Below are positions 1 to 39,361 of a stretch of 39,361 bases of DNA, piece by piece. The stretch lies in the NCBI GenBank assembly GCA_900474095.1, contig UCOA01000043.1:1-39361 (forward strand), written 5' to 3'. Source of the DNA: Hyphomicrobiales bacterium. GTDB lineage: Bacteria > Pseudomonadota > Alphaproteobacteria > Rhizobiales > Rhizobiaceae. The notes beneath the pieces are model-generated. The model did no database searches. It had not been told where the DNA came from and was given only the letters and a program-made list of their open reading frames with translations. Numbering within the stretch: the first letter of the stretch is position 1; each line of letters starts with the position of its first letter. The translations under genes and the position numbers were made by a program.

Positions 1-818
1 TCGCCCTTGGCCCAGTCGCCCATGAACTGCACGCCGGCCTTGGCGGTAATCAGCATGGCGGTCGCGTCGTTCCAGTTGCGACCGGCCGCGCCCTCATCGA
101 CATAGCTACGCAGCTTGCCAAGGATTTCGAGGGTCTTTCTGATGCCTTCCACGGAAGCTTCGCTCTCGTCCTTGTCGACATAAATCTTCAGGAAGCCGTC
201 GATCCCGACCTGTGAGAGCAGTATCATGTTGAAGACCTTGGTCTGCTGCCAGGGCTGGCCGCCCCAGGCGACCGGAACGATGCCGGCAGCCTTCAGCTTG
301 TCGAGGCCGGTAAAGAATTCATTCCAGGTCTTGGGCTCCTGCGTGATGCCGGCCTTTTCGAAGGCTTCCTTCGAATAGAACACCCAGCTTTCGCCATGGG
401 CGCCGGTCGGTGCGAGATAGACCTGGCCATCGTAGGAAATGAGGTCGTAGATCGACTTCGGCAGGGCGCCCGTCCATTTGCCGGCGGCGGCCACGTCGTC
501 GATCGGATTGAATAGGCCCTGGCCTACGAAATCGGCGGCCGCAAGTCCGATGACGCCCTGCTTGGCGCCGGGCGGGTCACCGGCGACGATACGGTTCTGG
601 AAGGCGGCGTCGGCCGCGCCGAAACCGGCGATCGAGGAGTCCTTCCAGACGCCGCCGCGCTTCTCGAATTCGCTCTTGATGACGTTGAGCGCCGCCGCTT
701 CGCCTCCCGAAGTCCAGGACGACATGATCTCGATCGTCGGCTTGTCCTCGGCCTCGGCCGGCGCAAGCATGCCAGCAAATACAACGCCGGCAAGAAACAG
801 TTTCATCATGCTTTTCAT
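1..818 (-). CDS. ABC transporter sugar-binding protein (family 1), partial
   Basis: Periplasmic extracellular solute-binding protein of a carbohydrate ABC importer, cut at its C-terminus by the left window edge (about 272 residues visible). The start ATG at 818 follows a clear Shine-Dalgarno (AAGAGGTGG). The first 23 residues (MKSMMKLFLAGVVFAGML, then APAEA) form a Sec signal peptide; the mature protein opens DKPTIEIMSSWTSGGE, the usual beta-strand and W/SGG segment of family 1 sugar binders. Later segments such as FYSKEAFEKAGI followed by PKTWNEF, and QFMGDWAKG at the edge, are typical of the family. The gene lies 56 bp downstream of a TIM-barrel isomerase on the same strand, and both diverge from a LacI repressor, so it is probably the sugar-binding subunit of that regulon, with permease genes beyond the window. 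The substrate cannot be read from sequence. Confidence 0.9.
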   Translation of the reverse strand, partial: MKSMMKLFLAGVVFAGMLAPAEAEDKPTIEIMSSWTSGGEAAALNVIKSEFEKRGGVWKDSSIAGFGAADAAFQNRIVAGDPPGAKQGVIGLAAADFVGQGLFNPIDDVAAAGKWTGALPKSIYDLISYDGQVYLAPTGAHGESWVFYSKEAFEKAGITQEPKTWNEFFTGLDKLKAAGIVPVAWGGQPWQQTKVFNMILLSQVGIDGFLKIYVDKDESEASVEGIRKTLEILGKLRSYVDEGAAGRNWNDATAMLITAKAGVQFMGDWAKG

Positions 819-874
819 TGTTCCACCTCTTGAAAAAATGCCCTCTTTGCGGGGCGTCGTCTTGGGAGTGATTG

Positions 875-1828
875 TCAGCGATAGATTGGCAGGAGCGCCT
901 GCCGGACGAGCGTAAGCCCGTTGGCGATGTCGCGGACCGGATCGGGCGCGGCATCGAGTTCGAGGATCGCCCAGCCTTCGTAGGCTCGGTCGCGCAGCAG
1001 CCGGATCCAGGCCGGCCAGTCGACCCGACCGAGGCCGAAGCCGCAGAAATAGGGCTGATGGCGATCGTGGATATGCTCGTCAATCGCGGTATCGGCCGGC
1101 ATGGGGCCGATCGCATCCTTCCAGTGGGCGATGATCATGCGCTCGTGATGGCGCTCGACGAGCTGAACGGGGTCGGAGCCGGCAACGATGATGTGAGCGG
1201 TGTCAGGGCACATATGCACATAGGCGGGATCGGTGAGCATCATCATCAGGTCCACGTCGCGCGCAGCGGCGAAGATCGAGTGCGCCTCGGTGTGCAACGC
1301 CAGCCGCACGCCCCGGGCATAAAGGATCGCGCCCAGCCGGTTGAGGAAATCGGCAATCACCCTGGCGCGGTCGAAATCGTAAAACTGCACCGGCTGTGCG
1401 CCGAGCGTCTGGCGAAGCGGTGCGCCGATCACCATGATGTCGCTGCCGCAGGCCTTCAGGAAGTCGGCATATCGTTCCGCCTTGTCGATCAGTGCGCGCT
1501 GAGCTTCGGGTTGCGCAAAATCGCCGGCGGCTTCCAGTTCTGCGAAGAAGCCGCTGCACAACGTCAGACCGCGTTTCGTCAGCTCTGCGCCGAAGCCATC
1601 GATGGAACCATAAGTCTTGATCGCGTCCTGCCAGTTGAAGGGCGAGAAGGTCAACTCGACGCCGGTAACGCCGGACGCCTTTACGCTGTCGAGGATCTTG
1701 TCCCAGAAGGCGCGCGGTTGGGCGCGCGCATGCTCCACGATGGCGTCATGGCTGTCGACGCCCCAGAAGCCGGGATGGAAGAACGTCACGAGATCGACAC
1801 CGAAGCGGAGCCTGTCGCCAGTAGTCAT
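875..1828 (-). CDS. Sugar phosphate isomerase/epimerase (xylose isomerase-like TIM barrel)
   Basis: A 317-residue protein of the AP endonuclease 2/xylose isomerase-like TIM-barrel superfamily, cytoplasmic and probably a keto-sugar or inositol-type isomerase/epimerase. Visible metal-site elements are the Glu in LHTEAHS, the Asp/His in CPDTAHI, the His in IIAHWKD and a C-terminal Glu in AILELD, the usual divalent-metal set. I chose the ATG at 1828 (MTTGDRLRFG) because it follows a purine-rich GGGAAAGGGA and begins at the first barrel strand; a longer reading to 1969 adds 47 residues with no family resemblance and runs into the operator region. First gene of the minus-strand sugar operon, upstream of the binding protein. 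Exact substrate unknown. Confidence 0.85.
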   Translation of the reverse strand: MTTGDRLRFGVDLVTFFHPGFWGVDSHDAIVEHARAQPRAFWDKILDSVKASGVTGVELTFSPFNWQDAIKTYGSIDGFGAELTKRGLTLCSGFFAELEAAGDFAQPEAQRALIDKAERYADFLKACGSDIMVIGAPLRQTLGAQPVQFYDFDRARVIADFLNRLGAILYARGVRLALHTEAHSIFAAARDVDLMMMLTDPAYVHMCPDTAHIIVAGSDPVQLVERHHERMIIAHWKDAIGPMPADTAIDEHIHDRHQPYFCGFGLGRVDWPAWIRLLRDRAYEGWAILELDAAPDPVRDIANGLTLVRQALLPIYR

Positions 1829-1918
1829 AGGCTGTCCCTTTCCCGAGGGCACGACCTTTCGTTTGCAGAAGCGGCGCTCTACATCCAATAAGCCATGATG
1901 TTTCAATGCACTAGATTT

Positions 1919-1934
1919 TGGCAATCGTTTGCCA
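1919..1934. promoter_or_regulatory. LacI-type operator O1
   Basis: The 16-base sequence TGGCAATCGTTTGCCA is a palindrome with one mismatched pair, centred on CG as is typical of LacI/GalR-family operators. It lies in the 219-bp gap between the divergent isomerase and lacI-type genes. Its relation to that repressor is inferred from position. Confidence 0.7.
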
Positions 1935-1977
1935 TGACTAGATAATAGCCAAGCCGTTTTTTTACGCAAGCGATTTT

Positions 1978-1993
1978 TGGCAAACGTTTGCTA
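1978..1993. promoter_or_regulatory. LacI-type operator O2
   Basis: TGGCAAACGTTTGCTA contains the perfect 12-base palindrome GCAAACGTTTGC. It shares the CAA-N-CG-N-TTG core with the operator at 1919-1934, with centres 59 bp apart, close to six helical turns, so both could be held on one DNA face by a looping repressor. It ends 54 bp before the repressor start, so autoregulation is likely (inference). Confidence 0.7.
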
Positions 1994-2047
1994 TAAGGCA
2001 TCGGCTGGCCTAGAGTCTCGGCGAAGCATCCGGAGGAAAGAAGAAGC

Positions 2048-3124
2048 GTGAGTAAAAACAAAGACATGCTCGGGGAGGAGCAGTCAGGACCATTGATGGC
2101 AGATGTAGCACGGCTTGCGGGCGTCGCGATTTCCACAGTCAGCCGGGCGCTTGCCAATCCCGGGCGAGTGAACGAGAAGACGCGCGCTAAGATCGACGCG
2201 GCTGCCAAACAACTGGGCTATACCCCGAACGCGCTGGCGCGCGGCCTGCGGGTCGGCAAATCCAATATCATCATGATCGTCCTGCCGGGCTCGCTTTATT
2301 ACGGCGCGTCGCAGGTCATCCCGCAGGTGCTGCAGAGCATCAACAAGTCGCTCATCCAGGACGGCTACAATCTGATGATCGCTAATCTGGGCCGCGACGA
2401 GATTTCCGAGCGGCACATTCTCGACCTTGCCTTCGGCGGCACAGTTCGCGGAGCGATCATTCTATCATCAAAACTACCTGAAGTGGACGGCCGGTCGCTC
2501 GCCACTGCCGGTCTGCCGATCGTCTCCATGTTGCTCGATATGAGCGATGCCGGCTTGCCGAGCGTCGTCACCAATGACCGCGAGGCGGTGCGGGACGTCA
2601 CCGCCGATCTCATCCGCCTTGGTCACAGGCGTTTTTTCTATCTCGCAGGGCCCGAAGGCAACTATCACGACGTGGAGCGTTATGGCGGCGTCGTAGAGGC
2701 GTTGGAAGCGGCAGGATTGTCCGAGGCCGCCGTGGTGCGGTCCGGCGGAAAGCTCGACTATCAGCACGGTTTCGACATAGGGCTCGAAGCTGCGGAAGAT
2801 TTCGCTGCGCTTACTGAGAAACCGACCGCGGTAATCGCGACCAGCGATGACATGGCGATCTCCTTTATGAGCCAGATACAGCAAACGGGCCTGAAAATTC
2901 CCGACGATCTCTCGATCGTTTCCTTCGACGGCTCCCCTGTCTGCGCCTTCTGCTCTCCGCCGCTTTCCACGATCGAGCAGCCGGTGGAGGATATGGGCCA
3001 AGCCGCCGTTGCCCTTCTGCTTGCTGCAATCGGGCAGGCCGCAAAACAATCGGCGGTGTGCAAAGTCATCCGTAGCCGACTCATTCTGCGAGAAAGCATG
3101 GCCGTTCCCAAGAACGGGGCGTAG
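2048..3124 (+). CDS. LacI/GalR-family transcriptional repressor
   Basis: A 358-residue LacI-family regulator. The N-terminal helix-turn-helix and hinge are plain: ADVARLAGVAISTVSRALAN at about residues 18-37, then NALARGLRVGKSN, followed by a periplasmic-binding-protein-like effector domain (IIMIVLPGSLYYGASQVI onward, with the late motif IATSDDMAI). The start is a GTG at 2048 preceded by GGAGG at 2032-2036; the downstream in-frame ATG at 2066 has no such site. It is divergent from the isomerase/sugar-binding operon with two palindromic operators between them, so it most likely represses both directions until a sugar or sugar phosphate binds. Confidence 0.93.
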   Translation: MSKNKDMLGEEQSGPLMADVARLAGVAISTVSRALANPGRVNEKTRAKIDAAAKQLGYTPNALARGLRVGKSNIIMIVLPGSLYYGASQVIPQVLQSINKSLIQDGYNLMIANLGRDEISERHILDLAFGGTVRGAIILSSKLPEVDGRSLATAGLPIVSMLLDMSDAGLPSVVTNDREAVRDVTADLIRLGHRRFFYLAGPEGNYHDVERYGGVVEALEAAGLSEAAVVRSGGKLDYQHGFDIGLEAAEDFAALTEKPTAVIATSDDMAISFMSQIQQTGLKIPDDLSIVSFDGSPVCAFCSPPLSTIEQPVEDMGQAAVALLLAAIGQAAKQSAVCKVIRSRLILRESMAVPKNGA

Positions 3125-3322
3125 GCGCGTACGTGGTCGCTTGCGTTTGCGTGAAACGCCAGCTTGGCTAGTACACGGGCTTTCCCGCAATGGCGGGATC
3201 TCCAGGTCGTTCCCAAAAGCCCAACCGAACGTTTCGCCACTCGCTACGAGCGCCGAGCTATCCCTTCACAGGGTTCATCCATCTCGCTGCACATGATCTG
3301 GATACGATGAAGTCGATCGCCC

Positions 3323-4234
3323 CTAGCGCTCGAAGGGTTCACCGAGCGAGGCGACGCCGTTCAACTTGAGCAGGCGGCGGTCTGCCGAAATAATGCCGAG
3401 CACGATGATTGTAACGAGATAGGGCAGGCTCGAAAGCAGGGGGGAGGGAACGTCCAGTCCGGTCGCCTGGGCGGCAAGCCCCGTCAGGGAGACGGCGCCA
3501 AAGAGACAGGCCCCGAGAAATATCCGGCCGGTCAGCCATGTGCCGAAGACGACGAGTGCGATGGCGATCCAGCCGCGCCCGGCTATCATCCCGTCGGCCC
3601 AGAGCGGTGTGTAGATTACCGACGCATAAGCGCCGGCAAAACCGGCCATCGCCCCGCCGAACGCAATGGCGAGGATGCGGACCAAGATGACCGAATAACC
3701 GATGGCGTGCGCGGCCTTTGGGTTCTCCCCAACAGCCCGGACGACGAGACCGACCTTGGTGTAGGCAAACGTCGCCCAGATGGCGAGAGTGACGGCAAGG
3801 GAAAGCCACGCGACGACGTCCTGAATGAAAAGGCCGCCGACGACCGGGATTTCCGAAAGCCATGGAAAGGCAAACTTTGGAACCCCCTTGACCGTCAGGC
3901 TTTCATAGCTCTTTCCGAAAAGCGCTGACAGACCTTGGCCAAGGATGCCGATCGCAAGACCTGTCGCCACCTGGTTGGCCCGAAATCCGAGCGCGACGAA
4001 GGCGAAAATGAGGGAAAGGACTGCGCCGCCGAGGCCCGCGACGAGAAAACCGAGAAGATGCCCGCCGCCGTGATAGACGATGATGAAGGCGAGCACCGCG
4101 CCGAAAGCCATCAATCCCTCCACGCCGAGATTCAGAACCCCGGCGCGCTCGACCACCAGTTCGCCGAGAGCCGCAAGGAGAAACGGAGTGGCGGCCGCGA
4201 GCATGCCGGAAAGAATGAACTCGATGGCGTTCAT
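3323..4234 (-). CDS. BMP-family ABC importer permease (second subunit), operon B
   Basis: A 303-residue inner-membrane permease of the nucleoside/purine-type ABC family (YufQ/NupC-like, related to RbsC/BPD_transp_2). It is almost wholly hydrophobic, with the characteristic GALGELVVERAGVLNLG-like element near the start (seen as ALGELVVERAGVLNLGVEG, the conserved E-R-x-G-x-x-N-L-G motif) and the coupling segment VVRAVGENPKAAHAIG in the middle. The start ATG at 4234 overlaps the stop of the preceding permease by four bases (ATGA at 4231-4234), indicating translational coupling. Last gene of the minus-strand operon that begins at 11,507. Substrate inferred only from family: nucleosides, purines or related N-heterocycles. 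Confidence 0.92.
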   Translation of the reverse strand: MNAIEFILSGMLAAATPFLLAALGELVVERAGVLNLGVEGLMAFGAVLAFIIVYHGGGHLLGFLVAGLGGAVLSLIFAFVALGFRANQVATGLAIGILGQGLSALFGKSYESLTVKGVPKFAFPWLSEIPVVGGLFIQDVVAWLSLAVTLAIWATFAYTKVGLVVRAVGENPKAAHAIGYSVILVRILAIAFGGAMAGFAGAYASVIYTPLWADGMIAGRGWIAIALVVFGTWLTGRIFLGACLFGAVSLTGLAAQATGLDVPSPLLSSLPYLVTIIVLGIISADRRLLKLNGVASLGEPFER

Positions 4235-5331
4235 GGCCGGCTCCCGTAGGCGGTGCGGCGCCATTCGAGCCGATACCGCACAAAGGTGGCGGCGATGAGG
4301 TAGGCAAGCAGAAGGCTGCCCTGGAACACGCGCACCGCCGCGATCGGCAGGTTTGCCGACACCATCGCATTGTCCCCGCCGATATAGATAACGGACATGA
4401 AGAGGGCGGAGAAGACGATTCCGATCGGGTGCAGGCCACCGAGATAGGCGACGATAATCGCCGCGTAGCCGTAACCGGTCGAAATCGAGCGCTGCAACTG
4501 GCCCAGGGGACCCGCTACCTCGGCCGCACCGGCGAGCCCGGCGGCAAAGCCACCGATGAGGAGCGAAAGCCAGATCGCCCACCCTTCGTTGAAACCGGCA
4601 TAACCGGCAGCGCGCGGCGCGAGCCCGCCGACCTGGAGCTTGTAGCCGATGAAGCTCTTCTGCATGAAGACCCATGCCGCCATCGACAGGGCGAGTGTCA
4701 GGAGCAGTGAGACGTTGACGCGCGTCCCGGATATCAGCATCGGCACCATCGCGTCATACTGGAACATCACGGATTGGGGAAAATTGAAGCCGTTCGGGTC
4801 CTTCCAGGGGCCGAGGAGCAGGTAGTTGAGGAGTTGCGCGGCAACCAGGCTCAGCATCAGGGAAACGAGGATCTCGTTTGCATTGAGCCTGACGCGCCAA
4901 AATGCGGTTATCGAAGCCCATAGGGCGCCGCCTATGGCGCCAAGCAGTAGCATCACGGGCCAGATCCACTGGCCCGTTGCCTGCGGAAACCATACCGGGA
5001 TTGCGGAGGCGAATATCGCACCCAGAATGAACTGGCCCTCGGCCCCGATGTTGAAGACCTTCGCGCGAAAGCCGATTGCCAGGCCCTGTGCGATAAGGAG
5101 GAGAGGGCCTGTCTTCAGCAGTACCTCCGAGAATGACGCCCAGGAGAGGAAGGGCTCGAGAAGCATCGCATGGACGACTGCGACCGGATCGCGACCCATC
5201 AATATGTAGAGCCCGAGGTTGAGAATGGTGGCCACTGCCAGGGCGACGGGAGGCGCAAGCAGGGTTGCGGCAAGCGAGGCGCGTTCCCGGCGGATAAGGG
5301 TGGGAAGAAGAGCGGTGGGCAAAACGCTCAT
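4231..5331 (-). CDS. BMP-family ABC importer permease (first subunit), operon B
   Basis: A 366-residue inner-membrane permease of the YufP/NupB type. A cytoplasmic N-terminus of about 20 residues precedes a first membrane segment (LAATLLAPPVALAVATILNL). Family features include GLAIGFRAKVFNIGAEGQFI, the permease counterpart of the N-x-G-x-E-G element, and the C-terminal GYGYAAIIVAYLGGLHPIGI loop. It overlaps the ATPase gene upstream (ATGA at 5328-5331) and the second permease downstream (4231-4234), so the importer is translated as one coupled unit. Works with the ATPase at 5328-6851 and the binding protein at 6855-7955. Confidence 0.92.
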   Translation of the reverse strand: MSVLPTALLPTLIRRERASLAATLLAPPVALAVATILNLGLYILMGRDPVAVVHAMLLEPFLSWASFSEVLLKTGPLLLIAQGLAIGFRAKVFNIGAEGQFILGAIFASAIPVWFPQATGQWIWPVMLLLGAIGGALWASITAFWRVRLNANEILVSLMLSLVAAQLLNYLLLGPWKDPNGFNFPQSVMFQYDAMVPMLISGTRVNVSLLLTLALSMAAWVFMQKSFIGYKLQVGGLAPRAAGYAGFNEGWAIWLSLLIGGFAAGLAGAAEVAGPLGQLQRSISTGYGYAAIIVAYLGGLHPIGIVFSALFMSVIYIGGDNAMVSANLPIAAVRVFQGSLLLAYLIAATFVRYRLEWRRTAYGSRP

Positions 5332-6851
5332 GCGAGTGCCTTTTCGAGGGAAGAATGTGCGCCGATCATATACCGGCCGATCTCCTCGGGTTGCGTCTCG
5401 CGCGTGGCGAGCGGCGGACTCAGCCTGCCACGGTTAAGCACTTGAATGGTATCGCAGAGTTCGAAAAGCTCCTCGAGCTCCTCGGATATCACCAGGATGG
5501 CCATGCCTTCGTTGCGCAGCGTGATCAGTCGGCTGCGAATGGCGGTTGCAGCGCCGATATCGACGCCCCAGGTCGGCTGCGCCACGAAAAGCAGTTTTGG
5601 CGACAGCATCATCTCGCGTCCCACGATGAACTTCTGCAGGTTGCCGCCGGAGAGCGCGCCTGCCTCCGTATCGGGGCCGGGCGTGCGGACATCGTACTGG
5701 CGGATGCACTCGTTGGTGAACGCCCGCGCGCTTACCCTGTCGATGAGACCATGCCTGAGAAGTTTGAGCGGATGCGCCGTCAGCAGGCTGTTGAGGACGA
5801 GCGACATTTCGGGAACGGCGCCGCGTCCAAGCCGGTCTTCTGGAACGAAGGCAAAGCCAAGCTGCCGTCGGGTAGCGGCATCGAGCATGCCTACGTCCTT
5901 TCCCATCATGTAGATCCGGTCGCGCTGTTCTCGTGGCAGAACCGTCTCGCCGGAGATCAGGGAGGCAAGCTCGTTTTGCCCGTTTCCCGAAATCCCGGCG
6001 ATCCCGAGGATTTCGCCGGCGCGCACCGCAAGGCTGATGTTGGAGAGCGGGACGGCAAAGGGATCGTCGGGCCGATGATCGAGGCCGATGATCTCGAGCC
6101 GCTTTTCACCGCCGGCGTGTGGAAGCGCCGGCATGGGTTCCGGCATGTCGCGGCCGATCATCATGCGGGCAAGCTCATGGGCATCATGGTCGCGCGGGTC
6201 GACATTGCCGGTGACGCGTCCGCCGCGCAGGATCGTCGCGTGATCGCAGATTGCCCGAATTTCCTCCAGCTTGTGGGAGATGAACAGGATGGAAACGCCG
6301 CCATCGCGCAGGCGTCGCAAGGTGTCGAAGAGCCTGTCCACCGCCTGCGGCGGCAGCACGGAAGTTGGTTCGTCAAGGATCAGCAGCTTCGGACTGGTCA
6401 TCAGACATCGGATGATCTCCACCCGCTGCCTCTCGCCGACCGAAAGGGCATGTACATGGACGAGCGGATCGACTTCGAGGCCGAAGTCGCGACCAAGTGT
6501 GCGGATGCGTTCGGCAAGGTCGGCTTTGCCGCCTTTGACGACCAGGCGAATATTTTCTACGACCGTCAGGGTCTCGAAAAGCGAGAAGTGCTGAAAAACC
6601 ATGCTGATCCCCTTGCGCCTTGCTTCCGCGGGGGATGCAAGGCTTAAGGGGTCTCCATCCCAGACGAGGGTTCCGCCGTCCGGTTGCTCGACGCCGTAGA
6701 TCAGCTTCATCAGCGTCGACTTGCCCGCCCCGTTTTCTCCGAGGATCGCATGGATCGACTGCGAGGCCACGTCCAGATCGATACCCTGATTGGCGTGGAT
6801 CTGGCCGTAGCTTTTCGAAATGCCGCGGAGCGACAGGAGCGGGTTGGTCAT
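5328..6851 (-). CDS. BMP-family ABC importer ATPase (double nucleotide-binding domain), operon B
   Basis: A 507-residue tandem ATPase of the YufO/NupA/RbsA type that energises the adjacent permeases. The first half has a canonical Walker A (GENGAGKST, about residue 38), signature LSVGERQRVEI and Walker [12 protein letters not shown]. The second half has a non-canonical P-loop (GISGNGQNELASL), a good signature LSGGNLQKF and a Walker B altered to LLFVAQPTWGVD, the usual asymmetry of this subfamily. The start ATG at 6851 follows the binding protein stop by three bases. The gene ends in an ATGA overlap with the first permease. Confidence 0.94.
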   Translation of the reverse strand: MTNPLLSLRGISKSYGQIHANQGIDLDVASQSIHAILGENGAGKSTLMKLIYGVEQPDGGTLVWDGDPLSLASPAEARRKGISMVFQHFSLFETLTVVENIRLVVKGGKADLAERIRTLGRDFGLEVDPLVHVHALSVGERQRVEIIRCLMTSPKLLILDEPTSVLPPQAVDRLFDTLRRLRDGGVSILFISHKLEEIRAICDHATILRGGRVTGNVDPRDHDAHELARMMIGRDMPEPMPALPHAGGEKRLEIIGLDHRPDDPFAVPLSNISLAVRAGEILGIAGISGNGQNELASLISGETVLPREQRDRIYMMGKDVGMLDAATRRQLGFAFVPEDRLGRGAVPEMSLVLNSLLTAHPLKLLRHGLIDRVSARAFTNECIRQYDVRTPGPDTEAGALSGGNLQKFIVGREMMLSPKLLFVAQPTWGVDIGAATAIRSRLITLRNEGMAILVISEELEELFELCDTIQVLNRGRLSPPLATRETQPEEIGRYMIGAHSSLEKALA

Positions 6852-6854
6852 GGA

Positions 6855-7955
6855 TTACTTCGGCAGCGGCGTGGTAACGCCCTTGACGTGCCAGTCCATC
6901 GCGACGATCTCGCCATCGGCGAGCGCCGTACCGGCTGCCACCCCTTCGCTGCCGTCGGCCTTGATGATCGGCCCGGTGAAGGGCGAGAAGCTGCCGTCGG
7001 CGATCTTGGCCTCGATCTCCTTGATCTTCGTCATCATGTCAGCCGGAATATCCGGGTTCCAGTCCACCACCTCGACAACCTTGTCGGCGACGCCGAGAAA
7101 GGTATTGGCGCCCTTGAACGAGCCGGCGAAATGGGCGTCGACCGACGCTTTGAAGAAGGGCGACCAGTCCGTCGCGACGCAGCCGAGATAGGTTTTCGCG
7201 GCGTATTTCTTCATCGACGAGTTGAGATTGAAGGCGTAGACGCCCGCTTCCTCACAGGCTGCGATAACGGACGGTGTATCCTGCGCATTGGAGAAGATCA
7301 CGTCACAGCCTTGCGCCATCAGAGCCTTGGCGGCTTCCTGCTCCTTGGCCGGGTCGAACCAGGAGTTCACCCAGACGACCGCCACCTCGATTTTTGGGTT
7401 TACCGTTTGGGCGCCCAGCGTGAAGGCGTTGATGGAGGTGATCAGCTCGGGAATGGCGAAGGCGGCTACCGAGCCCAGCTTGCCGGTCTTGGAGAGTGAG
7501 GCGGCTGCCATGCCGAGCAGGTAGGTGCCCTGAAAATACTTGGCTGCGAAGGGCGAGAAGTTCGGAGCCCCCTGGAAGCCCGACGCATGAAGAACAGTCA
7601 CGCTCGGATCGCGGCGAGCGATCTGCAGGGCGCCGTTCTGATATCCGAAGGAGCCGGCGACCAGGAATTTGTTCCCGTCGGCGACCGTTTTGTTCATGAT
7701 GCGATCGGCATCTGGTCCTTCCGCGATGTTCTCGAGCACAGTCACCTTCACCCTGTCGCCGTAAGCGGCCTTGACCGGCTCGAGGCCGGCGGCAAGTGCG
7801 TGGCCCCAACCGACGTCGCCGACCGGCGACGGGATCACGAGGGTGATGCCGAGCGGTTCATCGGCCGCGATAGCGGACTGGCCGCCAAGTGCGCCGGCGA
7901 TGCCAGTGGCGGCAACGCCCTTCATCAGTGTTCTGCGCGTCAGGTTTGTCAGCAT
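6855..7955 (-). CDS. BMP-family substrate-binding protein, operon B
   Basis: A 366-residue periplasmic binding protein of the basic membrane protein (BMP/Med/PnrA) family. The N-terminus MLTNLTRRTLMKGVAATG carries a twin-arginine (RR-x-L-M-K) signal, so export by Tat is expected. The mature domain begins PLGITLVIPSPVGDVGWGHA, with the W-G-x-x-H feature of the fold, and includes the VIFSNAQDTPSVIAACEE segment facing the ligand cleft. A purine-rich AGGGGA precedes the ATG. It sits 24 bp after an amidohydrolase gene and directly before its ATPase and permeases. Family members bind nucleosides or purines; the ligand here is not determined. Paralogous to the binding protein at 17,654-18,784. Confidence 0.92.
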   Translation of the reverse strand: MLTNLTRRTLMKGVAATGIAGALGGQSAIAADEPLGITLVIPSPVGDVGWGHALAAGLEPVKAAYGDRVKVTVLENIAEGPDADRIMNKTVADGNKFLVAGSFGYQNGALQIARRDPSVTVLHASGFQGAPNFSPFAAKYFQGTYLLGMAAASLSKTGKLGSVAAFAIPELITSINAFTLGAQTVNPKIEVAVVWVNSWFDPAKEQEAAKALMAQGCDVIFSNAQDTPSVIAACEEAGVYAFNLNSSMKKYAAKTYLGCVATDWSPFFKASVDAHFAGSFKGANTFLGVADKVVEVVDWNPDIPADMMTKIKEIEAKIADGSFSPFTGPIIKADGSEGVAAGTALADGEIVAMDWHVKGVTTPLPK

Positions 7956-7979
7956 GTTAGTTCCCCTATTTTGGTTGTT

Positions 7980-9365
7980 CTAGAATTCTACCGTTGCGAG
8001 AGCGGCCTCGGCATCGGCAAACAGCTTGGCCTCGTCGAGACCGGCGAATTCGCCCTTCTGCCAGACGATGCGGCCATTGATCATGGTCATGTCGGTCGGC
8101 ATGCCTATTCCGACCTTGGCGATCAGGCTCAGCGGATCGTGCCGCGTGCCCACGTAGTCCATGCGCCGCGTGTCGATTGCAAAGAGGTCGGCGGCCATGC
8201 CGGGGGCTAGCCGGCCGATGTCATGCCGGCCGAGAAGGCTTGCGCCACCTGTCGTGGCATAGCTCAGGAAGTCGACCGGGGGCGGGACCGGATGCGTGCG
8301 CGTCGAGACCACGAGGCACTGCAGCATGTAGGCGGAATGGATGCAGTGCATCAGGTTCGAATTGTCGTTTGATGCCGCTCCGTCGCAGCCGAGACCGACA
8401 CGCAGTCCAAGCGCCGACATTGCCGGGATATCGGTGACCTCGGCGCCGACCAGATAGATCGGCTCTGGGCAGTGCGACACGCCAGTGCCGCTGGCCGCCA
8501 TTTTCCTCAGCTCGTCGTGGGTCAACTCCCAGCAATGGGCGTAGAAGGCGTCGGGGCCGGCGAAGCCAAGCTCTTCGCAGTAGTCGACTGTGCGCATGCC
8601 ATGTCGGGCCTGAATGACCGGGCTTTCGCCCTCACCCACATGCGTGTGCATCTGCACGCCGCGATCGCGCGCCAGTGCCACTGATTCCACGAAGGTCTCG
8701 CGATAGCAGTTGACCGGCTGGCAGGGCGCGACCACGACCTGTCGCATGCTGAAGGGGCTGGCATCGTGGTAGCTGTCGATCAGGCGGGCGCAATCGGCGA
8801 TAAACTCGTCGGTCGTTTCCAGCATGGCGTCCGGAATGGTCGAGCCTTCGGACTTCGGCAACGTATTGCCGCCGCGCCCGGCATGGAAACGCATGCCGAG
8901 AAGCTCGGCCGCCTCGAACTGACGATCGATCAGCCGTTTTCCGGCGTGCCGCGGGAAGCAATATTGATGATCGAAGGCCGTGGTACAGCCGTGCTTGATC
9001 ATCTCGGCCATCGCCGTGACGGAGGCGTGGTAGAAGCAATCCTCGTTGAGCCGCGAGAAGATCGGATAGATGCGGTCGAGCCATTCGATGACCGAGAGCT
9101 TCGTCCAGTCAAGATCGGCGCGGTTGCGCACGAGGCACTGGAAGAAATGATGGTGCGTATTGACGAGGCCGGGATAGACAAACCAGCCGGTGGCGTCCTG
9201 CGTGATCGTGCCAGCGGGCAGCGCGCTTGCCCCGAGATTTTCGCCGACTGCCTGGATCGCCGGGCCGTTCGTCAGGAGGTCGACGTTACGATTGACGGTC
9301 GGACCCTTGCCCTCGTCGACGATGACTGCCGCGCAATTCTTCAGAAGGTAGCCGGCCATCGTCAC
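7980..9365 (-). CDS. Amidohydrolase (ATZ/TRZ-like, 8-oxoguanine/guanine deaminase relative)
   Basis: A 461-residue metal-dependent hydrolase of the amidohydrolase superfamily, cytoplasmic, probably a deaminase or dechlorinase-type hydrolase of an N-heterocycle. Metal ligands visible: NTHHHFFQ (H71/H73), MHTHVGEGES (His, and the Glu that usually shuttles protons), the His of YAHCWEL, and the Asp of GLGCDGAASNDNSNL. The H-H-H-F-x-Q and GCDGxAS(N)D motifs place it with the 8-oxoguanine deaminase/AtzB group. However, the substrate loop that usually reads HCPSSN reads HCPEPIYL here, so specificity is probably different. It overlaps the GST-like gene by ATGA (9362-9365) and precedes the BMP binding protein, tying it to import of the same compound. 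Confidence 0.85.
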   Translation of the reverse strand: MTMAGYLLKNCAAVIVDEGKGPTVNRNVDLLTNGPAIQAVGENLGASALPAGTITQDATGWFVYPGLVNTHHHFFQCLVRNRADLDWTKLSVIEWLDRIYPIFSRLNEDCFYHASVTAMAEMIKHGCTTAFDHQYCFPRHAGKRLIDRQFEAAELLGMRFHAGRGGNTLPKSEGSTIPDAMLETTDEFIADCARLIDSYHDASPFSMRQVVVAPCQPVNCYRETFVESVALARDRGVQMHTHVGEGESPVIQARHGMRTVDYCEELGFAGPDAFYAHCWELTHDELRKMAASGTGVSHCPEPIYLVGAEVTDIPAMSALGLRVGLGCDGAASNDNSNLMHCIHSAYMLQCLVVSTRTHPVPPPVDFLSYATTGGASLLGRHDIGRLAPGMAADLFAIDTRRMDYVGTRHDPLSLIAKVGIGMPTDMTMINGRIVWQKGEFAGLDEAKLFADAEAALATVEF

Positions 9366-10021
9366 ACCTTGCCCGGTTCGATATGGGGTTCGGGCTTCAA
9401 TTCATGCAACCGGTGGATGCCCGGCATCTCGATGAAATTTTCGAGGCTGCGGAGCGCGCGGGACCACAGCCGGATCGCCGGGTAGGGGTCGAGCGAGACG
9501 CCGCCGTCCGGCGCGAGCACCACGTAGGGGAAGCAGGCAATGTCGGCGACTGTCGGCCGGTCCGACGCGAGGAACCCCATGCCGTGAAGGCCCTGCTCGA
9601 CCAGACCGGCTTCCAGCTCGCGAAGCGACGCGATACCCTGGCTCTGCAGCGCGCCAAAGTCGCCCGGACGCAGGAGCATTTCGTGAAGCCGGGCGCCGCC
9701 AAGGCTTGCTGTCAGCCGGCTGGAGAACGAGAGCCACTGCTGGACGCGAGCCGTTTCCTCCGCGCCGCCGCTGCCCAGCCACGAGGGGGCCACCTTTGCG
9801 GCGAGATAGACGAGCATGGCCGAGGATTCGGTCAGGATCAGGTCTCCGTCCTCAAGGATCGGAATAGAGCCTGCGGGATTGAGCGCCAGGAGCTCCTGGC
9901 CGCGGTGCTCGGCGCCGGGGTGGAAATCGACCGGGCGGATATCGAGTTTCACACCGGTCAGCGCCGCCATCAGGCGCACTTTGTAGCAACTGGGCGAAAG
10001 GATGTAATCGTAGAGCTTCAT
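9362..10021 (-). CDS. Glutathione S-transferase-like protein (possible NdmE-type structural subunit)
   Basis: A 219-residue protein with a complete GST fold. The N-terminal thioredoxin-like domain (KLYDYILSPSCYKVRL, candidate active-site S9/S11/C12 as in zeta/theta classes) contains the cis-Pro element GSIPILEDGDLILTES, which closes the glutathione site. The C-terminal helical domain includes PTVADIACFPYVV, the N-capping motif. It overlaps the oxygenase gene upstream and the amidohydrolase downstream by ATGA (10,018-10,021 and 9,362-9,365). In the NdmCDE methylxanthine demethylase a GST homologue (NdmE) holds a Rieske-less oxygenase to its Rieske partner. The same gene neighbourhood here suggests that role rather than detoxification; this is inference. 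A conventional GST or maleylacetoacetate isomerase-like enzyme remains possible. Confidence 0.85.
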   Translation of the reverse strand: MKLYDYILSPSCYKVRLMAALTGVKLDIRPVDFHPGAEHRGQELLALNPAGSIPILEDGDLILTESSAMLVYLAAKVAPSWLGSGGAEETARVQQWLSFSSRLTASLGGARLHEMLLRPGDFGALQSQGIASLRELEAGLVEQGLHGMGFLASDRPTVADIACFPYVVLAPDGGVSLDPYPAIRLWSRALRSLENFIEMPGIHRLHELKPEPHIEPGKV

Positions 10022-10842
10022 TGCGCCACCAGCTGTGCGCCGTATGTATAGTTGCGGCGTTTCAGCCAGCGTCGGTAGGCGACCGAAGTCAGGTCGGCCC
10101 GCGTCGGAATTTCCATCCCGGGATCGAGCGGCAGGAGCCTCGGGATTTGGTTTTCAAGGATCGACCGGTCCTGAAGGAAGATAGTCTGCTGAAAGTGAAT
10201 GAGGTCAGTCATTGAAGTCGTGTCGTCGAAGAGTGCCATCCACGGCCAGACGTCGCACAGATCTTCGGCGAGCGGCTGCACGAAGAGGGTGATGACGTCC
10301 CATTCGCTCGGGCGCGGCGGGCAGGTCTTGTAGAGAACCGAGCACGTCGGTGCCGGCACGCGGTAGATGTATTCCGTCGTGATGCCACCGCTGGCCGATT
10401 TGGCAGCCTGCGGCTGGTAGAATTTCACTTGAGTGGCCCAGACCTCGTCTTCTCGGATTTCGACCTTGTAGTTCTGGACCTCCGTGTGCGGCTCCGCCCC
10501 AAGGAGGTCGGTGTGCACGAAGGGAAAATGTGCGATGTCGAGAAAATTCTCCACCGCGCGCAACGGCGAGCAGCGCACGCGAACCACGCCGACGTCGACG
10601 AACCGGCGGCCGGGCTGGTCAGCCTCGGGAATAGCGAAAAGCGCCTTTTGCGGGGTGCCGAGGGAGGACCAGACGTGGCCGTAGCGGACACATGCGGGTA
10701 AGGCGCGCCCATTTCCGCCCGTCACTTTCGCATTGCCTTCGGCGTCGCGCGCGACGTCGATCGGCTCCCCCATCAAAGCGGTTCTGCGTCCGACAGCGTC
10801 GAGCTGACTGAAAAGGCCGACCGGATACCACTCGTCGATCAT
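10018..10842 (-). CDS. Rieske-less non-haem-iron oxygenase (NdmC-like catalytic subunit)
   Basis: A 274-residue protein holding the catalytic domain of a Rieske ring-hydroxylating oxygenase/N-demethylase but no Rieske cluster. The mononuclear iron motif is clear: VENFLDIAHFPFVHTD (Asn, Asp and two His spaced as in the VanA/caffeine demethylase group), with the third carboxylate probably in FLQDRSILENQ near the C-terminus. The first about 60 residues (EWYPVGLFSQLDAVGRR, then the strand EPIDVARDAEG) resemble the start of a Rieske domain, but both C-x-H and C-x-x-H motifs are gone. I chose the ATG at 10,842 because it gives the ATGA overlap used throughout this operon and starts just before WYPV; an ATG at 10,857 adds five residues. 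It must receive electrons from another protein, and the Rieske protein encoded just upstream is the obvious candidate. Confidence 0.85.
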   Translation of the reverse strand: MIDEWYPVGLFSQLDAVGRRTALMGEPIDVARDAEGNAKVTGGNGRALPACVRYGHVWSSLGTPQKALFAIPEADQPGRRFVDVGVVRVRCSPLRAVENFLDIAHFPFVHTDLLGAEPHTEVQNYKVEIREDEVWATQVKFYQPQAAKSASGGITTEYIYRVPAPTCSVLYKTCPPRPSEWDVITLFVQPLAEDLCDVWPWMALFDDTTSMTDLIHFQQTIFLQDRSILENQIPRLLPLDPGMEIPTRADLTSVAYRRWLKRRNYTYGAQLVAQ

Positions 10843-11507
10843 CGCGTTGTGCTCCATGGTGCGAGCCCTTTCGCCTGAATATCTTCGGCCGTCCGCCTCA
10901 AGGTCTCGGCGGCTCGTGACGCGGCAATGCGCTGGGCCGGACTGCTGTCGCCCGGCACCAGGACATGGATCAATGTCTCGTACCCTTCCTGCGGGACGGA
11001 AAGCAGTCGGATTTCCGGAGCGCCCGGCGCCGGCCAGTCAAGGCCTGCCGTACCTGCCGTGGCGCCGGTCGCGGCCTTAAGTGTTGCAAGGTCTGCATGG
11101 GCCGTCAGGGAGCGGAGCGGAACGAAGCCCTCGAACCGCGGTGGCTCGGCCGTCGTCTCCCCAACAGCAACCCAGATCACTCCCCAGGCTTCTTCGACTG
11201 CGTGGGCCGCGACCCGAATTGTTTCCGGCGGTGTGAGGCCCGGATGCGCTGGGATGCGAAGGCATTCTCCGGTCTGGCCATAGCTCCAGCCGTGATAGAT
11301 GCAGGATAGGGCCTCGCCACGCACAAAGCCATGAGACAAGCGCATGCCGCGATGCGGACAGCGGTCGGCGGAAGCTGTCACGCGCCCCGACTGTGTACGC
11401 CAGAGGGCAATGGATCCGGCGGGTATCCTTGCCGGCATCACGGTTCCGGCCGGCAAATCCGCGCAAAGGGCGACTGGCGTCCAACAGCCCGTCATGTCGC
11501 ACAACAT
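10839..11507 (-). CDS. Rieske [2Fe-2S] protein, partner of the Rieske-less oxygenase
   Basis: A 222-residue protein with an intact Rieske domain in its N-terminal half: CPHRGMRLSHG (C50/H52) and CIYHGWSYG (C69/H72), the four ligands of the cluster. Residues after about 115 (roughly FVPLRSLTAHADLATL to the end) resemble a shortened, degenerate oxygenase domain: it ends RIAASRAAETLRRTAED like the last helix of such enzymes but has no His/His/Asp iron site. It is thus the mirror image of the next gene, which has the iron site but no cluster, and overlaps it by four bases. Together they could form one functional oxygenase. First gene of operon B; no strong Shine-Dalgarno is visible before the ATG at 11,507, and an ATG at residue 5 is an alternative. 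No reductase gene lies nearby. Confidence 0.85.
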   Translation of the reverse strand: MLCDMTGCWTPVALCADLPAGTVMPARIPAGSIALWRTQSGRVTASADRCPHRGMRLSHGFVRGEALSCIYHGWSYGQTGECLRIPAHPGLTPPETIRVAAHAVEEAWGVIWVAVGETTAEPPRFEGFVPLRSLTAHADLATLKAATGATAGTAGLDWPAPGAPEIRLLSVPQEGYETLIHVLVPGDSSPAQRIAASRAAETLRRTAEDIQAKGLAPWSTTR

Positions 11508-11664
11508 AGCTCGACTTTCTGTATCATATCAATGTGTTGCGAGCCGAAGGCACAAGCGCACGGCAGGCGAATAGGCTGACGTTTGCATAATTATCTCGCA
11601 TTTGCAACATTGATTAAATTAAGTGCAAACACTGCGGAGCGATGCCCGGGGACCACACGCAGCG

Positions 11665-11934
11665 CTATATGATTTCCCCGTCGACAGGTGCGCGGTCGAT
11701 CGTCTCGACCCAGACCTCTATGGGTCCGAGCGAGCATCCCATCTCCATCATATCGATCAACTCCACGGGTCCGGCAAGCTCGATCTCGATTCGGTCGGAA
11801 CTCGTATGGGCAATCGCCTGCACGAGACCGAGCTTTGTGGCATAGCGCCGAATCCAGGGTACGAAGGACGCGGAATTGAGGTCGCCGCGGATCGTCATCC
11901 GCTCCCGGAAGTGGCATTGATATTGTTCCGTCAT
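11665..11934 (-). CDS. Acylphosphatase-like small protein lacking the catalytic Arg
   Basis: An 89-residue protein whose whole length matches the acylphosphatase ferredoxin-like fold. A strand with IRGDL sits where the G-x-V-Q-G phosphate loop belongs, followed by a helix FVPWIRRYATKLGL, a strand pair ending IEIELAGP, a helix DMMEMGCSLGP and a final strand EVWVETI. The canonical F-R at the end of the phosphate loop is F-V here (SASFVPW), and the catalytic Asn position is not evident, so normal acylphosphatase activity is doubtful. Start ATG at 11,934 preceded by GAGG. It is the last gene of operon A, 22 bp after the decayed amidase. A binding or accessory role in ureide metabolism is conceivable but unproven. 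Confidence 0.7.
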   Translation of the reverse strand: MTEQYQCHFRERMTIRGDLNSASFVPWIRRYATKLGLVQAIAHTSSDRIEIELAGPVELIDMMEMGCSLGPIEVWVETIDRAPVDGEII

Positions 11935-11956
11935 TGAATGGACCTCACGCTTCGTA

Positions 11957-12261
11957 TCATGACCTACAGCATAGCGCCTGAGTAAGCTTGCGGAAGGGTA
12001 ATCGGCTCAAGGCTTTGCGGCAATCGCGGAGAGTGTCCCGGTCCATACGTACCCGGAGCGGGTTGGCCACCGGGTCGAAGGGGCCAAGTTTCACGGCTTC
12101 CGCGAGCAAGGCCAGCTGGTCCGCGAGATACGCAGAAAGATGTCTGGATCGGCGACGGTCTCGATGCGGGCGAACACGGTTTCAATCGTTTCCGAAACCG
12201 GCCATCCCGCAGCATAGGCGGCATGCATCGAGCCGATGTCGAATGGCTGATTATCAGTCAT
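11957..12261 (-). pseudogene. Truncated, frameshifted amidase (allophanate-hydrolase-like)
   Basis: The ATG at 12,261 overlaps the cupin stop by ATGA and begins MTDNQPFDIGSMHAAYAAGW, then the helix ETIETVFARIETVADPDIFL, which is the N-terminal pattern of amidase-signature enzymes such as allophanate hydrolase (AtzF). After RISR (around 12,121) the frame is lost; a shift by one base restores the family-like DQLALLAEAVKLG then PFDPVANPL. There the sequence breaks off: the expected G-(V/I)-PF-x-VKDN segment and the whole Ser-Ser-Lys catalytic region (several hundred residues) are missing, and about 33 unrelated residues lead to a stop at 11,957. The gene is therefore dead. If the assignment is right, hydrolysis of allophanate to ammonia and CO2 must come from another locus. 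Confidence 0.75.
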
Positions 12262-12611
12262 GCCGGTTCCTCTTGCAGTATTTTTACCAGCCGGTCCCAT
12301 TGGATCAGCACGACGCAGCCCGTGTCGCTCCAGACCGAATGCTCGGTGCCTTCCTTGTTTACGACGAGGCTGCCCGGGCCATAGTCGCCCGCTTCGTCCG
12401 ACTGAGTGCCTTCGAGCACAAGGATGGTTTCGAGCCCCATGTGCCGATGGCGCGGCACGGAAGCGCCAGCCTCATATTTCAACAGCGCCACGCCAGGCTG
12501 ATCGCCTTCGAAAGGCTGGATCCAGTGGATCGTCACCTCGTCGCGGAATGGTTCGAAGGACAGTGTCCGCCATCCTCCGGTCGTCAAACTTTCACGCGTC
12601 GTTTCAGGCAT
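12258..12611 (-). CDS. Cupin-domain protein (ChrR-like cupin)
   Basis: A 117-residue single-domain cupin. The first cupin motif is seen as PRHRHMGLETILVLEG (metal ligands His/His/Glu) and the second as GSLVVNKEGTEHSVWS, giving a complete metal-binding barrel of the ChrR C-terminal type. It overlaps the preceding cysteine hydrolase gene by eight bases and the decayed amidase by four, so it belongs to operon A. Function is not known: an enzyme acting on a small nitrogenous metabolite or a metal-dependent sensor are both possible. No DNA-binding or anti-sigma domain is attached. Confidence 0.85.
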   Translation of the reverse strand: MPETTRESLTTGGWRTLSFEPFRDEVTIHWIQPFEGDQPGVALLKYEAGASVPRHRHMGLETILVLEGTQSDEAGDYGPGSLVVNKEGTEHSVWSDTGCVVLIQWDRLVKILQEEPA

Positions 12612-13272
12612 GAGCGATCCCCTCCATTATGGCGTCCACCGAAGCGACCCAGCCGACGATGGCGCCCTGGGCTATGATCATCGCGATCGCCGCCTGCTTG
12701 AATTGGGGAAAATAACTCTCGGTTGCCTCCTCGGCGAGCAGGCATTCATAGCCGCGGTCGTTGGCCTCCCTCATCGTCGTCTGGACGCAAACTTCGGTGG
12801 TAACTCCGGCAAAGACGAGTTGCTCGATACCGCGCGCCTTGAGAATGTCTTCAAGCGGGGTGGCATAGAAGGCGCCCTTGCCGGGCTTCTCGATGACGAT
12901 TTCGCCGTCGATCGGAGCCACTTCGGAAAGGATCGCGGTTCCGGGCTCACCTGCTATCAGTACCCGGCCCATCGGCCCTTCGTCGCCGATCTTCAAGGCC
13001 GGATTGCCGCGATTGCGCTTGGCAGAGGGCAGATCGGAGAGGTCGGGGCGATGGCATTCCATGGTGTGGATGACCGGCAGGCCCGCTTCGCGAAATCCCG
13101 CGATCAGCCGCTTGACGTCCGGCACGATCCTGGTGACCCGGCTGACATCGTTGCCGAGGCTGGCACCGAAGCCGCCGGGCTCGGCGAAGTCGCGCTGCAT
13201 GTCGATGACGACAAGGGCGAGCTTGTCCCGCCTTAGCGGAAAGGCAAACGGTTCGGCCTTGATCTCGGCCAT
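12604..13272 (-). CDS. Isochorismatase-fold cysteine hydrolase (biuret/triuret hydrolase-like)
   Basis: A 222-residue cysteine hydrolase with the family triad visible: D24 in VVIDMQRDF, K129 in IEKPGKGAF and C162 in GVTTEVCVQTT, plus the helix [14 protein letters not shown] typical of ureide-cleaving members. It is clearly related to the biuret-hydrolase-like protein at 14,819-15,532 but diverged, lacking the aromatic-rich N-terminal extension. Enzymes of this branch act on biuret, triuret, ureidoacrylate and N-carbamoyl compounds. With a biuret hydrolase already in the operon, triuret or another N-carbamoyl compound is a reasonable substrate guess (inference). Start ATG at 13,272 shares its last base with the stop of the ATPase gene (TGATG), indicating coupling. 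Confidence 0.88.
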   Translation of the reverse strand: MAEIKAEPFAFPLRRDKLALVVIDMQRDFAEPGGFGASLGNDVSRVTRIVPDVKRLIAGFREAGLPVIHTMECHRPDLSDLPSAKRNRGNPALKIGDEGPMGRVLIAGEPGTAILSEVAPIDGEIVIEKPGKGAFYATPLEDILKARGIEQLVFAGVTTEVCVQTTMREANDRGYECLLAEEATESYFPQFKQAAIAMIIAQGAIVGWVASVDAIMEGIAHA

Positions 13273-14822
13273 CAGTGATGTCCTGCCATATGGGCGCCGA
13301 TGACCCCAATGTCGGCCGACAGCGCCGGAGTTTCATAGACCAGCTTGCCGTCCGACATCACCATGATGCGGTCCGACATTTCCAGCAGTTCGTCGAGATC
13401 CTCCGAGAGAAGCAGAACGGCGGTGCCGGAATTGCGCGCCCTCATAATGCGGGCGCGGATTTCGGCGACGGCCGAAAAGTCGAGTCCAAAGCAGGGGTTG
13501 GAGACGATCAGGAGATCGACATCGCCGGTCAACTCGCGGGCAAGCACGGCGCGCTGGACGTTGCCGCCGGAAAGAGAGGCGATAGGTGAGGAATGGGACG
13601 CCGTCTTCACCTTGAAGTCCGAGATCAGCGAGGCCGCGCGCTTGCGCATCGATTTCATGTCGAGCCAGAGGGCATCGCCGCCCTGTTTCTTTACATCGAA
13701 GGTGCGGAAGGCGAGATTTTCCGTCACCGTCATTTTAGGTGCGCAGGCGTTGTTCAGCGGCTCTTCCGGGATGAACCGGACGTTGTTGATGCGTGTTTCC
13801 TGCCGTGTGGCGCCGTAGAGTAAGCCTTTCACGGTGATGCTGCCCGCTTCCGGCGGGCGCTGACCGGCGAGAACTTCGGCAAGCTCCTTCTGGCCGTTGC
13901 CCGAAATGCCGGCGATGCCGACGATCTCGCCGGCATGGACAGTCAGGTTGCCGATATCGATCATCTTCAGGCCGGTGCGATCCGGTGCCTTGATGTCGCT
14001 GATGACGAGGATCGGCTTGGCATCGGCTGGTACCGGCAGGCGGGTGTCGAGCTCGGCAAGCTTGACGTCACCGATCATCATCGAGGCCATATCCTTGGTA
14101 GAGAGGTCCTTGACCAGCCCGCTGCCCGCCATCTTGCCGCGCCGGAGGACGGTCACGGCGTCGGCGAACTTCGTCACTTCGTGGAACTTGTGGCTGATCA
14201 TCAGGACGGTGAGTTCCCCGCGCTCTGTCATGCCGCGCACGAGGCCGAGCATCTCGTCGGCTTCGGCCGGGGTGAGCACCGACGTCGGTTCGTCGAGGAT
14301 GAGGAAGCTGCGTCCGAGATAGAGCTGCTTGACGATTTCGAGTTTCTGCTTCTCGCCTGCCGCAAGCTCGCTCACCGACCGGTCGAGTGGGATCTTGAAA
14401 GGCATGCGCTCCATGAAGGTTGCAAGGTCCTTGCGTTCCTTCGCCCAGTTGATGATGGCTGGCACATGCGCGCGGTTGATCACGAGGTTTTCGGCGCCGG
14501 TCAGCGACGGTACCAGCGTGAACTGCTGGTAGACCATGCCGAGCCCGTAGGTCGCGGCATCTTTCGGGGATTGCACCGACACCTCATGGCCGTCGACCGA
14601 GAGCGAGCCGGAAGTCTGGTGGTAGAAGCCCATGATGCATTTGACGAGCGTGGACTTGCCGGCGCCGTTTTCGCCGAGCAGTGCGTGGAAGGTGCCGGCC
14701 GGAATGTCGATCGAGACATTGTCGAGTGCTGTAAAGCTGCCGAAGTGCATGGTCATGCCGACCGTCTGGATGCCGACGGCCTTGCCGGCCCTGGGCAACG
14801 GTGTGTCGCGGATCTGGATCAT
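13272..14822 (-). CDS. BMP-family ABC importer ATPase (double nucleotide-binding domain), operon A
   Basis: A 516-residue tandem ATPase homologous to that at 5328-6851. The N-terminal half has Walker [10 protein letters not shown], signature [11 protein letters not shown] and Walker [13 protein letters not shown]. The C-terminal half has the modified P-loop [13 protein letters not shown], signature [11 protein letters not shown] and a degenerate Walker B ([13 protein letters not shown], acidic residue replaced by Asn). The ATG at 14,822 ([11 protein letters not shown]) gives a four-base overlap with the biuret-hydrolase-like gene; a longer reading to 14,954 would overlap that gene by over 130 bases and is rejected. 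Unusually, the ATPase lies between two hydrolase genes instead of beside its permeases. Confidence 0.93.
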
Positions 14823-15532
14823 GGCAATTGCCTCACGAGCTTTTCGGAGTTCGAGACGGAGCCAAAGACGCCGCCCTGCATTTTCACCATCTTGATGGCT
14901 GCCAGATGATTGCCGTAGTCCGTGGCACCGCAGCAGTCCTCGAGAAGAAGGCATTCGAAACCGCGGTCGTTTGCCTCGCGCATGGTGGTGTGGACGCAGA
15001 CATCGGTGGTGATGCCGGTGAGGATGATGTTTTCGATGCGCTTCTGGTTGAGGATCAGTTCCAGATCGGTGGCGCAGAAGGATCCCTTGCCGGGCTTGTC
15101 GATGATCGTCTCGCCTTCGATCGGGTAGAGTTCGTCGATGATGTCCCAGCCGGGTTCGCCGCGTACCAGGATGCGGCCGCAGGGTCCGAAGTCGCCGATG
15201 CCGGCATTGATCCGCCGCGAGCGCCAGCGCTTGTTGGCGGGCAGATCGGCGAGGTCGGGCCGGTGGCCTTCGCGCGTGTGGATGATGTGGTAACCTTTGG
15301 CGCGCATGGCGGCGAGCACCTTTTTGATCGGATCGATCGGGGCGCGCACCAGCGAGAGGCTGTATCCCATGTGATCGACATAACCGCCGGGCCCGCAGAA
15401 ATCCGTCTGCATGTCGATGATGATCAGCGCGGTGTTGTCTGGACGCAGGACGCCGTTATAGGGCCAGGGGTAGGGGTCGGCGTCGATGTAGCTCAGGTTT
15501 TCGCCGGTTGCGGTTGCGGCAAGAGTGGTCAT
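14819..15532 (-). CDS. biuH: Biuret amidohydrolase (isochorismatase-fold cysteine hydrolase)
   Basis: A 237-residue cysteine hydrolase predicted to cleave biuret to allophanate and ammonia in the cytoplasm. The triad is at D40 ([10 protein letters not shown]), K146 ([10 protein letters not shown]) and C179 ([11 protein letters not shown]). From memory the Rhizobium leguminosarum biuret hydrolase has its triad at D36, K142 and C175, a constant offset of four, and shares the opening [11 protein letters not shown] and the C-terminal [15 protein letters not shown]. The resemblance along the whole length is very close, but I could not run an alignment. Start ATG at 15,532; a longer reading to 15,751 would overlap the permease. 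It is 11 bp after the permease stop and overlaps the ATPase by ATGA, so hydrolase and importer are co-expressed and the importer may carry biuret or a precursor. Confidence 0.88.
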
Positions 15533-15543
15533 GGCCGGATATC

Positions 15544-16473
15544 CTATTTCGTGATCGACAGGGCGCCGGGTGCGCCTGCGAGCGAGCGGGTGGGCGAGGA
15601 AGTGGCGACGAGGATGACGAGGGTGAGGACGTAAGGGGCGGCATAGAAGAGGTAGTAGCCCTGCGTGACGCCGACCGATTGCAGGGCAGGACCGAGAGCG
15701 CCGGCGCCGCCGAAGAGCAGGGCGGCAAGGAAACAGCCGATCGGATTCCACCGGGCGAAGATGACAAGTGCGACGGCCATCAGGCCCTGGCCCGACGAGA
15801 TGCCTTCGTTCCAGGAGCCGGGATAGAACAGGGAGAGATAGGCGCCGCCGACCGCTGCGAGCGAGCCGCCGACGGCGGTTGCAAGCAGGCGTACGCTATC
15901 CGGATTGAGACCCATGGCGCGGGCCGCGTCGGAGCTGTCGCCGACCACACGCAGGACGAGGCCGACGCGGGTGTTCTTGAAGGCCCACCAGAGCATCACC
16001 GAGAGGAGCCCGCCGATGATGAAGAGCACGTTGATGTTCAGCGCCGACTGGATCTGCGGCAAGTCCGACCAGCCGCCGAGCGGAATGGATGGGAGATGCG
16101 GCGCGACGGGCTGGATGAAGGGCTTGCCGAGGAAGAACGCGAGGCCGAGGCCGAATTGCATCATGGCAATGCCGATGGCGATGTCGTTGACCTTCGGGAA
16201 TTTGCAGATAAAGCCATGGATGAGGCCGAAGACGGCGCCGGTCGCCATGGCGGCGAAAACGCCGAGCCAGGGCGAATTGCTCATAACGGCGATGGCATAG
16301 GCCGTCATAGCGCCGAAGACGAGAGTACCTTCGAGGCCGAGATTGATGCGGCCGGAGCGCTCGGTGATCGATTCCCCGAGGCTGACGAAGATGAAGGGGG
16401 TGGAGACGCGGATCGCGCCTGCGAAGATGGCGAGCGGGACGCCCCAGATGCCGATGCCGGCTTCGTCCATCAC
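15544..16473 (-). CDS. BMP-family ABC importer permease (second subunit), operon A
   Basis: A 309-residue polytopic inner-membrane permease of the YufQ type. It contains the conserved [19 protein letters not shown] element near residue 35 (E-R-x-G-x-x-N-L-G) and the coupling segment [16 protein letters not shown]. It overlaps the first permease by ATGA (16,470-16,473) and is followed after 11 bp by the biuret-hydrolase-like gene. It pairs with the permease at 16,470-17,636 to form the channel driven by the ATPase at 13,272-14,822. It is divergent enough from the operon B permease that the two importers probably carry different ligands. Confidence 0.92.
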
Positions 16474-17636
16474 GCGGTCCTTTCTGAGGGGTTGGGCCTT
16501 CCCGAGAGGCTAGGGCTTTTCCAAAGGTCGGGATTGAAGATCTTGAAGCGGCCGTACAAGGTCTCGCAGAAGAGGATCACGACAAAGAGCGTGCCCTGAA
16601 GCACGAGCACCGTCGCGTCCGGCAGTCCCATGCGACGCTGGATCAGCCCGCCCGAGGCGTCGATGCCGCCGAGAAGGATGGCGACCGGGACGATCGCCAG
16701 TGGATTATGCCGGGCGAGGAAGGCAACGAGGATGCCGGAATAGCCATAGCCGGCAGCGAGGGAGGCATTGGCGGACCCTTGCACGGCTGCGACCTCGACC
16801 ATTCCCGCCAATCCGGCGAAGCCCCCTGCAAGCGCGGTAAACCCGACGATCAGACGGCCGACCGGCAGGCCTTGAATCTGGGCGGCGCGGACATTGCCGC
16901 CGGCGATGCGGGCGGCAAAGCCGAAGCTCGTTGCCTCGATCAGGGTATAGGAGATGATGCACGCGGTGATGCCGATGACGAGACCCCAGTTGACATCCAT
17001 GCCGGGGATATTGCCAAGCATATATTCAGCGGGAAGCGGCGCGGTCGAGGGCTTGTTCAGGCTGGCGGGATCGCGTAGCGGCCCCTCGATCAGATGGTTC
17101 ATCAGCGCAATCGCGATATAGGCGAGAAGCAACGACGCGATCGTTTCGTTGACGCCGCGATAGTGCCGCAAGACGCCGGCAATGCCGATCCAGATGCCGC
17201 CGACGATCATCCCGGCGATGGCCATCAGAGGAAGCACGACGATCGGCGATACGGAGGCCGTCAGAGGTAGGGCGATGGCGGCTGCGGCGACACCGCCGAG
17301 CACCACCGCCCCTTCGCCCCCAATGATGACAAGGCCGAGCCGGGCGGGTAGGGCGACGCAGAGCGCCGTAAGTAGCAGCGGGGCCGCACGGCTGAGGCTG
17401 TTCTGGATGGAAAACCAGCTGCCGAAGCCGCCGGTAAACATCAGCTTGAAGAGGTCGGCCGGCGACTTGCCGACCACCAGTATGAAGATGGAAAAGAGCG
17501 CCAGGCCGGCAAGGAACGCGCCGAGCGAGATCGCCACCGGTTCGGCCCGTCGCGCCAGCCATTCAAGCAGAGGCCTGAGGCTGCGCGCATCGGTGGACAA
17601 CGGAGAAAGTGTTGGTGTGTTCACCTCGATCGTCAT
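16470..17636 (-). CDS. BMP-family ABC importer permease (first subunit), operon A
   Basis: A 388-residue inner-membrane permease of the YufP type. A hydrophilic N-terminus of about 30 residues is followed by the first membrane span (AISLGAFLAGLALFSIFILV). Family landmarks are PARLGLVIIGGEGAVVLGG, corresponding to the G-x-E-G loop, and AAGYGYSGILVAFLARHNPL near residue 315. Start ATG at 17,636, 17 bp after the binding protein stop; it ends overlapping the second permease. Membrane partner of the BMP binding protein at 17,654-18,784. Confidence 0.92.
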   Translation of the reverse strand: MTIEVNTPTLSPLSTDARSLRPLLEWLARRAEPVAISLGAFLAGLALFSIFILVVGKSPADLFKLMFTGGFGSWFSIQNSLSRAAPLLLTALCVALPARLGLVIIGGEGAVVLGGVAAAAIALPLTASVSPIVVLPLMAIAGMIVGGIWIGIAGVLRHYRGVNETIASLLLAYIAIALMNHLIEGPLRDPASLNKPSTAPLPAEYMLGNIPGMDVNWGLVIGITACIISYTLIEATSFGFAARIAGGNVRAAQIQGLPVGRLIVGFTALAGGFAGLAGMVEVAAVQGSANASLAAGYGYSGILVAFLARHNPLAIVPVAILLGGIDASGGLIQRRMGLPDATVLVLQGTLFVVILFCETLYGRFKIFNPDLWKSPSLSGRPNPSERTA

Positions 17637-17653
17637 GGCGCACTTCCTTTCGC

Positions 17654-18784
17654 TCAGGATGTCGAGCCGACGACGCCCTCAACGAGATAGGCCATGCTTT
17701 CCAGCTCGATCGCGTCCTCGGCGAAGGTCTGGCCGGCGGTGACGGCATCGCCGCCCTTGTTGTCCTTGATCGGTCCCTTGAAGACGGAGAAACTGCCGGC
17801 CATCATTTCGGCAAGCGTCGCGTCGAACTTCTTGCGGGCTTCCTCCGAGACGCCAGGTCCCAGCGGGCTCATCTTGACGAAGCCGTCCTTCAGGCCGCCG
17901 CGGACAAAGTTGCCGAGCGGGGTGCCCGCTTGGGCCTCGGTTACGAATTTCGTGTAGACATTGCCCCAGGCCCATTCGGCGCCGGTCAGATATTTTTCAG
18001 GAGCAAGCGGGCTCTGGTTGGCGTGGTAGCCACAGACGAAGGCGCCGCGTCCGGCAGCCGTCTCGACGACCACCTTCGGGCTGTCGACATGGCAGGTGAT
18101 GACGTCGGCACCCTGGTCGATCAACGCGTTGGTGGCCTCGGCTTCCTTGACGGCCAGCGACCATTCGCCGGTGAAGATGACCTGGCAGGTGATGGCCGGA
18201 TCGACCGAGCGGGCTCCTAGCAGGAAGGAATTGATGTTCTGTAGAACCTGCGGGATGGGTTTTGCGGCGACGAATCCGATCTTCTTGCTCTTGGAGGTAT
18301 AGCCGGCGGCAATGCCGTTCAGATATTGCCCCTGGCCGATATAGCCGAAATAGGAACCCGTGTTCATCGGGTTGGTGCCCTCCTTCCACAGACCGCCGCA
18401 ATGGCGGAACTGCACGTCGGGGTATTTCTTGGCCATTTCCAGCATGTGGGGATCGAAGTAGCCGAAGGAGGTCGGGAAGACCAGACTGGCGCCGTCGAGG
18501 TTTATCATCGATTCCATCGTCTTCTGGACGTCGACGGTCTCCGGCACGTTTTCCTCTTCAACGACAGTCACTCCGGACATCGCCTTGATGACGATGGCGC
18601 CTTCCGCATGGGCCTGGTTGTAGCCGTAGTCGTCCTTGGGGCCGACATAGATGAAGCCCACGGTCAGCGCAGCCTGGGCGGCGGCAGGCGTCGAAAAGAG
18701 CGAAGGCGCAAAGCCGATGGCGGCGGCGCCCGAGGCGGTTGTTTGCAGGAAGCTGCGGCGATTCATGGGAAGGAGTTTGGTCAT
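17654..18784 (-). CDS. BMP-family substrate-binding protein, operon A
   Basis: A 376-residue periplasmic BMP-type binding protein. It carries a twin-arginine signal (NRRSFLQTTASGAAAIG) ending near TPAAAQA; the mature domain opens LTVGFIYVGPKDDYGYNQAH and includes the ligand-side segment DVITCHVDSPKVVVETA and GYHANQSPLAP. The ATG at 18,784 is chosen because AAGGAG lies six bases upstream; a reading extended to 18,925 would run through repeats that look regulatory. First gene of operon A, divergent from a GntR regulator. Related members bind nucleosides or purines; given the co-transcribed ureide hydrolases the ligand may be a purine breakdown product (inference). Confidence 0.92.
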   Translation of the reverse strand: MTKLLPMNRRSFLQTTASGAAAIGFAPSLFSTPAAAQAALTVGFIYVGPKDDYGYNQAHAEGAIVIKAMSGVTVVEEENVPETVDVQKTMESMINLDGASLVFPTSFGYFDPHMLEMAKKYPDVQFRHCGGLWKEGTNPMNTGSYFGYIGQGQYLNGIAAGYTSKSKKIGFVAAKPIPQVLQNINSFLLGARSVDPAITCQVIFTGEWSLAVKEAEATNALIDQGADVITCHVDSPKVVVETAAGRGAFVCGYHANQSPLAPEKYLTGAEWAWGNVYTKFVTEAQAGTPLGNFVRGGLKDGFVKMSPLGPGVSEEARKKFDATLAEMMAGSFSVFKGPIKDNKGGDAVTAGQTFAEDAIELESMAYLVEGVVGSTS

Positions 18785-18831
18785 GGCGGGCTCCTTGCGG
18801 CGTGGGTAGCCGGGTTCGAAAAGGTCACAGG

Positions 18832-18845
18832 AAACTGTATGCAAT
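18832..18845. repeat. 14-bp repeat copy 1, candidate GntR site
   Basis: AAACTGTATGCAAT occurs here and again, exactly, at 18,913-18,926, both between the operon A start and the gntR-type gene. The spacing of 81 bp is about eight helical turns. Likely operator copies for the divergent GntR protein (inference from position). Confidence 0.6.
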
Positions 18846-18912
18846 GCGTATGCCAATCGGTAACATACGGTTTTCAAAGGAATTCGCTGACTGTTTGAAA
18901 TTCGTGCAGCGT

Positions 18913-18926
18913 AAACTGTATGCAAT
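18913..18926. repeat. 14-bp repeat copy 2, candidate GntR site
   Basis: Exact second copy of AAACTGTATGCAAT, 81 bp from the first. Together with CTGTATACAG at 19,098-19,107 it makes three related TGTAT-containing sites in the divergent promoter region of operon A and the GntR gene. Confidence 0.6.
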
Positions 18927-19097
18927 TTTCCCAGGTGTTGATTTATTTTTAAGCAGAGAAGAAAAGTTGACCAGAAATGTGAATTCTGAAGGCATTTAAT
19001 GGGCCAACAGCTTTGAGGGGAGACTCTATATGCAGAAATAATAATGTAAAATCATGGAGTTGAAGTGCATGTTGACAATGACGGTCACGCATTGCAT

Positions 19098-19107
19098 CTG
19101 TATACAG
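19098..19107. promoter_or_regulatory. Perfect palindrome CTGTATACAG, candidate GntR operator
   Basis: A perfect 10-base palindrome preceded by ATTGCAT, the reverse complement of the ATGCAAT half seen in the two 14-bp repeats. It lies 24 bp upstream of the GTG proposed as the gntR start. If the longer reading of that gene were translated, the site would be inside the coding region. Confidence 0.55.
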
Positions 19108-19131
19108 TGTAATTTCAACCAGATTCGACCC

Positions 19132-19812
19132 GTGAAGCTCGCCAGAAAAAAAGAAGTCATCCGGTCCGGAACAACCGTCGAGCAGATGGTTCGAGCGATT
19201 GCCGATCTGATCATCACCGGCGCCATGCAGCCTGGCGAGCGGCTGGACGAGATTTCGCTGGCCAATCGTTTCGAAGTGTCGCGCACACCTGTGCGCGAGG
19301 CTCTCGGTCAACTTTGCGCCATCGGTCTTGTCGAGCGTGAACCCAACAAGAGCGCCGTTGTCACCAATGTGTCACAGCAGCACCTCGCTTCGATGTTCGA
19401 GGCGATGGCTGAACTCGAGGGGATCTGCGCGCGCCTGTCGGCGGAGCGCATGACAGTGGACGAACGCAGAATGCTGGAGGCCGAACACAAGGCATCGGCA
19501 CGGCTCGTCCATCGCGGCGCGGAAGACGAGTACGAGGCCCACAATACCGAGTTCCATACACGTCTTTACCGAGGCGCGCACAATGACCACGTGTTCGAAC
19601 TGGTGACGCAAACTCGCGCCCGTCTTGCCCCGTTTCGCCGTGCTCAATTCCGGCTTCCCGGTCGCCTTTTGCGGTCCTATGAAGAGCACGACGCCATCGT
19701 CCTGGCAGTCTTGCGGGCAGATGCAGTTAGTGCAAGTCGCGCGGCCTACGCCCACGTTGCCACCGTTAGTGACGCCAGTATTGTTTTCGCACGCGACGCG
19801 GAACCTGCCTAG
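19132..19812 (+). CDS. GntR-family (FadR-like) transcriptional regulator
   Basis: A winged-helix regulator of the GntR/FadR subfamily, 226 residues from the GTG proposed here. The DNA-binding domain is unmistakable: AIADLIITGAMQPGERLDEI followed by LANRFEVSRTPVREALGQL. The C-terminal all-helical FCD domain contains EAHNTEFHTRLYRGAHN, with the His residues that normally bind a metal near the ligand. The start is uncertain: the frame is open to ATGs at 19,054 and 19,069 (the latter has GGAG nine bases upstream), but that extension is cysteine-rich, unlike the family, and contains the palindrome CTGTATACAG. It diverges from the BMP/biuret operon and most likely represses it, and itself, until a ureide or purine-type ligand binds. 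Confidence 0.88.
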   Translation: MKLARKKEVIRSGTTVEQMVRAIADLIITGAMQPGERLDEISLANRFEVSRTPVREALGQLCAIGLVEREPNKSAVVTNVSQQHLASMFEAMAELEGICARLSAERMTVDERRMLEAEHKASARLVHRGAEDEYEAHNTEFHTRLYRGAHNDHVFELVTQTRARLAPFRRAQFRLPGRLLRSYEEHDAIVLAVLRADAVSASRAAYAHVATVSDASIVFARDAEPA

Positions 19813-19830
19813 GTGATGCCATCTATCACC

Positions 19831-19838
19831 GAATTTTG
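19831..19838. repeat. Target site duplication, left copy
   Basis: GAATTTTG immediately outside the left terminal inverted repeat; the identical octamer lies at 24,366-24,373 just outside the right one. Eight bases is the duplication length known for IS1595-family elements. Confidence 0.85.
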
Positions 19839-19863
19839 CGGCATTAGGTAGCAAAGACCACCA
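19839..19863 (+). repeat. Transposon left terminal inverted repeat
   Basis: 25-base end beginning CGGCATTAGGTAGCAAAG; it matches the reverse complement of 24,341-24,365 at 24 of 25 positions (G versus A at position 18). Confidence 0.88.
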
Positions 19864-20075
19864 AGGTCGGCTTAGCTATCTGAATTAGATTGAATTTGAG
19901 TTAGCCGTCTTGGCGTGCCTGACGTAGATTGCGCTAGTTGTAGCGTCACGTGGGAGTGGTCATCGTGCTTTGTCAGGAACGCCCCAAGAGCGGGCATGAC
20001 GTTTCGACGACAGCGGCTGTTGTCGAAGACCGCTGTCGCTCAATAGGTTCAAATGCCTCCACATGGAGACCCATA

Positions 20076-20669
20076 CTAGAACTTGATCAGGTTCTGGAAC
20101 ACGAGGGCGTTGCGCGCCTGTATCAGGCGACCACCTTCGGCGATCCTTCCGACTTCGATTGGTGCGAAGCCAAGGTTCTCGGTGAGCGAGGCAACGGCCG
20201 CGCTCGCATCGGCATGATCGCTGGAAATGAACACCACGCGACGCCCGCCAGCGGGCACGGGCGCGGTCAGGCCCTGCATCGGAAGCTGGTTATACGCCTT
20301 AACCAGCTTTGCACCAGGAACCCGGTCTGCGTTCACTTCCGATGACAGACGACCCTTGAGTTCGCGTTCCTGGACCTCCGGTGGGAGGAATGCCGAATTC
20401 GTCACGTCGACGACGATCTTTCCGGACCAGTCCGAGCGAAGCTTGCCTACGTCCTTGAAGTTCAGGAACTGGACCGCGAGGAAGATGATGTCGGCGTCTA
20501 GCGCCTCTTCGACGGTCGACGGCCTGACGCTGTCGCCGAGGCCTTTGATCGAGGAGGCTACGGCCGACGGCCCTCGCGTGTTTGCGACCGCGACCGGGAT
20601 TGAGTTCTTCGCGAAGAAACCTGCAAGCGTGATGCCGACACTGCCAGTTCCGATGATGCTGTATTTCAT
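20076..20669 (-). CDS. NADP-binding oxidoreductase (F420-dependent NADP reductase-like, COG2085 type)
   Basis: A 197-residue Rossmann-fold protein. The dinucleotide loop is at the very N-terminus (SIIGTGSVGITLAGFFAKN), followed by VAVANTRGPSA, where the Arg fits NADP phosphate binding, and later DADIIFLAVQFLNF and KIVVDVTNS, typical of the NADPH:F420 oxidoreductase-like domain. Rhizobia generally do not make F420, so the name is only structural; a flavin or other reductase partner is possible. The ATG at 20,669 follows GAGGGAGAAAG; a GTG at 20,684 is an alternative. It starts 11 bp after the azoreductase stop, so both are co-transcribed transposon cargo. Confidence 0.82.
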   Translation of the reverse strand: MKYSIIGTGSVGITLAGFFAKNSIPVAVANTRGPSAVASSIKGLGDSVRPSTVEEALDADIIFLAVQFLNFKDVGKLRSDWSGKIVVDVTNSAFLPPEVQERELKGRLSSEVNADRVPGAKLVKAYNQLPMQGLTAPVPAGGRRVVFISSDHADASAAVASLTENLGFAPIEVGRIAEGGRLIQARNALVFQNLIKF

Positions 20670-20680
20670 GACTTTCTCCC

Positions 20681-21442
20681 TCACGATGCTGCTGCGAGCG
20701 ATGCGGCGTTCTTGTTCACAGCCGCCGAGACGACTGCGCCGAATTCCTCGACTGCCTTCTCGCCATAGTCACCCGCGCGGGCACGTCCGGCGAGGACTAG
20801 ATCGACGTCGACAATGCCGATCCATCCGAGGACCTGACGGAGGTACCCGCTGGCCAGGTTGTACTGCTCGACTGGAGAACCGGGAGAGAAATCTCCGCCA
20901 GTTGCGAGGATGATGTTCGCCTTCTTGCCGGTCAAAAGGCCCTTGTTGTCGGCGGACACCGTCACGCCAACGCGGACAATATGGTCGATGTAGGCCTTGA
21001 GAACGGCCGGAATGGAAAAGTTGAACATCGGCGTGCCAATGAGAATCTGGTCCGCTGACTTCAGCTCAGCGACAAGATCGTCCGACACCTTGATGGCCGC
21101 GGTCGCCTCCGGTGAATGCGTTTCGGCGGGCGTGAACGCACCCATGATCCACGGAAGGTCAACGAATGGGAGGTTAGTCTTCATCAGATCGCGGACGATA
21201 ACGTCGCCGCCTGGATTTTCGGCTTTCCAGCGGTCGATGAAGACTGCGGTCAGCTTGCGGGAGGTAGAATAGTCATATCGAGGGCTGGCCTCAATCACGA
21301 GGAGAGTGGGCATGTTGGACCTTTGCTTCGGAAGTTTTGACACGACTGCGGTCGCTGGAGGTTGAGGCTCCGGCCTGAACAGACGGACCACCTTGTCGAT
21401 CCATCGGCTCGATGATGCTTTTGTGTATTCTCGCTCAGCCAT
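20681..21442 (-). CDS. FMN-dependent NADH-azoreductase (AzoR-like flavodoxin-fold oxidoreductase)
   Basis: A flavodoxin-fold quinone/azo reductase. FMN-binding features are LLVIEASPRYDYSTSRKL at the phosphate site, GTPMFNFSIPAVLKAYIDHI (close to the AzoR P-M-x-N-F-x-I-P motif) and ATGGDFSPG. From the ATG at 21,442 it has 253 residues, 43 more than usual; an in-frame ATG at 21,313 (MPTLLVIEASP) would give the standard 210. Neither start has a strong ribosome site, so the N-terminal extension (DKVVRLFRPEPQPP) is uncertain. It reduces quinones or azo compounds with NADH in the family. Divergent from the LysR gene, a typical electrophile- or quinone-responsive pair. Confidence 0.85.
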   Translation of the reverse strand: MAEREYTKASSSRWIDKVVRLFRPEPQPPATAVVSKLPKQRSNMPTLLVIEASPRYDYSTSRKLTAVFIDRWKAENPGGDVIVRDLMKTNLPFVDLPWIMGAFTPAETHSPEATAAIKVSDDLVAELKSADQILIGTPMFNFSIPAVLKAYIDHIVRVGVTVSADNKGLLTGKKANIILATGGDFSPGSPVEQYNLASGYLRQVLGWIGIVDVDLVLAGRARAGDYGEKAVEEFGAVVSAAVNKNAASLAAAS

Positions 21443-21556
21443 GACACGGCCTTTCCGAATGTGATTGGTGACTGATCGAGTTCTATTTAGTCAGATTGCG
21501 CTATCTATGTAATTGACGTAACATTGCTGCTATCGATCTAATCTTTTGATGGCACA

Positions 21557-22489
21557 ATGCTCGACGGCGTTACGATCAACCAACTCCGCACTTTTGTGGC
21601 CGTATGTGATGCGGGGAGCTTTTCAGGTGCCGCGAAAACCCTGTTGCGCGCGCAGTCGGCAGTCAGTCACGCGATCGCCGCCTTGGAGGCGGCCTTGTCG
21701 GTTGAACTCTTCGAGCGCGGCACGAGGCGGGCGGAGCTCACTCCGGCCGGCCGAAGCCTTCTTCCCGACGCAAGGGCGGTAATCGCGCGCACGGAGGAGA
21801 TGAAGACCCGTGCCCGCTCGATTTCCACGTCAGGCGCTGAACAGCTCTCGATCGCCGTGGACGTCTATTATCCGCGCAGGCACCTCATCGCCTGCCTGCG
21901 GCAGTTCGGCCTAGATGCGCCGACAGCCGTCGTGAATTTGCGCATGACGACGATGCAGGGTGGAGAGGCACTGGTTCTGGATGGGGAGTGCGTGTTCTCT
22001 ATCACCGCTGCCGACGTGCCCGAACTGAAGCCGAGTGCGCTTGAGAGGCACTGGCTGTGCGACACGCGGATGGTCACCGTCTGCGCTCCCTCCCATCCGC
22101 TCGCCAACCTCGGGCGGGCCGCGGCGCGCGACGAGTTCAGCCGACATATCCAGATCGTCGTCACCGACAACCAGCCCGATGCTGAGAAGTCAACCGTGGC
22201 GGTCGCGGGGGAGCGTCGGTGGCTTGTGAACGAACTCGGCGCGAAGCACGACTTGCTCAAAGCAGGACTGGGCTGGGGACATATGCCTGAGGACCTCGTC
22301 TCCGGTGATCTTGCCAACGGAGTCCTCGTGGAACTCACGCGGCATGCATGGCACCTTCGGCCGCTGACATTTATGATCTCGCGGCGTAGAGGTCTTGACC
22401 CATCAGAGTGCGAAGCTCACCTGATCGCGATGCTCGCTAGCGGGCCCCGGTCAAAAAGCGCTTCCATCGCAGATAAGTCGGCAATGTGA
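21557..22489 (+). CDS. LysR-family transcriptional regulator
   Basis: A 310-residue LysR-type regulator. The N-terminal winged helix reads INQLRTFVAVCDAGSFSGAA then QSAVSHAIAALEAAL, with the wing ERGTRRAELTPAGRSLLPDA, followed by a substrate-binding domain (LSIAVDVYYPRRHLIACL onward, DTRMVTVCAPSHPLA). It diverges from the azoreductase/oxidoreductase pair with 114 bp between starts and probably controls it in response to a redox-active or aromatic ligand. All three lie inside the transposon, so the cassette travels with its own regulator. Confidence 0.9.
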   Translation: MLDGVTINQLRTFVAVCDAGSFSGAAKTLLRAQSAVSHAIAALEAALSVELFERGTRRAELTPAGRSLLPDARAVIARTEEMKTRARSISTSGAEQLSIAVDVYYPRRHLIACLRQFGLDAPTAVVNLRMTTMQGGEALVLDGECVFSITAADVPELKPSALERHWLCDTRMVTVCAPSHPLANLGRAAARDEFSRHIQIVVTDNQPDAEKSTVAVAGERRWLVNELGAKHDLLKAGLGWGHMPEDLVSGDLANGVLVELTRHAWHLRPLTFMISRRRGLDPSECEAHLIAMLASGPRSKSASIADKSAM

Positions 22490-22924
22490 GGGGAATTGCC
22501 GAGCCCTGTTCAAATCACTCATCCCGGACTGCCGTAGGGGTTGAGACCAAGACTTGCGCAAGAAGCTGAATGCCCACTATGGCCCCCTTGCGGCCTTGGG
22601 CATCGCTCTTATCGCCAGTAAACGGCCGTCGATCGCTCCTTGAGAATTAACCATTTAGAACTCTTGCGATCGACTTTTCCAGGAAGTTCAGGTAACGACT
22701 TAGGTCATGTTCAGGATGGTACGCATACAGCTCTGATCTCCCGGCGGCCATTTTCGGCCACCGATCCGCTGTGCCTACTGTCGAGTTCTGGAGCCTGAAC
22801 ATGACTCTCATCGCTACTGCCGCCATTGTCCACCGCCGCCACGCCGCGGTGTTGGCTGTCAGTGCCTTGGGCGGGGGCTTGGAAATATGCCCGACCTTCC
22901 TCCGGATCGCGGAGGGGTTGAGCC
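22490..22924. other. Non-coding stretch inside the transposon
   Basis: 435 bases between the LysR stop and the transposase start. No convincing gene. A short open reading (codons giving HYGPLAALGIALIASKRP near 22,572-22,640) looks protein-like and may be a relic, but I do not recognise it. A small hairpin CGGCGGCC-ATTTTC-GGCCACCG-like sequence lies at about 22,742-22,764, upstream of the transposase. Confidence 0.4.
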
Positions 22925-23950
22925 ATGGCGAAACCCGTAGACACGCCCAAGGGCCAACATTTCCTGCTCTCGCCAGAGTGCCGAACGCTGACGGTCCTCG
23001 ATCTCGCCAGGATGCGGGATGCGACCGCCTACAACTGGTTTAAGCGCCTGCGCTGGCACGAGACGGAGGGCGAGCCTTACTGCCCCAAGTGCGGAACGTT
23101 GCGCTGCCACACGATGAGCCGCAATCGCTTCAAGTGCACCGAGAAGACCTGCAAGACCGTGTTCAGCGTCACCTCAGGCACGGTGTTTCATGCACGTAAG
23201 CTGAGCTTCAAAAAGATGCTTATCGCCATCTGGTTCTCGGCGAACTCGGTGAAGGGCAAGGCGGCGCTCCAGCTCTCGCGTGAAATCGGCGTCCAATACA
23301 AGACCGCCTGGGTCCTCCTTATGAAGCTGCGCGAGGCGATCGCTTGGCGCAGGGAGGAGATGGTGCTGGATGGCGAGGTGGAGATTGACGGCAAGTACGC
23401 TGGCGGCCACATCCGCCCTGAAAACAAGGCTGAGGATCGCATCGACCGCCGCCTCAGGAAGTACCAGAACATGAAGCGTCTATGCGCTCTTGCGATCCGC
23501 CAGCGCGGACTGGGAGGCCAGACGTTCACCCGGATCATCCGAGACGAAGACAGCAACGCAGCCTGGGCGGCCCTCCGGGATCACGTGTCGCGGGAGGCAA
23601 CGGTCTTCGCGGACGAGCATGGCAGCTATAACGACTTGGCTGGCTTGAACAAGCTGCAACGCGTCAACCACTCAAAGGCATATCAGACCGACGATGGCAC
23701 GAACACCAATCAGGTCGAGAGTTTCTTCTCGCGGGTCCAACGGGCCTATGTCGGCATCCACCATCGGTTTTCGTTGAAATACTTCGACTGGTACGTGGCG
23801 GAGCTCGCGTGGCGCGAGGACTGCCGACAGGTGAGCAATCGCAGTCATACGTTCCAGGTGCTGGGCAAGGCACTGTCTCGCCCCACGTCACGCTATCTGT
23901 GTGGGTACTGGCAGGGCAACAAACCGCCGGACCTGATCTGGGAAGGCTAA
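22925..23950 (+). CDS. IS1595-family (ISXO2-like) DDE transposase
   Basis: A 341-residue transposase. The N-terminal zinc ribbon is seen as EPYCPKCGTLRCHTMSRNRF and KCTEKTCKTVFSVTSGTVFH; then a helical region (LSREIGVQYKTAWVLLMKLR) leads to the ISXO2-like DDE core, with EVEIDGKYAGG carrying the first acidic residue, VFADEHGSYNDL the second, and HS followed by NTNQVESFFSRVQR the last conserved block (N-x-V-E). The order and motifs are those of the IS1595 family. It appears full length with no internal stop, so it could be active. Its stop overlaps the stop of a convergent frameshifted gene by three bases. It lies 415 bp from the right end of the element it presumably mobilises. Confidence 0.92.
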   Translation: MAKPVDTPKGQHFLLSPECRTLTVLDLARMRDATAYNWFKRLRWHETEGEPYCPKCGTLRCHTMSRNRFKCTEKTCKTVFSVTSGTVFHARKLSFKKMLIAIWFSANSVKGKAALQLSREIGVQYKTAWVLLMKLREAIAWRREEMVLDGEVEIDGKYAGGHIRPENKAEDRIDRRLRKYQNMKRLCALAIRQRGLGGQTFTRIIRDEDSNAAWAALRDHVSREATVFADEHGSYNDLAGLNKLQRVNHSKAYQTDDGTNTNQVESFFSRVQRAYVGIHHRFSLKYFDWYVAELAWREDCRQVSNRSHTFQVLGKALSRPTSRYLCGYWQGNKPPDLIWEG

Positions 23951-24287
23951 GCGGCGACCTCCCATAGAACCTTGCGACCGTCGAACTGGCCGGACTGCCG
24001 AACGCGTCCTGCAGTCGTCAGTTGGGTGAGGACCGCCGACAGGCGGTGTGCGATGTCTGAGAGATTGGCTGGCTCGCTCGCGATGCCGACGACGGCTTGG
24101 CCTTTCGAGAGCGGTTACCCTGTTCAGGTCCCGTCAGCGCCCATCCCTGATAGTCGGGCTCGTAGCTCAGGATGACGCGGTCCAGCGCTCTCATCAGCTC
24201 CTGAAGGTCCACCCGCTCCCTATCAAGCTGCTGCAGCCTGTCAGTCAAGGCGGCTCGCTTCTGCTTCAACTCGTACGCTACACTCAT
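23947..24287 (-). pseudogene. Frameshifted small coiled-coil/winged-helix gene of the transposon
   Basis: From ATG 24,287, preceded by GGAG six bases away, the reading is MSVAYELKQKRAALTDRLQQ then LDRERVDLQELMRALDRVIL, a heptad-like helix. It remains sensible to YEPDYQGWALTGPEQGNRS, after which this frame becomes Ser/Arg-rich noise. A shift near 24,110 gives a protein-like C-terminus, NLSDIAHRLSAVLTQLTTAG then RVRQSGQFDGRKVLWEVAA, ending at a TAG that overlaps the transposase stop. The total of 341 bases is not a multiple of three. It is either a gene broken by one frameshift or a sequencing error. Function not recognised. Confidence 0.6.
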
Positions 24288-24340
24288 TCGAGGCTCCGTT
24301 TTCACCGGAAACCAAGGTAGTCGGGATGCCATTTCAGGTC

Positions 24341-24365
24341 TGGTGGTTTTTGCTACCTAATGCCG
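24341..24365 (-). repeat. Transposon right terminal inverted repeat
   Basis: 25-base end reading CGGCATTAGGTAGCAAAA on the minus strand, matching the left end with one mismatch. Confidence 0.88.
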
Positions 24366-24373
24366 GAATTTTG
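24366..24373. repeat. Target site duplication, right copy
   Basis: GAATTTTG directly adjoining the right inverted repeat, identical to 19,831-19,838. Confidence 0.85.
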
Positions 24374-24529
24374 CATAGGGTGAAATGGAGCTATTGTGAT
24401 TTCATCATAAAGTACCGCCGTGAGATCTCGCCTAAAAAAGATTTCACAAAGCGATTAGTCGCAACAGAGATTCCATATCAAGTCGCGCATCACTCGTGTA
24501 GGCCTGCGGTTCGAATGCATTCGAAAGGC

Positions 24530-24570
24530 GCTAGCACTACATTGGCATAATCTGCCAAAGTAGTGCTAGC
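24530..24570. repeat. 41-bp near-perfect palindrome
   Basis: Two 18-base arms (GCTAGCACTACATTGGCA and TGCCAAAGTAGTGCTAGC) pair at 17 of 18 positions around the loop TAATC. There is no T-run on either side to suggest a terminator. Its last bases (CTAG, 24,566-24,569) are also the left target duplication of the adjoining IS701-type remnant, so the remnant sits at the foot of the hairpin. Confidence 0.8.
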
Positions 24571-24764
24571 ATTACAGTTGCATATTTATCTATAGTCTGA
24601 ATCTGTTTACGCAGGAGCGAGTTGCAGCATCTTCGAACCTTTTCCTGGACGGCTTGTTGGGTGACGAGCGGCGTAAGACAGGTTGGATGCGCGCTGAGGC
24701 AGCCGGTGATCCCGGCCCGTGGCGGTCGACGAGCTCACCTGAAAACTAAATTGCAACTGTAATG
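24570..24764. mobile_element. 195-bp IS701-family remnant (internally deleted, MITE-like)
   Basis: Bounded by perfect 13-base inverted repeats CATTACAGTTGCA (24,570-24,582) and TGCAACTGTAATG (24,752-24,764), with CTAG on both outer sides as a 4-bp target duplication. Between them, on the plus strand from about 24,635, is FLDGLLGDERRKTGWMRAEA then AGDPGPWR, the N-terminal signature of IS701-type DDE transposases, followed shortly by a stop. Everything after that N-terminus is deleted up to the right end. Such a remnant could be moved only by a full-length relative in trans. Confidence 0.75.
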
Positions 24765-24844
24765 CTAGACTAGCGGCCAACAACTTCAACTCCGGTTAAC
24801 CTGACATCACCCGTCAGACTATTGGGCCGGACGCGGTGCGCCAA

Positions 24845-26776
24845 TCACGATGCAGAATGCTGCTCAACCGGCAGTGTGAACTGAAACACGGCGCCCTGCG
24901 GTTCGTTGGCCTCGGCCCATAGCCGACCACCATGCGCTTCGATGATCGAACTGCAGATCGACAGCCCGATGCCTAGGCCGCTGGACTTCGTAGTATGGAA
25001 GGCCTCGAACAGCCGCTCTTCCGCCACGGGCGTCAGACCCGGGCCCGAATCGCGCACGGCGACGCGCACGCCTTCCGGTTCGGCCGTGGTGGTGACCTGC
25101 AACTCGCGCTGCCCTTCCGCCATGCCGGCCATCGCCTCCAGCGCGTTCATCATCAGGTTGAGGATCACTTGTTGAAGCTGCACCCTGTCGCCCTCGATGA
25201 GCTGCAAACCGGCCCCAAGTTCCATTCGCACCGAGACGCCGTTCTTCACCGCTTCGCCCCGGGTGATCTCGATCACCTCGCGAATCGCGCCGTTTATCTC
25301 AAAGCGCTCCTTCGGTGACGGCGCTTTTCTGACCAGATCTCGGATTCGGCCGATGACATCGCTAGCTCGATTGCCGTCCTGAACAATGCGGGTCAGTGCC
25401 TTCCGCACCTCCTCCAGATCCGGCGGTCGGCGAGCCAGCCAGCGGAGCGCGGCCTCGGCATTGGTGACCGCCGCGGCGATGGGCTGTTTCACTTCATGGG
25501 CGATGGATGCTGTTAGCTGGCCCATGGTTGCGATGCGGGCGGCGTGAGCCAGTTCCGCCTGTGCCTGCTGCAGCGCTTGTTCGCCGCGTTTGCGTTCGGT
25601 CAGATCGAGGACAAAGGCAACGCCTTGCTCTCCTGTTTCGCCGAACTGCGCCGCACCAATCAGCACCGGCACGCGGCTCCCGTCCTTCCGGATGTATTCC
25701 TCTTCGTATGGCTGAAAGGCACCGGTCAGCCTCATCTCGGCCATCGCACGCTGGGTGCGGTCCTGCCATTCCGGTGCGGTGAGGGTCCGTTGGGTGACGG
25801 AACCGTTGACAAGGTCTTCGCGGTCATATCCCACGATCCGCAGGAACGCGTCATTGACGCCCCGAAACGCAACGTCCTGGTCCTCAGGCGTCCGGCCAAC
25901 GAGCTGCCAAGTGAAGACGCCGATGATGTTGGCATCGACCAAGCACCGGATCCGCGCCTCGCGTTCGGCAAGGTCGCGAAAGGCAGCATGCAGGTTGTGA
26001 GATAAAGAGTTGAAGGCCGTGGTTACCCGCTGCATTTCGTCGTCGTGCCGCGGTCGACGGCGCTTCAAGCACAACTCCAAGGGCGAGTCATAAATCCGAT
26101 AGCTGCCAACTTGCGCTGCGATCGCGGACAGATGACGCGTGACCAGATAGTTGAAGAAGAAAATGATGAAGAGCGCGACCAGAAAGATTTCAGTTGCCTG
26201 AGTCGCAAAAACCCTTGCTGCAGTATCCGTTAGCCGACGATAAGCATTGGCCAGCGTGGCTTCGACACGGAGTGTGCCGATCACTCTGTCCTGCCCTTGC
26301 ACCGTGTGAGTCAGCGGATAGTCCCGCGTAACAACCGGCGGCTCGGGGGTCTCGCCGACCTGAACGACAAGCGGTTTGATTGAAATGCCGGTGTCGCGGA
26401 CTTCGGCGGCACGAATATCGGCCTGCTGAAGGATTCCCATGAGTTGGAGTCGCAGCTGTGTCTCGTCGAGAGTCCAAAGACTCTCTGCCAGGCTGTCCAG
26501 ATAGCTCTTGCCGATCAGGTCGAGTCTTGACCGTATGGCCGCTACATCGCGCTGATAGTCGGTGTAGAGCTGAATCCCGGCCAGGACGAAGGTCACGAAC
26601 GTGCTGAATAACAGAATGCCGATCAGCAGGCGTGCGCCAATGCTGTGACGGGTCGCAGCGAGCTTCCTGAGGTATTCTCGCGCACGGGCCGCCAGCCTGC
26701 GCGCGAAATCCGACAACCATCCTAGGGCTTGGCCCAATTTGCGCTCCCTCGACGTAGCAGCGGAGCCAGGTGGCAC
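24845..26776 (-). CDS. Membrane sensor histidine kinase with PAS domain
   Basis: A 643-residue sensor kinase. Two membrane spans (about residues 47-72, RLLIGILLFSTFVTFVLAGI, and about 195-215, EIFLVALFIIFFFNYLVT) enclose a periplasmic sensor region of some 120 residues. A linker and a PAS domain follow (DANIIGVFTW to FVLDLTERKRGEQAL), then the dimerisation helix with the phosphoacceptor His427 (GQLTASIAHEVKQPI) and a complete HATPase domain (N box NLMMNALEA, G1 DSGPGL, G2 GLGIGL). There is no receiver domain and no response-regulator gene beside it, so the partner is elsewhere. The start is a GTG at 26,776. A periplasmic binding protein gene lies just upstream on the same strand and may supply the stimulus (inference). 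Confidence 0.9.
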   Translation of the reverse strand: MPPGSAATSRERKLGQALGWLSDFARRLAARAREYLRKLAATRHSIGARLLIGILLFSTFVTFVLAGIQLYTDYQRDVAAIRSRLDLIGKSYLDSLAESLWTLDETQLRLQLMGILQQADIRAAEVRDTGISIKPLVVQVGETPEPPVVTRDYPLTHTVQGQDRVIGTLRVEATLANAYRRLTDTAARVFATQATEIFLVALFIIFFFNYLVTRHLSAIAAQVGSYRIYDSPLELCLKRRRPRHDDEMQRVTTAFNSLSHNLHAAFRDLAEREARIRCLVDANIIGVFTWQLVGRTPEDQDVAFRGVNDAFLRIVGYDREDLVNGSVTQRTLTAPEWQDRTQRAMAEMRLTGAFQPYEEEYIRKDGSRVPVLIGAAQFGETGEQGVAFVLDLTERKRGEQALQQAQAELAHAARIATMGQLTASIAHEVKQPIAAAVTNAEAALRWLARRPPDLEEVRKALTRIVQDGNRASDVIGRIRDLVRKAPSPKERFEINGAIREVIEITRGEAVKNGVSVRMELGAGLQLIEGDRVQLQQVILNLMMNALEAMAGMAEGQRELQVTTTAEPEGVRVAVRDSGPGLTPVAEERLFEAFHTTKSSGLGIGLSICSSIIEAHGGRLWAEANEPQGAVFQFTLPVEQHSAS

Positions 26777-27134
26777 ATAGACCTTCGTTTGTCGCCGTTT
26801 CTCTAACGCCGAGCAACGATGCTGACTGTCGCGTCCGGCTCATACGTCTCGTGAATGATAGCAAGCTTCTCAGCGGTCGACCAGCGACGGCGCCGCTCAG
26901 GCCCGGACAGGACCTCGATCTTAGGATGGTGACTAGTCATAATGGCACATTACCTCGCACACTTATCAAGTGGGAGATCGTGTCGGGATATTTACGGGGC
27001 CATTACACTGTCGTAGCGGGCCGTTCCACCTCATCAATCAAGGTAAGACTGGTATTGCCTCAGCTAAGGCTGGAGGCGATCCAACTTGTCGTCCGGCGTT
27101 AACAGGTCACGGCCTTGGCCCGGAACACAATTCG
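26777..27134. other. Non-coding gap between kinase and binding-protein genes
   Basis: 358 bases. Both flanking genes are on the minus strand, so this is the kinase 5-prime region. I see no convincing gene and no clear promoter or terminator; short readings here have no protein-like character. Confidence 0.4.
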
Positions 27135-27914
27135 CTATCGGCCTTGCGACTGCCGTTCCCGGATCGCGTTGTTGAAACGCTGCACGACATCCTCGGCAAC
27201 GCCGAAAGAAAACATGTAATGCAACGGGTCCGCTGGCTGTTCCTTTATCGCGTATCGATGGAAGGGAAATGGAGACCGTCGTAGTTCTGTCTGGGCGACA
27301 CCGTCTTCGATTATAAAACCGTCGATACGGCCGGCACCGAGCATCCCAATCAACTGATCATTGTCGTTCAATTCGGCCAAGGTCACGTTGTTCTCTTTGT
27401 TTCTTACAATGCCCTCGATCTGTTCGCCATAGAAATTCCCGCGGAAGACCCCGATGGTGACTGGATCACTCACCGTCCTTTCGGACCGTATCCAGTCGTT
27501 CAGGGAAACCGAGTCGGCGCCGTCGCCGGCTTTGGACCGGGTGACCAGGAGGAATTGTTCGTGACGGTAGGGGATCGAAAATCTGGCGAATTCGGCGCGT
27601 TCTGCCGAATACCCGGCGCCATACAGAAGTTGGAGTTCGCCGGCACCCAGCATTTTCAACGCACGCACCCAAGGTACCTGAAGGAAATCAAGTTTGCATC
27701 CGGTCGTATCGGCCGTCGACTTCAAGAGGTCATACTCCAGACCATGAAAATTCCCTCGCTCGTACGTAAAATACGGGGGCCATTCATCCCAGCCAACGCG
27801 CAACTCGCAAGCGGCGTTGGCCAACCCCGGTGCCGCGCAAGTGCACAGGAAGACAAATCCAGCGAGCAAGAACCGAACGAACATTCCAAAGCGCCCCGGT
27901 TGGCTGAAAGACAT
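27135..27914 (-). CDS. Periplasmic amino-acid-type substrate-binding protein (SBP family 3)
   Basis: A 259-residue exported protein. A hydrophobic signal (FVRFLLAGFVFLCTCAAPGL) ends near ANA; the mature part opens CELRVGWDEWPPYFTYERGN then FHGLEYDLLK, the classic family 3 opening, and includes LQLLYGAGYSAERAEFARFS and IGVFRGNFYGEQIE. It is shorter in the C-terminal lobe motifs than transporter-linked members, and no permease or ATPase lies nearby, so it may be a sensor partner or orphan rather than part of an importer. Located 358 bp upstream of the histidine kinase on the same strand. Confidence 0.82.
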   Translation of the reverse strand: MSFSQPGRFGMFVRFLLAGFVFLCTCAAPGLANAACELRVGWDEWPPYFTYERGNFHGLEYDLLKSTADTTGCKLDFLQVPWVRALKMLGAGELQLLYGAGYSAERAEFARFSIPYRHEQFLLVTRSKAGDGADSVSLNDWIRSERTVSDPVTIGVFRGNFYGEQIEGIVRNKENNVTLAELNDNDQLIGMLGAGRIDGFIIEDGVAQTELRRSPFPFHRYAIKEQPADPLHYMFSFGVAEDVVQRFNNAIRERQSQGR

Positions 27915-28396
27915 CTATCTGGTCAGCCGGTGTACCGAAGATGACTCCTGGCCTCGGGTACCATGGCTGCGCAGCTGATGCGCGAAATGGCCCAAGGAGC
28001 AGCGTTGCAGCGAAGCACATCGTGACCGACACGCATGCTTGGCTCGTTCTTTGCGCCACGCGGCATGACACCCGCAATAATACCTCAGCACCGCCCCGCG
28101 GAAAACAACTTTCCGTGTAGGCGCATGTGCCGGGAGACCAGATCAAGATGCTTTCATCCGATTATTCGACCACATTCAGTGAACTGTGGGCGAATGATCC
28201 GGAATTCGCCAGCCGACTCGCTGAGTGCCTCGCATTGATCCGCTCCTTGCCGGAAAGCATCATATCTGCCACAACCAAAAGCGACCTCCTTGGCCCGCTG
28301 CGGTTGCAAACGGCGTTTCGATAACATTGACGCTTCGCTGCCTGTATCCCCGAGCAAATCGCGCTGACCGCAGTTTTTGGAGGTCTCCTTGACGGC
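27915..28396. other. Mostly non-coding region
   Basis: About 480 bases. One small plus-strand reading from ATG 28,148 (MLSSDYSTTFSELWANDPEF, 58 residues, ending near 28,324) has acceptable composition and a GGGAG ten bases upstream, but no recognised family; I would not call it a gene without homologues. Nothing else is convincing. Confidence 0.35.
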
Positions 28397-28417
28397 GCCA
28401 TCCGAAACTCGGATGGC
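28397..28417 (-). terminator. Hairpin downstream of the cold-shock gene
   Basis: Perfect 9-base stem GCCATCCGA / TCGGATGGC with a three-base loop, 26 bp past the cold-shock stop. No U-tract follows directly, so it may be an attenuating or RNA-stabilising hairpin rather than a classical intrinsic terminator. Confidence 0.5.
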
Positions 28418-28442
28418 GGCTGATCCCTAGCGGAAGCAATGA

Positions 28443-28646
28443 TCAAAGCACGCTGACGTTTTCAGCCTTAGACTTTCCGGTCTTGCGATCTTGGCCCAGC
28501 TCGTAGCTCACTTTCTGCCCGTCTCTGAGTGTGCTGGCCCCCTGGAGAGCAGATACATGCACGAACACGTCAGCTCCCCCATTCTCGGGCGTAATGAAGC
28601 CAAATCCTTTGTCTTCGTTGAAAAACTTAACGGTCCCGGTAGCCAT
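28443..28646 (-). CDS. Cold-shock domain protein
   Basis: A 67-residue CspA-type protein: a single beta-barrel that binds single-stranded RNA/DNA and melts mRNA structure. [20 protein letters not shown] contains the first strand and RNP1 (KGFGFI); RNP2 is DVFVHVSAL; the C-terminus [20 protein letters not shown] matches the family. The ATG at 28,646 is preceded by a strong GGAGGAG; a longer reading to 28,724 is not needed. Monocistronic, followed by a 9-bp hairpin. Rhizobia usually encode several such paralogues; which condition induces this one cannot be told from sequence. Confidence 0.95.
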
Positions 28647-28840
28647 AAGAACTCCTCCTCGCTCCCGCGGCTGCTTGCCGCAATGAGAAACGTATATCTC
28701 GACAGTTTCATCCGCAACATACAACTAGGTGGCCGACGGCATGCTGGCCTACGCACTGGCGCCTGATTGGTTCAGGTCGGCGATAGCCGAAGGTCAGTGG
28801 GCGAAGCCGAAGTGACCAAGAACCTCCCTCTGCGCCATGT

Positions 28841-28948
28841 GACCCCGCCGAAGATGTCGCCGCCATGGTGGCCTTCCTCGCCAGCAGCCACTGCCGCCAT
28901 GCCACTGGATCGACCATCGACATTAAAGGCGCCGACTGTGTTCGCTGA
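28841..28948 (+). pseudogene. C-terminal fragment of a short-chain dehydrogenase
   Basis: The plus-strand frame reads DPAEDVAAMVAFLASSHCRH then ATGSTIDIKGADCVR and a stop, which matches the last 30 or so residues of classical short-chain dehydrogenases (the P-E-D-V-A-x-x-V-x-F-L-A-S and T-G-x-x-I-x-V-x-G-G elements). No Rossmann or YxxxK region precedes it; upstream sequence in this frame is not SDR-like. A relic left by deletion. Confidence 0.55.
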
Positions 28949-29213
28949 AGCTGCTTCATTGATCGAGTGTCTTCTGAAGCATCGAAGTCTGCAGGAAGTT
29001 TGACCCCGCGCGCGCCCTTTCACAAAAGCTCCATATGTATGCTTACGCCGGGCAGGCCGATGTGCGTGTCGCTGTTTCGTTTCCCTTCAGAGCTACCACC
29101 ATGAGGGCCGCAGGCAACCAAAGCGAACATCAACTTTAAAATGGGGGGCACGACATGACTTGCGCTCTTCGCGGCCCCGGTGGCGAACTGACTTTGGCAG
29201 CCACAGATTTGAG

Positions 29214-30680
29214 TCAAGCCTCTTTCAGTGTCATCGACCCGTCGAGGCTACCGATAAGCGTCGAACTCGCCTGGTTCAGTCCCACCACATCCACGGGAAT
29301 GCTGTGCGCCTGGAACCGCTGAACCACCCGGTCGAGGGCCGCGACGGCGGTGATGTCCCAGAAGTGTGCTTGCGACACATCGATAAGGACCCTCATGCCG
29401 CTCGCGTCCCGAATCTCGAACGCCTCGATGAAGATGTCTGCCGATGCGAAGAAGACTTGGCCCGAGACACGATATCTCAAACGACCAGCAGCAGCGTCGG
29501 TCTCGGTTTCCACCCGCAATAGACGGGCAACCTTGAACGTGAAGAACACACCGCTCAGGAGGACACCCACCGTAACACCCAGTGCCAGGTTGGTGGTGAA
29601 CACCGTGACGAGAACGGTTGCAACCATGACGGCGCTAGACATCTTGGGATGGACGACCACCGTCCGCAATGACGACCAGTCGAACGTGTCGATCGACACC
29701 ATCACCATGATGGCCACCAGTGCCGCCACGGGAACCTGAGAAACCCATGGCTTGAGCAAGACCATCAGAACCAGCAGGAAGGCACTTGCGAACAGGGTGG
29801 AGAGACGACCGCGCCCGCCGTACTTCACGTTGCCGACGGTCTGGCCGATCATGCCGCAGCCGGCGATCCCGCCGAACAGGCTCGCCGCAGCGTTGGCGAT
29901 GCCGAGGCCCGTGCACTCCCTGTTCTTCGAACTCGGCGTGTCAGTGAGGTCGTCAACGACGCTGGCCGTCATCATGGACTCGAGCAAGCCGACCATGGCG
30001 ATGGCGAGTGCTGGTGCGGCGATGATTGTCAGCGTTTCCCAAGTCAGCGGAACCGCTGGCCACCCGAAGATTGGAAGGGAGTCCGGCAGCTTCCCGAGAT
30101 CGGCAATGGTCATGACCGGAAGCTGCAAGGCGATCGAAGCGACGGTGAGAACGAGAATGCAGATCAACGGCGACGGGATCGACGTCATAATTCTCGGGAC
30201 AAGGTAGATGACCGCCAGCCCGGCCGCCAGCAGGGCGTAGGAAATCCAGTCTCCGCCGATGATGTGCGGAAGTTGGGCCGCGAAGATCAGGATCGCGAGC
30301 GCGTTGACGAAACCCGTGCGGACCGACTTTGAAACGAACCGCATGAGAACGCCAAGACGCAAGAGGCCGAACAGGACTTGGAAAACGCCCGCCAGCAAAC
30401 CGGCGGCTAAGAGGTAAGATAGTCCGTGTGCGTGTACGAGGGGCGCCGCAACAAGCGCGACCGATCCTGCGGCGGCCGAGATCATGGCGGGGCGTCCACC
30501 CGTGAAGGCGATAACGACGCCGATTATGAAGGATGCGAACAGGCCGACCTGGGGGTCGACCCCCGCCACGAAGGAAAAGGCGATGACCTCGGGGATCAGT
30601 GCGAACGTCGCGACGGCTCCGGCGAGCATTTCGCGTATGGGATTGGCGAACCAATCCCGACGGATGGATGAAAGTTGCAT
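29214..30680 (-). CDS. SulP-family anion transporter with STAS domain
   Basis: A 488-residue inner-membrane transporter of the SulP (SLC26) family, carrying sulfate, bicarbonate or another anion. The N-terminal part contains GAVATFALIPEVIAFSFVAG, the conserved SulP opening; a hydrophobic core of about a dozen spans follows, including IAGCGMIGQTVGNVKYGGRG, a conserved loop. The cytoplasmic STAS domain occupies roughly the last 110 residues (MRVLIDVSQAHFWDITAVAA). I chose the ATG at 30,680 (MQLSSIRRDWF), as in relatives; an ATG at 30,701 adds seven residues. No strong Shine-Dalgarno before either. Stands alone, so the substrate cannot be inferred from context. Confidence 0.9.
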   Translation of the reverse strand: MQLSSIRRDWFANPIREMLAGAVATFALIPEVIAFSFVAGVDPQVGLFASFIIGVVIAFTGGRPAMISAAAGSVALVAAPLVHAHGLSYLLAAGLLAGVFQVLFGLLRLGVLMRFVSKSVRTGFVNALAILIFAAQLPHIIGGDWISYALLAAGLAVIYLVPRIMTSIPSPLICILVLTVASIALQLPVMTIADLGKLPDSLPIFGWPAVPLTWETLTIIAAPALAIAMVGLLESMMTASVVDDLTDTPSSKNRECTGLGIANAAASLFGGIAGCGMIGQTVGNVKYGGRGRLSTLFASAFLLVLMVLLKPWVSQVPVAALVAIMVMVSIDTFDWSSLRTVVVHPKMSSAVMVATVLVTVFTTNLALGVTVGVLLSGVFFTFKVARLLRVETETDAAAGRLRYRVSGQVFFASADIFIEAFEIRDASGMRVLIDVSQAHFWDITAVAALDRVVQRFQAHSIPVDVVGLNQASSTLIGSLDGSMTLKEA

Positions 30681-31276
30681 ATAACGATTCTCGCAAAGCA
30701 TGGCGAACGCGCTCGGTGAGTGCGTGTCTATATGGCAGCAGGTTTTGCGTTATCTGGCGGATCGGCGGCCAGAAGAGCCACCCGGGGTTTCACCGGGTCC
30801 GTGGTGAGTATTTCGTTTATAATCTGCATTTTTGCCGCAATGCAACATGAATCGCCTGTCGTTGCTTAAGGGCCTGTGACGGTGCCATCCAATCGCGATG
30901 ATACTGACAACAAACCCGCAGAGCACCAGCCCGGTATCATGATCACTCGGCGGTTTCATCGGGAAAAGCTCGAGCCCGTGGTCCCCGACACCAACGACCC
31001 GTTCATTCACCCTTACAGGGTGGATATACGACCACTACGCAGCTCGATATCACCCGTGTCAGTTACCTGGCAGGGAACCAGCCCACGATATTATTATCGC
31101 GGCTGAAAGCTGACGTCATTGGCGTGGTTCGTGGCTGACGACGTGCCGCGGCCGGTTTTGCTGCATTGGGGATCAGGCAGTTGTGACTGATAATCGGTAC
31201 AGGCAAAAAATACAGCTTGCTCTCGTAATGCCGAATATCTCTATTGAAATAGTTCTCACACATTTATGGGGCGGCT
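30681..31276. other. Divergent intergenic region between SulP and Kef-type genes
   Basis: About 600 bases between two divergent transporter genes. Both promoters should lie here, but I could not pick confident -35/-10 pairs. A plus-strand reading at 30,876-31,106 has poor composition and no family, so I do not call it. Confidence 0.4.
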
Positions 31277-33004
31277 TTGGCCAGTTCGATCAATCCCAGT
31301 ATCTACAGTGACGTAATGGTGGTCCTTGCAACGGCCGGCGTAATCGTCCCCATGGTCAGTCGGTTAGGCGCGAATCCGATTATCAGTTATCTCGTCTTGG
31401 GTGCACTTTTGGGCCCCTTGGGCCTTGGCTCTGTTATGGACCAGATGCCCTTTCTCTACTGGATTACGATCGTCGAACCGAAGAACGTCGCCGGCATAGC
31501 CGAATTCGGCGTTGTCTTTCTGCTTTTTTTGATTGGACTCCAACTGTCGCTGTCCCGGCTTCTGGCGTTGCGTCGCCTTGTTTTTGGCCTTGGAGGGCTG
31601 CAAGTCGTGATCACGGCGGCCACGCTGACATTCATGGCGGTCTCGTTCGGCTTGGATACACAGCAGGCATTGGTGGTCGGTTTGAGCTTGGCCCTTTCTT
31701 CGACAGCGACTGTGGTCGAATTGCTGTCTGCCAAGCGGCGTATGTCAACGACCACGGGGCGCGCCGCTTTCTCGGTACTTCTCGCTCAAGATCTAGCGGT
31801 AGTGCCGCTGCTGCTGCTCGTGGGGATCCTTGCTTCAGACACCAGCGCGAATGTTGCCGCCAACCTCGGAATAGCCTTGCTACAAGCCGCCGCCTCGCTC
31901 GGAATTATTGTTCTATTTGGCAGAGTCTTTCTGAGATCGCTTTTCCATCTTGTGGGATCGCTAGATTCTTCAGAGGTTTTCTTGGCTGCCGTTTTGTTTA
32001 TCGTCGTGGGCGCCGGCTTTGCGGCCGCAATATTTGGGTTGCCCATGGCATTGGGTGCTTTTGTCGCAGGAATACTCCTCTCCGAAACGGAATATCGCAA
32101 GGCTGTCGAGGCCATCGTCGAACCTTTCAAAGGCCTGCTTCTCGGCGTCTTCTTCTTCACCGTCGGCATGTCAATCGACATAATCGAATTCGTTAAGGCG
32201 CCCGGCTTTATCATCTCGCTGCTTTGCCTGTTGCTCGTAGTCAAGATCATCGTGCTGGCGCCGCTGGCTCGGCTATTCGGTCTCGCCCTTCCAAAGGCGG
32301 TAGAGATGACAATGCTATTGGCCGCCGGCGGAGAATTCGCATTCGTTGGCGTTGGAGCCGGTGTCGCCGCCGGTATCGTATCGCCTCATGTGTCCGGTTT
32401 GATTTTAACGACAGTGGCAATCAGCATGGCCCTAACGCCCCTCCTGGCGATGGCGGGTGAAAATTTGGCTAAAAAGATCTCCAAAACCGAGCATGGACCG
32501 GAGTTGGACGAAATACCTGATGTAATGACAGGACATGCTATTGTCATCGGTTACGGACGCGTCGGTAGGGTGGTGGCAGGTATGCTGGAACGCCATGGAC
32601 TGGCATACGTCACGGTTGACGCCGACCCGGCGCTGGTATCGCGTGAAAGGCGCAAGGGCAACGCCGTGTTTTATGGCGATGCTGTTAACAGTGGCTTCCT
32701 AAGGACGTGTGGCATTTCAGAAGCCAGTGCGCTCATTGTCACGATTAATGATGATCATGCTACGGACCGGATGATCGAAATTGTACGGGCAGCAAGGCCC
32801 GACCTGCCAATCGTTGCCCGCGCCAGAGATGCTACCCATGCCCGTCACCTTTACGCCATGGGCGTAACGGACGCTGTGCCGGAAACAATTGAGGCCAGTC
32901 TCCAATTGTCGGAAGCAACTCTGATCAGCATGGGCATTCCGATGGGTAAGGTTGTTGCCAGCATCCACGAGCGGCGGGATCAGTTCCGGCAGGAGTTGCA
33001 ATAG
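31277..33004 (+). CDS. Kef-type K+/H+ antiporter (CPA2) with TrkA-N domain
   Basis: A 575-residue monovalent cation:proton antiporter of the CPA2 family (YbaL/KefB-like). The membrane part (about residues 10-400) has the characteristic FGVVFLLFLIGLQLSLSRL and LAQDLAVVPLLLLVGIL (with the conserved Q-D) and ends with GEFAFVGVGAGVAAG. The cytoplasmic regulatory TrkA-N (RCK) domain begins at about residue 418: HAIVIGYGRVGRVVAGMLER, a complete nucleotide-binding G-x-G-x-x-G, and runs through VFYGDAVNSGFLRTCG. The start is a TTG at 31,277 (LASSINPSIYSD) after GGGGCGG; an ATG at 31,316 would delete 13 residues of the first span. Probably potassium/pH homeostasis or electrophile defence. Confidence 0.92.
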   Translation: MASSINPSIYSDVMVVLATAGVIVPMVSRLGANPIISYLVLGALLGPLGLGSVMDQMPFLYWITIVEPKNVAGIAEFGVVFLLFLIGLQLSLSRLLALRRLVFGLGGLQVVITAATLTFMAVSFGLDTQQALVVGLSLALSSTATVVELLSAKRRMSTTTGRAAFSVLLAQDLAVVPLLLLVGILASDTSANVAANLGIALLQAAASLGIIVLFGRVFLRSLFHLVGSLDSSEVFLAAVLFIVVGAGFAAAIFGLPMALGAFVAGILLSETEYRKAVEAIVEPFKGLLLGVFFFTVGMSIDIIEFVKAPGFIISLLCLLLVVKIIVLAPLARLFGLALPKAVEMTMLLAAGGEFAFVGVGAGVAAGIVSPHVSGLILTTVAISMALTPLLAMAGENLAKKISKTEHGPELDEIPDVMTGHAIVIGYGRVGRVVAGMLERHGLAYVTVDADPALVSRERRKGNAVFYGDAVNSGFLRTCGISEASALIVTINDDHATDRMIEIVRAARPDLPIVARARDATHARHLYAMGVTDAVPETIEASLQLSEATLISMGIPMGKVVASIHERRDQFRQELQ

Positions 33005-33219
33005 ACGCCTGATGTTTCGCAGTCACATAGTTAACGTTTAATCGACATCGTCAGAAGATGTCAGAGGCAATTTTTTCTACTGTGATGCGTGAGTCTCCCT
33101 GGCCAAGTCCTTGCCGAGACTGGAGCCGCCAAAGCAATGAAAAACGCAAGCGGTAAAAGCAGTCGTCATATCGCGGACCCCACGACAGACTTGGCGGCGA
33201 TAGCATAGGATGATGGCAA

Positions 33220-33351
33220 ATGTCCTATACAACGGTCGGCGACATCGTCACCCGCAGCGGCGTCCAGTACCACATCGACAACATTGATCCCTCCAATTTC
33301 GACGGCATCACCAATGTCGTCTTCATCGTGCAGGGAAGGATCGTGGCTTGA
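33220..33351 (+). CDS. Small hypothetical protein (43 aa)
   Basis: Reads MSYTTVGDIVTRSGVQYHID then NIDPSNFDGITNVVFIVQGR and IVA before a TGA. The composition is protein-like, with alternating strand-forming residues; no family recognised. AGGA lies a few bases before the ATG. Its stop codon abuts the stop of the convergent small gene on the other strand with no intervening base. Could be a genuine small protein or the end of a decayed gene. Confidence 0.45.
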   Translation: MSYTTVGDIVTRSGVQYHIDNIDPSNFDGITNVVFIVQGRIVA

Positions 33352-33495
33352 CTAGTTTTCTTTGACGGACACCCCGTCCTCGCCAATCTTGATCTCGACG
33401 CCTGGCTTATTTTCCTCACGGTAGATGTAGATGCCCAATCCAACCGCAATGACGGCAAGCAAGGCGATCACGAGGTAGAGCCCATTCCGGTTCAT
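33352..33495 (-). CDS. Small membrane protein (47 aa)
   Basis: Reads MNRNGLYLVIALLAVIAVGL, then GIYIYREENKPGVEIKIGED and GVSVKEN. One N-terminal transmembrane helix (about residues 5-24) is followed by a charged periplasmic or cytoplasmic tail containing a short amphipathic strand. AAGGA precedes the ATG at 33,495 by seven bases. Architecture matches small single-span proteins common in rhizobia; function unknown. Convergent with, and exactly adjoining, the 43-residue gene at 33,220-33,351. Confidence 0.7.
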   Translation of the reverse strand: MNRNGLYLVIALLAVIAVGLGIYIYREENKPGVEIKIGEDGVSVKEN

Positions 33496-33528
33496 CTAGT
33501 GTCCTTTCGCATGATGCGAGTCCTTTAC

Positions 33529-33660
33529 CTAGAGCATTTCCCGATCAGATGCATCATATCCTGCGAGCTTGAAGTAGTTTCGGCATTCCTCAGGCTTGAA
33601 CTGTTTGATGCCATCGGCAATGGCTCGCCACAGATCTGGGATTGTCCTAGACTTGCGGCG
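33529..33660 (-). pseudogene. C-terminal fragment of an IS630-family transposase
   Basis: The frame reads RRKSRTIPDLWRAIADGIKQ then FKPEECRNYFKLAGYDASDR and a TAG at 33,529. This is the extreme C-terminus of IS630-type transposases (the I-x-D-L-W-R-A-I and E-C-x-N-Y-F-x-x-A-G-Y pattern). The DDE core is absent, as sequence upstream (33,661 onward) no longer matches. An insertion-sequence relic. Confidence 0.75.
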
Positions 33661-33738
33661 AACCCTCTATCGGTATGTCCATGGCTATAACACTGTCTAT
33701 TCGTCCATATAGACGGATCATCCAATTCCGCTCACTTT

Positions 33739-33966
33739 TCAGCAAGGCGGCCTTCCCCGGATGAGTACGGTGAGATTGACCCGGAATCGGTTGCGCTGGC
33801 GTTGGTACTTGCGGGACATTTCCGCGCTGGCATGGCCAAGCTGCTTCTAGACGTAGCGTTCGTCGGCCTCGGCCGTGGAGGCAAGGCCGGCGCGCAATGA
33901 GCGGCCGGAGAATTTCTCCGCGCGTTCGCTCTCGGAAAGATCGCCGCGCCTGCGGCAAACGCCCCA
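33739..33966 (-). pseudogene. C-terminal fragment of a tyrosine recombinase (phage-type integrase), with internal stop
   Basis: The frame reads WGVCRRRGDLSESERAEKFS, GRSLRAGLASTAEADERYV, an amber stop, then KQLGHASAEMSRKYQRQRNR and FRVNLT before the final stop. The H/S-L-R-x-G box II region, the L-G-H motif and the catalytic Tyr in RKYQ are recognisable. The internal TAG stands where CAG (Gln) would be expected in the usual V-Q-K-Q. The N-terminal domain is missing. A neighbouring minus-strand reading just upstream (about 33,967-34,180; VALNELDGLVSVGGRFAYPS, then DWYVPGKISK) is protein-like but unrecognised and may be another broken piece. Confidence 0.72.
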
Positions 33967-34198
33967 CATCGAAAGTCTCGAGGAGGCCGGGCTCCCTCTC
34001 AAGGTAGACCTCAACGATTGCTCGCTCGACGTCGAAGCGTTCTGGTGGCGGCGCTTTGGAGATTTTGCCGGGAACGTACCAGTCGCTGGGATAGGCGAAA
34101 CGTCCGCCTACGGACACCAAGCCATCGAGCTCATTCAAAGCGACATCTACGAGCGGGTCAAGCTTAAGTCGATCTGAGTCCGACCGAACCGAAGGAGC

Positions 34199-34220
34199 TA
34201 TTTCGAAGTTTGTCGAAATA
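34199..34220. promoter_or_regulatory. ArsR-type operator upstream of arsR
   Basis: Perfect inverted repeat TATTTCGA-(AGTTTG)-TCGAAATA, just upstream of a -35-like TTGACA at 34,224-34,229. The same 8-6-8 arrangement recurs at 34,602-34,623 before the flavoprotein gene, so both are probably bound by the ArsR encoded here. Confidence 0.75.
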
Positions 34221-34223
34221 CAA

Positions 34224-34252
34224 TTGACAGGCTTCAGTACCCGCGATATTCC
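34224..34252 (+). promoter_or_regulatory. arsR promoter
   Basis: TTGACA (34,224-34,229) and TATTCC (34,247-34,252) with a 17-base spacer. The expected transcription start, about 34,258-34,260, coincides with the ATG of arsR, so the message may be leaderless (inference). Confidence 0.55.
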
Positions 34253-34259
34253 TATTTCC

Positions 34260-34580
34260 ATGATTATCGAAAAAGCAGCCTCCCAGCTCGAAGCGCTCGG
34301 CAATGTGACGCGCCTCAGCATCTACCGGACGCTGGTCCGAGCCGGCGACGACGGGCTACCTGTCGGGCGTCTTCAGGAGACGCTCGACATTCCCGCCTCG
34401 ACACTCTCGCACCATTTGAAGCGGCTCGTGGATACCGGGTTGGTGGTGCAGGACCGTCAGGCAACGACGTTGATCTGCACGGCCAACTACCGGAACATGA
34501 ATGTCCTTATCGGCTATCTGGTCGACGAATGCTGCGCGGACGCCGGCTGCGTCAAGCGACCCGATGTGGCGGCCGTGTGA
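34260..34580 (+). CDS. arsR: ArsR-family metalloregulator
   Basis: A 106-residue winged-helix repressor. The DNA-binding helices read GLPVGRLQETLDIPASTLSH then HLKRLVDTGLVV, the hallmark S-T-L-S-H-H-L of ArsR proteins. A C-terminal cysteine set (DECCADAGC) is the likely As(III)/Sb(III) site, as in the rhizobial/Acidithiobacillus-type ArsR with C-terminal ligands. The ATG at 34,260 is used because the upstream TTG at 34,224 is part of the -35 box. The gene is followed by its own terminator and by an arsenic-type flavoprotein and MFS pump, so derepression by arsenite is expected. Confidence 0.9.
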   Translation: MIIEKAASQLEALGNVTRLSIYRTLVRAGDDGLPVGRLQETLDIPASTLSHHLKRLVDTGLVVQDRQATTLICTANYRNMNVLIGYLVDECCADAGCVKRPDVAAV

Positions 34581-34594
34581 CCGCCGCTTTTTTT
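34568..34594 (+). terminator. Intrinsic terminator at the arsR 3-prime end
   Basis: Stem GGCGG / CCGCC around an 8-base loop (CCGTGTGA, which includes the arsR stop) followed after GC by seven T residues. It would separate arsR from the flavoprotein gene, which has its own operator immediately after. Confidence 0.65.
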
Positions 34595-34601
34595 GACTTA
34601 A

Positions 34602-34623
34602 TATTTCGAAATTTCTGGAAATA
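34602..34623. promoter_or_regulatory. ArsR-type operator upstream of the flavoprotein gene
   Basis: TATTTCGA-(AATTTC)-TGGAAATA: the same 8-6-8 inverted repeat as at 34,199-34,220 with one mismatch. It lies just downstream of a -35-like TTGACT (34,593-34,598), so bound repressor would block the promoter. Confidence 0.7.
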
Positions 34624-34637
34624 TAAAAGGATATGCC

Positions 34638-36047
34638 ATGACCTCGAATGAACGTCTGCCGGTCGCCGTCATCGGCGCTGGCCCCGTGGGGCTCGCTGCC
34701 GCCGCCCGCCTCATCGAGCGCGGTATCGAGCCGCTGATCCTGGAACGCGGCACGTCCGTCGGCGCGTCGCTGCTGGAGTGGGGGCATGTCAGGGTGTTCT
34801 CCCCCTGGAAATACAATATCGACGACGCGGCGCGGAAACTCCTGGATGCCAACGGCTGGGCGGTGCCATTGCCGCACCATCTGCCGACCGGAAGGGAGAT
34901 CGTCGAGGACTACCTTCTGCCGCTCTCCCATGTCCCAGCGATTGCTCGGGGGCTCAGGCTCGGGGCAAGCGTGACCGCTGTCGCCCGCAGCGGCGTCGAC
35001 AAGGTCTCCTCCATCGGGCGCGACCAACGGCCGTTCGTCGTCCGCTACTCAAACGGGGACGGCGAGCAAGACGTCGTCGTCCGGGCGGTCGTCGACGCGT
35101 CCGGAACCTGGGGACAGCCCAATCCCATGGGCGCCAACGGGCTGCCCGTCCGCGGCGAGCGTTCCTCCGACCGGGTGTCCTATGGCATCCCCGATGTCGC
35201 CGGCCGCCGGCGCGCCGACTTCATCGGCAAGCGGACGCTTGTGGTTGGGAGCGGTCATTCCGCCATCAACGTCGCGCTGGCCCTGATGGAGCTGCAGGAG
35301 AGCGATCCCCGGACCGAAATCTTCTGGGCGCTCCGCCACCACGGTGTCGAACGCCTGCTCGGCGGCGGCCTGAACGACCAACTGCCCGAGCGGGGCGCGC
35401 TCGGACTGGCCGCCAAACGGGCGATTGTCGACGGACACCTGAAGATGCTGACCTCATTTGCGGCGCAAGGCCTGACAATCGAGGATGGCCGTGTTTCGAT
35501 CGAGGCACAGACGGGCGGAAAGCCCCTCAGGCTCGATGTCGACCAGATCGTCGTCGTGACAGGCTTCCGGCCGGACTTCACGTTCCTGCGCGAGCTCAGG
35601 ATCGAGGTCAATCCCGCCGTCGAAGCGCCGCCGGCGCTCGCGCCGTTGATCGATCCGAACCTCCATTCCTGCGGTACCGTACCGCCGCATGGCGTCGAGG
35701 AGCTTTTTCACCCCGAGAAGGACTTCTTTATCGTCGGCTCCAAATCCTACGGCCGCGCGCCGACCTTCCTGATGAAGACCGGATACGAGCAGGTCCGTTC
35801 GGTGGTCGCCGAGATCGCTGGCGACCATGCTTCCGCCCGGAGGGTAGAACTCGTCCTTCCTGAAACCGGGGTGTGCCGCGTAGATGTTGGTAGCGCGCCG
35901 TCGGGCGGATGTTGCGGTGGTCCCGCGCCGGCCCCGGTGGATGCGTGCTGCGCGGCCGACGCGGTGGCAAAATCGGCCGGGAAATCCGGTTGCGGCTGCG
36001 GTGATCTTCCAACCGGCGGGCCAGAACGCGTGAGCGAAGGCTTCTGA
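34638..36047 (+). CDS. arsO: FAD/NAD(P)H-dependent monooxygenase-like flavoprotein of the arsenic cassette (ArsO-like)
   Basis: A 469-residue two-dinucleotide flavoprotein. FAD loop VIGAGPVGLAAAARLIERG at residues 9-27 with the Glu of LILERGTS; NAD(P)H loop VVGSGHSAINVALAL at about residue 200; and a late VVVTGFRPDFTF motif. It resembles the flavin-monooxygenase/thioredoxin-reductase-like group found in arsenic islands. After about residue 410 comes a tail with three cysteine clusters (GGCCGG, ACCAAD, GCGCG), unusual for such enzymes and a plausible trivalent-arsenic or metal site. AAAGGA precedes the ATG. Own ArsR operator; the MFS gene starts two bases after its stop. Whether it oxidises arsenite or an organoarsenical is not known; the symbol is by analogy. 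Confidence 0.8.
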   Translation: MTSNERLPVAVIGAGPVGLAAAARLIERGIEPLILERGTSVGASLLEWGHVRVFSPWKYNIDDAARKLLDANGWAVPLPHHLPTGREIVEDYLLPLSHVPAIARGLRLGASVTAVARSGVDKVSSIGRDQRPFVVRYSNGDGEQDVVVRAVVDASGTWGQPNPMGANGLPVRGERSSDRVSYGIPDVAGRRRADFIGKRTLVVGSGHSAINVALALMELQESDPRTEIFWALRHHGVERLLGGGLNDQLPERGALGLAAKRAIVDGHLKMLTSFAAQGLTIEDGRVSIEAQTGGKPLRLDVDQIVVVTGFRPDFTFLRELRIEVNPAVEAPPALAPLIDPNLHSCGTVPPHGVEELFHPEKDFFIVGSKSYGRAPTFLMKTGYEQVRSVVAEIAGDHASARRVELVLPETGVCRVDVGSAPSGGCCGGPAPAPVDACCAADAVAKSAGKSGCGCGDLPTGGPERVSEGF

Positions 36048-36049
36048 CG

Positions 36050-37312
36050 ATGGAAGAATCGAAACTACCGCTTTGGACAGTCTGGGGTCTCGGTGCCACG
36101 CAGATCATCGGATATGGCACGCTCTACTACGCCTTTAGCATCCTCGTGCCGGACATCGCCCGCGACATCGGCCGGTCACAGCAGTGGGTGTTCGGGGCGT
36201 TCTCCCTGGCCCTCCTGGTCGGCAGTCTCGTTGCCCCGCTATCGGGACGTCTTGCCGACGTGATAGGCGCTGGACGCCTGATGGCGGCGGGGTCAGTCGG
36301 CGCTGCGCTGTCGCTTGTCGCGACCGCAATGTCGCCGGGGGCCATCACCTTCGCCATAGCGTTGGCGCTCACCCAGATCGTCTCGGCCGCTGTCCTCTAC
36401 GCCACCGCATTCACGGCGATCGTCCAGGCGGGCGGCCGGACCGCACAGACGTCGATTGTTCATCTCACCCTCATCGCCGGCTTCGCCTCGTCTCTGTTCT
36501 GGCCGGTGACGTCGTGGCTGCATGAAACACTTTCATGGCGGGAGGTTTTTCTCGTCTATGCCGGGCTGAACGCGGCTGTTTGCTTTCCCGTGCACCTGCT
36601 GTTGGGCAGGCTGACGTCGCCGGCGAGTTTCGCTGCCCGTGACGCGCCACACCCGTTAAAAAGCAATGCACCGTGTCGGAACAGCGGCAGGCTGGTGTTC
36701 GCGCTGATGCTCGTAGGTTTTGCGGTGGAAGGTTATGCCTTGTCCGCCATCCTTGTCCATATGGTTCCCCTGACACAGGCGCTCGGCCTCGGCGCAGCCG
36801 GTCTGCTCGTGGCGGCGCTGTTCGGACCAGCCCAAGTCACCAGCCGCCTCATCAACTTGGTCTTTGGGCGGGCTCTGTCCCAGACACGGCTTGCCGTGAT
36901 CGCCACGGTGCTGTTGCCGATCGGCCTGGCGATCCTCCTGGCCACGGCTCCATGGATGGTGGGAGCCGTCCTGTTCGCCATCTGCGCCGGCCTGGGTTCC
37001 GGTCTGACGAGCATCGTCGGCGGCACTCTGCCGCTGGAATTGTTCGGACGGGTGGGATATGGCCGGCGAATTGGCTGGTGCACGCTGGCCAAGCAACTGA
37101 CCTCGGCGATCGCGCCGGTCGGCATGGCGGCTTCGATGTCTGAAATGGGAGTCGTCTGGTCGCTGTGGTTGGTGGCGGCAGTTGGCGTGATCAGCGCACT
37201 TGCCTTCGTCGGCATCCAGCTCACCGTCGAGCCTCGGTTTGCGAGGTCGAAGACAGCGGACGACAGGGTTATGAGGTCGGATCAACCATCATCTTGTGGT
37301 GGAGGCGCGTGA
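36050..37312 (+). CDS. arsK: MFS efflux transporter of the arsenic cassette (ArsK-like)
   Basis: A 420-residue major facilitator protein with about twelve membrane spans. It opens LPLWTVWGLGATQIIGYGTL, YYAFSILVPDIARDIG, which as I recall is typical of the ArsK-type arsenite/antimonite efflux MFS of Agrobacterium and relatives. The loop after span 2 (APLSGRLADVIGAGRLMAAG) matches the MFS G-x-x-x-D-R-x-G-R motif. The extreme C-terminus ends SSCGGGA; it runs into an IS5-type remnant, so the last residues may have been altered by the insertion. It starts two bases after the flavoprotein stop, so the two are co-expressed from the ArsR-controlled promoter. Confidence 0.82.
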   Translation: MEESKLPLWTVWGLGATQIIGYGTLYYAFSILVPDIARDIGRSQQWVFGAFSLALLVGSLVAPLSGRLADVIGAGRLMAAGSVGAALSLVATAMSPGAITFAIALALTQIVSAAVLYATAFTAIVQAGGRTAQTSIVHLTLIAGFASSLFWPVTSWLHETLSWREVFLVYAGLNAAVCFPVHLLLGRLTSPASFAARDAPHPLKSNAPCRNSGRLVFALMLVGFAVEGYALSAILVHMVPLTQALGLGAAGLLVAALFGPAQVTSRLINLVFGRALSQTRLAVIATVLLPIGLAILLATAPWMVGAVLFAICAGLGSGLTSIVGGTLPLELFGRVGYGRRIGWCTLAKQLTSAIAPVGMAASMSEMGVVWSLWLVAAVGVISALAFVGIQLTVEPRFARSKTADDRVMRSDQPSSCGGGA

Positions 37313-37315
37313 ATT

Positions 37316-37838
37316 GGAAGGCAGGGAAGCCTCGCTGTCTGCGGGCGTACTACGGAAAGCGGCGGAATTTCGGGCTATCAAGCGGGCAAGAAGATCGTCG
37401 ACGCAGGCGTCATATCGTCGTCGATACGCTCGGATGGTCGGCCTTCACAGCGCCTTTATTCAGGATCGCGACGGCGCGCCTGCCGTCCTTAAAACCATTC
37501 TCGAGCACTGGCCGTGGCTGAGACATATCTTCGCCGACGGTGGTTATGCCGGACCGCAGCTGAAGGGCGCACTGCAAAAGATCGCTGCGTTCACTCTTCA
37601 GATTGTCTGGCCGACCGACAAGGCCAGGGGCTTCAAGGTTCTGCCGCGTCGCTGGGTTGTGAAGCGCACCTTCGCATGGCGTGGCAGGTGCCGAGGATTG
37701 GCCAAGGATTGGGAAAAGTCCGTCGCATCAGCCGAGGCCTGGGTCACTATCGCCCACATCCGCGTTCTGACACGACGCTTGGCAAGGGTACTGATATTGT
37801 TTAAACATTTTCGAGGCAGACTCTTGGTGAAGAGATAA
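37316..37838 (+). pseudogene. Degenerate IS5-family transposase
   Basis: Pieces in three frames add up to the C-terminal half of an IS5-type transposase: CGRTTESGGISGYQAGKKIV, then (other frame) RRRHIVVDTLGW, then LHSAFIQDRDGAPAVLKTIL and onward to LPRRWVVKRTFAWRGRCRGL and AKDWEKSVASAEAWVTIAHI. The block FADGGYAG with the last catalytic region is still present, but at least two frameshifts and loss of the N-terminal half make it inactive. It directly abuts the arsK-like gene, so an insertion event trimmed this flank of the arsenic cassette. Confidence 0.8.
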
Positions 37839-37842
37839 GAAC

Positions 37843-37867
37843 GGCCGCCATTGGTGCGGCCTTTCTT
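37843..37867 (+). terminator. Terminator-like hairpin after the IS5 remnant
   Basis: Stem GGCCGC / GCGGCC with loop CATTGGT followed by TTTCTT, four bases after the transposase stop. Could end read-through from the arsenic operon. Confidence 0.5.
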
Positions 37868-38009
37868 GGGCGCTGCCGTAGCGCGGACGTTCAACTTCGC
37901 GAACATCGCCAGTCTGCCCCTCTAACCTTGCCTAGCGCCTCCTCCTCCGGGGACGGTTAATCGAGTGGCCGCTCCTTCGTTCTGCGACGTCGAGCGGCCG
38001 CCTTCGGTA

Positions 38010-38171
38010 TTATGCCGCGATACGACGTGCAGCTTTTTCGGCAGCCTTCTTGTCGCTGCCATATTCGTCGAGAATTGCTTGCGCCTCCTCGACCGTTATT
38101 CTGAATTTCTTGGCGAGGACCTTTGCATCAATTGGTTTCGCAGGCGTAGCCGCCTGGGTCTGTTCGGTCAT
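38010..38171 (-). CDS. Small basic protein, paralogue of the DUF3606-like gene
   Basis: 53 residues: MTEQTQAATPAKPIDAKVLA then KKFRITVEEAQAILDEYGSD and KKAAEKAARRIAA. CAGGAG precedes the ATG by seven bases. The core A-K-K-F-x-I-x-x-E-x-A-x-x-I-L-x-x-Y-G-S-D-x-x-A-A matches the second half of the protein at 38,279-38,461, so the two are related, probably as a helix-turn-helix/UBA-like bundle. Function unknown; family members are small stress-related proteins of uncertain role. Confidence 0.7.
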   Translation of the reverse strand: MTEQTQAATPAKPIDAKVLAKKFRITVEEAQAILDEYGSDKKAAEKAARRIAA

Positions 38172-38278
38172 TTCTATCTCCTGAGAATAGCGGCGCGCAT
38201 CAAATGCCCATCAGGGCGCGCTGCCGGCATACTCCAGATATGGGAATTGAGTGGCAAAGTTACCAGTGCGCATTGTGG

Positions 38279-38461
38279 TCAGTGCTTGAAGCGGTTGGCC
38301 GCTCTATCGGCCGCATCGCGATCCGAGCCGTGGGCCTCGATAATGCGCTTGGCGTCCTTCGGTTCCAGCCCGTGCTTCTTCGCGAAATACGCGACCTCGT
38401 ACTTGTCACCCCGTGCGACTAGCTTGCGGTCTTGGCCCCGCTTTTGTTTGTTGTCCGACAT
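38279..38461 (-). CDS. DUF3606-family small protein
   Basis: 60 residues: MSDNKQKRGQDRKLVARGDK then YEVAYFAKKHGLEPKDAKRI and IEAHGSDRDAADRAANRFKH. The R-x-x-x-Y-E-V-x-Y-x-x-K-K-H/F-G-x-x-x-x-x-A-x-x-x-I-x-x-H-G pattern is that of DUF3606. GGAG lies seven bases before the ATG at 38,461. It lies 107 bp upstream of a shorter paralogue on the same strand. No function is established for the family. Confidence 0.8.
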   Translation of the reverse strand: MSDNKQKRGQDRKLVARGDKYEVAYFAKKHGLEPKDAKRIIEAHGSDRDAADRAANRFKH

Positions 38462-38895
38462 TTCGGTCTCCGTGCGTTGGTTGGCATAGGTGAACGAGTG
38501 GCGGAATCGGAAGTTCCACCAGCTGGGTCGAGACCGTGCGCTTGGCCGTGTACGGACTGATGTCGCCGGTCGGGTTTTGGCCCGCGCTAGCCTTTCTCGA
38601 GTACCACGGTTGATCCCATTGAGCACCTCGGTTTTCCAACAATTGACAGATTGACCGCGCTAGTTCTGAAGGAGCTGCGGATGCGGGACCTTGCTTTACC
38701 CGGGCAAGCGGCAACAGAAGTTCGTGCACAGGCACGCCACGCGGCTCTCCCGTTTTCGTGTGGTTTAATGCGATCCAAATTTAACAACCCGAAAAAACAT
38801 GCCATTTCCGGAACCCACTTCTGAAGCAAGGCCCCAAACCAACGGCTTTCCCGAGCCCAAATTCATGGACCTTGATCCATCAAGTCGGTCAGATC
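38462..38895. other. Region without a recognisable gene
   Basis: About 430 bases. Short readings on both strands have no family resemblance. A TTGACA hexamer occurs at 38,642-38,647 without a clear -10. No repeats or RNA genes seen. Confidence 0.35.
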
Positions 38896-39233
38896 TCATG
38901 CCGATGCCGGACCACGCTCAGCAGGAGGAAAAAAGCCTCCGTTGGCAAGCCTGAGCCGGAATATGCGAACCCATTCACTGCGCTCGTCCTCCAGCGTCTC
39001 CCACAGGGGCCACTCAGGCGTGACCTCAATTGCATGCAGTATCGACCAATTGAGGCCAGATGCGGTGTCGCCGTCCTGAGGCAGCAAAGATATGAGTGCT
39101 CTGATGCCGTCGAATCCGAGAGGATAAATAAGCGCATCAATGCTCTCGTAACGGCGTCGAGCTGCTCCGCATCGAGGTCATCTGTCAGCTTCGCGCTGAT
39201 TTTACAAAGCTCTCTCACCGCCTTTTGAACCAC
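38896..39233 (-). pseudogene. Frameshifted hypothetical gene
   Basis: From GTG 39,233 the frame reads VVQKAVRELCKISAKLTDDL then DAEQLDAVT. Near 39,145 the sense passes to another frame, RYESIDALIYPLGFDGIRAL then ISLLPQDGDTASGLNWSILH, AIEVTPEWPLWETLEDERSE and WVRIFRLRLANGGFFPPAER, stopping at 38,896. Each half is protein-like only in its own frame, so one small indel separates them. A tryptophan-rich acidic C-terminal half is reminiscent of immunity-like small proteins, but I do not recognise a family. Broken gene or sequencing error. Confidence 0.6.
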
Positions 39234-39271
39234 GGGGCCCGAGGACCCCGTTGGTTGAGTTCACCGCCTGG

Positions 39272-39361
39272 TCAGTTGACCAAACCGAGGAGGGGCCCGA
39301 TCAGCGCCATCAAGGTGAAGCCAACGACGAGGAATATGACAACTAGAACAATGGACTCGGT
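39272..39361 (-). CDS. Small membrane protein, partial
   Basis: The last 29 residues of a minus-strand gene whose start lies beyond the right edge: TESIVLVVIFLVVGFTLMAL then IGPLLGLVN and a TGA at 39,272. One transmembrane helix ending at the C-terminus. Too little to identify. Confidence 0.5.
   Translation of the reverse strand, partial: TESIVLVVIFLVVGFTLMALIGPLLGLVN

What the first reader, a model, noticed from the sequence alone, without database searches (positions are those of the whole stretch)
9362..11507. Complementary split Rieske oxygenase with a GST homologue: an NdmCDE-like system
Three genes joined by four-base overlaps encode a Rieske protein with the cluster (C50/H52, C69/H72) but no iron site, an oxygenase with the iron site (H-x4-H in AHFPFVHTD) but no cluster, and a complete GST. 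Established: in the Pseudomonas putida caffeine pathway, the Rieske-less oxygenase NdmC works only with a Rieske domain supplied by NdmD and with the GST homologue NdmE as scaffold. Here the Rieske function is a stand-alone 222-residue protein whose C-terminal half looks like a dead oxygenase domain, so both partners appear to be decayed copies of a full-length oxygenase that now need each other. Inference: a heteromeric N-demethylase or ring hydroxylase for a purine-like substrate.
Basis: partly seen in the sequence, partly recalled or inferred. Interest (0 to 1): 0.85.

Follow-up and report, generated by a model that had tools for sequence, protein, structure and literature searches.

The report
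Split Rieske oxygenase with helper proteins
In soil bacteria, an enzyme normally made as one chain is encoded as two damaged halves that appear to need each other, together with two look-alikes of unrelated enzymes, in an operon that probably imports and breaks down an unusual purine-like molecule.

Summary
RSK (10839-11507, -) has the Rieske cluster motif and no iron site; OXY (10018-10842, -) has the iron site and no cluster; a GST follows (9362-10021, -). All 80 named close relatives of OXY that were kept carry RSK-OXY-GST in that order, and the cluster and iron ligands are kept in 81 of 81 sequences. It resembles NdmCDE but differs: NdmD fuses its Rieske domain to a reductase; here RSK stands alone, with no such reductase found in the window. 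Trees of both partners separate the two kinds, with two outlying loci. Context (deaminase-like hydrolase in 70 of 80, BMP importer; related clusters with guanine and adenine deaminases, xanthine dehydrogenase, or NdmA/NdmB homologues) points to a purine-like substrate, most likely N-demethylation. Substrate, complex and reductase are untested.

The parts
11665..11934 (-). ACYLP: 89-aa acylphosphatase-fold protein, both catalytic positions replaced (V25 for Arg, H43 for Asn)
   Evidence: Homologues annotated acylphosphatase in L039, L040, L055, L059; Pfam Acylphosphatase at its cut-off (20.7 and 23.7 bits for two homologues, cut-off 22.5); Arg 0 of 79 and Asn 0 of 79; found in 78 of 80 named loci
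10839..11507 (-). RSK: stand-alone Rieske [2Fe-2S] protein, 222 aa, with a reduced oxygenase-like C-terminal half
   Evidence: Pfam PF00355; ligands 81 of 81; model pLDDT 92.9; Foldseek to GxtA/SxtT
10018..10842 (-). OXY: oxygenase with D102, H105, H110, D225 and a Rieske remnant without cluster ligands, 274 aa
   Evidence: Pfam VanA_C; ligands 81 of 81; model pLDDT 83.3; Foldseek TM 0.81-0.86 to GxtA/SxtT
9362..10021 (-). GST homologue, 219 aa
   Evidence: Pfam GST_N, GST_C_2; in 80 of 80 named loci
7980..9365 (-). AMIDO: amidohydrolase of the 8-oxoguanine deaminase / TRZ-ATZ group, 461 aa
   Evidence: NCBIfam 8-oxoguanine deaminase 374 bits, cut-off 532; best solved relative 7ww2; strong homologue in 70 of 80 named loci
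6855..7955 (-). BMP-family substrate-binding protein of an ABC importer
   Evidence: Pfam Bmp E 1.1e-39; matched in 74 of 80 named loci
5328..6851 (-). ABC importer ATPase
   Evidence: ORF; 86% identical to the ATPase at the same place in L039, which is annotated
4231..5331 (-). ABC importer permease 1
   Evidence: 89% identical to the permease at the same place in L039
3323..4255 (-). ABC importer permease 2
   Evidence: 89% identical to the permease at the same place in L039
12604..13272 (-). Neighbouring operon: triuret-hydrolase-like enzyme (TrtA), context only
   Evidence: best solved relative 6xix, 273 bits, deposited as cysteine hydrolase (that 6xix is TrtA is recalled); BiuH model 245 bits, below its cut-off of 370
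14819..15487 (-). Neighbouring operon: biuret amidohydrolase (BiuH), context only
   Evidence: NCBIfam BiuH 418 bits, cut-off 370 (on the longer ORF 14819-15751)

Best explanation
A heteromeric Rieske oxygenase split over two genes. Shown by sequence and models: RSK carries only the [2Fe-2S] cluster motif, OXY only the mononuclear iron site with its bridging Asp, and each is a reduced copy of a whole Rieske oxygenase. Inferred: they assemble like the trimer of a normal Rieske oxygenase, RSK taking the place of the neighbouring subunit that brings its cluster about 12 A from the iron, with the GST (as NdmE is thought to do) and probably the dead acylphosphatase-like protein as non-catalytic assembly or docking parts. 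Electrons come from NADH through a reductase encoded elsewhere. Substrate (inferred from context): an imported purine-like heterocycle, probably carrying an N-methyl and, where AMIDO is present, an amino group, for example a methylguanine; OXY removes the methyl group as formaldehyde and AMIDO the amino group, the order being open.
For: RSK-OXY-GST order in 80 of 80 named loci; ligands 81 of 81. Models align with full-length Rieske oxygenases; OXY keeps a Rieske N-terminal remnant. The OXY and RSK trees agree: stand-alone clade of 31 rows (100/97) in OXY and of 26 rows (94/91) in RSK, fused loci outside. Intermediate arrangements exist: RSK-OXY-GST followed by a separate reductase and a BMP importer (L052, L175). 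In Komagataeibacter nataicola from a kombucha culture, two sets of Rieske protein, OXY and GST and one VanB-type reductase sit beside homologues of NdmA (559 bits) and NdmB (434 bits). Other stand-alone systems adjoin adenine deaminase, guanine deaminase (412 bits, cut-off 375) and xanthine dehydrogenase genes. NdmC depends on the NdmD Rieske domain and on NdmE (passages in the reviews PMC4408171 and PMC10380055).
Against: No complex model or biochemistry. No dedicated reductase found: of 7 matches to the L052 reductase in the own genome, 5 lie on contigs with another Rieske protein, 1 belongs to a dimethylamine-monooxygenase-like cluster and 1 is a short weak match. No formaldehyde-handling gene was recognised in the operon. 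AMIDO is below the 8-oxoguanine deaminase cut-off and is not found as a strong homologue in 10 of 80 named loci; in at least 8 of these 10 the sequence goes on by several kb past the GST, so deamination is not an obligate companion. HHalign of the RSK C-terminal half to the OXY catalytic part is weak (probability 7-24). Two stand-alone loci (L176, and one of the two sets of L056) fall outside the stand-alone clade. The GST of this clade mostly keeps a Glu-Ser pair (E65 69 of 81, S66 73 of 81) that GSTs of fused loci do not keep, so it may not be a mere scaffold.
Confidence: 0.6

Rival explanations
1. Same split enzyme, but it hydroxylates the purine ring instead of demethylating it: for example guanine to 8-oxoguanine, which AMIDO then deaminates to urate.
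For: AMIDO is nearest to 8-oxoguanine deaminase. Rieske oxygenases annotated as molybdenum-cofactor-independent xanthine hydroxylase subunit HpxD are distant relatives of OXY in Klebsiella and Pantoea.
Against: The two HpxD hits listed are only 25.5 and 29% identical over 78 and 62% of OXY, while NdmC-type systems share the architecture; AMIDO falls below the 8-oxoguanine deaminase cut-off (374 of 532 bits) and is missing in 10 of 80 loci.
Confidence: 0.2
2. The substrate is an s-triazine or a related amino/N-alkyl heterocycle that ends in cyanuric acid, triuret or biuret.
For: TrtA- and BiuH-like genes lie upstream in the window; cyanuric acid hydrolase and an isochorismatase-family hydrolase lie about 11-12 kb beyond the end of the operon on pRL10; AMIDO is related to triazine hydrolase.
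Against: A strong BiuH (69% identity or more) occurs in 19 of the 39 genomes with a close OXY but within 25 kb of it in only 4 of 39 (counted by hand). Among 80 named loci (up to 8 kb each side) a BiuH-like match was seen in one, at 25%. TrtA paper: triuret and cyanuric acid can themselves arise by chemical oxidation of uric acid (passage in PMC7948467).
Confidence: 0.08
3. RSK is a ferredoxin-like electron carrier for other oxygenases of the cell, and OXY is a decaying enzyme without function.
For: Stand-alone Rieske ferredoxins exist in three-component systems (recalled; weak matches to ferredoxin-subunit families).
Against: OXY is strongly conserved in the 80 named loci (64-94% identity to the window, iron ligands 81 of 81) and RSK stands next to it in 80 of 80; the RSK model extends into a reduced oxygenase fold.
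Confidence: 0.05

Closest known systems
NdmCDE, 7-methylxanthine N7-demethylase of Pseudomonas putida CBB5 (passages in the reviews PMC4408171 and PMC10380055; primary paper not held)
   Same: Rieske-less oxygenase, Rieske cluster on another polypeptide, GST homologue, purine context
   Different: NdmD fuses the Rieske domain to an NADH reductase. Here the Rieske protein is free, no such reductase was found in the window, and a dead acylphosphatase-fold protein is added; the two kinds form separate branches in both partner trees with two outlying loci. The CBB5 proteins themselves were not in these trees.
SxtT / GxtA, full-length Rieske oxygenases (solved structures; saxitoxin oxygenases by their titles)
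   Same: Nearest solved relatives of both halves by sequence (RSK 93 bits, OXY 84 bits) and by fold
   Different: One chain holds both centres (target lengths 311-329 residues); no GST or acylphosphatase-fold partner is known to me (recalled, not searched)
NdmA / NdmB methylxanthine demethylases
   Same: Same superfamily; homologues sit in the same cluster as two split systems in K. nataicola
   Different: Full-length enzymes with cluster and iron in one chain

Membership tests
NdmCDE | Oxygenase with iron site and no Rieske cluster | tested here: met
   Pfam and ligand conservation
NdmCDE | Rieske cluster supplied by a separate polypeptide encoded nearby | tested here: met
   RSK adjacent in 80 of 80 named loci; that it supplies the cluster is inferred
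NdmCDE | That polypeptide is a Rieske-reductase fusion (NdmD) | tested here: not met
   RSK is 222 aa with only a Rieske family match; no plant-type ferredoxin or NAD-binding reductase family among the 30 window ORFs scanned; an FMN-azoreductase-like protein (20681-21442) and a pyridine-nucleotide-disulphide-oxidoreductase-like protein (34638-36047) are there, matched to no oxygenase-reductase family
NdmCDE | GST homologue encoded with the oxygenase | tested here: met
NdmCDE | GST needed for solubility and activity; 3:3:3 complex | not testable with these tools
   needs co-expression; only single chains could be predicted
NdmCDE | N7-demethylation of 7-methylxanthine | not testable with these tools
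   needs an assay
NdmCDE | OXY groups with NdmC | tested here: inconclusive
   OXY lies in a starred clade of stand-alone systems, loci with NdmD-type fusions outside; CBB5 NdmC was not included
VanA-type Rieske oxygenase | Rieske cluster and mononuclear iron in one chain | tested here: not met
Acylphosphatase (ACYLP) | Catalytic Arg and Asn (recalled) | tested here: not met
   Arg 0 of 79, Asn 0 of 79; of 18 RSK-linked sequences, window included, Arg in 1 and Asn in 0, while an ordinary acylphosphatase at L178:2718 has both
8-oxoguanine deaminase (AMIDO) | NCBIfam equivalog cut-off | tested here: not met
   374 bits against 532
Biuret amidohydrolase (14819-15487) | NCBIfam equivalog cut-off | tested here: met
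   418 bits against 370 (longer ORF)

The most novel reading that the evidence does not exclude
A four-protein Rieske oxygenase in which two complementary broken oxygenases are held together by two pseudo-enzymes recruited from unrelated folds (a GST and an acylphosphatase), the latter doing for the free Rieske protein what the fused reductase does in NdmD, for instance docking a reductase supplied in trans. It would be a widespread, unrecognised route for purine-derivative use in rhizobia and other alphaproteobacteria, and one Rieske protein and GST can apparently serve two different oxygenases.
Probability: 0.35. Interest if true: 0.78.

Novelty: new variant of a known kind. Interest (0 to 1): 0.62.

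Why it matters
A review calls NdmCDE very unique: the first reported Rieske oxygenase whose Rieske domain is split off onto the reductase and the first that needs a GST-like protein (passage in PMC4408171). These data suggest that it is one branch of a wider family, that a free-Rieske branch is well spread in rhizobia and Rhodobacterales, and that this branch carries an extra dead acylphosphatase-fold protein. That offers a natural system, split into separate genes, for asking how cluster-to-iron electron transfer is organised across subunits, why a GST is needed, and what purine derivatives root-associated bacteria consume.

Tried and rejected
Dedicated reductase in trans: 7 matches to the L052 reductase in the own genome. 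Five lie on contigs that also carry a Rieske protein (C203, C155, C140, C226, C126). The one on C214 turned out to be beside DmmA-like and HODM (dimethylamine / N-demethylase) genes, and a match to it at E 1e-70 occurs in only 17 of the 39 genomes with a close OXY. The one on C105 is a 72-residue match at E 4e-6 near a contig start and was not followed. None is a good candidate; the reductase stays unknown.

Cyanuric acid / triuret pathway as the general context: rejected as general, see rival 2.

RSK C-terminal half by profile alone: weak, so I rested the claim on the fold search, where TM normalised by RSK length exceeds what residues 1-117 (53% of the chain) could give. I did not see which residues Foldseek aligned.

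Ambiguities: the family-wide count (109 of 394) includes full-length oxygenases at the weak end; I use the 39 genomes at 61% identity or more, counted by hand from its table. In the OXY tree six rows picked up as OXY are full-length oxygenases (L056_oxy1, L056_oxy4, L057_oxy1, L171_oxy2, L173_oxy1, L187_oxy1) and are ignored; the program warns of long branches, also where the Rieske-less rows join the rest. Three Rieske-less rows (L050, L187_oxy2, and L051_oxy3) have no adjacent Rieske gene or lie apart. In the RSK tree I left out full-length rows before building. Of the 12 fused loci, L174 joins the Rieske domain to a plant-type ferredoxin domain only, without a recognised NAD-binding domain; L043 was checked as a full fusion by Pfam, the others by length and blast. 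Labels of second oxygenases (L042, L169, L179, L180, L182, L184) rest on RSK in the neighbouring stretch of the same contig; for L184 (G160) I saw a GST but not RSK itself. Alignments A3 and A4 used 71 and 53 of 81 sequences. Of the 10 named loci without a strong AMIDO, L110 ends just after the GST and L137 soon after; what follows the GST was scanned in L100, L118, L135, L137, L138 and L139 and gave no common substitute (ABC ATPase in L118 and L135).

Literature: searches, in the open library only. None of the titles and abstract starts listed describes the free-Rieske arrangement; Rieske with acylphosphatase and GST and the split-Rieske phrases gave no paper. I did not read most of the listed papers, and the primary NdmCDE paper is not held, so I cannot say that it is not in print. 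For PMC4408171 and PMC10380055 I saw passages; for PMC7948467 the abstract with the start of the text, section 17 and passages; the rest as search listings.
Full report
What is there. On the minus strand the window holds, in transcription order, a short acylphosphatase-fold gene (ACYLP, 11665-11934), a Rieske protein (RSK, 10839-11507), an oxygenase (OXY, 10018-10842), a GST homologue (9362-10021), an amidohydrolase (AMIDO, 7980-9365) and a BMP-type ABC importer (6855-7955, 5328-6851, 4231-5331, 3323-4255). RSK matches only Rieske families and OXY only oxygenase C-terminal families in Pfam. The cluster ligands of RSK and the iron ligands and bridging Asp of OXY are kept in 81 of 81 sequences (ligand roles recalled).

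Conservation. All 80 carry RSK, OXY and GST in this order; ACYLP was found in 78 of 80, upstream of RSK (not in L083 and L101); AMIDO is there as a strong homologue in 70 of 80. Of the 10 without it, two end near the GST and at least eight run on for several kb, so the ACYLP-RSK-OXY-GST core, not AMIDO, is the constant unit. By record title they are mostly rhizobia and Rhodobacterales. In 394 sampled genomes of the window's family, 39 have a match at 61% identity or more (counted by hand).

Both halves are reduced oxygenases. OXY residues 2-40 match the first strands of the Rieske domain of RSK (hhalign probability 92, P 6.5e-7; GST and AMIDO controls 0.2), and the OXY model (pLDDT 83.3, under 50 at 107-119 and 146-151) covers full-length GxtA/SxtT with TM 0.81-0.86. 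The RSK model (pLDDT 92.9) has a beta-alpha-beta-beta-beta-alpha unit after its Rieske domain. Against GxtA/SxtT it scores TM 0.67-0.77 by its own length, more than the 0.53 its Rieske half could give, so the C-terminal half follows the oxygenase fold too. Profile comparison of that half with OXY is weak (probability 7-24), but it matches the linker of NdmD-type proteins (probability 88).

Two branches. Among distant relatives I found loci where the Rieske domain is fused onward (12 loci: NdmD-like, with L174 fused to a ferredoxin domain only) and loci where it stands alone. In the OXY tree the Rieske-less oxygenases form one clade (55 rows, 100/99, with a long-branch warning) and the window lies in a 31-row clade (100/97) made only of stand-alone loci; two stand-alone rows, L176 and one of L056, fall outside. 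The RSK tree gives the same split, 26 rows stand-alone (94/91) against 12 fused rows plus one very long L056 row (90/84), with L176 in neither. L052 and L175 have a separate reductase gene next to RSK-OXY-GST, an intermediate arrangement. In five genomes, G178, G393, G268, G163 and G765, the stretches fetched show one RSK and one GST in the same purine cluster as two different OXY genes.

A fourth, unnoticed part. With an HMM from 79 ACYLP sequences, none of 12 fused loci has one, whereas 17 of 18 further stand-alone loci with RSK do (three to four of these are window-type; L169 and L170 count as one; the miss is L176). In most it sits directly upstream of RSK; in L052 and L175 it follows the importer genes and in L054 it is on the other strand. 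The positions of the catalytic Arg and Asn (recalled) hold neither residue in 79 of 79; among 18 RSK-linked sequences, window included, Arg occurs once (L053) and Asn never, while an ordinary acylphosphatase found in the same search has both. So it looks like a pseudo-enzyme tied to the free Rieske protein. Its role is unknown; docking or assembly is my inference.

GST. In the window's clade position 65 is Glu in 69 of 81 and 66 is Ser in 73 of 81. In 11 of the 12 fused loci where the script caught the stretch no GST has this Glu; most read Asp-Ala. The glutathione-binding meaning is recalled.

Substrate. AMIDO is nearest to 8-oxoguanine deaminase but below the family cut-off. Other stand-alone clusters hold guanine deaminase, adenine deaminase and xanthine dehydrogenase genes. 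In Qingshengfaniella three genes separate the operon from allantoinase. In K. nataicola from a kombucha culture two split systems and a VanB-type reductase lie beside an NdmA and an NdmB homologue, which looks like a methylxanthine pathway with NdmD broken into parts; one of its two Rieske proteins has lost a cluster Cys. Together these favour a purine-like substrate and N-demethylation over ring hydroxylation, without proof. TrtA- and BiuH-like genes upstream are near OXY (within 25 kb) in only 4 of 39 genomes.

Known or new. Reviews state that NdmC needs NdmD and NdmE, and that 18 organisms with ndmCDE-like clusters were noted, others predominantly Sinorhizobium and Mesorhizobium (passages in PMC4408171; PMC10380055). 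The present system shares the principle but not the Rieske-reductase fusion, and adds ACYLP. I file it as a new variant of a known kind.

Noticed in passing
window 12258-15487 (-): TrtA-like triuret hydrolase and BiuH biuret hydrolase with a second BMP-type ABC importer and a ChrR-like cupin (12258-12611): probably an operon for triuret/biuret nitrogen.
   Followed up: partly
L056 8784-9317 and 7966-8787: Kombucha isolate plasmid: a 177-aa Rieske protein that has lost one cluster Cys, beside a Rieske-less oxygenase annotated as hypothetical, a GST and a VanB-type reductase.
   Followed up: partly
L178/L179, L180/L181, L182/L183, L169/L170, L041/L042: Purine clusters with one stand-alone Rieske protein and one GST but two Rieske-less oxygenases about 13-17 kb apart.
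   Followed up: partly
L174 7104-8360 (-): A Rieske domain fused to a plant-type ferredoxin domain without a recognised reductase domain, beside a Rieske-less oxygenase and a GST: a third arrangement.
   Followed up: no
window 9362-10021 (-): The GST of this clade mostly keeps a Glu-Ser pair at 65-66 that GSTs of fused loci do not keep, so it may still bind glutathione (motif meaning recalled).
   Followed up: partly
L195 8240-13565: Elsewhere in the own genome: GcvT-like, DmmA-like, reductase, haem-dependent oxidative N-demethylase-like and FMO-like genes, probably methylamine use.
   Followed up: no
window 22925-23950 (+): IS1595-family transposase gene.
   Followed up: no
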